Below are positions 1 to 64,000 of a stretch of 64,000 nt of DNA, in pieces (the stretch's first letter is position 1; each line of letters starts with the position of its first letter). The translations under genes were made by a program, and so were the position numbers. The DNA comes from Loripinus fragilis (lineage: Eukaryota > Mollusca > Bivalvia > Lucinida > Lucinidae). The notes under the pieces were generated by a model that had not been told where the DNA came from, made no database searches, and was given only the letters and a program-made list of their open reading frames with translations. The stretch spans positions 24,132,130-24,196,129 of the forward strand of contig OZ026520.1 in the NCBI GenBank assembly GCA_964019695.1, given 5' to 3'.

Positions 1-530
1 GATTTTCTCTCATAGACCTGCTTTCTAAATCAACGACCTTTGTTTCTAACTTAGATTTCTTATCTTCTAAGGTCTTACAGATGGATTTCAGTGATTTTAT
101 TTCAGTTTTGGTTTTCTCTAGTTCCTTCTTTCTATCATCACTTTCACTATTGATAATCGTACACGAGTCTTCAACTTCATTCACTTTGATGTCCATGCTG
201 TTGACCTTAGTCTCTAGATGACACACTTTTAACCCTTAAAGCGCCACCTATAATTTGCAGCAGACGACAATTTCAAATTTTGCCATTGTTTCAAAAATAA
301 CAAATAAGGCATGATATTTCATGAGAATCGTCTGCTGGCAGACGATTCTCATGAAATATCATTCCTTATTTAATTCGAAAATTAGGAAAGATGTCGCAAA
401 ATTTGTCTTCTGCTGCAGTCGTGATTGGCGCTTTAAGGGTTAAACTGGTCATATTCACAGTCTGTTCAATTTTATCATGCTTGGCCATAGACAGTTTAAT
501 TTCTTTTACATCTTTAATGAGATCAACCAT
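1..530 (-). pseudogene. LINE ORF1-like coiled-coil fragment, split by a MITE
   Basis: On the - strand an ATG at 530-528 opens a frame that runs off the window start. It is interrupted only by the element at 233-439. Reading across one TTAA copy, the frame continues with no stop for about 105 codons. The translation is rich in K, E, D, L and I with heptad-like spacing (coiled coil). It ends in a 'DLESRSMREN' stretch, which resembles the junction after the coiled coil in ORF1 proteins of many non-LTR retrotransposons, where an RNA-binding part usually follows. A stop (TGA) lies in frame just upstream of the ATG, so 530 is a plausible true start. It could instead be an exon of a host coiled-coil gene. 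The rest lies outside the window. Confidence 0.5.
233..439. mobile_element. piggyBac-like MITE, 207 bp, TTAA target duplication
   Basis: The ends are inverted repeats (CCCTTAAAGCGCCA and its complement, perfect for 14 bp, then a degenerate continuation with GCAGCAGA). TTAA lies directly outside both ends (229-232 and 440-443). CCC-type ends with TTAA duplication are the signature of piggyBac-type transposition. The centre is a near-perfect palindrome around 317-364. It has no coding capacity. It sits inside the coding frame described for 1-530, and removing it with one TTAA restores that frame. Confidence 0.75.
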
Positions 531-540
531 CGTATACAGT

Positions 541-1354
541 CAAATCCCCAGGACCTGGAGCCGCCACTAGGGTTGGCATTAACTTGAAAACGGGCCTGGA
601 TGGTTTGGAACAGAACAGAGCAGAGCAGAACATTATCTTGATCTTAGTCTCAGGCCACATACATGACATAGAGATACAATGTACATAGCATAAGACTTGG
701 TATAGTTGGGGTTTTTTCTTCTTCTAAATGCAAAGCTGTTGTACAGATAGGTACTTTTGGCTGCTCTCATTCATTTGTCAGCGAAGTATCATTGAGAGGG
801 CGCGGGGTCAACCATCAGATTCTGAATGTTATCCTCTCAGCAATGTTTCATGTTCATGTATTGCAAGGAAACTTGTTATGAGAATTGTTTTCTGTCAGAA
901 GACCGGGGACAGCAGTGGGTGAAATTAATTGGATATATACATGTTATATACACGGGACTACACGGGAGTGAGTGGTTCGCAAGTCATTTTGTTTCAATAT
1001 CTAGTACGGATACCTATGACCTTCATTTGTAGATGAAGGTCTTGGATCTGTACCAGCTATTTAATAAATGACAGACCTAACATTTTATGATATCGCGTGT
1101 TACTGTAGAACTACCTTCAGTTTATATCATGTATTTGCATAAATGTAGCACCCTTTTGGGCATTTCTTCTCAAGCAATTAAAAAAGCGCACAAGTTACAA
1201 ACATGTTTTGAAAGGTAGCTTTGGTGATTAGTCATGATCTATAAAACAGCAGTATAAAACGTCGGGATGTCAAACAGTGTGAATCCAGATCAGGACCAAC
1301 GCTCTGTCGGACCTGACTTGGATCCGGACTGCTTGTATATAATTCACTAAACAT
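541..1354. other. Intergenic, no gene seen
   Basis: No supported coding region. Two short open frames (728-922, 826-1032) have no recognisable content. A partial hairpin at about 1262-1332 (a TCCAGATCAGGACC-type arm and its complement) belongs to a dispersed family also present near 23470-23560 and 41740-41830. Confidence 0.5.
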
Positions 1355-1480
1355 ATCAGAAGAAATGCTAGATGCTCCTCAGGAAAAGTGTTGTTGTTTT
1401 CACTACATTAATAAATGTTAATGTGTAGGCTATAAACATTGTTATATGTTTAATGCTGAATAAATATATTGTATTGTATA
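1355..1480. repeat. Dispersed repeat copy shared with the 44-49 kb element
   Basis: The segment matches about 45410-45535 closely (shared blocks 'atgctcctcaggaaaa', 'tatgtttaatgctgaataaa', 'tatattgtatt'). That second copy lies inside the 5-kb TIR element at 44103-49111, so this is probably a fragment of the same family upstream of the SPRY gene. Confidence 0.6.
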
Positions 1481-1486
1481 TAAGGG
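1477..1486 (+). promoter_or_regulatory. Candidate TATA box of the SPRY gene
   Basis: TATATAAGGG lies 205 bp upstream of the predicted start codon. A start site about 30 bp downstream would give a 5' leader of roughly 180 nt. The TATA motif lies at the edge of a dispersed repeat copy, so the core promoter may be repeat-derived. No initiator or other element confirms it. Confidence 0.3.
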
Positions 1487-1690
1487 CTCTTTGTCCACTT
1501 ATAACGGCTCAATAATTAAATCTTGCGTCCACAATAGACTGACCAGGCCGAGCTTGTGTTTATACACAGAATGGTTGTAACTATGGCAGGACAAAAACAT
1601 TAGTAGCGTTACCCATTATTTCGATCCGCCTATCCAGATATCGGAAGATTGGTCAGTTGTTTTTCAAGGCCCGGAGTGGCTCCAGCGAAA

Positions 1691-1748
1691 ATGGGCTTTT
1701 CTAAATTAAACGTCTTCCTTTTATTCTTAGGAATTGTACTTATCTCCG
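1691..1748 (+). CDS. SPRY gene exon 1: signal peptide
   Basis: ATG at 1691 encodes [19 protein letters not shown], a short basic start followed by a hydrophobic core, as in signal peptides. The exon ends in TCC G with donor gtaggt, leaving one base (phase 1). Phase 1 fits both exon 2 and exon 4. A second possible donor lies 4 bp downstream (gtgatg). The exon is supported by phase and by the signal-peptide pattern, not by homology. Confidence 0.55.
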
Positions 1749-4700
1749 GTAGGTGATGATATTTTGAGCCGTGACGTGTGATTTCAAACAATGTGGTATT
1801 TTGATAAGTGTAGACGCAGGCGAGCCTGCGCAGCTTTCTGTTAAGCTTAGAAACTCCAAAGTGTGTTCAGTTAGTAGCTTAACAGTCAAAGAATGTCCAA
1901 GCGACTAGCAAAGGCTCTGATCAGACTGCACATCTGTGCATGCTGATCTGAGGCTTTGCTGGTCGCACATACCACATTGTTGGAAATCTCATACGCGGCT
2001 ATTTTTATCTCTATCTGTTGGCTGTTTAAGCTTTATATGATTTTGCTATTTTGCGTATGACATATGCAAAATCCGCACTGTCAACGTACATGGGCAGCTA
2101 TCTAGTGGGCCTACATTTCTAAAATTTAGACTGAGTCATCATCTATGTGTCTTGTTTATGTGTGCGAGCAGTGAAAGCTCTGACGAGTCTGTGCGTATGC
2201 GCTGACTCGTCTGAGCCTTCGCTGCTCGCCTATGCAATATTTGTTCCTTTGTTTTGCTTTTTAATGTATTCACAATATCGAATAGTTTGTATTTATTTTT
2301 AATAAGGATAGAATTCTGAACCCACTGGGGACAGTTTCAGTTTACAGCTACAATACATTTGAAATTATGATATGGGCATCGACGCGAGTAAACATGTCTC
2401 CGGGGTTTGCGAGCAACAAAGGCGCAGACCAGCCTGCAGATCCGCGCAATCTGTTCAGCGCCTTTGCTGTTCGCTTTTATATAAACTTACTACAAGTGAA
2501 TTTCCCTATTTTTAATAAAGGTCAAACTTAGAGTCCTTTCTGTGCGGCGATGTGTCCGAAATTATCTTCGAAGAGCAAAGTCACCAGCGGATCTATCTGA
2601 CGTTTAAGTGGCTCTTCTGTAGTTTTATGCTTTAATACACTTAAACCATTGAAATTCTGAGATGACCCTGGCAACACGCAACTATAAGCATTTATTAAAG
2701 TCCACGAGGAGGGACGAGAATATGCGTGTGTACTTAACCCTTGCCAGCCCAATGGAATATTCCATAAAGCTATATACAATAAAGTCAGGACGGTCTATTG
2801 TATATATTTAGGGGTCAAAGGTTATATTTTCATTGTGTATCTTTCTCAGAAGATCTATTTTCTCCTAGCAAACAGTGCAGACCCTGATGAAATGTCGCAT
2901 AATGTGGCATTTCATCTGGGTCTTCACTGTTTTGCCAAAATACCCATTTAGGGGTTTCTGGTCCGCAAAAGATTAAATTATATACATGTACACTTGACAT
3001 AATACCCATTACCTCAATAACTTATAACGATTTTAGAATTCTCAGAACATATCCCATGTACAGCTCATTCATTTATTATTGATAGCCAAGTGACCTGAAA
3101 GTTTGTATGATTGTCCTCCAATGTAACAAGACTGCGACTACACCTGGAAATTATGTGCATTTTACCGTCAAGTGTGACTCGTTATTAGCGAAACCTCAAG
3201 TAAACAACTAAAGGGGTAGGGGGCATCATCGGCCCGTCAGTGAAACGCCATTTAAAGCGGGCCATCATCGGCCCGTCAGCGAAATGCAATTTAAAACGGA
3301 CCATCATCGTACATGTATGCTGGCTAGGGCGACGTCTGCTACTTGCGTTCACGGTGTCATTCTAAGGTGCGTTTCATAATCGAATGATGCAAGTGTTTCG
3401 GAATTATACCACCCTTACCAACTTTAGCACGAATATCTCGTGAGGTGCAAGGTCTACACTGATGTAGGTGGTATAAAATAGTTATACCATGTCTGTCCAC
3501 ATGTACGTAAGATAAAGCGAGTGGATTATCTCCACGTACAGGCGGACAACCAATGGTATAACTAGTTTATAGTCGCTACCATGAATAAAGTACAGAATAA
3601 AAAGGACGCCATTTGATTTTCAAGGAAACCACCTATTGTAGAGAAGTAAGCTGACATGGTGCAAGTGGTACGTGTACCTTGGCACATGAAACCAAACAAT
3701 AAGTGACTTGCGATGAGTTGAGCAAACCGACTAGATTGTTCTAGCTACACTCAAATGCCCTCAAATCTGAACAACAGCCCTCGAGTGTGTCTAATCCGGA
3801 ATCCGGGCAAATGGATACGTATATACTTCCACAAAACGCCTGAGGCCTGACCTTAACGGTAAATGAATTGAATGAATCGAGGGTCATTACATAGAGGTCG
3901 TGGTAGAAGTATACTTAGTATTGCTTTGTTGTACACAAACGCATCGTTCGGTTTTCCGCCCACGCACACGCAAACGCTAAAATTGCGACGCGCGTAAAAT
4001 ATCGACGGCCTACATGGCAATCTTAAGCTTGATAAAATATAGAGATCGAGCCGCGTAGCGTTGTCGGTAGCGTGTCTGACTGCAGATCCAGGGGTCGCGA
4101 GTTCGATCCCGGCCCGCCTCCGTTGATAATGAAATAATTTCTACGGCCCTTCTCCTCCCTTCAGCTGATTCAAGCAGGGTTGTTGTCAGTTACAAGCGAA
4201 AGTATGTGCTTAGTCAAGCTTGCCCAACAAAAAAGTGCGGTTTGGTGAACTGACCATCCCGACATGACCATAGTTGTTGACTGGGACGTAAATCATCAAC
4301 AAAAAAGTATAGAAATGGTAAAGCGATTAGCCAAAAATAGCGAAAAATGGACAACGTTCTTTATGACATAATCTTTGTTAAAATTGTTCGATTGGGTTTA
4401 GTAGATTTTAGAAAAAGTTTCGAATGGGCCTCAACGCGAGAAAACCTGTCTTCGGGGTTTGCGAACAACAAAGGCGCAGACCAGCCTGCGCATCCGTGCA
4501 GTCTGATCAGCGCCTTTGTTTTTCGCTAAATAGAAAATATCATATCTAGACTTGCTACAAGCGAAGTTTCAATCTTCTAGCTAGTCTCTGTAGCTGAGCA
4601 GGCTGGTTTGAATGTCACTTTTTCGGAACCACCGAAGACAGATTTTCTCGCGTCGGGCCCACTGCTTACACAAAACCAATTCCAAGATCGATATATTGAA

Positions 4701-7700
4701 TACTGTTATATGTGAAGAAATTACCCCCAAGGCACAACGATTATTCTGTGTCGTTCAAATTGATTTGTTAATCGAATGTGGTCATTTCTTTTGATATTTG
4801 TTATTTATATAAAAGATTATTATATAATAATCTTTTATACAAATAAAATCGTCGCAAAAAGCGTTTTACGGGTATCAAAGGCGCAGATATCGCGGATTGA
4901 GCGTGTTTCAAATGTTTTTGAGCTGGCCAATAAAGGTATTTACATAAAGATCAGTGCAGTCAAATTGCCTTCGTGAATCTGCAAGCATACCGATTCATGA
5001 ACTAAGCATTATGATACTTATTGCATGTCATGAATGATTCTATGCAAGAATTAATTAGAAACGTCATAATCTAGGTATGTCTGTTAAAGTAGCATTGACG
5101 TTACAAATCACACACTGCAACTAGGCATGTTTTATACTGTTAAAGTCTGTTACCTTTTACTTCATAGGCTATTTTTAGGCAACATTGAAAACAATTCTTT
5201 AAAATTTAGGTAAAGTTCTGAATACATGTACTTTTGAAAATATTATGAAAAATGGATGCTCTATTTTCCATAATATTCCCAAATACATAGTATTTCAAAG
5301 GCATCAAAAAAGTCTTATCACGGAGTAAATTGTTAAAGTGTTTTAAAGTTATGTTTCTTGTACTGATGTATCATATCGTTCTTTATTTTACAGAGGTATC
5401 TGGGTGAGTATTATCTTATTTCTTTGTAGAACCACTTTCGGTGAGCCTTCAGGTGCTCCCGTCATAAAATACACACACAAACCATAAACCCTCCTGGCCA
5501 AGTACTGGTTACTACCCAGGAAAAGTCACATAAAGTTTTTTTTTACTTGCAAGAACTTTTAGAAAGCAAGTGAATATGGCCAGGAAATGCCACAAGCACA
5601 CCACATACCAACCCATGGCACCGCCAGGAAGAGGCACAGAACATCAACAGCCATCTGGCAACAATAAGAAAATAAAAAGCAAAGCAACCAGCTATCTGTT
5701 TCTTCCTCAGCGAGGTAATTGCAAAACAAGAAAGGAAATTCACATACCAATGCATACAAGATCGAGTGATCCCTATGTAAGCTCGCTGTCGGAACAATCT
5801 GTTCCACATCGCTACCCAAGTGGGATAAGCGTAACTGATACGAGATTAGCCACACGAGGCAGGCTTCTAATGCGAGATAACCTACACGCAACATTTTTGG
5901 CGCACGACTGTAGTCTTTCGAAACGAATGTTGAATTGTTCAAACAGTCAGGAAAGTTTTCAATAATTAAAACTGCGCATCTTACTTATAACATTTATTCA
6001 ATGCTTTGAACATGCTGAGTGCATTTGATTGACATGGCAATGCGTGACAGAATGCACTGGGACCTGGAGTCTTGGCGATGTAAAAAACAAACACATTTTT
6101 CTCAACAAACTTACTTACTCAAGTTACTGTTGCTGAAAAGCTAGTTCTTGTAAATCCATTTTGATGAAATAACCATTTGTTCGTTGTTTAATGTGCTGTT
6201 TGTTCGCTGTTTCAAGTTGATTTGCACAGCTCACGTCATTGACTGTTAACATCAACCCCAGCGACGTCACCAATAAATAATATACAGTACGCCGGTAAAT
6301 GTAAAACTGGTATATGAGAAAAATAATTGATTATACTGTTCAGTGGTTCCATAAAAATCCCAATCCTTTGGGCTACAGTTCAGTGGGAAACTCAGCAAGC
6401 CTCGTTTCCCACTAGAACGGGGGCCCTCGGGTTGGGATTTTCCTGTCCCCACTGAACACCAATGATGGATTCTTTTTATCTCACAGCTGTTAAAACAACG
6501 GAAATCTCGATCTGATGTGCGAGAAATAATGTTATGACCACACGTTACATAACACTTTCAGCGGGAACAAGTACCCTCATGGCGACGTCCGTTACAACAG
6601 TGCAAATGTTCAGTGAATTTATTAAACGAATTGAGAAAAAGAGATACAATGCGAGGCTTGCGGAGCGTTTTTATCTCTTTTTTGCAACGAGTTCAATAAA
6701 TTCAATATTACAGCAGCACGAATGTTAGATTCTATTTACCACATGACATTGAAATTAATTAAAATGGCATTTTGGCGTGAAAAAGTCAAGATTTTGCCAG
6801 AGAACATATCACACTTCGTCTCGTGTGATCCGATGTTCCTGGCGCAGCCACTCGACGTGATCCTACCCATGAGATCAAGTGACTAAAGTATTGCGTGGCG
6901 TTATATCAATTTCAGACGCGACGTCATGTGATAATTAGAATTGTTATGACAGAAAACAAAGTCATTTTACTAATAGATGTCTTTTGTCTAGGTGTCATCT
7001 TTGAATTGTTTAATGTTTGTTGATCAATATTATTCTTGTGTTTGCTGTACAAAATAAGAAACAGGCTAGATCAGCCTCTAGATTAGATATTAGAACAACA
7101 AAGTTATATTTCTAGCTGATATCAATTGCAATAATAAACATAATGGCTGAGGCATTTTGTGCAGCTGATTTAAAAGTGTAGTTATTTTACATGCATGATG
7201 AATACTTTCGTCTGTTTAGACTTTAAATGCAACTGGTAACCATGACAAACTTTTGAAAACGTTAAGCCAGATTGAAATTGATTCGACAATTATATTCCAT
7301 AATGACATTGACGTGAGAATACCTGTCTTCAGGTTTTCCATCAAGTATTCTAAGCCCATTCATGTCCAGTTGGTACTTAAAAGTACCGTCACAATGGTAC
7401 GGTAATTTTGAGTTTGGACATATGGAAAAGTATAAAGCTAAATGTTTTAGCTCAAAATATTGTTAGTGGCACGAAACCAGTGCATGCACTTAGTACTTAG
7501 AACATGTAAAAGCAAGAAAACAACCATTTTTCATTTCTAATGACATTCAATATATCAACATAAATTTCTAATGGCATTCAATATATCAACGTACAATTCT
7601 AATGACATTCAATATATCAACAAAAGTTCTAATGGAATTCAAAATATCAACATACATTTCTCATGACATTCAATATATCATCATACATTTCTAGTGACAT

Positions 7701-10700
7701 TCAATATATCCAAATACATTTCTTATGACATTCAATATGTCCACATACATTTCTAATGACATTCAATATATCCACAATCAAAATGACATTCAAAAATCAT
7801 CATACATTTCTAATGACATTCAATTTTCCAACGTACATTTCTAATGACATTCAAAAATTCATCATACATTTCTAATGACATTAAAAAAATCAACATACAT
7901 TTCTAATGGCATTAAATATACCAGCATACATTTTAATGACATTCAAAAAATTAACACATATATCTTATGACATTAGAAAACTTAACATATATTCTTATGG
8001 CATTCGATATATCATCATACATTTCTATTACAGTCATAATACCAACATACATTTCTAATGGCATTCAATATACTAACATACATTTCTAATGACATGATAA
8101 AATCAACATATGTTTCTAACGGCATTCAGTATATCAACATCAATTTCTAATGGCATTCAATATATCAACATATTCTATATTTGATCCAATGTCCAGCAAA
8201 AAGTACAAGTTGGCATGTGGCATATGCGCCCTTCGAAAACTCAGATAAGCTCGTCCATGCAGTCTGATCAGATTCTTTGGTAGAGCTCTATGGGTAGTCA
8301 AGGATCCAACGGTTCCTCAGGCAGATAACTAAGACTCTGGTCAGACTGTGTGAATGCAAAGACTGATTTGAATCTTCAGTGTACGCATATGCCAACTTGT
8401 GTCTTATGTTGAATACCCGATCAAATATTGGAAACTTGACCATAATAGATAAAATAGGTTGTTATACAACTGGAAATAATCCTGTCCCCTGATTGGCCCA
8501 CTTTGTCTTCATAAATCTCAATGTCTGCCTAAAACTGGTCTAAACTGGCCCACGTAATAGTTATACCATGGGTTGTCCGCCTGTACGTGGAGATAATCCA
8601 CGTGCTTTAGCGAGTGGATTATCTTACGTACAGGTGGACAAACATGGTATAAGTATTATATACCACCTACATCAGTGTATACGTTGCACATCACGGGATC
8701 TTTAATGCTTAAGTTGGTAAGGGTGGTATAAAGGTGTATATTGGATTTAAACCAGCTGAAATGAGTTTCCAGAAGTCGATATTGTTACACTTCTCCAATA
8801 TTGCCCTCTAGAGAGATAAAACAGCATGATGATTATGAAACTAGCATGGGCTGCGTGAAATTTACATGATTTGCTGTTTCATCTCCCAACAGGTAAATTA
8901 TAGACTTTAATGAATTTTAATAACAGTTTTCTTTTGTTTTCTTTGTTTACTTTTTTGATCGAATAAAAATGTAAAAAAAAGTATTTTATGATTAAGTTTT
9001 ACATTCCACATTCAGAGAATTTATAGAAATTCAAAAATGCAAAATACCTCATTTAAATAGTTTAATTACAGTTGCTTGTGAGAAAGTCCTTTGGTTGTAT
9101 GAGTGAAAGTAGAATATTTTCATTCATAGTTGAAGTCATATATCACTTTTTCGGGTTTATAAATCCTCATGTCTACCTCATTGAAGTCAATAATTGTATA
9201 ATAATTGCCTTTATAAATACTGTTTCGTAGGAAAATATGTATAAATCATGACATAGTACCATTCAATAAATAGTTCCACAGAAATGAATCCACCTAATAC
9301 AAAGTATAGATGATGTCTAATTCACTTGATACAACGTATAGATGATGTCTCATCTATGTTCACTTTCTTATTTGATCTGTTTCAGAGCACCAATTGAAAA
9401 TGATGGTCTTGATGGAATCACTAACTACCACATTGTGATTGGAGTATTTTTGTTAGGGTGCTTCATTGGTCTAGTTGCCCTGTGTCTAGGAAGTGAAGTT
9501 GATCCAGGTCAGTATATAAGGATCCATCATGAGTGTAAGGATGGAATTGAAAAATATGTCACCGGCTTGTCGGTGATCACGAGGCATCGATTTTTCTATC
9601 CCACCCTCACACAAATAATTGATTCTTTTTCTTGCTCATCCCTTATAGCAGCATTTCATATTGGAAAAAAAACATAAAAATGCTTCCAGAAAATCCTGAA
9701 TTCGCTGAAATGCGACATGGTGACATCATTTTAACATTACAATGACGTCACGGATCGACGTGCGGCCAGAGTGCGGCCAACGTGAGGCTGTTCGTTTTTT
9801 ATCTTTCCTACGAGGTGGTAATGTTAGATAAATAGAATCCATCATTGGTGTTCAGTGGGGACAAGAAAATCCCAACCCGAGGGCCCACCATTCCAGTGGG
9901 AAACGCTTGCCGACTTTCCCTTTGAACAGTGGACCCAAGGGTTGGGATTTTTCTGGAACCACTGAACAATAATGATCGGTTATTTTTCTCATATATCAAT
10001 GCTACATATAGCGACGTACTGTATATCATTTGTTTGTGACGTCACTGAGGTTGGTGTTTACAGTCAATGACGCGCGCTGTATAAATCAACATAAAACAGC
10101 GAATAAATAGCACATAAATTAATGAACAAATGGTTATTTCATCAAAATGGATTTACAAGAACTAGCTTTTCAGCAATAGTAACCTGCGTAAGTTTGTTGA
10201 GAAAAATGTTGTTATTTTCTACATCGTCAAGACTCCCGGCCAGTGCGTTCAGTCACTCATTGCCCAACACGTCAAACATGTCAATCGCAATGCACTGAGC
10301 ATGTTCAAAGCATTGAATAAAGGGTTTAAGTAAAAATGCGTAGTTTTACTTTATACCACGTTGGAGGCAGACTTTAATCGCTGAAATTTCAACATTGTCA
10401 TTTTTCCTGACTGTCTCAACAATCCTAAAGAATAAAGTCATAAGCAAAAAAAATCGCATGTAGGTTATCTCGCATAAGCAAACAGACCATGTGTGGCTTA
10501 TTTCGTATTAGTTACACTTATCTCATATGGGTAGCGACGTGGGACAAATTTGTCTAACAGGGAGCAAATATAGGGATCACTCGATCTTGAATGCATTGGT
10601 ATGTGAGAAAGAATTATCTCACATGGGTAAAACAACGGAAATCTCAATCTGGTGTGTGAGAAAAATGTATCTCGTTTGGGGTATTTCAACTAATCGTGTT

Positions 10701-13700
10701 TTCATCGGTATATTGACACTGTGTCTAGGTAAGTATATAAAGCTGACACAGGGTCAAAAATTACATTACCTCCTTTTGATATTTCCAAATGATATTTTCA
10801 ATGCATAATAAGTTACCAGGCTCTGTTCAGTACATATAGACAAGATGTCATTGTGATCTACAGAATAAATGAAACACTTTTGGGTTTAAGAAATTTGAAT
10901 CATTATTTTTCGTGATCTTAAAAGCCAATACCTTATGGTAATTCTACTTATAGACAGATATTCCTGTCCAATAGAGATCATTAAAGAATTAACTGATAAG
11001 GGACAGTTTCAGTATCTCACAAAATTAAAGGGTCCTCAAGAGGGAACTTACCTGTATACAACACAATAATAAAGATCAATATATTGATCATAAATTACCT
11101 AATCCATGGGACCACATGGTCATGTGACCACTTTATTGACCCTGTAAGGAAGTCATAATCACCTCATTATGACTGTCCTTTTGATCTGTCCAGTATGACC
11201 CCTGGAGAGAGGCATAATGAGTGGTACCACTATTATTGCTCAAATTTCCATGTCTTTAACTTAAATGGGGCATTGCAATTTTTGGCCCTGGTCAGTGATA
11301 TATATAATGTCAGCCAAGTTTTTTCATCAGTCTAGTGGTCATGTGTCTTGGAAGCGAAGTTGGTCTAGGTCAGTTATATGCATCGCGCGTCTGTGGCATT
11401 TCAACTGAGCGTTATCCACTGGTCTAGGGGCCTTATGTATTGTTAGTGAACTTGGTCCACGTCAGTAATTCACATTGATCGTTTGATGTAATTCAATTAA
11501 AGCTGCATAGTCTGCAACTATTGATCTTCTAATTTTAAAAATAATGTTTTTATTTTTCAAGAACACAGTAAAAATACTCAAATTAAGGTAATCATTTTAC
11601 CATTTTCGTAAATCTTAACAAGTTATCACTATCAAAACAACTGCATTTATGTTAAAATTCAATGGTCTAGAATTATTGGAGGGACGCAAATAATTACCTA
11701 CAAGAGAAATAAACACCTTTTTGATAAGATAATTCACTTTTCCATGCAGTTTTCAGCTGGACTGAACATTTTTACTGTGAAAACATAGCTTAATTCTACT
11801 TTTACAAATGATTTAAAAAGAAAATAAAAATTTTCGAAAAATGTTCATAGTTGCAGAGTATGCAGCTTTAAATTTTGGTTTTCAAGTGTTTAGTTTCTGA
11901 GATGTGCCATGAAAGAAGTCAAAATGGCCTGGTCAGTAATATAAATTGCGTATGTGGTATTCCAACTAAGTTTTTCATTGGTGTAGTGACCACATGTCTT
12001 GTGAGGAAAGTTGGTCCATGCCAGATATAGAGGATCTTGCGTGAGTGCTCATGTTTTATTGAATTTATTAAACGAGTTGAGGAAAAGCGTAAAAATGTGA
12101 GGCTTTTGAAGCAAGCTATCTATCTATATTGGGTTTATCGCATGGCGTTATATTCACTCCAGTGATATATATACATCATGTTTGGAGTAGAATCAATTCG
12201 GTTTTATCATTGGTCAAGTCACCCTGTCTCTGTTAAGCGAAGTTGATCCAGATTAGTTATACCTGGTAAGTTGGAGTACCTTGTTCTACATGTAGTTGGT
12301 ATGTGTCTTGTAAGCAAAATTGGTGCATATCAATAATAGGGCTAGGTTTGGTGTTTGGAGAATCATTTAGGTTACTTTATTGTTTTTATGGGCATAGCAA
12401 GGAAGTTAGTCTAGATGAGTAATATTCATGCTGTTTGTAGAATAACTTCTAGGTTATATTGATTGTCTAGTAACACCAAGTCTTGAAAGTAAAGTTGATC
12501 TTGTTCAATAATATTCACTGTGTTTGACAATATCTTCTGTAGCATGCTTCATTTGTCTAATGACATTGATCTCATTTATTTATACAGAATATGCTCGGAG
12601 AATTTGCTATAAGTTGCTTCATTAGTTTATTGACAAGTATCTTAGCAGTGAATCGTTCTAAGACAGTGATATTCTTCTTGTTATAGAAATTCCCTTAAGT
12701 TACTTTTTTGGTCTAGTGACCCTGTGTCGTTGAAGGTGGTCCATACAGGTCAATAATATTATACATGTGCCATGTATTTGAAACTTGCTACTTGGTTGCG
12801 TTATTGAAGTATTGTCATTCTGTCTTCGAAGCGAAGTTGATCTGTGCCGTGCATATAAATCGTGTGAGATGAATTTGGGCTTATTATTTGTGTCATTGGT
12901 CCTGTGGTCATGTGTCCTGGAAGTGAAGTTGATCCAGGTCAGTAGTATAGATTGTGTTTGGAGTGTATTTCAGCTCAGTTACCGGCGGCACTGTTGGCCT
13001 AGTGTCTTGGAAGAGAAGTGTGTCCAGTTATGTTCATTCTGTTTGGAGGGTTACTGCTAGATTGATTTATTGGTCAAGTGGTCCTGTGTTGTGGAAGCGT
13101 AGTTAGTCCAAATTAGTCATAAACATTGCTTTCTGTGCATGTTTAAGTTGTTCATTGCTCTAGTGATGAATTTGATCCAGGTCACTTATTATATAAGCAT
13201 TGTGTTTTGAGTTTATCTGCCAGGCCACTTAATGGTCTAACAGACAAGTAATATGCATAGTGGTTGGAGTGTTTGGGCTAGTTTGTCATAAGGATGTGTG
13301 TCTTACTCCGCCAGTAATATAAATTATGTTTGGATGTATATCTTATGCTAGATATACATCCAAACACAATTTATATTACTGGCAGAGTAAGACACACAAC
13401 TTCATTAATTGTATGGCCTTCTGTCCTGAAATTGAATTGGATCTAGGTAGTTAGGTTAATAATGTTATGTTGAAATATGTTTATGTTGCTACTTTGGTCC
13501 AATTTCTCTGTACTTTGAATTGAATTTGATTCACGTCAGTAATATGCATCATTTTGGACACTATCCTCTAGGAGCTTTATTGGTCTAGTCTTGAAAGCGT
13601 ATTTGGTCTTGGTCAGAAATATACATTGTTCAGAAATATACATTGTGGTTTGAGTATTCCTGCCAGGTTGCTTCGTTGGTCTTGTGACAGTGGGTCTTGG

Positions 13701-16700
13701 GAGGGAGTTCGATCCAAGTCAGAAATACATATGTACATGTATAGTATTTCCGTTTGTTGCTTCATTGGACGAGTGGCTCCGTGTTTTAAATGGCTGAGAA
13801 TGGGTTTGCTCCCCCCTAGGGAATTTCGCAGACATATCCTATCTTGTAGAAAATTAAAAGCCAAGTCTTTTAAGAAATGTTTAAACTCTGTGCTCCGGGG
13901 CGTTAGTCTGTAAGAGTCTGTAACATACGTTACTTTATCAAATTAAGAAGAAGTAAATTGAAAGTTTGGCCTACAAATTAAACACATTAAAATATTCATT
14001 TTTAAAAATCATTCATGCAGTCTGTATACTGGATATCTTAACTACGTATGACAGCCGTTTGAACAAAATTGCGGCTTCCTAAGGTGTCATATGCGTTACA
14101 TAAATCATATAACCCATTAAAATTTGCAAATGTGGCTAGTATCATTTACATTCACAACTTCTCTGTGTGTTTTGCAAAATGTGTTTTAACATGTCTGACT
14201 AGCTTATGCAATTGGCTAACAGAAAAATTAAAGTTTGTTTCCCTAGCTTAAATAATCTTTCTAGAATAAGCAATTAAACAACCCTACCCCTACCCAGTTT
14301 TAAGGTGAAATGTTTGGTATTAAAACTAAAGTAAAAATAGTTAAAAAATATTTGCAGTTGATAAATATGTTTCATTGTTTGGGATTTATTTGCTTATATG
14401 AAAAGACTCATAAATCTGCAAGTTTGTTGCAATTTTTCTTTTAAATCAGAGGCTGTAACATATGTTACATGATGTAATAAATGGGCAAGCTCATTGTCTT
14501 TACGTAAGATATGCCTAAAAATGTTTTAATCTCCTCGAGGGAATTTTGAACAATTTCCTTCTTATAGCACACAACTCAAGCTGCATCGAATAAGGGATGT
14601 TTGCACTATCTATGTTGGGGCGTTAGTCTGAAACAGCATGTTACATGCGTTACTATATCAAATAAAGGAAATGTAGCTTGAAAGTTTGAGCTGAAATTGT
14701 GAAAAACTCGTAGCTGCTGTATATCTAACATTGTTTAGGGATTTTCAGCTGGCTCGTATGATAAAGACTTATAGATCTGCAAGTTGTCATCAAGTTTAAA
14801 AGATCAGAGAGGGTTACATATGTTAGCATGATGAGTAAAATCATCAAACAGTATTTTGACATCAAGCTGAGTAAGGGCCTGCTCCATCCAAATCCCCTTT
14901 GGAATTCTGCAGACATATAACATCTTATGTAACCATTCAAGGTGCATTTAATAAGAAATGTTTGCACTCTGTAAGTCGGGGCGTTAGCCTGTAACAGCTT
15001 GTTACATATGTTACTATATCAATTTGAGAATAAGAAATTTGAATGTTTGAGCTACAGAAAGAAGACATTAAAATTGTCTAATCTAATAAATTGACTCTCT
15101 TATAGTCTGCATACTGGATATCTTTACTACATATGGAAGCTGTTTAACATTAATACGGCTAACTGTGGTGTTATGTGCGTTACATTAACCTAATTATAAT
15201 TTAAAAGCTATAATTGTGGCTATCATCATTTAGTTAAACAACTACTTTGAATTGGTTTCAAACTGTTTTATTAGATTTTAAAAACATATATTCAATTGAT
15301 GAAAAGGAATTACCAAGTTTGCTTTTCTATCTTAAATATATTGTCTTATAGGAACTAATACATAGCCCTACTCCCAGTTTTACAGAGAAGCAAATTTTGT
15401 TATTACCGTTTAAGTAAAACACATGAAAGCGATTGCAGCATGTGGATATTTTACATTTTTTAAGTCTGTCTTGCTCATATATCTGCAAGATGTCATTAAG
15501 TTTAAGATCAGGACACTTAATGTGTACTTATAATATAAGTCTTTGGTGCCAAAACACTAGAAATTATGTTCATTTCTTATTATCAAGCCCATGGACTGTT
15601 GTTACAGATGTTATCAATGACCTTTTGGACACATTTCCTAATACTGCGCATATATTGCTAAATATAGAGCCACAAATAGAAAAGATAGTTTTACATTTGT
15701 ACAACCATTACAAAAAATGAAATGGTCCAAACTAATTCATGTTAAACATTTGTCGTTGTCTGCTTCTGTGGTAATCATTATTATCACACGCCTCCTTGCA
15801 ACTAGTAGAATCATCACACAATATTTCAATCATTTACTGTTATACAATTTTACCACCAGTCCACTCAAAATTGATGAGCCATTATCAACTTTCCAATTTT
15901 GTCATTCATGGCTTGGAACATTCTGAAATTGATATGAATTCCTAATAGTTGGCTCTTTGAGTATGTGTTTCAAGTGATAATCTGCAAGTAGGAGAAAGAC
16001 TAAAGCTTTACAAGGAGGAACATTATGCCATTAAAAGCAACGAGTACCTGGACTGATGTACCTTGATATTTCTGTGATAAAGAATCATATCTTAGCTGGT
16101 TAACTTTTATAAATGTAACCTTTCCATACATGCAACATACATATTTTCATCTAATAATGTCTCTGCACTTATTATCTTTCCCCAAGCATTCAAAAACTTA
16201 TTTGAAGTCTAAGTACTTCTGAAGTGCTGAAACTAGATGTATCACAGCAGGTATAGCAATGAAATGCAGGATGAACAGAGCGCAAGTTAGACCCTTTCAA
16301 TTCAATGATTCACTAAATTTCTAAGACAAGAGCGCTTATTAAAGGATGTAACATATATAACTCGTCATAATAAATGAGCAAGGGCATTGTCGTGACATCC
16401 TTTTTGATTTCACAGTCAGAGGCAAGTGTTTTCGATTTCAGTGTTTTCAAAGGATCATGAAATGAGACACCTTATCAACTTGTTTACTCTGTATAAATCT
16501 TCCATAGAGCATAATATAGAACTACTGGTTACCCATAGTCCACTTTCCTTCTTTTGAATGCAACAGCTAATGATATGGCTGCAAAAACTGAGAAATCATA
16601 GGTTTTACATTACATTATTTTAAGGCTTGCTTCAATGTACTGACATAAAAAAAACCCAGCTGCAAACATAATTGATGGCAATGTCCAACTTCATATTCTT

Positions 16701-19700
16701 TCTCTTATACCAGAAAACTTTCAAGGAGTAACAAAAATTGTTTCAGACGGTCTGCCAAAACCATCAAGAGTCAAGATTGTAACTAGAGAAAACTTATAAA
16801 GTGCTTTGGGCGCAGCAAAATACTATTGATCTAAGACCTGAGGACTTAAGCACCAAAGGACTGGATAGGTTCCATGGCAAATAATGCAAAAAAGCAGCCT
16901 ATCAAATTTCTGTTTGACCAATGTCAGATATCTTAAAGTATTCTAAGAGGTACACGGTAGAGACATAGCTTTTGCAAAATCAGAGCAAAGTTATCATTTG
17001 ACTAGCACGGATGCAAAAGCAGCTGCAGTAAGATTGCTCTTGCCATATCACAGGAAGAGACATATAACAGAGTCATGCTCCATTGTATGCATATATGTGA
17101 AATGGCATTAAACCCAAATTTAATAATGTGTTTGATCCCATGACACTGACATGCTGTTTCTGCTTTTGAAGAATGCTAAGGATTCAATTTATTGCTGAGT
17201 CAGTTTGTTTGACGCTGGCACTGGCCACACATACAAACAAAATTATGTCTTTTGATGGCAAAAGAGGAGGATCACACGAAATGCTTAAAAGTGATGTTTG
17301 TCACAATTACCAATTTTAAAAAGTAATCTTAATTAATGTAAAACATATAACACCATAGGAAGAGAAGCTGTAAATTTAAAAAAAAAAAAAAAAAAACACT
17401 TTCTTATGTATCAAAGGTATTCAGCATGCAAACTACATGAATAATTCAAATAAATAGATAGTTTTTTGTCTTCTTTCTGTTTCTCAGACTTTCAATTAAT
17501 TTATTCTTAAATTGATATGGTAACATACGTATCATACCATTACAGGCTAACCCCCTAGTTAATAGAGTGCAAACATCTCTTATTTGATGCAGCTTGAACT
17601 GTTTTTAAGGGAGGATATGTCTTCACAATTCCCAAAGGGGTGGAGAGGAACAGGATTGTACTCAGTTTGCAGTCCTAATAGTATGCCATGATTCTACTGG
17701 TTGTGATGAAATGGGTGATTATTTTGCCATAGAAGCAGACACAATGATAGACATTGTGAGGGTGAATAAAGATTGTTTTTGAATAATTATATTTAATGGG
17801 AACATTTATAAAATTGTGTCATTTAAATGAGAACTATTATTTTCTATCTATATGTCTATATATTTTAATATTATAGGCATTAGGAAATGTGTGATAAAAA
17901 AGATTATATACAACATCTGTAACGCAATTCCATGGGCTTGTTATCAGCAATGACTATAATTACTAAGACTAAGGCACCAGAGACTAGAGATTGATAGGAA
18001 AACATGTGAAAAATAGTATTTTTTCTGAAATATCATCTCTTACTTCCAAGACAATTTCCTTGCTCATTCATTATGCCATGTAACATACGTTACATACTTA
18101 AATAAGTGCTCTGATCCTGATTTCAAACTTGCAAATGTATGATTCTTTATTGCATTAGCAAGACAGTGCCAAAAATGTAAGATATCCGCGGGCGTCAAAT
18201 ATTTTTATATATTTTTCTTCAATAATAGATACCAAAATTGGATACTTAAAATTGGGGGTAGGGTTGTTTAATAGATCATATAAAACAATATATTTGAGAT
18301 AGAAAGGCAAACTTTGTTTTTTCTATTAGTCGAATAAGTATTTTAGTAAACTAAGATTAAAAATACTTGTAAAAATACACAAATCGTCTGTAAAATTAAA
18401 GATGTTAGTCACGATTTCAACTTTCAAAGGGAAATTTAATCTATGTCACGCATATAACACCATTGAAGGCTGTAATTTTGTTTAAAACGCTGCTTTTATG
18501 TAGCTTAGGCATCCAGCATGAAAAACTTTATAAGAAATTTGAATAATTAGATGGTTTAATGTCTTCTTTCTGTAGCTCAAACTTTCATTTTGATTTTTTC
18601 CTTAGTTTGTTACAGTAACATATGTAACAGGCTGCCAGAGACTAACGCCCCGGAGCACAAAGTGCAAACATCTCTAAAAAGATGCGGCTTGAAATTTTCT
18701 TCAAGATAGGATATGTCTGCAAAATTCATTAGGGGGGGAGCAGGACCTTTTTAGCTCGAAGTCTTCAAGTTGACCCAGGACAGAAATAAAGTTTGCGTTT
18801 GGAGTATGTCTGCTTGGTTGCTTTATCGGTCAAATATGTTCTTAAAAAGAATATCCTTTGGAAGCAAAGGATGAACTTAAGAACTGAAACTAGAGTGTGC
18901 AAATTTTCTGGACCAGACTAGCTAGTTTTGGCCATTTAGGCCTCATCAGTGACCCTCTAATAGTTTTAAAGTTCCACAATGAATCAAACCTAAGTTGCCC
19001 CCCCTGTCTTCGAATCGAAGTTGATTCATGTCAGTAATATGCACTGTGTTTGGAGTAAGTCTTCCATGTTGCTTAATTGGTCTAGTGGCCTTGTGTTTAT
19101 GAAGCAAAGTTAATCCAAGTCAGAAATATACACTGTGTTTGTAACTATGTTGCTTCATTGGTCTTGTAGAGTCAAAGTCGATCCAGGTCAGTAGCACATA
19201 TTGTGTTTGGAATATTTATGCTAGCTTGCTTCTTGGTCTAGTGGCTTTGTGGGTTGGAAGCAAATATAATGCAGGTTGATAATATACATTGTGGTTTGGA
19301 GTATTTCTACCAGATTGTTTCTACTAGGTTGCTTCTGCTTGTTTCATTGGTCTAGTAACCTTGTGTTTTGGAGTATTTGTGCTGGTCTAGTGACATTGTG
19401 TTTTGGAGTATTTATGCTGGTCTAATGACATTGTGTTTTGTAGTATTTGTGCTGGTCTAATGACATTGTGTTTTGGAGTATTTATGCTGGTCTAGTGACA
19501 TTGTGTTTGGAGTATTTATGCTGGTCTAATGACATTGTGTTTTGGAGTATTTATGCTGGTCTAATGACATTGTGTTTTGGAGTATTTATGCTGGTCTAAT
19601 GACATTGTGTTTTGGAGTATTTATGCTGGTCTAATGACATTGTGTTTTGGAGTATTTATGCTGGTCTAGTGACATTGTGTTTTGGAGTATTTATGCTGGT

Positions 19701-22700
19701 CTAATGACATTGTGTTTTGGAGTATTTATGCTGGTCTAGTGACATTGTGTTTTGGAGTATTTATGCTGGTCTAATGACATTGTGTTTTGGAGTATTTATG
19801 CTGGTCTAATGACATTGTGTTTTGGAGTATTTATGCTGGTCTAGTGACATTGTGTTTTGGAGTATTTATGCTGGTCTAATAACATTGTGTTTTGGAGTAT
19901 TTATGCTGGTCTAGTGACATTGTGTTTTGGAGTATTTATGCTGGTCTAGTGACATTGTGTTTTGGAGTATTTATGCTGGTCTAATGACATTGTGTTTTGG
20001 AGTATTTATGCTGGTCTAGTGACATTGTGTTTTGGAGTATTTATGCTGGTCTAATGACATTGTGTTTTGGAGTATTTATGCTGGTCTAATGACATTGTGT
20101 TTTGGAGTATATATGCTGGTCTAGTGACTGTGTTTTGGAGTATTTATGCTGGTCTAATGACATTGTGTTTTGGAGTATTTATGCTGGTCTAGTGACATTG
20201 TGTGTTTGCAGTTGATCCAAGTTATTAATATACATTGTATTTCGTGTATTTCTGCCATGTTGCTTCACCGATCTAAGGGTCTTGTTTCTTATAAGAATTG
20301 AAGCAGATCCAGTTTAGAAATACACTAATTGTGTTACAGGAAGTTTGAACAAATGTTCACAGGCGTGATTTCTTTCTTTGCAGATTCAACTTCCAGGAGG
20401 CATAAAACAGTGGGCCAATATCGGCCTACCAGCAAAACGCCATTGGAATGGCGTTTCGCTGGTGGGCCGATAGTGGCCCGATATTCTATGATGGATGCGT
20501 TATGATTCCATTTAATGTAATCTGTATTGTTTGTATTTTTTACAGTCAGACCAGCCCCTCCATGGGTTCACACTGTTGCCCCTAACCCAGAACTCGACAC
20601 AGGGATCACTGGTACCTCGGATGGGTTCACTATAGTCAGCGCAAATACCGTTATGAGACACAGAATCGGTGGATTTGAGACCGATGGTGCCAAATGGGGA
20701 GCACGTAAGTAAATCCCCAGCCCATATACAACGTCGGGCCACCATCGGCCTGCCAGCGAAGTGCCATTAGAATAACGTTCCCTGGCGGGTCGATGGATGT
20801 CATCTGATCCTAAATAATAAAAATGTACCTAAGTTTAAAAATACCGTATAAGACCATATAAGCGCACATAGTCCTATAAGCGCACACTGAGTATATTATA
20901 GGACGTTTACTTTTATTGACTACTGATTTTCAGTTTATCCAGTTTAGCAAGTTCATTATAAATATACCATCGCTATGTGAATGAAACAGTGTACATATGA
21001 GAAGCCAGCTAAGCTGGATCTACACTGATTTCAAAACTTGAAGGGAAGTTGAGTTTGAAAACCATTTATGCGTACCGTGAGCTTTGATGGTCGGAATTAG
21101 ATCTGTGGGCATATTATAGGCCTAGAAATATATGTGCCCTGTTTACATAAATGCACCATTTCACTGAAATGTCACTTAGCTACACATGTGGGAACATAGA
21201 AGCACCAGCTCACTGAGATGATTCGTTATGTACAAACATACACTGCTCAAAATATTTAAAGGGACATCTGATAATTTTTCATAGGTGATAATGTTAACCC
21301 CTGTCCTATAGTGAAGCCTTACATTTCACTAGACAATAAGGTAGAAACCCAGTTTCTTTTACTGTCTTTGCAAGGAGAGTCAAAATATTGGATCAAAAAG
21401 TGTTTTATGGTGATTTAATTTATAGATTCACACGAATTGTTGGAAAACCTAATTTTAGTGATCGATTCAAAAAATGGTAAAACGTTATATAAGGGTTGGA
21501 TATAACTTGGATATCATGTGACAGTCTGCATGCCTAGTTTTAAACCCAATCACGATTATAGCTATGGTTTCTTCTTTAATTGCACGACGGTGGGTCAGGC
21601 CTCAGACTCTATGATGGCTCTGACGTAAAGTTTTAATCGGTGGGTTAGGGCTTGATGCTTAACTGTAGCTGGACCCACCGTGGCTCAACTTGAGGTATTC
21701 TTTCGCTCTGACTATCTGTGAGTCATGAGCCCTTTTCTTTGTTTCATCATGGTGTGTCAATTTGATTAGAGTGTTCTCCATGATGATACATTGCATTAGT
21801 TAAAGATGGCCTCCATGCGAGCTGAACATTTCTTATACTTCAACAACAGCAGAATCTAGGGCGAAGATTTGGTACCAGTAAAATGCATTTAAGCCCCCCC
21901 CCCCCCCCGATGGCTTAGGCTGCTGTCCGTTCTAAGGTTTTGTTTGTTTGATTTGATTCTTTATGTCCCATCAACAATATTTCAGTTATATAGGGACGGG
22001 TCGTCCTGGATTGAACCAGTACTAAGCGATAAATGTGTCTTGCTCAAGGACCACAACGCAGTGATGCCGCCGTTCTAAGGTGGTTCTGTTGTTGTTGACT
22101 TTTTGTTTATTGTTGCTCCCGTTGTTGGAGTCTGTTATTGTTCTATGTTTTGTTGTACGTTACTTTATGTCCATTCTAGTTTTGCAATCATCTTGATGGG
22201 GAAGAGAGAGCTGGTTGCTTTGCTTAACTTGTCTTCCTGGTGTCTCGTGAGCGTTGAGTGGCTCTTCCTCGCGGTGCCATGGGCTTGTCTGCGGTTTTTG
22301 ATTGTGGTATTTCCTGATCGTACTCACTTACATTTTTTTTGGTCAAAACAATCGCTTCTCAAGTTCATGGCTCGAATTTGTAATTTTAAATTTTCTTGAA
22401 AATGACGATTTCTCTAGAACTCTGTAGAATCTTTGGGATTTTTTGATATCGTAACCTAATGATTTCTGCAACACTCAAGGGCTATGAATGTAGAGAAATG
22501 ATGGTGTTGTGATGTTTGATCGAAAAATCGTCTTCAAATTTGGATTTGAAAAGAGGGTATTTTTAACAAAATTCCATTTTTACATAAAGCGTTCCATGGA
22601 GATTTCTCGGAAGGGATTACTTCATTTTCACCAAGAAACATCATCCTTGATCGGTTACCAAACTAATCACAGGACAAAAATGTTTTTGCCTTATTAATGA

Positions 22701-25700
22701 CAAAACACGCAGTGTTCCTTTGAAAAAATTGAGCAGTGCATTTACTAATCATTCGATTTTAAATCGATTTTACTAATGTGATATTTACAGATTTTACTTA
22801 TGTGATATATTCTGGTGGTTTAGCTATAAGATTGAAAAATTGGTCGCAAAACTATGCTACAATTAATGGTCATTTTCTCGCCACATGGATTCAAATACGT
22901 ACAAGTGGCCTCTTTTAAAAGCAGATTTGAACTCGACCGATTTAGGGTCACAGTTGTTCATAATCTACTTTGTCAAACATATTTCTTAAACAATTAGACG
23001 ATTAAGATTATCTACAAGAAAACTATTTCAAGGTTTAAAACAGATTCTAAAAATATAAGAATCACAAAGTCATTTTAAGGTTTTACCGCTACGACGACGG
23101 CAATTAACAACAATCAACATACCCTAATAAACACATTATTTTACCTACCATACTCGATCTAATAAGCCTCCATGACTTCATAAGCGCATACGGGGGCATT
23201 TTATGGGCTGTTTACACTACTTTAGCTTAGTTTTCTGTTTAAAGAAACAATGGACCCTTGACTACCCATAGAACGCCTATTCAAGACTCTGATCAGCTTA
23301 TCTTATAAAGCAGGGTTTTCAGCGCAAATTTCATTAAAAGATTTGAAATTAATTGTTTAACTCTTTGTACGCTGGCTATTTTCGTGCTTTTGTTGTCGTC
23401 TGCCGCCTTTTTTTAGAAATTAGCTTCAGTATAAAAAAATAACAATAATAAAAATCAGCAACACTATCAGAGTGTCGAATGGTCTGGATCCAAATCAGGT
23501 CCGACATTATGTCAGTCCTGATCTGGGTCCAAACTGTTTGCAACGACAAAAGTCGCCGCTAGCAAGGACATATACTTAAGGAATAAAGAAACGCAACAGA
23601 CAAAATATTAATTTTTGCGTGTTTAAATGACGGTTTGGTGAAATCTCTTTTGAAAATTTCTTATTGAGTATTTATAGCATGTGATGAAATACCAAAACGT
23701 CATTTTAACGCTTCATTTAACGCTGCAAGATGAAAACATATGAAAACGTAAAATGTGATGTTTACGTCAGAATAAAGATTAAGAAACCCCCGTCTTTTCC
23801 AAGTTTGGTTATTTGGCGTCGACTTGACAATGTGCAAATTAAACAAACGTCCAGTCATATTCGTAATGCAGTCAAATATTGCGTCATAACACGCTACTTG
23901 AATGGCAAGATACACAATGGCAGTGAATAAACGATACACGTTACATAGAGCCGCCGGGTTTGGGTCGCTGGTGAATATACGGGATAAGACAAACCTAGAG
24001 AAATCAGAACATGCTTTCTTGGGAAAAACTGATTTTTCAGATACCATAGAAATACGCTGGTAAGGTGTTTATATTGACGTTGGCCAAACAAAACACGGCA
24101 TAATGGAAGAGAAAACATCTGATTACATGCTGAGAGTGAACACCAAACTGTAGCCTAAACTTTGTCACTGGACCCTTTCATCGTTAGACAAACACATACA
24201 CATCATGGAATCCATTAAAACGTAGGATATCGAATTTTGACGTCAGAATTGATGTTTTTAGACGTCTGAATATCTCAAGTCATAATTCTTGAACAAAACG
24301 TCATTGTAATGAATTAATCTCAAGAAGAAAAGAAAGTTTACGCGTTTCACTCAGCATTAAGAGTTGACGTTACAGAAACGTCGCCATTTGATCATTTCCT
24401 TGATCCGCAATCTATGCCAAGACTTTTTAAAACAATAAATCGATAGCTATTTATTGACCCCGTTTCAGCAATTACTACGGTGGTCAGGCTGGTTACGCAC
24501 ATACGAAAATGATTACGTAATCGATAATTACGTTGAACTTGCTGTAATTTGACGGACACATACTGCTCCTATGGATTAATATCATTTGCACGAAAACTTG
24601 CATCATATTGTATGCTTACAATGACTCGAAGTGTTTGTTGCGTTTCTTTATTCCTTAAGTATATATAATATTACTGTTGTTTTGTTTTTATGCAGCACTT
24701 AGCAAGGGGAAACATATTTTCGAGATTCACTGGCCTTCCGAATATCGCAGCCAGTTTGCCACCGTCGGTGTCGGCAGCGATGAAGCCGAGATGTTCGTGA
24801 AGCCCAGAGACTCTCTCGTCGGAAAGGACCGACACTCCTGGGGCCTTGACATTGCCAGAAGGAAGCTGATCCACCGCGGAACAATACAAGGAACTATGCC
24901 ACCGGGCGGAATTCCTGATAAGTAAGTCCTATCTTACGAATTTTGTAGTCTTGTAGCTAAACAATTTTTGTATTTCAACAACAGCAGAATCTTGGGTGAA
25001 GACTTTGTGCCAGTAAAATGCATTTAAGCCGCAACATGAGATTTCAAACAATGTGGTATGTGCGACCAGCAAAGGCTCAGATCAGCCTGCGCAGATGCGC
25101 AGTCTGATCAGAGCCTATGCTGGTCGCTTGATTATTCTATGAGTGTTAAGCTACTGACAGAACATCATTTGGAGTTTTTAAGCTTAAAAGGAGGTGCACA
25201 GGCTCGTCTGATTATATTCATGTCAAATGCCACATTGTTAGAGATGACATGTTGCGGCTCATTTAAGCTCCACAGTAGCTTCCGCTGCTGTCATTTTGTT
25301 GTTGTTATACAATACAATACAATACAAATCGCTTTATCATAACATGACTATGAGGAATAATGCAAAGAATATTCAAGGCGGAATGCAGTTAAAAGATCTA
25401 GCAACAAGTAAGAGATTTGCACAAAGTAAGAGGCAATGTATTGTATATAACTGTTCCCCATGTTAAGGTTATATCGAGTATATCAGGGCCCGGAATTACA
25501 ATGCCTCCTTAGAGTTAAGGAAGACTTAAGTTAAGTATTGATTTTTCAGGATGCGAAAAATAATGTTTGTAACTGATTAAAATCAAAATAGTTTTGATTT
25601 TTCTGAAGATTTCAATGATATCTTTGACCACAAATACCACATCGATCCAGGCAATTTATTTAGCATTTAATATAGCATGTTGAAATATCAATACTTAACT

Positions 25701-28381
25701 TAAGTCTTGCTTAACTTTAAGGAGGCATTGTAATTCCGGGCCCAGGTTGATATACTTCGGCATAAACTCTTCCATGGTTGATTCATTGTTTATTTTTGCT
25801 CACATTGTATGGGGGAGTTTTGTGTTTGGTCCTTGGTTTGTTGTGTCCTTTCTTGTTTTGCAATCATCTGAGAGCTGGTTGCTTTGCTTTTTATTGTCTT
25901 CCTGCAGTCATGTGATTTTTATCATTCTGTGTCTCTTCCTCACGGTACCGTGTGTTGTTCTGCAGTGTGTTACTGTAGCATTGCCTGGCCAAACTCAATG
26001 CGCGGATCCAGAAAGTTTTATCAGAGGGGGTTTAACTTTGACAACGTTTTTTTAGTATGATGCGGGGAGGATGGATCCGAATACCACTTTGAGCGGGCCA
26101 TTAACGGCCTGCCAGCGAAACGCTATTTAAATGGTGTTTTGCCGTTGGGCCGATGGGGGCCCAACATTGAATGCTGGATTGGTAGCTTTGTGATTTTAAG
26201 GGGATCCAGACCAGTATTGTTAAGGAACCCTATATTTTTGTAATTTTCCGGGGGGGGGGGTCCGGACCCCCTGCCCCCCCCCCCTCTGGATCCGCACATA
26301 TACTCACTTACTTTTATATACTTCGTGGGTTGTTTTCACTTATCCTCGTTTGAAATTGTTGAAAGTGAAACGGGGCTGTTTCATAACCGAAAGTTAAAAT
26401 AATCAGTTCAAGGGTTTATGCCATTACTATGATTACTTATTGTATATTGCTACAGGCTTTCACATAATTGAGCCGTGACATGTGATTTCCAGCAATGTGG
26501 TATGTGTGACCAGCGAAGGCTCATACCAGCCTGCGCATACGCACAGTGTGATCAGAGCCTTTGCTAGTCGCTTGAACATTCTATGACTGTTAAGCTACTG
26601 ACCAAACAGCATTTGGAATATCTAGTGCACAGGTTCGCCTGAGTCTACACTTGTCAAACTGCCACATTGTTGGAAATCACATGTCGTGGCTCATATGATA
26701 ATAGTAAAATGACAGGCTTTAATTCTTGATAAATATTTGGAGCATCGATGTCCTTGGTGTGCCATAGTCAATGTTCCCCAGTAAATTTTTTGGGTTTCCT
26801 TTTTTGAGTTGATGCTTTACGTCCCTGTCATCAATGTTTCAGTCACGTCTGGACATATCCGGGGTTGAACCATTACTAATAAGCAGATAATAAAGATTCT
26901 TGCCCATTGACACAACACAGTACCTCCAGTGAGGCTCGAAGCAGCGAAACCCCTCGATCCCAAATCCAGTTATAACTGGATATTAGGCGAAGTACGTTTT
27001 TTTCAATTTATAGCATAAATGACCTTATACCACCCTTACCAACTTTAGCATGAAATATCTCATGATGTACAAGGTCTACACTGATGTAGGTGGTATAAAA
27101 TAGTTATACCATGTTTGTCCACCTGTACGTAAGATAATCCACTCGCTAAAGCTCGTGGATTATCTCCACGTACAGGCGGACAACCCATGGTATAACTATT
27201 ACTTAACTTTCTCTTTATTTTTAGATTTTACATGTACGTTGACTGCGATGCCGGCACCGTTGGATGGGGATCTGATGAGAGTTTCTGGGGAGCGCCATTT
27301 AACATTCCTAGAGATCAATTTCCAGTTTATGCTATGCTCGGTTGCATGTGTCACAAGGCAGAGATTACACTTATCTACAGAGGCTCAGGTATATACTGGT
27401 ACTCCTATATACTAGAGCCGCGACATTAAACTCAAACAAAATGGATGTGCATCGCAAGAAGACTCAGATCAGCCTAGGTATCAGCGTTGTCATGCGTGGA
27501 TCCAGAAAGTTTTGTCAGAAGGTGTCCAACTTTTTTAAGTTTATGAGGGGAAGAAGGATACAGAAGGCCATCATCGGTCCACCAGCAAAACGCCATTTAA
27601 ACGGCGTTTCGCTGGCGTGCCGATGATGTTCCAGCATTGAATTCCGGCTTGGTAGCTTTGCATTTTTCAGGGGATCCGGCCAGTATTGCTAATGAATGCT
27701 AATTTTTTGTGATTTTTCAGGGGGGTCCGGACCCTCTGTCCCCCCTCCCTCTGGATCCGCTCATGTAAGTCTGATCAGAGTCTTTGCCACATGAAGAAAG
27801 CTTGTATCCTTAGTTACTCACTGAGTGCACAGCGAAGACTGGTAAGACTGAGCAGATGTACAAGCTGATCTGAGTCTTCACTCGGGGCACACTCATAATG
27901 TTGGTTTCGTCAAGTCTTAATCCGATGTCAGCCTGTCTGTCCATCCGTCTGTCTGTCTGCCATAGTTCAGTTAGTGAAAAAACGGAATCACTCCGGCACG
28001 TCTTGGAATATTTTGATTATAATTCCCAAACAAACTTTATAATGATGTTTAAAGACCTAGACTGTGTGCTTGCAAAACATTATTTTTCTTTGTCTGAAAT
28101 TAAGCAGAGTTGAAAAATATGAAAACAAGTAACCACCCATATTTAAGCATATCTCAAACGATACAAAACATATTAATGAAACTCCATAAGTAGGTACATT
28201 TTGTCAAAGGAATATATAATTAAGACAATAATTCTAGCTGCTTTGGATTATAATAGTTAATGCCAATTCAGACACTAAAGTCAGTATGAGTGGCATAAGA
28301 TCAGGTTCCACACATTTTCTTCTTGCATTCGATGTCCAACACGGGTCGTGCACATTTCTGTTAGAAGATTAGTTATTTTTA

Positions 28382-28437
<56 letters not shown>

Positions 28438-28794
28438 GCAGTAAAACCTCGAAAGTTCGAACTTCGATTTTTTTTAAAAATAATGAGTTTGGGACACACG
28501 AAACCTATTCATGATTTGTTTTAATAAATGTCTATAATACCACAAGCTTTTTGTGCGAAAAAGAAACGTCTCATTAAAGCGTTTCTTTTATGCGTCCAAA
28601 ACATATGTTTAAAAGAAAAAAAACTGATAATAATAATTTGGGGGAGTGGGGTTATATATTTATACGTCTACCTTCTATTCTCCGACCTACTGATAATTCG
28701 TAATTAAACCTCTAGTCCCAAGGACTTCGAAATTACTAGATTCGACTGTATTATTATTATTATAATTATTATTATTATTATTATTATTATTATA

Positions 28795-28836
<42 letters not shown>

Positions 28837-28840
28837 GTAA

Positions 28841-28917
<77 letters not shown>

Positions 28918-31900
28918 GCTGTTGTTGTTCTACAGAAAATAAGGACATGAAGATGAACCCAGGCACCGTGAACATGATGGCCGTCCCTAACCAAGCTGGA
29001 GCACCAATTCCAGTTGCAGTTGCTGGTGGTTCGTATCATTACGATCATCATCTTAAGCGGCCACTCAAAAAAATAATTAAAAATTGTTTTTCAAGACTGA
29101 TTATCGCTAATGCAGGTCAAAAGTATTGCAGATTACCCTCTTGGAGCATTCTGTAAAACTTTCGACCTGCATTAAGCTACCAGCTGTCTTTGAGACCTTT
29201 GTTTTGTCTATTTTTGAGTGACCGCACAAGACACTTTACTGTATTACAGTTTTAACCCTAATCCTGTGAATATTTTGTCCAAAGCTGCTGTATGCTAAAG
29301 CTCGTAGATTGTCTACACATACAGGCGGATAACCCATGGTATACCTATCACATAACCTCTAATGCCTTCTGCATATGCTGCATACAATTCGAATGATATG
29401 TAAAACACTTTTTACCATAGAAACAAATACTATGAGACCTAATCAGACTTTGGGTATACACTGAACCGAAGTTATAAGTGGCCACCTTACATTTGTTTGT
29501 GCCTATGCAGAGAGGAAGTATTGCTCTTACAAAATTTTAATTCTATAAATAATATAAGGCTTTGTCGAGACTCTGCAAATTATGTCATTTCGAAATGACT
29601 GGTAGATCTTGCACAGACGAAGTCCGAGTAAAGGTACCCTCATTTCAAAAAGTCACACTTTTTAGTGTGATATAAAATATTCCTTAGATACGTTTTCATT
29701 TATATTTTAATGAGTTTGCAGCTGTGATATAAGATAAAAAAAATGAATCAAAGTTCTGTGACAATTAAACTCTCCACTTTTCTTCTTCATTAACACGAAA
29801 ACGGCCATAATCAGCTGCTTAAGCTTTAACCATGCAATGTGCATACATATTTTGCATTGCTCTGTACACTTTATTATCTGTGGCACAGCATTGAAATTTT
29901 CAGCGGATATTTATTATGAATAGACGTCACTGCTCTACTTAACTAGAGGACCTGAAGGTCCTGAGGCGCTCACCTGATCACCTTAATAATGTTAAAATAG
30001 TTCAAGGTCAACTACAGCTTATAATGGAACAAATTTTGTTTTACCATATATGGGGGTTGCAGCCATTTTGGTCAAGTGACCTAAACAACCTAATGAATAA
30101 TCCATCAAAGAGCCCAGTGATTTCTGAGAAAAAGATGTTTAGATAGATTTGTGGCCAAATGAGTGGCCATAGGTAAAAGGTCACTGGTCAGCTTGACTTT
30201 TGGTACTTAATATAAAACCATTGTCTCATTAGGTTTAACAATATGAATTCTGCTTCAACAGTTATAGAAAAATGAACATTTTAAGATTTTCCCCATATAA
30301 ATGCATTAGGAATCAAACTTGACCTTGCCATAAAGTAGGTCAAGGTCAACCTAGATTCATCATTTGTGGGAACCTGGTAGGGCTCACATCCCCAATGCTA
30401 CATACCAAGTCCCAAAGCCAATGGCCTTTTGGTTCCAGAGAAGAAGATATTTAAAGTTTTTACCATATATGGGCGTGGTGGCCATCTCAGTCATGTGACT
30501 ATAACAATTTGTATAAATTTTGGCTAATTTATCATAAGGAGTTGTCATATGAAATTTGATTTCAATTGGACGAGTGGTTTGTGAGAAAACTATGTTTTAA
30601 TATGTTGATGGGACGCCAATATGAGCGACCTTGGCTGAAAGGTCAAATGTCAACCTTGACCTTTGAAACACTAGATTGAACATATCAAGTGAGAATAATT
30701 ACTTTGGCTTCAACAGTATTAAAAAATCAACTTTTCAAAAAATTTCCCATTCAAATGCATTAGGAAGCAAATTTGACCTTGACGTTAAGTAGGTCAAGGT
30801 CATCTTGGGATCATCATTTGAACAAACTTGGTAAGCCCCACATCCCTAATGCTACATACCAAGTCTCAAGGTCACTGGCCTTCTGGTTCTGGAGAAGAAA
30901 TTTTTAAAAGGTTTCTACCATATATGGGCATGGCGGCCATCTTTGTCATGTGACCAAAATATTTTGTATAAATTTTAGCTTACTTATCATAAGGAGTCTT
31001 CACATGAAATTTGAGTTCAATTGAGCCAATGGTTTGTGAGAAAACTATGTTTTAATATATTGATGGGACCACAATATGAGCGACCTTGGCTGAAAAGGCA
31101 AAGGTCAACCTTGACCTTTGGAACTTATTTATAGCCATTGTCTCATTAGGTTCAACATATTAAGTAAGAATAATGACTTTGGCTTTAACAGTATTCAAAA
31201 AATCAACTTTTCAAAAAAAATTCCCATTTAAATGCATTAGGAAGAAAAATTGACCTTGACGTTAAGTAGGTCAAGGTCAACCTAGGATCATCATTTGAAC
31301 AAACTTAGTAGGCCCAACACCCCCAATGCTACATACCAAGTCCCAAGGTCATCCGCCTTCTGGTTCTGGAGAAGAAGATTTTTAAAGGGTTTTTACCATA
31401 TATGGGCATGGCGGCCATCTTGGTCATGTGACCAGGACCATTTGAACAAACATTCGTTCCCGCGTCCTAAGGAGTCTCCATATGAAATTTGAGTTCAATT
31501 GGCCCAGTGGTTTCAGAGGAGAAGATGTTTGAAAATGTTGACGGACGGACGACGGACGGACAGACGGACGGACGGACGGACGCCGGAGTGACTGGTATAC
31601 TATTAGCTCACCCATGAGCCTTTGGCTCAGGTGAGCTAAAAAAGCAAAATAATATATAAATATGCCATTTAAATAACCTTTAAAGTTTCACATTAAAAAC
31701 CGAAGTGGAGATCAGTCTTGAAAAAAATATTGTTAGGCTGATCAAGATGTAATGTGTTTGGTCAAACATATTTACATGAAATATTACACATACAATTATT
31801 CTAGTATGTGCAGCTTAAAATTTTCAAAAATATCCGAAAATGCGGAAAATGAGCTTTTGTTAATAAAAGTCATACAAAAACAAATCTGTCATAAGCAAAA

Positions 31901-33624
31901 ATTCAAGTATTTCGTGGGGTTTTTTTTCAAGTCGGCTAGACAGGTTTGTAACCTCCTGAACTTCAATTCGATAAAAACTCCAATCAAAACGCTTATTTTT
32001 CTCAAAAAGTTGTTTTTTGCTTTTTTGAATCCAAAACTTGTGAAGTGATAGAAAACTCTTCCAAAGCACCCATTAACTTAGTCCATTGAAATGCACATAT
32101 TTGGACAAAAATCATTTCAATATCATTAGCGCTAGTCAGAAAAATGATAATTGAAAAGTGACCACCTACAAGTACTTCGGTTCAGTGTATGGGCTACCAA
32201 ACTGCACAAGTAGATGAGAGAGCATAAATGGTAGGAATATGGTTTGATCTCACATTGTCAATTGATTCGACTCTTAAAATGCCAGTCCTAATTGTTCAGA
32301 CAGGAAATACATTTTCAATGAAAATAATCCCAGACCAGACCTCTTTTAGCATTTAGCATGCTTAGTGACCTGTATCCTTTTTGTAGTCTAAAATTGTCTT
32401 TATTTTTTTTTCAAATTTCAATACACTTTGAATCCTGTTAAGACCCAGTGTATTGTCAGGCCTTATACCGGCCCAAGCTGTGCGAAATGGTTATCAGCAA
32501 ATGACAAATAAAGTTGGTACTAGTGTGGAATAGTGACAATGGTAAAATTCGGTGGATGAGGTTGCTGGTCCTACTGTAAAAATAATTAGATTGCTCTATT
32601 TTGCGTTTATGATAGCAAATAGTTCATACCGTGGACGCCCACGTTTAACCCCTTATGCACTTATGTATTCTTCATTCTTATGATTGCATAAGCACAGGTT
32701 AAGATAAACAAAAAATCTAAGCGTAAAATTGTGAATATTTTCTTACCCATCAATTTTAACATATGTTTTGGGTGCTCAAATGAACCGTCTCATTGAGACG
32801 GTTCTTTTGAGTACCCACAACATATGTTTTGGTTGAGAAACAAGAAAATTAAACCTTCGTTACGCTCTCTTAACTAAAGACTTGATAAGTTATAATTTCC
32901 AAATAAAAATGGCATTTCTTTCTCTGAAGATCATTTTTTGTCTTATCAAACATTTAAGACCCTAATGAAATGCCGCATTATGCATTTTGCCCATTTCACC
33001 CGGATCTTTACTGTTTGCCAAAGTGCGCATTTAGTAGTTACTAGTATACAAATGGTAAGTTTGCTGGGCATAAAAGGGTAATACAATTGGACTCTCGTAA
33101 AATCTTGAACTCTTTCGCGACTTGTGCTGTGTTAGGCTTAAATCTCCTAGAATCTCTAACTCTCTCACGAATTATGCTATCTTAGACTTAAATCTCGTAA
33201 AATCTCGAACTCTCTCACGAATTATGCTATCTTAGACTTAAATCTCGTACAATCTCGAACTATCTCATGACTTGTGCTATGTTAGTCTGCTTTATTGGTT
33301 TCAGGTGAGCAGCAGCCCGGTTACGGTCAGCCACAGCCTGGTTACGGTCAGCCACAGCCTGGTTACGGTCAGCCACAGCCTGGTTACGGTCAGCCACAAC
33401 CTGGGTACGGTCAGCCACCACCTGGGTACAGTCAGCCACAACCTGGTTACGGTCCTCCACCTCCTGGTTACGGTCAGCCACAACAGCCAGTATTTGGTGC
33501 TGTTCCCAAGGATCCTAAAGAAGGAGGAAGTAAGGGAACTTATGGGGAGCTGAAGGACGGATACAAGTCAGCACAGAAATCCATCAACAAAGGATTCGAC
33601 GCGTTCAATAAATTCATTAAATAA
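1691..33624 (+). CDS. Membrane-anchored or secreted SPRY-domain protein with GYGQPQP-repeat tail (8 exons, 382 aa predicted)
   Basis: Joining 1691-1748, 5394-5403, 9386-9507, 20546-20704, 24696-24921, 27225-27388, 28936-29025 and 33305-33624 gives 1149 nt in unbroken phase with GT-AG at every intron. Order: signal peptide (1-19 or slightly longer), acidic ectodomain (about 20-37), membrane helix (about 38-58), SPRY domain (about 80-248), linker (249-280), eight GYGQPQP-type heptads (about 282-337), then a lysine-rich C-terminus. The SPRY part carries the features of the SPSB/GUSTAVUS class: a [10 protein letters not shown] strand, [24 protein letters not shown], and a D.D.GTVGW turn. No SOCS box is seen. 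SPRY domains bind short peptide motifs; the ligand here is unknown. Acidic residues before the helix suit a type I orientation, which would put the SPRY domain in the cytosol. If exons 2 and 3 are skipped, it would be secreted. The proline/glycine/tyrosine/glutamine tail resembles low-complexity tails that drive assembly or adhesion. The SPRY call is firm; the first three exons are less certain. Confidence 0.75.
1766..2000. repeat. Foldback MITE, GAGCCGYGACATG family, copy 1
   Basis: Inverted terminal repeats of about 30 bp (gagccgtgacgtgtgattt... and its complement ending ...atacgcggct) enclose an internal palindrome with GCAAAGGCTCTGATCAG and its mirror. At least six further full copies occur in this window (25027, 26470, 36233, 37412, 52191, 53174). 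This copy begins 17 bp after the exon 1 donor. Confidence 0.75.
2160..2500. repeat. Two short hairpin repeats
   Basis: 2163-2233 folds on itself (gcgagcagtgaaagctctgac and mirror). 2390-2490 is a related hairpin with 'aacaaaggcgcagaccagcctgc' type arms, also found at 4430-4530. Both share the GATCAG/CTGCGCA hairpin core of the GAGCCGYGACATG family but lack its termini. Confidence 0.5.
2738..2972. mobile_element. piggyBac-like foldback MITE (TTAA ends), degenerate
   Basis: TTAA at 2734-2737 is followed by CCCTTGCCAG, and the right end reads ...CGCAAAAGA followed by TTAA (2973-2976). The interior has the inverted pair 'cagtgcagaccctgatgaaatg' and 'catttcatctgggtcttcactg'. The same interior recurs at 32646-33085, 35160-35250 and 38368-38871. 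Confidence 0.55.
3225..3310. repeat. GGGCCATCATCGGCCC hairpin repeat, degenerate
   Basis: Two offset copies of 'gccatcatcggcccgtcagcgaaa' lie here. Self-complementary versions of the same unit occur at 20408-20485, 20736-20797, 26092-26167 and 27567-27632. Confidence 0.5.
3405..3562. repeat. Double-hairpin repeat (ttataccacc / gttataccatg)
   Basis: Two adjacent palindromes. The first has arms ttataccaccc / ggtggtataa. The second has arms of about 35 bp around gttataccatg and gtacgtaagataa. Other copies: 8559-8735 (opposite order), 27028-27197, and a remnant at 29300-29345. Confidence 0.65.
4048..4310 (+). mobile_element. tRNA-headed SINE
   Basis: The head carries an A-box-like TAGCGTTGTCGGTAGCG and a B box GAGTTCGATCCC at tRNA spacing. 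An unrelated body follows, ending near '...gggacgtaaatcatcaac aaaaaag'. The tRNA-like part lacks a clean cloverleaf and is followed by the body, so it is a SINE rather than a working tRNA gene. Confidence 0.6.
4798..4846. repeat. AT-rich perfect hairpin
   Basis: ttatttatataaaagatta and its complement flank a 4-8 bp centre, a stable AT hairpin in intron 1. No further content is recognised between 4320 and 5390 apart from the hairpin at 4430-4530. Confidence 0.5.
5394..5403 (+). CDS. SPRY gene exon 2: 10-nt microexon
   Basis: A pyrimidine-rich acceptor (ttctttattttacag) is followed by 10 nt (AGGTATCTGG) and a consensus donor (gtgagta). Ten nucleotides convert phase 1 from exon 1 to phase 2, which is exactly what exon 3 needs. 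The insert reads Glu-Val-Ser plus two bases. Nothing else supports it, but both splice signals and the phase match are unlikely to coincide by chance. Confidence 0.5.
5545..6480. repeat. Dispersed repeat, left arm of a long inverted repeat
   Basis: 5740-6480 matches 9806-10650 in opposite orientation over most of its length (for example 'caccaatgatggattct', 'caaatggttatttcatc', 'cataccaatgcat' on complementary strands). A third partial copy lies at 40800-41060. It includes a hairpin with 'cagtgggaaac' arms. The first part, 5545-5720, is a reverse copy of the repeat at 22095-22340 and 25760-26000. The open frames on both strands here are by-products of repeat sequence. Confidence 0.65.
6481..7524. 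other. Intron 2, no feature recognised
   Basis: No gene or clear repeat was recognised. A 64-codon frame at 6534-6728 has no identifiable content. Confidence 0.4.
7525..8175. repeat. 31-bp minisatellite, about 21 copies
   Basis: A degenerate tandem repeat of about 31 bp, consensus near 'catttctaatgacattcaat' plus 'atatcaacata'. Copies differ by substitutions and small deletions. It lies in intron 2. Confidence 0.85.
8559..8735. repeat. Double-hairpin repeat, reverse copy
   Basis: Same family as 3405-3562, reversed: the gttataccatg palindrome comes first and the ggtggtataa hairpin second. Between 8740 and 9385 there is nothing further except the exon 3 acceptor. Confidence 0.65.
9386..9507 (+). 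CDS. SPRY gene exon 3: transmembrane helix
   Basis: The acceptor tttgatctgtttcag precedes 122 nt ending GTT GAT CCA G before donor gtcagt. The frame has an acidic stretch ([11 protein letters not shown]) and then about 20 hydrophobic residues ([20 protein letters not shown]), a single membrane span. It enters in phase 2 and leaves in phase 1, matching exons 2 and 4. The 3' two thirds of this exon plus the first bases of its intron are the source of the degenerate tandem array that follows. Skipping it alone breaks the frame. Confidence 0.6.
9806..10650. repeat. Right arm of the long inverted repeat
   Basis: Reverse-complement partner of 5740-6480. The two arms flank exon 3 in the pre-mRNA, with a loop of about 3.3 kb. 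Confidence 0.65.
13310..13397. repeat. Near-perfect hairpin inside the exon-derived array
   Basis: Arms of about 40 bp starting gtgtgtcttactc and ending gagtaagacacac enclose an 8-bp centre. The arms contain the 'cagtaatataaattatgttt' array block, so this is an inverted duplication of array units. Confidence 0.75.
13792..18756. mobile_element. About 5-kb noncoding TIR element with nested ends
   Basis: The left end (about 13792-14250) and the right end (about 18370-18756) are inverted copies: a TGCTCCCCCC block, 'gcagacatatcctatcttg', then 'tgctccggggcgttagtct' and a TGTTACATACGTTAC motif. Extra copies of these ends lie inside at about 14490-14680, 14845-15050 and, reversed, 17520-17670, so elements have nested or duplicated. 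The exon-derived array resumes directly outside on both sides, which fixes the borders to within about 10 bp; no clean target duplication was resolved. The longest frame is 95 codons (15433-15720) with no recognisable content. A weak coding-like trace lies near 16900-17310, too decayed to name. Confidence 0.65.
18757..20330 (+). repeat. Exon-3-derived array, continued
   Basis: The same 85-90 bp unit as 9508-13790 resumes after the inserted element, for example at 19010-19110, 19120-19200 and 19265-19330, and again after the 35-bp block at 20205-20330. Several copies keep the 'gatccaggtcagta' donor-like sequence. Confidence 0.7.
19349..20205 (+). repeat. 35-bp minisatellite, about 24 copies
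   Basis: A nearly uniform unit of 35 bp: ttttggagtatttatgct joined to ggtctaatgacattgtg. Most copies differ only by A or G in tcta[A/G]tgaca. The unit equals the exon-derived repeat with two internal blocks deleted, including the splice-donor part, so it is a secondary, more recent amplification. Confidence 0.9.
20408..20485. repeat. Hairpin repeat 60 bp upstream of exon 4
   Basis: A near-perfect palindrome: gggccaatatcggcctacca / tggtgggccgatagtggccc around a gccattggaatggc centre. Its sister copy lies 31 bp after exon 4. Confidence 0.8.
20546..20704 (+). CDS. SPRY gene exon 4: start of the SPRY domain
   Basis: Acceptor tgtattttttacag and donor gtaagt are both strong. The exon enters and leaves in phase 1 and encodes 53 residues: a proline-rich stretch (RPAPPWV), then [16 protein letters not shown] and ETDGAKWGA, which lead into the SPRY core of exon 5. 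Because it is symmetric, it joins exon 3 or, by skipping exons 2 and 3, exon 1. Confidence 0.75.
20736..20797. repeat. Hairpin repeat just downstream of exon 4
   Basis: A degenerate copy of the 20408-20485 palindrome (gggccaccatcggcctgcca and mirror). The pair brackets exon 4. Confidence 0.65.
20798..23560. other. Intron 4: dispersed repeat pieces, no gene
   Basis: Contains a poly-C run (about 21893-21908), a reverse SINE tail at 21935-22075 ('tgtcttgctcaaggaccaca' is the complement of the SINE at 50173), a copy of the 25760-26000 repeat at 22095-22340, and a hairpin copy at 23465-23545 related to 41740-41830. Open frames here, such as 22103-22399, fall in repeats. Nothing else is supported. 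Confidence 0.5.
23571..24662. mobile_element. About 1.1-kb TIR element ending 34 bp before exon 5
   Basis: The ends are inverted repeats (TACTTAAGGAATAAAGAAAC on the left, its complement on the right) with TA outside both, as in Tc1/mariner-type insertions. The interior frames (23700-24118) have no recognisable transposase, so it is non-autonomous or decayed. Confidence 0.6.
24696..24921 (+). CDS. SPRY gene exon 5: SPRY core
   Basis: Acceptor ttgtttttatgcag, donor gtaagt, phase 1 in and phase 2 out. It encodes 75 residues containing the most diagnostic SPRY blocks: [41 protein letters not shown], and a loop rich in G and P (TMPPGGIPD). The order and spacing match SPSB-type SPRY domains, where the SWG.D strand precedes the conserved turn. 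Confidence 0.9.
25027..25260. repeat. Foldback MITE, GAGCCGYGACATG family, copy 2
   Basis: Termini agccgcaacatgagatttc and its complement ending ...gttgcggctc. The internal GATCAG hairpin is present. Confidence 0.75.
25495..25742. mobile_element. MITE with GGGCCCGGAATTACAATG ends
   Basis: Inverted terminal repeats of about 50 bp: gggcccggaattacaatgcc, ctcctta, gttaag... and its complement. A half copy lies at about 55030-55106. The target duplication is unclear. Confidence 0.7.
25760..26000. repeat. Dispersed repeat copy ('agctggttgctttgctt')
   Basis: Similar to 22095-22340 and to the reverse strand of 5545-5720; a fragment lies at 36480-36570. Its 102-codon frame is a by-product. Confidence 0.6.
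26008..26294. mobile_element. MITE with GCGGATCCAGA ends, copy 1
   Basis: The ends are gcggatccagaaagtttt and ...ccctctggatccgc. Inside is a GGGCCATTAACGGCC hairpin (26092-26167) and a G/C run near 26250-26283. A sister copy is at 27497-27764. Confidence 0.65.
26470..26692. repeat. Foldback MITE, GAGCCGYGACATG family, copy 3
   Basis: Ends gagccgtgacatgtgatttc and ...catgtcgtggctc, with the usual internal palindrome. Confidence 0.75.
26795..26960 (-). mobile_element. Reverse SINE remnant
   Basis: Diverged reverse copy of the SINE at 50173-50330, including complements of the 'gttgtgtc...gagcaag' block and of the body ending in the '..atgacaggacgtaaa' type sequence. Confidence 0.5.
27028..27197. 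repeat. Double-hairpin repeat next to exon 6
   Basis: A full copy of the 3405-3562 family ending 27 bp before exon 6, so its strong hairpin lies close to the acceptor and possible branch point. Confidence 0.7.
27225..27388 (+). CDS. SPRY gene exon 6: end of the SPRY domain
   Basis: Acceptor ctctttatttttag and donor gtatat, phase 2 in and phase 1 out, 55 residues. It continues the domain: [15 protein letters not shown] (the strand and turn that follow the SWG.D block in SPSB proteins), then FWGAPFNI, a [10 protein letters not shown] strand and the final [13 protein letters not shown]. Three cysteines cluster in the last third. Confidence 0.9.
27497..27764. mobile_element. MITE with GCGGATCCAGA ends, copy 2
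   Basis: The ends are gtggatccagaaagttttgt and ...ccctctggatccgc. It contains a nearly perfect GGCCATCATCGGTCC hairpin at 27567-27632. Confidence 0.65.
28383..28437. repeat. (ATT)n microsatellite
   Basis: An uninterrupted run of ATT/TTA triplets. The adjacent poly-isoleucine frame is not coding. Confidence 0.95.
28750..28918. repeat. (ATT)n microsatellite ending 17 bp before exon 7
   Basis: About 55 ATT triplets with a few interruptions (tataatt, atagtaatc). Repeat-length change here could alter the exon 7 acceptor region. Confidence 0.95.
28936..29025 (+). CDS. SPRY gene exon 7: linker
   Basis: Acceptor ttgttgttctacag and donor gtggtt, phase 1 in and out, 30 residues ([20 protein letters not shown], then [10 protein letters not shown]). 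It is hydrophobic and proline-rich and links the SPRY domain to the repeat tail. Another donor 3 bp later (gttcgt) would add one residue without changing phase. Confidence 0.75.
29026..29937. other. Intron 7, left part, little recognised
   Basis: Only a remnant of the double-hairpin family (29300-29345) is visible. There is no coding signal. Confidence 0.4.
29938..31641. repeat. Dispersed repeat with about 410-bp internal tandem units
   Basis: Starts near 'gaggacctgaaggtcctgag' and ends '...gagcctttggctcaggtgag ctaaaaa'. Inside, a block of about 410 bp (gaccttgacgttaagtaggt..., 'accatatatgggcatggcgg', 'tttgagttcaattg') is repeated three times. A GACG-rich simple repeat lies near 31540-31580. 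The end matches the repeat at 41918-50167, so both belong to one superfamily. All frames within are repeat by-products. Confidence 0.7.
31642..32645. other. Intron 7, middle, nothing recognised
   Basis: AT-rich. Frames at 31752-32048 and 31860-32069 overlap on opposite strands and have no recognisable content. Confidence 0.4.
32646..33085. mobile_element. piggyBac-like foldback MITE, degenerate
   Basis: The ends are TTAACCCCTTATGC and, reversed, TTACCCTTTTATGCCC. It contains a perfect hairpin at about 32775-32825 (ctcaaatgaaccgtctcatt and mirror) and the 'agaccctaatgaaatgccgc' / 'catttcacccggatctttac' pair seen in the other family members. Confidence 0.55.
33086..33300. repeat. Short tandem repeat, about 60 bp unit
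   Basis: Units containing 'aaatctcgtaaaatctcgaa' and 'ctatcttagactt' repeat about three times just before the exon 8 acceptor. Confidence 0.75.
33305..33624 (+). CDS. SPRY gene exon 8: GYGQPQP repeats and C-terminus
   Basis: Acceptor ttattggtttcag, phase 1 in, stop TAA at 33622-33624; 106 residues. It opens GEQQP, then eight heptads of GYGQPQP type (two with PP or S variants), encoded by a 21-bp tandem repeat (33317-33484). The end is a basic, amphipathic segment ([19 protein letters not shown], then DAFNKFIK). An AATAAA overlaps the stop codon (33620-33625). Antisense frames over the repeats are by-products of low complexity. Tyrosine/glutamine/proline-rich tails of this kind occur in annexins and adhesive or condensate-forming proteins; the role here is inferred only. 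Confidence 0.85.
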
Positions 33625-33968
33625 ACCAATAGTAACATCAGCATAGGTCCAGATAAGCAAGCCTTTTCACCGTAAAATTGTGATAAGATTCTTATCGTTC
33701 AGGGTAAACATGTGTTTAGGGCGCTCAAAAGAACCATCTCGTTGAGACGCGAGTGCGTAGTCTAAATGCTGCATTCATATTGATTCGACGTTCTTTAAAT
33801 AATATACATGTATATCCTCTGTGAGGACTTGTGAGGCATCGAGATTAAAACTTTTTTCATGCTCAACTTAACTAAACATGAAATTAATACTGTTCATGAA
33901 TGTTAAAATGCCATTTTAACATGTAACATTTATTATCAGTGTATGTACACCATCTGAGACTGCTATTA

Positions 33969-33969
<1 letters not shown>

Positions 33970-34045
<76 letters not shown>

Positions 34046-34060
34046 CTCTCTCTCTCTCTC
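33970..34060. repeat. (GTCT)n(CT)n microsatellite
   Basis: GTCT repeats turning into CT repeats, with one 'atcctc' interruption, in the 3' flank of the SPRY gene. Confidence 0.95.
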
Positions 34061-34558
34061 ATATGTCTTCTAACATGTCTAAGAAGTGTAATATATATTG
34101 TGAATGTGATATAGCATACTATTTATTATAAGCATCTTATTTGCTGGTGCGGAATCAGGTCAGAATGGAATACAAGTTATCTTCCCTGCAGAGTACTTTG
34201 ATAAAACCATTAAAATTCTAGACAATTGAAAAAACATCACTAAGACCCTGGATTCTGCCATTTTTAAAAATTACGTCCCCTGAAAGATATTGACGCTATT
34301 TAATGTTGTTGAGATTCGTTTTATTTGGATTTTTTATTACATACTGTAGATATACCTTAAGAATAGTTTATGTTTTATTGAGATTCTATCGTTTTACTCA
34401 AAGTTTTTATATTTCTGAATTTCTATCGTTTACAATAAATCTCGGTCTTTTCTTACAAATTGTGTTGCTTGTTTTCAACAAGGGGAGCAAACCCGCGGTT
34501 CAACTGCTCACCAAGCAGTCCTGTTTCGTGGATCAGTGGCAACCATGGATTTCAACAC

Positions 34559-34696
34559 AGTGGCGGATCCAGAGGGGGTTCAGGGGGTTCGCTCGAACCC
34601 CCTCCCCTCCCACCCGTTTTTAGAAAAATGTGGTCAAATTAGCAAAGCGAACCCCCTATTAACCTCCTTTTCAAGAAATCCTTGATCCGCCCCTGC
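34559..34696. mobile_element. hAT-like MITE, 138 bp
   Basis: The ends are CAGTGGCGGATCCAG and CTTGATCCGCCCCTG (inverted). CA(G) termini and imperfect flanking 8-mers (tttcaaca / cttcacat) fit a hAT-type insertion. The interior holds an inverted 'gggggttcgctcg / cgaaccccct' pair. Confidence 0.6.
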
Positions 34697-34699
34697 TTC

Positions 34700-36200
34700 A
34701 CATATGACAGACATATCTGACTATTAACTCTTTGTATTTTGATGGATTTCCCCATACATATTGATACAATAAGTATGGGACTGTCCATTGTGTACTTTAA
34801 AGAGACTAAGCCTGCAACTATGAACATTTTTCGGATTTTTTTATTTTCTTTTTTAATCATTTGTAAAAGTAAAATTAAGTAATGTTTTCACAATAAATCT
34901 GTTCACTATAGCTGAAAACTGCACGGAAAAGTGAATTATCTTATAAAAACAGGTGTGTTGGTAATAATTTGCATCCCTCCATTAATTATAGACAGATAAT
35001 TTTAACATAAATGCTGTTGTTTTGATTCTGATAATTTGTTAAAATTTACGAAATTGGTAAAATGTATACCTGAATTTTAGGTTTTTTACCGTGTTCTTGA
35101 GAAATAGAAACATTAGTTCTAAAACTAAAAGATCAAAAGTTACAGACTATGCAGCTTTAAGGAGTCAAAGGTAGAATTTTCTAAATGTGTCCCTAAAGGT
35201 TGTTGTAATCTCAGCAAACAGTTTAGACCCTGATGAAATGCAGCATTATGGCACACAAGATTTTAGTACATACCATCGTCTAGCAGCGAAGACACAGATG
35301 AGATCGCGCATGCGAACAGTCTCGACAGAGTCTTCGCTTCACTAAGTATGAAAGAAAAATGTTCAGACCATAATTTAGACCTTAAGCCTTGCTGGATACG
35401 CCCACATGCGCGTTTAAAGGAGGCTATTGCGCATATGCGCAGAGAACCAATTCTCTCGTGTACTGGCCCATTTAGAATACTGACCATTTGATTCAGAGGA
35501 GAGCGGTTTACCAATTTTAAAAGAAGTTTAGCCCCTAGCAGAAGCGTTTTCACCTAATCCAATAAATTTTAGATTTATTAGTATATATGGTCACATAGTT
35601 ACCATTTCAGACAACTTTTTTTGAATGTGAGCACTATTTTCAGTGAAGATTTGTGTAAAGTTCCCCATAAAGACCAAGGCTTGACTCTCGTATACATTGT
35701 AGGTATACATTGTAGGTTTAACTAGCATCGTCGCCAGTAGAAGGTTGCATATTAACCATTTTGAATTCTAAGCAGCTACATGCATTACAAAGACGACGAT
35801 TTTTAAAGTTCACGTAGCTGTCACGCACCCTTGGGGCTATTGGTTTGACAAATCGAATACGTTTTAGCTATTTATGTAGCGGATCACCTAGATACCATCT
35901 CTGACAAGTTGTTTTCAATTCTGATCATTGGTTACAGAGATTATATTTAAAGTTTGTATATAAGGGAAACTGGCCACGCCCCTTGGCAGCCATGTTTTTC
36001 GACGGATTCAATTCACTTGAGCATATTGTTCATCCAGTAACAATTCCTGCCATTTATAGTTCTGGGAAGATGAAATTAAAAGTACCCTTAACCAAAATAA
36101 GCCACGCCCATGAAGAGGCCATGCTTTTGATCAACAGTATTCATTCTAGTTGTTTCCTTAGAGGGTCTCAAATGAAACCTTTCTGGTGATGATACCTTGC
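34700..36200. other. Repeat debris downstream of the SPRY gene
   Basis: 34727-34810 and 35160-35250 resemble parts of the TTAA foldback family at 38368. 35275-35345 is a short hairpin with 'gcgaagac' arms. 35800-36190 contains 'ggccacgccccttggcagcc', a sequence typical of dispersed bivalve repeats; its 68-codon frame is not supported as a gene. Confidence 0.4.
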
Positions 36201-36232
36201 ATACGTTAGGAAGCTTCCACGTGAACCAAACT

Positions 36233-36460
36233 GAGCTGTGACATGTGCTTTCCAACATTGTGACTAGTGTAGACTAAGATGAGCCTGTGCAGCAACCGTT
36301 TAAGCTTAGAAACTCCAAAGATGTTCAGTCAGTAGCTTAACACTCATAGAATATTCAAGCGACTAGCAAAGGCTCTGATCAGACTGCGCGTATGCGCAGG
36401 CTGATCTGAGGCTTTGCTGGTCGCACATACCACATTTTTGGAAATCCCATGCCACGACTC
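36233..36460. repeat. Foldback MITE, GAGCCGYGACATG family, copy 4
   Basis: Ends gagctgtgacatgtgctttc and ...catgccacgactc. A lone right arm of the same family lies at 37078-37122. Confidence 0.7.
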
Positions 36461-36479
36461 AACTCATTTTGAGGCTGCT

Positions 36480-37410
36480 GTCCGCTCTAAGGCGGTAGTT
36501 CAGCTGTTGTTTAATCATTGTTTATCGGTGCTCCAATTGATTTGTGGGATTTAGGTCCTTGTTTTTTTTTGTGAAGTACAGTTAGACAGCAGCGTTAAGG
36601 CGAAAGGATTTGTTTCAGACTTGCATAGCAACAATTATAACGTTCGAAATGTTTGGTTTTCTCAGCGAAGCGAGTAACAACATCCCAAATTTAACTACTT
36701 GTCACACGAGTCACAAATCTTATTCTGTAAAAACATTGTCAGTTGTGTTCGTCGATTATTTAAGCTGTCCCATAGCCTGATAGCATAGGTTTGTTAATCT
36801 ACAACAACGCTCTGAAACAACGAGACCCATCAAAATTGGTTCAGTTTGATATCAAATTTCTCATTTTTTCTCGACTTGGTCCCGCTGCTGCTGGATTTCA
36901 ACAACCAATGTGCCAATTTGTGTCTAAATGCGTTCTGGAAAAATTCGTTCCATTATACTGGACAACAGGCATTGTCATAAAAGGCAAAATTTCCAATATT
37001 AATTAACACGATTAAGGCTATTTCATCTAGTAGATGAGGTACTTATATATTGAGAGTTTGTGACCTAATGCAAGGCTCAGGCTGGTCGCACATACCACAT
37101 TGTTGGAAATCTGTCACGGCTCATTTATTTCACTAGAACATCAGAACAAATGTCAAATTTTGAGGAGAACATGGGAACAAAGACAATATTGGGGAACAGA
37201 GAACATAAGAAAACATTTTTCGTTTTCGGGGGAACAGGGCAACAATCCAAACATGCTTTTCGCATTTCATAGCAATGGGAACAAGGGTAAAAGCCCCGCG
37301 GTAAAGCCCATTTTTTCAGGTGAACAACGTAATTAAACATGAAATATTACCCCAGGATGCACATGTGAGGTCCCATGATTAGGTTTTTAATTTTCATACT
37401 CAAAAGAATA
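36480..37410. other. No gene recognised
   Basis: A frame at 36791-37006 and two overlapping opposite-strand frames at 37100-37340 have no identifiable content. 36480-36570 is a fragment of the 25760-26000 repeat. Confidence 0.4.
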
Positions 37411-37411
37411 A

Positions 37412-37634
37412 GAGCAGCGATATGAGATTTCCAACAATGTGTTTTGTGTGACTAGCAAAGCCTCAGATCAGCCTGCGCATACGTGCAGTCTGATCAGAGC
37501 CTTTGCTAGTCGCTTGAATATTCTACTGACTGAACATCATTTAGAGTTCCTAAGCTTAAAAGGAGGCTGCACAGGCTCATCTGAGTCTACACGTTTCAAA
37601 ATGCCACATTGTTGGAAATCTCGTGTCGCGGCTC
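37412..37634. repeat. Foldback MITE, GAGCCGYGACATG family, copy 5
   Basis: Ends gagcagcgatatgagatttc and ...tcgtgtcgcggctc, with the internal GATCAG palindrome. Confidence 0.75.
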
Positions 37635-37984
37635 ATATGTATCAGCATTATTTCTTTAGAATCACAATTTTATCTAGCAACGCATGTATACCGACTCACG
37701 AGTAATATTGTGAGGTAATTATGGGCAACTTTGATGAGTGCCTACGGCAAATCGGAGATTTGTCCCATGTTTATACTCAGCTGAACGATGTGCGAGGCAA
37801 AAATGAAGACGTTTATATTTGTTTTATCAAAATCTGTCTTGGAGACAAAAAAAGTTCCATTATTTGCCGGGGCATGTTTTGCCTGGGCATTGTGAACATG
37901 TGATGCAATGGAAATCCACTGATGCGTTCATATCCACGTAATCACACCGGGAAGACGGCAATCGAAAAAAGCTCTTAACAATCG

Positions 37985-38095
37985 ACGAACGCGGATCAAA
38001 AATCGCTAGAAACAGTGTTTTCGATTGTCATTTGTCGCCGATCAGGCGACAAATGGCAATCAAAAACTCTGTTTCTTTCGAATTTTGATCTACAT
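37985..38095. repeat. Long hairpin
   Basis: gatcaaaaatcgctagaaac..., with the perfect inner arms attgtcatttgtcgcc / ggcgacaaatggcaat around a gatca loop. Single occurrence in the window. Confidence 0.7.
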
Positions 38096-38367
38096 TCTTC
38101 AATAGTATTGACGTTTTCGATTACCGCCTACCCGATGTGGTAATAAGTGATAAACAATATGAACATGGGATGCAGTGGAATTGTCTCTGTACTTTGTATG
38201 GAAACCAGACATTAGTAGGATCAAAGAAAAGACAACAATGATTCCTGGGTACAAAAATGAATTATTTCATACATGTAGCATATTATTTCATACATTTCTA
38301 CTTTCCTCTAAAACATTTCTATGAAATTGATACATAACAACCTCATAGCACAACCAACGATGTTTAA

Positions 38368-38871
38368 CCCTTTGTATACTAATGGATTCTACCTTCCAGT
38401 TTGATACAATAAACTTGTGATAGTCCATTGTACATATCTAGGGGTGTCAAGTAATTTTCAAAAAAAATATTGTATTCTTTTGTCTGAAGATCTATTTACC
38501 TATACAAACAGTGTATACCCTGATTTTTGCTTCATTTCATCTGGATCTTCACTGTTTGCTAAAGTACCCGTTTAAGGGTTTCCAGAATACATCGGCGTAG
38601 CTTCAATTACGCAGTTACGCACGTGTGTATTAAAATTAGTAACATTCAAGGGAGGTAACATAATGTGGTAAAAGTGATTTCTATATCATAAGGAACTGCT
38701 TGCTCCTAAAGAAAAGAATTCGCTCCCCCTGGAAGCAAATTCTTTCCTTTAACAGAAGTTCCCATTTCGAAAAGGGACGCAATTGAAGAGAATCACTGCT
38801 TGATCCAGTAGTCTCCCTTTGATCTGCGTAATTTTTTCTGAGTGCTGGCTACGTCAATGGAATACAAAGGG
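38368..38871. mobile_element. piggyBac-like element, 504 bp, TTAA target duplication
   Basis: TTAA (38364-38367) then CCCTTTGTAT on the left. The right end has the complement ATACAAAGGG followed by TTAA (38872-38875). No coding capacity. It shares its internal 'gaagatctatttacc...cagtg' and 'catctggatcttcactgttt' segments with the shorter members at 2738 and 32646. Confidence 0.7.
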
Positions 38872-39093
38872 TTAATGAAGTGTAAAGACTGAAGAACATA
38901 CTGATCGTGGTATTCGCGAGGTACTTTGTTGTTTTAAGATAATTCCGATGAAGAGTGGTGACTCAGATCAACTGTGCATAAGCATATATATACAGTCAAT
39001 ACGATTCCTCACTGTTGCATAGGCCATTTTAGTTCGCTCCGGACTGCTTCATACATTTGAAACCATTTGATCCTCCATTTGGTGCGCCATTTT

Positions 39094-39428
39094 CACACTG
39101 GTAAATGTATACGTCGATTTGGTGGTATTTACGCGTATTGCCGGTACCTTAAAGACCGGAAGTGGTAGATATCGGCCTTAATACTATGTAGAAAAACATG
39201 AAATATGCCTAATGGACTATAGAATTAGATCATTTTTAAATATTTAGTATGTGCATGGTGATTTATGTAAGCATTAAGGAATAGATTCGAGTACCGATCA
39301 TCTAGATCCTTTAAGCATATGGCATGTTTTTCTATATAGTATTAACACCAATATCTACCACTTCTGGTCAATGAAGTACGGCAATACGCGTAAATACCAC
39401 CAAATCGACGTATACATTTACCAGTGTG
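39094..39428. mobile_element. 335-bp TIR element flanked by 30-bp direct repeats
   Basis: Inverted arms of about 105 bp start CACACTGGTAAATGTATACG and are roughly 90% identical. A perfect 30-bp sequence (39064-39093 and 39429-39458, beginning catttgatcctccatttggt) lies directly outside each arm. Thirty bases is far longer than normal DNA-transposon duplications. It lies 54 bp beyond the stop codon of the universal stress protein exon, in its 3' flank. Confidence 0.75.
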
Positions 39429-39481
39429 CATTTGATCCTCCATTTGGTGCGCCATTTTGGGAAATGTGATTCAGGCGCCAC

Positions 39482-39709
39482 CTAGTTGTGATGATCCGCT
39501 ATATCCTTGTGTGAGTCTTTATGTCTACACACGAACACAGGAACGTGAGCATGGTGGAGTATATAGTCGCTGATGCTACCCATGAATGTCCTGCGCAATC
39601 GACCATGTCCACGTGTTCCACATACAATAAAGGTAGCGTTCTCTTCATCTGCCACGTGACACACGACTTCACCTGGTTTTCCCGCCACACTCTTCACTTT
39701 CCCGCCAAT
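39482..39709 (-). CDS. Universal stress protein, C-terminal exon
   Basis: On the - strand, acceptor ...cgtattttacag is followed by a phase-0 exon of 75 codons and a TGA stop. It encodes the second half of a UspA-fold domain: IGGKVKSVAGKPGEVVCHVA (strand and helix), ENATFIVCGTRGHG, then GRLRRTFMGSISDYILHHA and PVFVC. The motif G-x2-G-x9-G-S, which contacts the phosphates of bound ATP in ATP-binding family members, is complete (GTRGHGRLRRTFMGS). A short charged, histidine-rich tail follows. The N-terminal half, with the first nucleotide-binding aspartate, must lie in upstream exons at higher coordinates; I could not find them in the window. Small cytosolic stress proteins of this family are expanded in molluscs; that is family knowledge, not seen here. 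The open frame continues upstream into intron to 39745, but the splice site and family boundary favour 39709. Confidence 0.88.
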   Translation of the reverse strand: MGGKVKSVAGKPGEVVCHVADEENATFIVCGTRGHGRLRRTFMGSISDYILHHAHVPVFVCRHKDSHKDIADHHN

Positions 39710-39759
39710 CTGTAAAATACGTACTGAAGTAGGTATGGTGGCCAATTAAAATCAAGTAA

Positions 39760-40800
39760 AAGGAAACTTTAAAGATTTAAAAAGGTTCATTCAAGTAAAA
39801 ATCACGCACTAAAATTGATGTTTTTATCAAATTACATGTATCTTGTTTTCCATGGGACTCATTCAAGGAAATGAAGAAATGATGAAACTACTGCTAGGCC
39901 CTATTATTTGTTGAGGTTTAAAACGTGTGAAATGAATGCCAACAGAGGAAAAACTGTTATAAGTCTGACAATGGGGTTTAGTGCAAGTTGTGTCCCCTAG
40001 GTACGCCCCAAGCACAGGCTCGCCAAAAAGCCCCGGTGGTGGTGGCGGTGGTGTTAAATGGTGCTTATTTAAAAAATTAAGACATGTTTTTCTTTTTGTC
40101 CTTTTAGAATGTTTATCAGTGAATCGTTTGGACCTATGTGGAGAGTATGTAACAAGATCATCTGACAAAAATGACCATCGGTTAAGAAGAAAAATAAATA
40201 GCAACCACTTGGTAATGGGAATTTCCATTAAAACCACTGTAATATTACTTTTAGTTTCAAGTTTATATTGAATAATATCTAGAATTCCAATTACTGTTTA
40301 CTCGAGTAGATTGTTTCAGTCTTTCGAAATCTAGGAGAGCTATTGCAGTTTCTGTTCTGCATAGTATACATTTTTATTTAATATTTATACATGCATGCAT
40401 ACGTCATGTGTTTAGGGGATGCTTGACCTAAACCATTACTGTTGTCATTAAAAGACAAAAAGATCCATCTCGCAAATAATTAGGGTCATATTACCAAACT
40501 TATACCTTGTTAAGCCGTTAAAACGACATTGAACACACAAAGTGCGATATGATATTCAGAGTGTACAGTTTCAGTCAAATATCTATTTAATAATAAGAGG
40601 GTCAACTAAACAATTGATGTTGCATCAATGTCAAATGATTCATTGGCATTAAAGCAACCGTTTGCAAGCTGCTGTGTTGAGATGCTGATCCCAATTTAAT
40701 AAAATCTTTTTTATTTGTGAAATTAACCCACATATCCCTGACAAATATTTTCATTAACCAATTTAGGCCTAGTGTCCTTTTTATGAGACATGGGCAAACA
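39760..40800. other. Probable intron of the USP gene or intergenic, no exon found
   Basis: Frames at 39863-40271 overlap on both strands around a ggtggtggcggtggtg run and have no recognisable content. Confidence 0.4.
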
Positions 40801-41390
40801 GTGCAAACTGTGACTGTAAACATCGACCTCAGTGACGTCACCAACAGATATATCACAGTACTGTACCGTACGGTCATGGTATATGAGAAAAAGAATCGAT
40901 CATTGGTGTTCAGTGGTTCCAGAAAAATCCCAACCCTCGGGTCCACCGTTCAGTGGGAAACTCGGCAAGCCTCGTTTCCCACTGGAACGGTGGGCCCTCC
41001 GGTTGGGATTTTTCTGTCCCCACTGAACACCAATGATGAATTCTATTTATCTTACCCATTACATGCTATCTTACCCAGGACGTCAAGTAACGTCATCATG
41101 TGAAACTGCATCTTAGCGTATTTGGGGACTTCTGGAAGCGTATTTTAAAATAAATAAATGAATAATTGAATGAAGAAATGAATGAATGAAGAAATAAATA
41201 AATAAATAAATAAAAAAATAAATAAATAAAACAGTCGTAAGCAAGAAAAAGAATCCATTATTCGTGTGAGGGTAGGAGAGAAAAATCTGTCCCTCGGGAT
41301 CACCGTTTGTCATCACTCGGCAAGCCTCGAGATGCCAAACGGCGATCCTCGGGACGGATTTTTCTATCCTACCCTCACACTGATGATAGA
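40800..41390. repeat. Copy of the 5740/9806 repeat, AAAT/GAAT microsatellite, and a hairpin
   Basis: 40850-41060 matches 6250-6480 (cagtgggaaactcggcaagc and its mirror ttcccactggaacgg). 41145-41232 is an AAAT/GAATGA simple repeat. 41270-41390 is a related hairpin with 'gtgagggtaggagagaaaaa' arms, echoed at 9590-9640. Confidence 0.6.
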
Positions 41391-41629
41391 TAATTGTATA
41401 TCACATGAATACAAGCTGTGGTTACTCAATGAAAGGGTCTAACCGAGAGTGCAATGAATTTGTGGGTTTTCAGATTTTGTTAAATAAAAAATATGATTGA
41501 ATGGATGTTATTAAATCTGACGTATCGTTTGGTATGAATAATGTATTTGGCCGTTTCATTACCTGTAAATCGTGTGGGAAATATGAGCGATGCCAGAACA
41601 ATAACAATCTGCAGTGTTTCAGACATCAG

Positions 41630-41890
41630 TTTTATATATAAGCCATTTATCTGAGATTCTGGGTAAGTTTTCATGCTTTTGTTGTCATCTGCTGACTTTT
41701 TTTCAAAATTAAGTTTTTCAAAAAAATCTTTCAGGAACACTCTCAGAGTGTCAAACGGTTTGGATTCAGGTCAAGACCGACAAGAATGTCGGTCCTGATC
41801 TGGGTCCAAACTGTTTGCAAAAGTTATCAGCAGACGACACAAAGTCATCGCTACCAGGAAAAGAGCTATGAATACTTAAGCCTAATTACA
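41630..41890. repeat. Dispersed hairpin repeat
   Basis: Matches 23370-23580 (tgcttttgttgtc, 'ctgatctgggtccaaactgt', 'aatacttaag'). The inner palindrome has gtcaagaccgaca / tgtcggtcctgatc arms. Confidence 0.6.
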
Positions 41891-41917
41891 GTTTCAATAA
41901 TAGGTTCCATATATAAA

Positions 41918-44900
41918 CAAGAGGGCTCTATGGCCCTGGGTCGCTCACCTGAGTAGATGATGTATTGGCCTGTGGCTAAGGATATATGATATGATTTAGA
42001 AGATATTTCTTTTTTTAGCTTTGGTAGCCATGTTGTTCAGCCAAGCTGAACCTTCTGATCAATTTTAGTAGAGGGCAAAATGAGGACCATTTCTGTGAAA
42101 TCATTTTGATTTTGGACCAGTTCATTTGAAGATATTTCTTATCTAGAGCTCTGCCAACCCCTTTTTGGCAGATCAAAACTATTTGTGAAATTTTGGTAGA
42201 GCGCATCCTGAGAACCATTTCTGTAAAATTATTTTAAATTTGGACCAGTGGTTCAGGAGAAGACGTCATTTAAAGACATTTCTCATCTACAGCTCTGCCG
42301 TCCCTGTATTAAGCCTAGTAAAACTGTTTGTGCACTTTTGGTAGAAGCCATCATGAGGAACAATTCTGTGAAATAATTTTGAATTTGAACAAGTGGTTCA
42401 GGAGGAAATGTCACTAAAACACATTTCCTACACAGAGCTCTGGCAGCCCTTTCGTTCAGTGGAGTGGAACCATTTGTGCAATTTTGGTAGAGGGTATTAT
42501 GAGAAACAATTCTGTGAAATTATTTTGAATTTGGACCAGTGGTTCAGGAGGAGATGTCTTTTCACGATATTTCTTATCTGGAGCTCTGGCGGCCCTTTTG
42601 TTCAGCGAAGCGGAACCATATGTGCAATTTTCATAGAAGGTATTATGAGAAACAATTTGAATTTGGACCAGTGGTTCAGGAGGAGATGCCTTTTAAAGAT
42701 ATTTGTTACCTGGAGCTCTGGCGGCCCTTTTATTCAGCGGAGCAGAACCACTTGTGGAATTTTGGTAGAGTGTATCAACATGAACTTTCTTAGCAATTAT
42801 TTTTAATTTGTAACAGTGGTTCAAGAGGAGATGTCTTTTAAGGTTAATTTTATCTGGAGCTCTGCCAGCCCTTTTGTTCAGCAAAGTGGAACCATTTGTG
42901 CAGTTTTGGTAGAGGGCATTATGAAGAGCAATTCTGTGAATTCATTTTAAATTTGGGCCAGTGGTTAACAAGGAGATGTTGTTTAAAATATTTCTTACCT
43001 GGAGCTCTGGTGGCTTTCGTGTTCAGTGGAGCAGAACTATTTATGCAATTTTGAAAGAGGGCATCATGGGGATCATTCATGTGAAGTTATATGAAAGGAG
43101 TTCTAGGGATAAGGCATATATTTTCCCTAGTTGACATGATTACAAAACCTAAATTTTGAAATTGCCCTAATGTTTTTAAAATTGGTCTGTTCCGGTAGTA
43201 AAATTTACATAGAAAGCATCAAAATAGGTTTCAAAGCGATTCATTGTTTACAAAACCGTTAAAACTTGCGCCTTCTACTCCCACCCCTCATTTTACGTCT
43301 TTAGACTGGGTGCCGTTTAGACGAGAGTTTTAGTAAATCCTTTGCAGGTTTTCAAAAAGTAAAAGTGCTAAAATATTAAGGATATAAGTACCCTTCATTT
43401 TCGAAACTTTGCGTTTTTCTTCTGCGCATGCGTACGAAATATACTTAAAATTGTGACGTTTGTCATTGAAAAGATGAAACTGGCGTCTTTCAGTTTGTTT
43501 TTAGATGCTTTGCCCCCCTAGACCCAAGATGCCCTTTGGACAATTAAATGTCGCTATACAAATACATAACATATGTAAAGGGCGTCTTGGGTCTAGGGGG
43601 CAAAGGGGTTGTATAAGCGAAAGAAGACATCAAATATCTGACAAAAAATAGACCACTTTGCAAGAAGGTCGTTTTTATTGTACATCAACTGTATAAATAG
43701 TTTTACTGTACATAGCGTGATAGGACGATTGGTTCCCTTGTTTAACGGTCTAGTTCCCATATATGTTACTGAATAACAAGTACAGTTGATGATCGAAATA
43801 AATTCCCATTCAATAAGAAGTAGAGTTATTACATGCACTAAGGTAATCCCGTTTTAAATATACAAATTCGGGGGCAATGGTGCATCGACGGCCCGTCTAT
43901 ATATATTTGTTTAATGTGCCTAGTTTCTCCAGTCGTCATTTCAACAAAATGAAACGAACGTCTCGTTTAGGGAGATTGCTCGCCTTAACGCTAGAAATTC
44001 TTTTGACCAGTGGTTCAGGAGATGTCGTTTAAAGATGTTTCTTATCTGGAGCTCTGGCGGCCCTTTTGTTCACTGTTGTGCAATTTTAGTAAAGGGCATT
44101 ATAGTGTAGGCCCCTGTGTAATTCCGTGTGCATTTTTTGGTAAAAGTGTCAAACATACATTTTCTTGTAGAAAAATGTATCCTGTTTAAGAAAAAAGATG
44201 TTTACAATTTTTCTTTTGAGTTTTAACGTCACAATGACGTCACAAAGTGACGTACCCATTTTTAGCTAATTTAAGGCTTGAAAGTGGAGTGTTCTAAATT
44301 CCAGCAGGCATAAACATGAACTGTTTGATCAAATGTGGGAATTTTATTGGTGACATGTTTATTTCAGAGCAAAGACCCTGACTCTGGATTTAAAAGAGGT
44401 AACATTTACTTCAAAATGATGTCTGTACATGGAAAAGTGACGTCAGTACTAAAATGAAAATTATGCGATAGTGAAAGCTCAAATAGCTAGACCCTCCTCC
44501 CCACACAGCAGGGAAAATACTGTTCACTATAATTTACTAAAACTACATTATATAAAATGCAAAATGGCATACGTTAGCTCTCTGACCTATATTTAGACAG
44601 GCATGTTAACTACGTTACCCTATTATAGTTTCAAATCCTATTTTGCAAATACCAAGTTAAACCTAATTATTATTTATCAACATGCTGTTTGCCTTAAAAC
44701 ATTTAAAAGGAAAGAAACAACCAGTATGCATTTTAACAATACACCACTATGATGTTACAGTTATATATGTTACTTTAAATGTATAACTATTAATGCAATA
44801 CTGTCACTAGACATTGGACTACCAAAATACCTCATAGGGAGTTTTGTACACTATAATTTTCTTAGACCACAATCTACATGCCACACAATAATGTATGTTA

Positions 44901-47900
44901 ACTCTTTAGCAGTTGGGGCGATACCACGCAACAGCAAAGTGTTCTACGTTACTGTAAAATGATTGGAAACCTTATCTAATTACTCCTAATTCATACATGC
45001 CAATATAACCTTTTAATTGTAAGAAAATGGCTAGCAATATAATGTTATCAAGGTAGAAGGGTCAGTAATTTCTGTGATATGTGCTTCTTTCTTTTAAATA
45101 CATTTTTAATTTACAAAGGAACACTATTTAAGCTTACACTGCCAGTGGGCTATTTTACTGTCATTAATTGTCATTAAAGTTAAATACCAACAACGCATGA
45201 ATGAATAAAAGAATGAAATTTGAACCTTATTCACAAACAACAGAATTTTTAAGTATGTGCGTTTTATCAAATATGTAAACAGCATTTTATTTTCTTAAAT
45301 GCTTATTAAATGATATCTTTTATCTCACTGACACTAATATATTTGCCTCTTTTATACGTGAAATGATATATAAAAACGCATATTAAGTCATCAAACACAT
45401 CAGAATAAATGCTAAATGCTCCTCAGGAAAATTATTGTTGTTGTTTTACTAAATTAATATGTTAACTTATTGTGTAGGTTATAAACACAGTTATATGTTT
45501 AATGCTGAATAAAATATATTGTATTATTTTATATAGTATCTGGGATAATACAAAAAATATTAAGCATTGACTAGCTTAGTAAGATTTATCACATTTTGTT
45601 TATGCCAGTAGCTATTAAATACAACTACTATGCTGATGCCATTCAGGAATAAAAACTTATTCAGAATTTGTAATTGTACGCCAATTCAAGCATATGTCAA
45701 AATCGAGAATTGATAATTTAAAACAGTCCATTATCCTTGTCTTTGGAAAAAATAAACTGAAATGATTTAAAACTTAAGGATTTTTGCCCAAAGGTATAAC
45801 ACACGCCAAGCCTACCCCTAGGGTCATAACTGCTTTATATCAGAACGATGTCCAGTTTGGTGATGAAAGAATATCATTAAGATGGTAAAATGCATAACAA
45901 GAGAATTTTAAGGACATATTGCACTGTCTTATCATCTGTTCTGTCTGGTTTTAAACTATTGTGAAGCATTCAAACAGAACAACATTTGTTCTAATGGTTC
46001 ATTTTAGTCATACATTTGAAAGAGATATGTTTATCACTTAGAAAAGCCCCCAGTCATTATTAGTATTACACGTATATTGTAGCTATTACTTAAATAGCTG
46101 ACTCACAATAAATTATTGCTTAATAAATTATTTGTTTTGCATTATTCTATCCATTAGACCCATTGGACTCACAGTGGAAATTTGCTGCAGATAATATCAA
46201 ATTGATATTTTAGCATGTCATATGTGAACGGGATCGTTGATCTATAATTTCGGCCTAATAATTCTTTGCATAGTTCAAATCAAACAAAATACATTTACTA
46301 GTAACGAAAGAACAGACCAAAAGAATAAGCCCATTGTTTTTGCTACTTGTCGCAGTGTTATGTAATGAAGGTTCGAGTGAGCCTGTGCATATGTGTAGAT
46401 TGACTTGCCAAAGCCTTCTCTGCTCGTATACACAAAGTAGTATGTAGGGTGAAGGCAAAGTTTAGAACGCTAGCCCCTTTGCATCATAATGAGTGATTAA
46501 ACAGGGCATTTGATACTCCAAGTATTTATTTATGAATTACAGTGAAAGAGTAAAAATATTTATGTTTCGTCTAAAAGCACAGTGATTTATACTTGCGCTA
46601 CTGTCAAATAACACATCTGAAATATAGCATTCAACATTTCGTAATTTATACCGTACACGTATATTACACAATTGACAATGAGGCACTGCTAAATCAACCT
46701 CTCAGATCTATAATGATATCCTGTACATGTAAATGAAATGATTTCTTTAAGAGATAATTGAATAAAAGTATACATGGCAAATTAGATATGCCTAAGTTAA
46801 TGCACATTTATTAAAGTTTGTACGTGCGATTATCATTTGTGACAATGTTGATACTGAGAAGAGTGCCATCTTAATTGCTGAACAGCTAGCATTGTGCATG
46901 CTCCTTTTGAATTTATGTCCTGGCAGGTTAACAACTCATTCTAATCTTAAGTACCCATATACATGTTAAACATTAATATTAATGATTACATTTATCATGT
47001 TTGCGAGGTTCCTGTAATATTTTGCCAACGTTCTGTTTAGTAGAAATTAACACCGGGTATATAAACATTTAGGCTCAAACTAAATCACATCTTATCTCTT
47101 GACTGCATTTTTTTATTATTTCACATTTCTTTCCAGCATTCTAAAACCCATTGTAAAATCTACTCTACAATAACTTGGACGTCACCTGTTAAAATTGCGC
47201 CGTATAAAATTTTAGCTGAAAAGTCTTTATTTAAATTGGTATCGTAGCAACAGCTGACCTATTTCCTACTCTAGGACCATACCTAATGTGGCCTTAAAGT
47301 AAAACTGACCACTATAACTAACTTTCTATATTTCCAGGGAAATGTTTCTCATCAATAAAACAGTTCTTTAGATATAATTGGTTGAGCAAGTGATCCAAGG
47401 TACTTACTTAATGTGATGGACAGTTTTGTTGATTGCACAATGAAAGCTATGCTGTATATAAACTAAAATTAATTTCAAAGCTTCTGTAATACGCCACCAT
47501 ATGCATACACAGCTAAAAGTCATGATACAAATTGATTTCGAGACAGTCACTTTAAACAAATTACAGACACTTTACATAACTAAATAGAAGCGGCTCAATT
47601 AAACTTAGAATTCTTCTGAGAAATATTACAAAACCCTAAACTTAGCATTATATATAAGTTTTTCTGTCTCAAATATTTATTGTCTTTGTTATTTTGGATA
47701 AACATATGGCAATATAATATATTATGCACAGCAATATTATGTTATTTTAACAAATTGACAGAAAATTGAAATGTATCCTTCTAAGTAATATTACTTGAGT
47801 GCAATTTTTCCTTTGATTTTTAAATCTATAATTTTGGGCAAATCATTTCTTTGTGGATGTAAGAAGTGCAAATATATACTATTTTGCAGATGTAAATGTG

Positions 47901-50167
47901 CATGGATAATTAGTAGGAACTTAATACAAATTGATACATCCTTTTTGCAGACAGACTGGTATCTTGATATCTATTTTAACAAGCACAGTCAGTTTTGGGA
48001 TGAAATAAAATACCCTATGACGTATAATAATTAATATACGGAATAAATCAATGTATATAATGTCTTGAAAGTTATAATATACGTTACATGATGCCGTACA
48101 AACAAAAACAAAACTAATATTTACACCAGAAACGAAGTTAGGCATAGCTTTTTTCTCTTGCTTATCAACAGAATGCTCATATATGGTGTTTAAAGGTTTT
48201 AAAATTGAATTTCATGCTGAATTAAAGAATAAACTTTTTGTTCAGGGTCATTATATTTAACAATTCATAACTCTTAAAGTATTTGTGATGCGAACAAACT
48301 GTTAGCAGCTATATAATGTTCCAATAATAGTCTTTTGGAAGATGTATTTAAAATCTGTAAGTTAACTGGGAAGCTTATCAATGAAAATCATTTAACAGAA
48401 TATCAGTGATTTTAAATAGATTAGCTTAAAATGTAACATAAATGACATTCATTGGACACATATAACTTCTATAAACATAAATATATGTAAGGAATGAAAT
48501 GTTATTGTATATTACATAAATGTTTGTCCAATTTAAATAATTCAAGTATTACCTTAACAACCTTGATTACATTTATTTGTTTAAAAAAAATAGAGGGTAA
48601 CGTAGTTAACACGCTGTAGCAGCTTAACGCCCCATCCATCAGAGAGCTAACTTGTTTCAAAAAGCTTAGCCAGGAACATACACTTATGCTAAGATCTGAT
48701 TTTAGTCACAAGGCACACACGAATTTCCAGAATTTTCTTTTTGTACGCAATGTGTTTTTTCTAGCTTATTGACGTCGAATTGACGTCAATTTCACGTAAA
48801 AATGAAATTCATATTGAATCAAATTTTCAGTCTAGTGTTTCTATAGACGTTTTGAACCATTTCAATGCAACAAACATAAAAATAAGATTGTTTTAGGTTT
48901 GTAAATAACCCCACCACAAATAAGCTCCTTGATGCAAGTTAAAAGATGGTACCCCATTGTGTGACGTCACTGTGACGTTAATACTGCAAGAAAAAATTGT
49001 AAACATCTTTTTCCTTGCACTGCATATATTTCTCTAGTTGAAAATCGATAAGAATCACTTTTACCAAAAAGTGCACACGGGAGCCCAAATTTCGACACAG
49101 GGGCCTACACTATTATGAGGAACAATTCTGTAAAACTATTTTGAATTTAGACCAGTGGTTAAGGAGGAGATGCCTTTTAAATATATTTCTTATCTGGAGC
49201 TCTGGCGGCCCTTATGTTCAGCTGAGCAGAACCATTTGTGCAGTTTTTGGTAAAGGGTATCAAGAGGAACAATTCTGTGAAATTATTTTGAACTTGGACC
49301 AGTGGTTCAGGAGGGGATGTCTTTTAAATATATTTCTTATCTAGAGCTCTTGCAGCCCCTTTGTTCAGCGGAGCAGAACCATTTATGCTGATAAGGCAAT
49401 TTTGGTAGAGGGCATTATGAGGAACAATTCTATGAATTTATTTCAAATTTGGGCCAGTGGTTCAGGAAATGTCATTTAAGAGATTTCTTATCTAGAGCTC
49501 TGGCGGCCCTCGTGGTCAGTGGAGTGGAACCATTTATGCAATTTTGAAAGAGGGCTCCTTTGGGAACATTCATGTGAAGTTATTTTCAATTTGGACCAGT
49601 GGTTCAGGAGGAGATGCCTTTTAACGATATTTCTTATCAGGAGCTCTGGTGGCCCTTTTTTCAGCAGAGCAGAACCATTTGTGCAATTTTGGTAGAGTCT
49701 ATCAAAAGGAACAATTTTGTAAAATTATTTTGAATTTGGAATTGTGGTTCAAGACGAGATGTCTTTTAAAGATATTTTTTATCTGGAGCTCTGGTGGACC
49801 TTTTGTTCAGTGGAGCAGAACTATTTGTGCAATTTTGGTAGAGGGCATTATGAGGAACAATTCCATGGATTTATTTCGAATTTGGGCCATTTGGTCAGGA
49901 GAAGATGTTGTTTAAAAGATTTCTTATCTGGAGCTCTGGCGGCCCTCGTGTTCATTGGAGCGGAACCATTTATGCAATTTTAAAAGAGGGCATCATGGGG
50001 AACATTCATGTGAAGTTATATGAAATTTGGGTCAATGGGTCAGATGTTGTTTAAAGAAAAGTTTACGAACGACGGACACACGCTGGACGCCTGACACCGG
50101 ACGCCAGACGCCGGACGAAGAGTGATCACAATACCCTACCTTGAGCCTTCGGCTCAGGTGAGCTAAA
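41918..50167. repeat. Large dispersed repeat with about 150-bp internal tandem units, split by insertions
   Basis: Begins 'agggctctatggccctgggt cgctcacctgag' and ends 'ccttgagccttcggctcagg tgagcta'. Between these, a unit of about 150 bp (ttggaccagtggttcagga, 'cttatctggagctctggcgg', 'gcagaaccatttgtgcaatt', 'gagggcattatgaggaacaa') repeats about 13 times. Two insertions split it: an unrelated segment at about 43094-43990, with a hairpin around 43515-43610, and the 5-kb element at 44103-49111. The frames of 60-137 codons here are repeat by-products. Confidence 0.75.
44103..49111. mobile_element. 5009-bp noncoding element with long TIRs, AG...CT ends, ATTAT duplication
   Basis: The left end reads AGTGTAGGCCCCTGTGT and the right end is its complement. 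Both arms stay alignable for at least 170 bp (TTTTTGGTAAAAGTG, AAAAGATGTTTACAATTTTT, AACGTCAC.GTGACGTCAC). ATTAT lies directly outside both ends (44098-44102 and 49112-49116). Sister units of the host repeat show the empty site (gggcattatgaggaac near 49845), confirming the borders. The longest frame is 79 codons. Subterminal inverted copies of a GGGGCGTTA...TGTTAACTACGTTACC motif (44571-44617 and 48595-48655) link it to the element at 13792-18756. AG...CT termini with long TIRs recall Polintons, but the size is far smaller, no polymerase or integrase is present, and the duplication is 5 rather than 6 bp. Confidence 0.8.
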
Positions 50168-50172
50168 AAGGG

Positions 50173-50330
50173 GAGCACAGTGGCTCAGTGGTAGGTTGCT
50201 TGACTTGGGCGGCGGGTTCGAGCCTCACTAGCGTCACTGCGTTGTGTCCTTGAGCAAGACACATTAATCGCTATATAACTGAGAGATTATTGATAGGATG
50301 TAAAGAATCAAATCAAACAAACAAAAATAT
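50173..50330 (+). mobile_element. tRNA-headed SINE
   Basis: The head gcacagtggctcagtggtag (A box TGGCTCAGTGG) and B box GGGTTCGAGCC are at tRNA spacing. They are followed by the body gcgttgtgtccttgagcaag and an A-rich tail (caaacaaacaaaaata). Reverse relatives lie at 21935-22075 and 26795-26960. Confidence 0.75.
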
Positions 50331-50438
50331 ATAAAAATCGTCTGTCCCGTCAAGTCCTGGCAATAGCCTATAATCTAATTTGTGTACATGTGATTTTATG
50401 AGCCTTCTATACTTCTGAGATGGCAGGGCAGTGAAGGA

Positions 50439-50573
50439 CCAGAGGCGAGTTCAATAATGCGAGTGCTCGCCGAGCGCTCGTTGATTGGTACCTATCTTTA
50501 TTCATAATGTGTAAAGCCTGACATCAGTACAACGAGCGCCCAAAGCGCTCGCATTATTGAACTTGCCTCTGGT
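50439..50573. mobile_element. MITE with CCAGAGGCGAGTTCAATAAT ends
   Basis: About 135 bp. Inverted ends of about 30 bp (ccagaggcgagttcaataat gcgag and complement) and an inner gcgctcgttg / caacgagcgc-type pair. Single copy here. Confidence 0.7.
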
Positions 50574-50579
50574 ATTGGA

Positions 50580-52062
50580 GACTGAATGAACCTGTACCCC
50601 CTCCCTCCCTCTTCAGTTGCGTTTATTGAAGTATATACGGTAACATACACCTTCATCCTTCATTTTCTTCTCTAAGACTACCAGGAATCCTTTCTATTGA
50701 ATGAACCTAAACCACATCCCTCCCATTTCAGATGCGTTTAGTGAAGTAAACACGGTAATTTACACCTTCATCCTTAATTTTCTTCCCTATATCTTCCAGG
50801 AATCCTTTCTCTTGCATGAACCTAAAGACCCTCCCTCCCTTCAGTTGCGTTTATTGAATAAAACACGGTAACCTACACCTTCATCCTTCATTTTCTTCCC
50901 TAAGACTTCCAGGAATCCTTTCTTGTGAATGGCCCTAAACCCCTCCCTCCCCTTTCAGTTGCGTTTATTGAAGTAAAAACGGTAACCTTCACCCTCATCC
51001 TTCATTTTCTTCCCTAACACTTCCAAGAATCCTTTCTCTTCAATGAACCTAAAGACCCTCCCTCCCTTCAGTTGCGTTTATTGAATAAAACACGGTAACC
51101 TACACCTTCATCCTTCATTTTCTTCCCTAGGACTTCCAGGAATCCTTTCTTGTGAATGGCCCTAAACCCCTCCCTCCCCTTTCAGTTGCGTTTATTGAAG
51201 TAAAAACGGTAACCTTCACTCTCATCCTTCATTTTCTTCCCTAACACTTCCAAGAATCCTTTCTCTTCAATGAACCTAAAGACCCTCCCTCCCTTCAGTT
51301 GCGTTTATTGAATAAAACACGGTAACCTACACCTTCATCCTTCATTTTCTTCCCTAGGACTTCCAGGAATCCTTTCTTGTGAATGGCCCTAAACCCCTCC
51401 CTCCCCTTTCAGTTGCGTTTATTGAAGTAAAAACGGTAACCTTCACCCTCATCCTTCATTTTCTTCCCTAACACTTCCAAGAATCCTTTCTCTTCAATGA
51501 ACCTAAAGACCCTCCCTCCCTTCAGTTGCGTTTATTGAATAAAACACGGTAACCTACACCTTCATCCTTCATTTTCTTCCCTAGGACTTCCAGGAATCTT
51601 TTCTCTTGAATGAACCTAAACCCTTCTCTCCCCTTCAAGTGACGTTTATTGAAGTAAACACGGTAACCTACACCTTCATCCTTGATTTTCTTCCCTAGGA
51701 CTTCCAGGAATTTTTTCTCTTGAATGAACCTAAACCCTTCTCTCCCCTTCAAGTGACGTTTATTGAAGTAAACACGGTAACCTATACCTTCATCCTTGAT
51801 TTTCTTCCCTAAGACTTACAGGAATCCTTTCTCTTGCATGAACCTCAACCCTCCCTTCCCTTCCAGGGGCGTTTATTGAAGTAAAAACGGTAACCTTCAC
51901 CCTCATCCTTCATTTTCTTCCCTAACACTTCCAAGAATCCTTTCTCTTCAATGAACCTAAAGACCCTCCCTCCCTTCAGTTGCGTTTATTGAATAAAACA
52001 CGGTAACCTACACCTTCATCCTTCATTTTCTTCCCTAAGACTTCCAGGAATCCTTTCTCTTT
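50580..52062 (-). repeat. About 115-bp tandem array derived from a coding exon end, 13 copies
   Basis: Each unit carries, on the - strand, a sequence reading KGFLEVLGKKMKDEGVGYRV followed by FNKRN and usually a stop, plus a short purine-rich spacer (agggagggaggg). The first full unit is the real end of the exon at 51976-52121. Between about 50820 and 51590 a two-unit block of about 231 bp is itself repeated with almost no change, a higher-order repeat. Two neighbouring units near 51522-51752 stay in one frame without a stop, with a 38-residue period. Confidence 0.85.
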
Positions 52063-52121
52063 TTGATCCTCCTCTTCCATCATAGCTTGGATAGATTCAA
52101 CATCAGCTGTTCCACCCAGAG
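51976..52121 (-). CDS. Last exon of an unrecognised gene
   Basis: On the - strand, acceptor ctgtattccttatttcag is followed by an exon of 48 codons and TGA (phase 1 in). It reads ALGGTADVESIQAMMEEEDQ, then KEKGFLEVLGKKMKDEGVGY and RVLFNKRN. An acidic helix-like start is followed by a basic, lysine/glycine-rich end. AATAAA lies within the last codons (FNKRN). I do not recognise the family. No upstream exon could be identified at higher coordinates; a MITE occupies 52191-52428, within the intron. The coding end of this exon is the seed of the tandem array at 50580-52062. Confidence 0.5.
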
Positions 52122-52190
52122 CTGAAATAAGGAATACAGTAAATATTCTAAAATTATGAACACTAAATCTCTTTTTGTTCTCAAATAAAT

Positions 52191-52428
52191 GAGCCGCAAC
52201 ATGAGATTTCCAACAATGTGGTATGTGCGACAAGCAAAAGCTCAGACCAGACTGGGCATACGCGCAGTCTGATCAGAGCCTTTGCTAGCCGCTTGAATAT
52301 TCTATGAATAGTAAGCTACTGACCAAACAGCATTTTGAGTTTCTAACCTTAAAAGGAGGCTACACAGGCTCGTCTAAGTCTACATATGCCAAAATACCAC
52401 ATTGCTGGAAATCACATGTCGTTGCTCA
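52191..52428. repeat. Foldback MITE, GAGCCGYGACATG family, copy 6
   Basis: Ends gagccgcaacatgagatttc and ...cacatgtcgttgctc. Confidence 0.7.
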
Positions 52429-52429
52429 A

Positions 52430-53170
52430 TGTTTCAGGGGTGATACTCACAAAATGCTTGTCAGAATAGCAAACAGGAAAGACAATAATCAGACGGATCT
52501 ACCAGAAGCCGTTTGTCAAGGACTTTTGGGCAGGCAACTAGTGTATATCAAGCCTTTAATGCTTTTAAAAGGAGATGTTACATCGCTAGTCAGGGTCTGC
52601 GCCACTGAATGTGTCTTATCATCAGCAGCAATAGTATATATTGTTCAGTGTGGGGATCTGAACGGTTTCTGACATATTAGGCGTTTTATAAACTGAATGT
52701 GCTTGAGCATGTCTACAGAGGAGCCATTGAATCTTCCGTTTTGAAATTTGAAACCTTCATTATGCATAGCTGTCATAGCTATCGTTTCAACAAATCAGAT
52801 TTAACTCAGAAATCATCTAAACAAATTTGGGCGGATTTGGACACGAGGTGCGACTTTTTGCATTTTAAAATCCTATCCATACCCCTTAAATCCTCAAATT
52901 TCATAACACTCCGTCATGTCGTTACTGAAGTCTCAGCCGGGTATTCGTGGAACGAAGAAGAAGGGAGACTTAACAAACTATATACAGAGATGGACGGAGA
53001 GATTTGTGTCATTCTGAACTAATTGACAATGCTAGGACAAGCTCACGAGATCAAACTCTTACGTGCAAGAGCTAATCATTGGGGCTTGAGGTCTAAAGGA
53101 CCTCGAACAGTATTCTATTCAATCTGCCCAAATTTCGAGAGTCTGTGGCGAGAATTTCGTGTAAATGACA
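52430..53170. other. No gene firmly supported; 107-codon frame noted
   Basis: An open frame at 52699-53022 (+) starts with ATG and has mixed composition, but no family features, no flanking splice signals that I trust, and no homologous copy here. It could be chance or a remnant. Confidence 0.25.
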
Positions 53171-53173
53171 AAT

Positions 53174-53395
53174 GAGCCACGACAATGTGGCTATTTGACA
53201 ATTGTAGACTCAGACGAGCCTGTGCAGCCTCCTTTTAAGCCTGGAAACTCCAAATGGTGTTCAGTCAGTAGCGTAACAGTCATAGAATATTCAAGAGACT
53301 AGTAAAGGCTCTGATCAGGCTGCGCGTATGCGCAGGCTGGTCTGAGCATTTGCTGGTCGCACATAACATATTGTTGAAATCTCAAGTCACGGCTC
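53174..53395. repeat. Foldback MITE, GAGCCGYGACATG family, copy 7
   Basis: Ends gagccacgacaatgtgg and ...ctcaagtcacggctc. The internal palindrome is tctgatcaggctgcgcg / cgcaggctggtctgag. Confidence 0.7.
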
Positions 53396-53707
53396 AAATG
53401 TAATTATGCTTTAATTGAAACCTGACCTTCAGTGCACCTAACAAAATAAATATAAAAGGAAACTATTGCATATTTATTCCAGGACCGTAGCGTTTAGGGG
53501 GTGGAGTATTTTTGTGACCAATTTTTTGTGTGCAAAAAGTCAAAAAAAATGTCAGTTATTCGTCTAAATATATGGTAATATAAAGTTTGCAGCATAAAAC
53601 TTGAGACAAAAGTGATGCGTTTGCATAGAATTCGGGTCTAGAATATTTCATTGTTTTTGGTAAATAAGTATGTTGTCCATAACTTTGACTATTACCTTTA
53701 AATATCA

Positions 53708-54940
53708 TTACCTGTATAAATAGGAGATGTAAACATGAACATGACGTCGCACGGAATATTTGATATAAAGGGTTGTCAGCATTCATAACATATATCAATA
53801 TCGGTATTTCAAACTGAGCGTTTTCCTAAATGGGTTAAAATGATGTATTTGCTAGAAATATGAAATAATTTGCTAAACATTCCTGCACAAATAACTCCGA
53901 AATGCAAATAAAATCAATTGTTTGTTTGAAAAGCATAGACGTGAAAGTATATAGAACTCGTGTACTACACTAGCAGTAGAATAACAAGACGGTCGATTGG
54001 TTACGCTTGTGACTCAGATGAAGTGGTTATTTTAATACGGAGGCGTGGTCACCTTCTGAAAGTGATCTTGAGTAAATATTTTTTTTATTTAAGTTCATTT
54101 CATTTTTAATGAATTCTAAACTATACATACATTATAAATATTAACTTTCTTTATACATTTGATCAGATTTTATGTAACATTCATTATTTCAGAATGTGAT
54201 GGAACGAATGCATTACAATTTTGCCTATTTTCCAATTTTCATATTGCTGAATTACAGCAAGTAACACAGAAAGGAGCAATGAGTGTCCCTATATTTGTCG
54301 CTTTGAAAGGATGTGCAGGAGCACCATGAATCACTTAACTACAGTGAGTGTTTAGCTATCCATAATGTATTTAATGAACGCACAAACTATATGGAGTTGT
54401 GCTAACCAAGACCATCACAGTGTAATTGGAAAATGTAAAATTCTGAAATATTGAATGTTACATACAAACTGATCAAATGTATAAAGAAAGATACGATTTT
54501 TAATCTATGTATAGTTTAAAATTCATAAAAAATGAAAAAAAAAAACTTAAATAAACAAAATATTTACTCAGAAGCACTTTCAGAAGGTGCCCTCGCGTCC
54601 ATATTTAAATAACCACTTCATCAGAGTCACAAGCGTAACCACTCGACCACGGCGTCGACTTGTTAATCTACTTATAGTACACGCATTCTATATACTGTCA
54701 CGTCTATACATAGAAATGTGCTTTTCAGACAAAAATGATTTTATTTGCATTTCGGAGTTATTTGTGCAGGAAAGTTTAGTAATTATTTCATATTTCTAGC
54801 AAATACATCATTTTAACCCATTTAGGAAAACGCTCAGTTTGAAGTACTGATATTGATATATGTTATGAATGCTGACAACCCTTATATCAACTTTTCCGTG
54901 TGATGTCATGTTCATGTTTACATCTCCTATTTATACTGTG
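53708..54940. mobile_element. Long inverted repeat (arms about 480 bp)
   Basis: The left arm starts gtataaataggagatgtaaa, and the right arm ends with its complement (ctcctatttatac). The arms stay highly similar past 'ggttgtcagcattcataaca' and 'cgttttcctaaatgggttaa', out to 'tttatacatttgatcaga'. The loop is about 270 bp. No coding content. The target duplication was not resolved. Confidence 0.75.
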
Positions 54941-55029
54941 GATTCAAAGAAACATGAGAATCGTTGTAAACAAAAAATATAAACTAATCCAGGTAATTTA
55001 TACAGGTGTTTATCATTTACTCAGTTTGA

Positions 55030-55106
55030 AACGTTATTTTTCGCATCCTGAAGAATAAATACTTAAGTCTTCCTTAACTTTAAGGAGGCATTGTTATTCC
55101 GGGCCC
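55030..55106. repeat. Half copy of the GGGCCCGGAATTACAATG MITE
   Basis: Matches the right half of 25495-25742 (ttccttaactttaaggaggc, attgttattccgggccc). Confidence 0.7.
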
Positions 55107-55119
55107 TGTTCTGTTTATA

Positions 55120-55907
55120 TACTCAGCAAAAAAAGTTAAGGTAATTGTGTTTGAGGGACTATGACAAAACATCTAAAACATTTAAAGACATTTGAATTTC
55201 CCAGTACCATACAGTGTCCATTTTTCTTTAAATGGATGCTTTATTTGGATTTGTAGAACCTATAGCGGCTTAAAAATCAATGTCAAAGTTGAATTGTTGG
55301 CAAAATTTCAATATTCGGATAAAACATGCCTTTCCTGTGCCAGTACTGGGGCCTAGCCAGAACACAGCTCGCCAGAATCAAAACAATGTTGTTCGAATTG
55401 ACTGGCCAGTGCGTTCATCTGACATGTCTACAATTTAACATATGAAGAACATTTAGACAGAGGGCCCGACGCATAATGCTGGCACAAAAAAAAACCTGCA
55501 GGCTCTCAATGCGGCGTCACAGGAGGAATCGAGGCTGGTCCCTAGGTACCAATCACCAGAATTATTCAAAATCAGTGCAAGCTGACGGGGACACACTCGT
55601 TACTGAAGGCATTCTATCTCGTTAATTTCATGTGGCACTCAAAGGAATTGCATTTCAAATTTTGAACACTTACAGCTTATTCATGTGTTTTGCGTTTAAA
55701 GAGGGAATACTATGGGGACACTTTTAAGCGAAAAATGACTTTGACCCCTAGGCTACTTGACACATTGCCACAACAAGGGTATGAGAGCTAGCAAACTAAC
55801 CATGAAATGTATCTAAACTTATAAATAAAAATTGAATAATTGTTTGTTTTGGTGTTCTTTGGTTCCATGGTTTTCTGAGATTTCCTTAACTTTTTTTTTG
55901 TTGAGTA
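55120..55907. mobile_element. Tc1/mariner-like TIR element, about 790 bp, decayed
   Basis: The ends are TACTCAGCAAAAAAAGTTAA and the complement of TACTCAACAAAAAAAAAGTT, with TA outside each. Internal sequence around 55440-55620 has a coding-like look with stops and may be a transposase remnant, but no catalytic motif is visible. Confidence 0.6.
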
Positions 55908-55909
55908 TA

Positions 55910-57030
55910 TTTCAACCAGCATGATCTGTTCACTGAGGTGTATCATAACAACAGACTGTATACATGCCATTGTAAATGAGTATTAAGCTACAGGATTGCG
56001 CAAAATTGGTGACTAATGAGTTTTTATAATAATTTCTTTTGGGGCATTTTGACATCATTCCCCCCTTTGATCAAGCATTCCGTTTTATATGATGTGTGTA
56101 ATCATGGTAATATAAAACTACAACTGTATGCAAAAGGATCAGCTTGATCAATGGGGGAAAGCACCACCAAAACTTTTTTTCTATTTCCTATATTAAATAG
56201 CAGCACAGAGTTTTAAATCGGTACTTGTCCAATGTGAAAATACTTTTTGCGGATAATTCAAGGGGTTAACCAAGTACCTTTTCCACAGAAAAAATATCAT
56301 TTTCTTTGAAACTTTTATCTGGCTATTTTATGGACAATTCTTCATTAAGACTGTTCGGGTCCTTTTAACCTGAACCTCCATCTGAGTCCCTACAATGTGT
56401 GTCTGTGGGAGGTGATGGTGGGTTGGTGTATGCGCGCGCACAGCGGAGGCTCTAACGAGACTGTGCAGGTCTCATCATTTTTTAAAAAGAAATTCAGGCC
56501 ATCTTGGCCATTAGTATATTGTTACTTATAGTGTAGATGAAAAGTTATTGCCACTGACACTGTCTTTGGTGCATGATAGTAACCGACGGATAGAACCCTT
56601 GCCAAAGATACATTGTTGCAATTGGTGCCCCAACACCTGGATCAATGAATTTTTGTCAGAGTATGTCCAGGTCCAACTGACAGAAAATGTTCTGACAATA
56701 ATTATTTTAGTCTTCAACTTACTTAACAGAGGTAGTCCAGTGTTTTATTTCAAAGGAAAACTATAATTTTCCAAGCTTCTTAGGGGGTCTAACACTTTCG
56801 AGTGGGGGGGGGGGAGGCATCTTTTCCCCAGGGGTTAAATTGCTAATTCCAATGTAAACCTACAGAGCTTCGGGACCCCATGAGCAACACCCCTACCCCT
56901 CTGGATCCGCGTGAATGTGCAATTAATCCGTCGGTATATAATAGTTGGAAAAACAGTTGTCATTAATGTGCAAAGGCAATGGAATCTAGGTACTTACGAC
57001 CAGCTATGAATGAGTGTCTCTCGGGAACGT
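55910..57030. other. No gene recognised
   Basis: Short frames at 56526-56766 on both strands lack content. 56763-56912 ends in 'ccctctggatccgcg', resembling the right end of the GCGGATCCAGA MITEs. Confidence 0.4.
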
Positions 57031-57031
57031 G

Positions 57032-58222
57032 TAACAGAATAACATAGTGCTCTGGCTTGTGTATGTGCTGCATGTACCCTGAAATAACAAGTATAACATA
57101 GTGCTCTGGCTTGTGAATGTGCTGCATGTACCCTGAAATTACAAGTATAACATAGTGCTCTGGCTTGTGAACGTGCTGCATGTACCCTGAAATTACAAGA
57201 ATAACAAAGTGCTCTTGTTTGTGAATGTGCTGCATGTACCCTGAAATAACAAGTATAACATAGTGCTCTGGCTTGTGAATGTGCTGCATGTACCCTGAAA
57301 TAACAAGTATAACATAGTGTTCTGGCTTGTGTATGTGCTGCATGTACCCTGAAATAACAAGAATTGCATAGTGCTCTGTCTTGTGAATGCGCTGAATGTG
57401 CCCTGAAATAACAAGAATAACATAGTGTTCAGGCTTGTGTATGTGCTGCATGTACCCTGAAATAACAAGAAAAACATAGTGTTCTGGCTTGTGAATGTGC
57501 TGCATGTACCCTGAAATAACAAGAATAGCATAGTGCTCTGGTTTGTGAATGTGCTGAATGTGTCCTGAAATAACAAGGAAAGGATAGTGCCCTGGTTTGT
57601 GATTGTGCTGCATGTACCCTGAAATAACAAGAAAAGCATAGTGCTCTGGTTTGCGAATGCGCTGCATGTGCCCTGAAATAACAAGAATAGCATAGTGCTC
57701 TGGTTTGTGAATGCGTTGCATGTGCCCTGAAATAACAAGGATAACATTGTGCTCTGTCTTGTGAATGTTTTGTATAGACCCTGAAATAAAAGAATAAGAC
57801 AGTGCTTTGGCTTGTGAATGTGCTGCATGTGCCCTGAAATAACAAGGATAACATTGTGCTCTGTCTTGTGAATGTGTTGTATAGACCCTGAAATAAAAGA
57901 ATAAGACAGTGCTTTGGCTTGTGAATGTGCTGCATGTACCCTTCAATAACAGAATAACACAGTGCTCTGGTTTGAAAATGCGTTGCATGTACCCTCAAAT
58001 GACAAGAATAACATAGTGCTCCATTTTGTGAATGCGCTGCATGTACCCTGAAATAACAAGAATAACATAGTGCTCTGGTTTGTGAATGTGCTGCATGTGC
58101 CCTTGAATAATAAGAATAACATAGTGCTCTGGTTTGTGAATGCGCTGCATATGTCCTGAAATAACAAGAATGGCATAGTGCTCTGGTTTGTGAATGCGCT
58201 GCATGTGCCCTGAAATAACAAG
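57032..58222. repeat. 54-bp minisatellite, left block (about 22 copies)
   Basis: The unit is 54 bp: ccctgaaataacaagaataa, catagtgctctggtttgtga, atgtgctgcatgta. Because 54 is divisible by three and the unit has few stops on the - strand, all three - frames stay open over long stretches (for example a repeated QHIHKPEHYVILVISGYM). The array is not judged to be coding. A variant pair (tgttgtatagaccctgaaa, 'aagacagtgctttggcttg') forms a higher-order repeat near 57735-57950. Confidence 0.92.
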
Positions 58223-59770
58223 ATACAAGATACAATTATTTATTAGAAAATCCATAAAGGATATCAGAAATACAATAGAGTAAAGACAATGAACAAGAAA
58301 GAGAAAAAAGAATGAAAAACTAATATGCAAGACTAGATTAGTCTTGTGATCCATTGGAGACAACCAAATTCCTTTTTATCAATATATATTATAATTATTC
58401 TAAGATGCATGAAGGGCAAATATGTAGCCTAACAGTCAGCAAAGCAGTAAAAGCAAAATCATCAATTCCTAAGGGAAAAACATATTGTGACAAAACTAGC
58501 AATATCTTTAAATACAGATTCGTCTTCATTACTCAAAAGCCATTGGAATTTAGACATATAAGACTGAGATGCAAAATTTGTATTGTTGTTTAAATGATTA
58601 GTGTTCTTAATTCTATGATAAGCATACTTTGGACAACCCAACAAAAAATGACTCTCGTCTTCAACTGCATTCATTACACATTGTTTGCAAAGCCTCTCTG
58701 CAATAGGAGTTTTTGGGGTAGTATATCTACCATACTCAATAAGTAATTTATGACAGCTGGTTCTAAAACGAGCCAAATTGCTGCGATCTGAATCATTGGA
58801 AACATGTGTTAGATACTTTTCAAACATGAATATTGATTTAATTTTCTGTATGTTCTCAACTTTTCACTTTTATGCAGCTCTACAGACCAGTATTTAACAA
58901 ATTTTGACTGCAATGACTTTTTGAGATCAGTTAAGTGCCGTCTTGTCATAGCTTGAGGATTATTGAAAAATCTTAAGAGGTTACAGTCTTTCAATATCAT
59001 GTATACACAGCTTAACCAACAGTCTTTCTTATTTTGAAACATGACGTGATTATCCTGCAATGCATCTTTTATTAATCTATTAGATTCAGCATCTTTATTA
59101 ATGTACAGCCAGTACTTAATAATGGCCAATACTGTATCTATATACAAATGATACCGGCCGAGCTCACCGTATGTTGCAATATTAGACGTCCTCTTGCCAA
59201 CTCCTAGTACATATTTACACATATGAATGTTCATTTTTTCTAAGGGTGAACTAACGTACATATCATGCAATGTTTTCTCCTTCGACTTACATAACTTATT
59301 ACTATAAAAGAACCCGACCACTTCGGTACCGTACATTAAAACAGGCTTCACTGTATGGTCAAACACGAAAAGAAATTGCTCAGCACTGCATTTAGCATGT
59401 TTAAACAAACTTGTTAGCTTAAAAAAGGCTTTTTGACCCCTGTGATACAAGTCATTTAAAGCTTTTGTAAATGAGCCATTTAAGCTAAAGATAATACCCA
59501 AATATTTGTATTCTCTGACACATTCTAATGCAATGTTGTTTATGGTAAAAGGGAAAACAAAAAATTTACTTGATTTACTGAAAACCATGACTTTTGATTT
59601 ATTATAATTTATATCGAGACCCCATGTAGAGCAAAATTTACCGACAACATTAAGACAATTCTGTAGACCCGATGCTGACTCTGATAAAATAATAAGATCA
59701 TCGGCATATAATAAGCAGTTAATTCTGTGTTCGCCTAGTAAAACTGGCATGCATGTTTCATCAAAACATT
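58223..59770 (-). mobile_element. 5'-truncated non-LTR retrotransposon in the minisatellite, TSD TAACAAG
   Basis: The 1548-bp insertion interrupts the 54-bp array. TAACAAG is present at both borders (58216-58222 and 59771-59777). Reading on the - strand, it begins inside the reverse transcriptase gene, as expected for a 5'-truncated copy. It ends with two TTGTATC repeats, the kind of short tandem tail seen in CR1-like and related LINEs rather than a poly-A tail. The array phase continues across the site. Confidence 0.88.
58462..59770 (-). pseudogene. LINE reverse transcriptase C-terminal half, frameshifted
   Basis: The frame from 59770 to 58809 contains the catalytic core motif CLLYADDLIILSES (YADD at 59697-59708), then WGLDINYNKSKVMVFS (the following reverse transcriptase block) and YKYLGIIFSLNGSF, the thumb-region signature of non-LTR elements. 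The coding then shifts by one base near 58827 and continues to 58462 with a zinc-knuckle-like CKQC...ESHFLLGC (C-x2-C-x9-H-x4-C), typical of the C-terminus of CR1/Jockey-type ORF2 proteins. The endonuclease and fingers are missing because of the 5' truncation, so the copy is dead. Confidence 0.88.
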
Positions 59771-60378
59771 TAACAAGAATGACATATTGCTCTGGTTTGT
59801 GAATGCGCTGCATGTACCCTGAAATAACAAGAATAACATAGTGCTCTGGTTTGTGAATGTGTTGCATGTGCCCTGAAATAACAAGTATAACATAGTGCTC
59901 TGGTTTGTGAATGTGTTGCATGTGCCGTGAAATTACAAGGGTAACATAGTGCTCTGTCTTGTGAATGTGTTGTATAGACCCTGAAATAAAAGAATAAGAC
60001 AGTGCTTTGGCTTGCGAATGTGCTGCATGTACCCTGCAATAATAAAATAACATAGTGCTCTGGTTTGTGAATGTGCTGCATGAACCCTGAAATTACAAGG
60101 GTAACATAGTGCTCTGTCTTGTGAATGTGTTGTATAGACCCTAAAATAAAAGAATAAGACAGTGCTTTGGCTTGCGAATGTGCTGCATGTACCCTGCAAT
60201 AATAAAATAACATAGTGCTCTGGTTTGTGAATGTGCTGCATGTACCCTGAAATTACAAGAATAACATATTGCTCTGGCTTGTCAATGTGCTGCATGTACC
60301 TTGAAATACCACGAATAGCAAAGTGCTCTGGTTTGTGAATGCGCTGCATGTACCCTGAAATAACAAGAATAACATAAT
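59771..60378. repeat. 54-bp minisatellite, right block (about 11 copies)
   Basis: Same unit as the left block, with the higher-order variant pair repeated at about 59938-60045 and 60098-60205. The block ends after 'ataacaagaataacataa'. Confidence 0.92.
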
Positions 60379-60985
60379 AAAAATCAGTGTTATTTGAGAT
60401 TAGAATACATACGTGCAAACTTATTCCCATATGAGAGTGTTAAGAAATTCTGACAATGCAGATCATATGCTGACAAATGAAGGCTTCTTGAAATCATTTT
60501 TCTCACATCATCATTCGTGGTACATATCTGAGACACATATATAATCCTAGGAAAGTATCATGCTGTGCACTGAACTACCATAGTTACTCTTTGCATACTA
60601 CGTGCTAGTTACGTAAGAGACAGTATCATATGCACTGGTTGGGTGGGAATAGTACATGTGACCCCATGTCTCGATCTGTATAGCGAACGAATCATCGTAA
60701 GTTTCAGATAGTTTATTTTTGTGATTTAAAATTATTTATCATGAGAATTTCAACTTCATACCAGTAGTTTGGGAAGCATATAACGGTCTTTTCGATGCAT
60801 TACGCGGTTCTTCTGTTTATCACTGTGTTTTGTTTTATTTTAACATTTATTCTTAAAAAATCATTTGTAACATGTATGATGTTTATCTGTTTAATATGTT
60901 GTTTACTAAGTTTCTGTTGACCCAGATGTTGGAGATATTGATGGTAAACAAGTTGTTGTAAACAAAATGTTCATTTTGATCAGGA
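60379..60985. other. Spacer between minisatellite and heat-shock promoter
   Basis: No repeat or coding frame recognised. Confidence 0.4.
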
Positions 60986-61210
60986 GATTTTTCTAGAAGG
61001 ATGACTAATCATCTAGAAATTGAAAATGTATTGTCATGGAAGTTTCCAGAAAAGTATGGAATTCCCTAGAACTTTCTTTTTATACCAAATGGAAGCTCTG
61101 AGCAGGTTCTAGAATTATCCAGGAGAATTAAGAAAGTTGTGGAAATTTCCAGAATGTTTTATATTTACCATATGATATCATAGTTGTTTCCTAATTGTTC
61201 TGGAATTTTC
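60986..61210 (+). promoter_or_regulatory. Heat-shock element cluster
   Basis: Heat-shock factor trimers bind inverted nGAAn pentamers. Three perfect three-part elements are present: GAAgtTTCcaGAA (61039-61051), GAAatTTCcaGAA (61142-61154) and TTCtgGAAttTTC (61198-61210). The first extends in strict 5-bp phase to 61076, with six of eight pentamers intact (61039, 61044, 61049, 61059, 61069, 61074). The second is preceded in phase by GAA at 61132. Further two-part sites are TTCtaGAA at 60991-60998 and 61107-61114. The nearest element ends 8 bp before the TATA box, the arrangement of classic hsp promoters. Confidence 0.8.
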
Positions 61211-61218
61211 TTAAAGAG

Positions 61219-61230
61219 TATATATAAGGG
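61219..61230 (+). promoter_or_regulatory. TATA box of the heat-shock promoter
   Basis: TATATATAAGGG lies directly downstream of the proximal heat-shock element. Transcription would be expected to start near 61250, to the right. Confidence 0.7.
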
Positions 61231-61249
61231 TAAATTGGCATTAAGGCAT

Positions 61250-63540
61250 CTATGAAATAATTTCACATGATCATGTGATAACATAAGTTCCAGTAGACAG
61301 TAGAATATGTGATATAACCTAAGATCTAGTAGGCCTAAAGAACAGTTTCATAAGTCACAACCTAAGTTCCAGTAAACAGGTAAACAACAGTCATATGTGA
61401 CATATGTGACAACTTATTATAGTTCCATAAATGGTAGAATCATATTCGAAAGCCTATCAATAGTTTCAGAAATGCCAGAAGCATGTGTGATAACCTATAA
61501 ATAGTTCCTGAAATGAGAGAATCATATGTGATAACCTATTATAGTTCCAGTAATGACAGAATCATATGTGTTAACCTATTATAGTTCCAGAAATGAGAGA
61601 ATCATATGTGATAACCTATTATAGTTCCAGTAATGACAGAATCATATGTGATAACCTATCATAGTTCTAGAAATGAGAGAATCATATGTGATAACCTATA
61701 AATAGTTCCAGAAATGACAGAATCATATGTGATAACCTATAAATAGTTCCAGAAATGACAGACTCATATGTGATAACCTATTATAGTTCCAGAAATGACA
61801 TAATCATATGTGTTAACCTATCATAGTTCTAGAAATGAGAGAATCATATGTGATAACATACTTTAGTTCTAGAAATGCCAGAATCATATATGATAACCTA
61901 TAATAGTTCTAGAAACGACAAAATCATATGTGATAACCTTTTATAGTTCTAGAAACGACAGACTCATATGTGATACTCTTTTATAGTTCCAGAAATGCTA
62001 GAATCATATGTGATACTCTATTTGAGGTCCAGAAATGCTGGAAACATATGTGATAAACCTATTAAAGTTCCAGAAATAAAAAAATCATATGTGTTAACCT
62101 ATTATAGTTCCAACAACGACAAAATCGATGTTTACTAATTATAGGTCTAGAAACGAGAGAATCATAGGTGATAACCTATTATAGTTCTACAAATATCAGA
62201 ATCATATGTATCAACCTATTATAGTTCTAGAAATTAGTCAAATGACATCTAATCATATGTGTTAACCTGTTATAAGTTCTAGAAATGACAGAATCATATG
62301 TGTTAACCTATTATAGTTCCAGAAATAACATAATCATATGTGATAACCTATTATAGTTCCAACAACGACAAAATCATATGTGTTAGCCTATTATAGTTCT
62401 AGAAACGACCGAATCATATGTGACAATCCATTATAGTTCTAGAAATGAGAGAATCATAGGTGATAACATATTCTAGTTCCAGAAATGACAGAATCATATG
62501 TGATAACCTTCTATAGTTCCAGAAATGCTAGCATCATATGTGATAACCTATTATAGTTCCTGAAACAACAGAATCATATGTGATAACCTATTATAGTTCC
62601 AGAAATAACAGAGTCATATGTGATAACCTATTATAGTTCCAGAAATCAAAGAATCATATGTGATAACCTATTATAGTTCCAGAAATAAAAGAATCATATG
62701 TGATAACCTATTATAGTTCCTGAAATAACAGAATCATATATGATAACCTATTATAGTTCCAGAAATAAAAGAATCATATGTGATACCCTATTATAGTTCC
62801 TGAAATGACAGAATCATATGTGATAACATATCATAGTTTCAGAAATGCTAGAATCATATATGTGATAACCTATTATCGTATGTGTTTACCTATTATAGGT
62901 CTAGAAATGCAAGAATTATATGTGTTAACCGATTATTGTTCTAGAAACGAGAGAATCAAATATGATAGCCTATTATAGTTCTAGATGTGACAGAATCATA
63001 TGTGTTATACTGTTATAGTTCTAGAAATTAGTCTAATGACAGAATCATATGTGTTATACTGTTATAGTTCTAGAAATGACAGAATCTAATGTGTTAACCT
63101 ATTATAGTTCTAGAAATGACAGAATCATATGTGATAACATATTATAGCTCTAGAAATGCCAGAATCATATGTGTAAACCTATAAGAGTTCCAGAAACTAC
63201 AAAATCATATGTGATAACCTATTATAGTTCAAGAAATGACAGAATCATATGTGATAACCTATTATAGTTCTAGAAACGACAGAATCATATGTATTAACCT
63301 ATTAGAGTTCTAGAAACCACAGAATCATATGTGTTAACCTATTAGAGTTCTAGACACAACAAAATCATACGGTTCAACTTCACCTATTATAGTTCTAGAA
63401 ACGACAGAATCATATGTGATAACCTACCGGTATTATAGTTCCAGAAACTCCAAATCATGTGTGCTAACCTATTTTCAGTCCAAGCAACGCAAGAATTATT
63501 TGTGATAACCCATTACAGTTCCAGAAACGCCAGCGTCTGG
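61250..63540 (+). ncRNA. Candidate heat-inducible satellite RNA
   Basis: Predicted only from context: a strong heat-shock promoter points into this region, which has no open frame of 60 codons or more on either strand and is almost entirely 40-bp tandem repeat. Stress-induced, repeat-rich noncoding RNAs driven by heat-shock factor are known (Drosophila hsr-omega, human satellite III). Alternatively this is the first intron of a protein gene beyond the window; a possible donor CAG|gtaaac lies at about 61380. The 3' end is unknown. Confidence 0.4.
61268..63535 (+). repeat. 40-bp minisatellite, about 56 copies, most with TTCnnGAA
   Basis: The unit is about 40 bp: tgataacctattatagttcc joined to agaaatgacagaatcatatg. 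Most copies contain TTCCAGAA or TTCTAGAA, a two-pentamer heat-shock half-element, spaced about 40 bp apart. The first copies (61268-61440) are degenerate. The best-preserved block is 61480-62860. A few copies carry a 'ttagtcaaatgac'-type insertion (62233, 63030). Confidence 0.9.
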
Positions 63541-64000
63541 AACATAGACTATTTAAGTATTAGGATAAAATTAAATGATATATGTGCTAATTGACTCAAC
63601 AGCTCTAGCTGGTGCAAAACACTGGATCCACGCTAACATGGCTAATTTTATTAGAAGAGGGGGATGGGTTTCATAGACAAATAAGAATTTATATTAAAAA
63701 ATGATTTTAGAGGGCATGTGCCAAAGGAAAAGCAACCAGAATTAATAATTTATGACCATGACATGTAGAATTTATTGTGGAAAAGTGACATTTACTTGTG
63801 TGATAAGAAAGTGGCGCTAATTGCAAATCAAATGTCAGCTTAAATTTCGCTCATTTTCTGATTTTGGTCGTTCAATCTTTTATTAAAGAGACATGGTTTG
63901 TAGATGCGATACAGTCTACCAAGTTTAGAATAAATACGACCAAAAAAATTACATGCCAGGTATGTTTTGATAACAAACACAAAACGAAAGTAAGCAGGTA
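63541..64000. other. No feature recognised
   Basis: AT-rich sequence after the array. No exon of a downstream gene was identified. Confidence 0.4.

What the first reader, a model, noticed from the sequence alone, without database searches (positions are those of the whole stretch)
60986..63540. Heat-shock promoter pointing directly into a 40-bp satellite array
Three perfect three-part heat-shock elements (61039, 61142, 61198), one extended over eight phased pentamers, and a TATA box 8 bp after the last one make a textbook stress promoter. The predicted start (about 61250) is within about 20 bp of the first units of a 2.3-kb array of about 56 repeats, with no open frame. Seen: motifs, spacing, array. 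Known: hsr-omega in flies and satellite III in humans are heat-shock-factor-driven repeat RNAs that organise nuclear stress bodies. Inferred: this may be an independently evolved molluscan counterpart.
Basis: partly seen in the sequence, partly recalled or inferred. Interest (0 to 1): 0.88.

Follow-up and report, generated by a model that had tools for sequence, protein, structure and literature searches.

The report
Heat-shock retrotransposon promoter beside a satellite
The "stress promoter" is a broken end piece of a jumping gene that occurs in many places in this genome and carries heat-shock switches, and it lies next to a simple repeat array apparently by chance, so the interesting thing is the possibly heat-activated jumping gene and not a new stress RNA.

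Summary
In detail: three perfect heat-shock elements (HSEs), a TATA box and a 40-bp array of about 57 units. The reading changes. The "promoter" (60865-61266) is the 5' part of a ~740-775-bp long terminal repeat (LTR) of a dispersed Ty3/Gypsy-type retrotransposon (39 other places among 40 scored of 1,308 candidates). The fragment ends ~15 bp after the predicted start, where the array begins. That junction has no second match in the genome; the array was found only here at >=75% identity. Its units do not resemble the LTR beyond chance, and their HSE-like core is not specially conserved. A satellite-III or hsr-omega counterpart is not supported.

The LTR family stands out. Perfect HSEs lie upstream of the TATA box in 14 of 14 LTRs of seven young copies found with an HSE-free query and in 18 of 20 older copies (query-biased). 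HSE cores change less than the rest. The seven copies have LTR pairs differing by at most one substitution, and exact 4-bp target duplications. This looks like an ONSEN-like, very recently mobile element. Heat induction is inferred, not shown.

The parts
60865..61266 (+). 5' part (U3 plus about 15 bp of R) of a 3'-truncated LTR of an HSE-bearing Ty3/Gypsy-type retrotransposon family
   Evidence: other scored copies are 82-91% identical; starts TGTAACATGTATGATG like full LTRs; no convincing match to the missing 3' part in the window or to window coordinate 68000
60991..60998 (+). two-part HSE TTCTAGAA in U3
   Evidence: also in the younger group
61039..61076 (+). perfect three-part HSE (61039-61051) inside a phased 8-pentamer block, 6 of 8 pentamers perfect
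61107..61114 (+). two-part HSE TTCTAGAA in U3
61142..61154 (+). perfect three-part HSE
   Evidence: a perfect HSE at the aligned place in the younger group
61198..61210 (+). perfect three-part HSE nearest the TATA box
   Evidence: a perfect HSE at the aligned place in the younger group
61219..61228 (+). TATA box TATATATAAG
   Evidence: exact in 12 of 14 young LTRs, variants in several older copies
61245..61255 (+). predicted transcription start (inferred from TATA distance only)
   Evidence: Inference; no RNA data
61266..61267 (.). junction between truncated LTR and array edge; single match in the genome
61267..63545 (+). 40-bp minisatellite, about 57 units; 36 of 51 segmented units hold an exact TTCnnGAA dyad; found only here at >=75% identity
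62075..62769 (+). AATAAA hexamers inside the array at 62075, 62684 and 62764 (possible premature polyadenylation)

Best explanation
The block at 60865-61266 is the U3 promoter, with the first ~15 bp of R, of an LTR from a multicopy Ty3/Gypsy-type retrotransposon. Shown: the family's ~740-775-bp LTR starts TGTAAC and ends GTAACA, leaves 4-bp target duplications, carries clusters of HSEs upstream of a TATA box, has an AATAAA near its 3' end, and in one older copy flanks gag/pol remnants. Shown: young two-LTR copies with identical or nearly identical LTRs carry the HSEs too. Inferred: host HSF trimers bind the HSEs in heat or proteotoxic stress and switch on the element's transcription, so that it copies itself under stress, as ONSEN does in Arabidopsis. 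In the window one older LTR has lost its 3' half and lies against the edge of an unrelated 40-bp minisatellite. Heat shock might still start a chimeric read-through RNA there, but as a by-product and not an evolved architectural RNA.
For: Dispersed repeat: 40 scored of 1,308 candidates, the window itself and 39 others at 82-91%; R/U5 query without HSE, 40 scored of 1,396. LTR anatomy. Coding remnants in L011, pieces searched apart: Integrase_H2C2 1.1e-16, RVT_1 1.9e-9, Integrase_p58_C 1.4e-9; zf-CCHC 0.013, below its cut-off; the RT piece matches solved Ty3, retroviral and other viral RTs, first hit 4ol8. Young copies: 7 of 7 pairs have identical 4-bp duplications; LTR pairs identical in 3 of 7, one substitution each in 4 of 7 (two of these also with 1-2 gap columns) (the lower figures took in a few bases outside the LTR). 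HSEs: 14 of 14 young LTRs hold 2-3 perfect three-part HSEs, all upstream of the TATA box; 43 in 20 older U3 regions versus 0.095 expected from mononucleotide shuffles, 18 of 20 copies with at least one. Constraint: 24 non-CpG core columns diverge 0.031 versus 0.084 in 281 other columns, Mann-Whitney P 3e-4; between older and younger groups 44 of 45 positions in HSEs of two or more parts are the same versus 277 of 327 ungapped others, Fisher P 0.008. HSF domains. Single junction.
Against: No RNA, HSF-binding or heat experiment is available, so induction is inferred. The 20 older copies were found with a query that contains the HSEs, so their HSE count is biased upwards; 2 of 20 (L022, L027) have no perfect three-part HSE. 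Only 40 of 1,308 and 40 of 1,396 candidates were scored, so copy number is not measured. With three-part HSEs alone the between-group test is 26 of 27 versus 295 of 345, P 0.09 without gap columns (0.015 with them). The spacer divergence (0.168) is inflated by CpG-capable sites. The tests do not use a tree. The first three-part HSE of the older group is not perfect in the majority string of the younger group. L041 and L042 lack the exact TATATATAAG.
Confidence: 0.8

Rival explanations
1. An evolved stress RNA locus: HSF drives transcription of the 40-bp array and the RNA organises nuclear stress bodies, as satellite III or hsr-omega RNA does.
For: Intact-looking HSE/TATA promoter ending about 15 bp before the array; array of about 57 units found at one locus.
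Against: The promoter is a mobile LTR fragment; the junction has one match; array HSE-dyad columns are not specially conserved (rank 9 of 40 shifts); AATAAA inside the array; 9 arrays of 500 bp or more in this one window.
Confidence: 0.05
2. The array itself is an HSF platform or sink: most units carry TTCYAGAA, as satellite III repeats are thought to recruit HSF1, and transcription is secondary.
For: 37 alternating two-part sites in the array versus 48 in the rest of the window; 36 of 51 segmented units have one. A review passage notes putative HSEs over satellite III stretches (PMC9032817).
Against: In the consensus unit the site has two parts and no third phased pentamer; no excess conservation; the consensus unit of the related 40-bp array on C359 lacks the GAA half.
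Confidence: 0.07
3. A host heat-shock gene promoter, with the array as an intron of an HSP gene beyond 64000.
For: HSE/TATA layout typical of HSP genes (recalled).
Against: The block is a dispersed LTR. The longest + strand frame from 61 to 78 kb has 133 codons. I gave Pfam 10 of the 25 + strand frames of 60 codons or more that start beyond 64000; none matched a chaperone, only weak hits below their cut-offs. Short exons, and DNA beyond 78 kb, were not tested; the HSP70 genome search did not complete.
Confidence: 0.02
4. The HSEs in the LTR are historical or serve another factor; the family is not heat-induced.
For: No expression data; some older copies have lost perfect HSEs; the between-group test on three-part HSEs alone is weak (P 0.09).
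Against: HSE core columns vary less within the older group (P 3e-4); all 14 young LTRs keep 2-3 perfect sites close to the TATA box.
Confidence: 0.15

Closest known systems
ONSEN (ATCOPIA78), Arabidopsis (PMC3907296, passages seen)
   Same: LTR with nTTCnnGAAn heat-response elements and few or no CpG; works by borrowing the host heat-shock factor
   Different: ONSEN is Ty1/Copia in a plant with shown HSFA2 binding and heat induction; here Ty3/Gypsy-type, with HSEs in several clusters, and no experiment
DIRS-1, Dictyostelium (passage and reference titles in PMC2685390)
   Same: Retroelement with a heat-shock promoter in its terminal repeats
   Different: Inverted terminal repeats; here direct LTRs, integrase remnants and 4-bp target duplications
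TCN3 / TCN12, Cryptococcus (passages in PMC12810828)
   Same: Putative HSEs in retrotransposon LTRs
   Different: Fungal, one or two putative sites; mobility at 37 C was measured there and nothing was measured here
HSE-bearing Helitrons of Caenorhabditis (PMC6927752, start of abstract and passages)
   Same: Animal mobile elements that spread HSEs through a genome
   Different: DNA transposons, not LTR promoters
Gmr1-like Ty3/Gypsy elements (passages in PMC8220671 and PMC3587641)
   Different: No tree was built; the order was seen in one degenerate copy
Human satellite III / Drosophila hsr-omega RNAs (PMC9032817 passages)
   Same: HSF-type promoter or sites beside tandem repeats
   Different: Those are transcribed on heat shock and gather in nuclear structures; here an LTR fragment abuts a minisatellite found at one locus

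Membership tests
LTR retrotransposon (Ty3/Gypsy) | Direct LTRs flanking an interior, with a short target-site duplication | tested here: met
   L011 and 7 of 7 young pairs, 4-bp duplications; the window copy itself is only a truncated LTR
LTR retrotransposon (Ty3/Gypsy) | LTR begins TG, ends CA, with TATA box and polyadenylation signal | tested here: met
   (TGTAAC...GTAACA, TATATATAAG, AATAAA)
LTR retrotransposon (Ty3/Gypsy) | gag/pol with RT and integrase of Ty3 type | tested here: met
   on broken pieces of L011 searched apart; interiors of the young copies were not fetched
Gmr1-like clade | Integrase upstream of reverse transcriptase | tested here: met
   Frame order in L011, one copy only
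Gmr1-like clade | Groups with Gmr1 elements in a tree | not tested
   No tree was built
Heat-activated LTR retrotransposon (ONSEN-like) | HSEs in U3 of young copies | tested here: met
   14 of 14 young LTRs
Heat-activated LTR retrotransposon (ONSEN-like) | HSF binding and heat-induced transcription | not testable with these tools
   No expression or binding data
Satellite III / hsr-omega type stress RNA | Heat-induced nuclear repeat RNA forming bodies | not testable with these tools
   No RNA data
Satellite III / hsr-omega type stress RNA | Constraint on the repeat unit's HSF-binding core, or recurrence of the promoter-array pair (my own yardstick) | tested here: not met

The most novel reading that the evidence does not exclude
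This genome hosts a still-mobile animal LTR retrotransposon that has captured the heat-shock response: its U3 holds several HSE clusters in a CpG-poor LTR, it jumps under heat stress, and it may have seeded hundreds to over a thousand HSE/TATA promoters, some of which (as at 61250) now drive heat-induced read-through RNAs of neighbouring DNA, including this array.
Probability: 0.35. Interest if true: 0.75.

Novelty: new variant of a known kind. Interest (0 to 1): 0.5.

Why it matters
Heat-shock-element LTR promoters are shown for a plant element (ONSEN), a heat-shock promoter is reported for a Dictyostelium element, and sites are proposed in fungi. For animals, my searches (listings, and passages of some papers) listed Caenorhabditis Helitrons, and I saw no animal LTR family with conserved HSEs. 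Heat-induced retrotransposition in Drosophila is reported, however (reference title in PMC9032817), and one paper states that heat-driven activation through host machinery is known in plants and animals. A recently mobile element of this kind would link heat waves to new insertions and would spread ready-made heat-shock promoters, which heat-stress RNA-seq could test directly. It is also a warning that a textbook promoter pointing at a repeat can be one mobile-element end beside an unrelated minisatellite.

Tried and rejected
Array derived from the LTR: not supported, unit-versus-LTR Smith-Waterman score 21, reached by 28.8% of 500 shuffles. Array as an expansion inside an intact LTR: not supported, no convincing match to the remaining 3' LTR part in the window or in L009 (best E 0.004, 71 bp at 2477, with permissive scoring). 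Array recurring beside the LTR: at 67-73% the array matches a 40-bp array on C359 and places on C6, C12, C7 and C8 (all 21 candidates scored, but the tool skips very common words). Of these I fetched three short stretches (C359, C6, C12). None has a convincing LTR copy (best E 0.001 over 37 bp). The C6 and C12 stretches hold 36-bp arrays with shared flanks, so they sit in another dispersed element. Selection on the array's HSE dyad: an alignment anchored on the motif suggested it; the unanchored wraparound alignment did not. Downstream HSP gene: nothing in the frames tested to window coordinate 78000. Rfam: 0 matches in the window. Not obtained because the genome search did not complete: a genome-wide count of the HSE-plus-TATA motif, an HSP70 location search, and searches with the two flanks (60380-60980, 63530-64000). 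One search failed on a file name and was redone.

Dropped or corrected counts: L017 and L018 (5' part not homologous) were left out of 20 older copies, leaving 18, and one LTR of each of 7 young pairs was used. In one search, CpG-capable columns (38 of 360) were left out of the main comparison. LTR-pair identities (99.5-99.7%) took in about three bases outside the LTR and were recomputed (99.86-100%). The between-group test counted gap columns as differences; without them P rises from 0.0003 to 0.008 (two or more parts) and from 0.015 to 0.09 (three-part only). The assembly size (1.99 Gb) and large contigs numbered up to C19 resemble the 1.86 Gb, 19-chromosome Mercenaria assembly in PMC8905726 (passages), but that is no proof.

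Full report
What was checked. The phased block has 6 of 8 perfect pentamers. The array has about 57 units of 40 bp and no + strand frame longer than 64 codons.

What the promoter is. A genome search with 60980-61260 scored 40 of 1,308 candidates: the window itself and 39 others at 82-91%. Twenty 10-kb loci (the window copy and 19 of the others) were compared. Homology to the window copy runs over at most 60865-61266, with L016, L017, L018 and some others starting later. Past the junction, 17 of the 19 others go on in common sequence (L016 and L020 do not), while the window switches to the array. Full copies are about 775 bp, start TGTAACATGTATGATG, end CACGTAACA and have AATAAA near the 3' end. 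Among the older copies, exact 4-bp target duplications can be read in L011, L014 (a T run), L023, L027 and L028; L015, L022, L024 and L025 do not match exactly; the others lack an end or, in L013, run into the interior. L011 has two LTRs (85.7% identical) flanking broken gag/pol pieces: integrase H2C2, integrase C-terminal, RT, and a CCHC match below its cut-off. The RT piece matches solved Ty3, retroviral and other viral enzymes. The integrase pieces lie upstream of RT, the order reported for Gmr1-like Gypsy elements (passages).

Recent activity. A search with part of the R/U5 half of L023, which lies outside the HSE region, scored 40 of 1,396 candidates; among the 40 are seven same-strand pairs 5.95-5.97 kb apart. 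I fetched those 14 LTRs. With exact boundaries, the two LTRs are identical in 3 of 7 pairs and differ by one substitution in 4 of 7 (two of these also by 1-2 gap columns), and 7 of 7 show identical 4-bp duplications: ACTG, ACGC, TATT, ATAA, CCAC, ATAT, AATG. The window fragment is 80-81% identical to them, so it belongs to an older group.

HSEs are a family trait. Young sample, not chosen by HSE: 14 of 14 LTRs carry 2 (10 LTRs) or 3 (4 LTRs) perfect three-part HSEs, all upstream of the TATA box. Older sample, chosen with a query that contains the HSEs: 43 in 20 regions, 18 of 20 copies with at least one, 0.095 expected from mononucleotide shuffles. Within the older group, non-CpG core columns diverge 0.031 versus 0.084 elsewhere (P 3e-4). 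Between groups, 44 of 45 positions in sites of two or more parts are the same versus 277 of 327 other ungapped positions (P 0.008); for three-part sites alone, 26 of 27 versus 295 of 345 (P 0.09). The tests ignore the tree. The young LTRs hold 3 CpG each in 13 of 14 and 4 in one; the window fragment holds none in 402 bp, while the window's CpG observed/expected is 0.65. This resembles ONSEN's CG-free LTR (passage), but loss through methylation is not excluded. The genome encodes HSF DNA-binding domains (3 matches).

What the array is. At 75% identity or more it was found only here, the junction pattern has one match, and its unit is no more like the LTR than shuffles are. Of 51 segmented units 36 carry an exact TTCnnGAA, but those columns are not specially conserved (0.911 versus 0.868, rank 9 of 40 shifts). 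Nine arrays of 500 bp or more lie in this one window, and among the 20 LTR loci L011 also has an array abutting its LTR. Chance neighbours are therefore expected.

Mechanism. Shown: LTR identity, HSE and TATA layout, lower variation of HSE cores, very young copies. Inferred: HSF binding, heat-induced transcription and mobility. For the window locus, a heat-induced chimeric RNA of about 15 nt of R plus array is possible, with AATAAA hexamers from 62075 on as possible ends; I found no sign that it has been selected.

Comparison with print. Searches for HSE with LTR and bivalve or mollusc words found no paper; broader ones (37, 54, 56, 57, 86) listed papers on ONSEN, Caenorhabditis Helitrons and Cryptococcus TCN elements, which I saw as listings and passages only. 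Most subscription papers are not in that library, so novelty in print is provisional.

Noticed in passing
window 56963-60430 (-): A 54-bp minisatellite (18 codons per unit) keeps long frames open; frame 58809-60053 runs from these repeats into a reverse transcriptase domain (RVT_1 5e-12).
   Followed up: partly
window 42125-43090 and 49115-50030: Two arrays of a similar 145-bp unit about 6 kb apart, the second followed by a 113/227-bp array at 50583-52061.
   Followed up: no
window 33313-33482: 21-bp repeat whose unit CAGCCTGGTTACGGTCAGCCA would read QPGYGQP if coding.
   Followed up: no
window 48725-48737: A lone perfect three-part HSE outside the LTR fragment; about one is expected by chance.
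   Followed up: no
L011 98-2883 and after 9395 (oriented): A two-LTR copy of the family lies next to or within a 48-bp tandem array, with CTTT at both ends.
   Followed up: partly
L030, L031: 36-bp arrays with unit GTCCCTGTCGATTCCAGAAATAAAGAATCACCTGTG lie in a dispersed element sharing flanks at about 96%; the unit also holds TTCCAGAA.
   Followed up: partly
L019 3502-3658 (oriented): The last ~157 bp of this LTR copy are inverted relative to the others.
   Followed up: no
window coordinates 64554-64802 (L009 6554-6802): Another ~250-bp dispersed repeat, whole or in part in L012, L014, L016 and L021.
   Followed up: no
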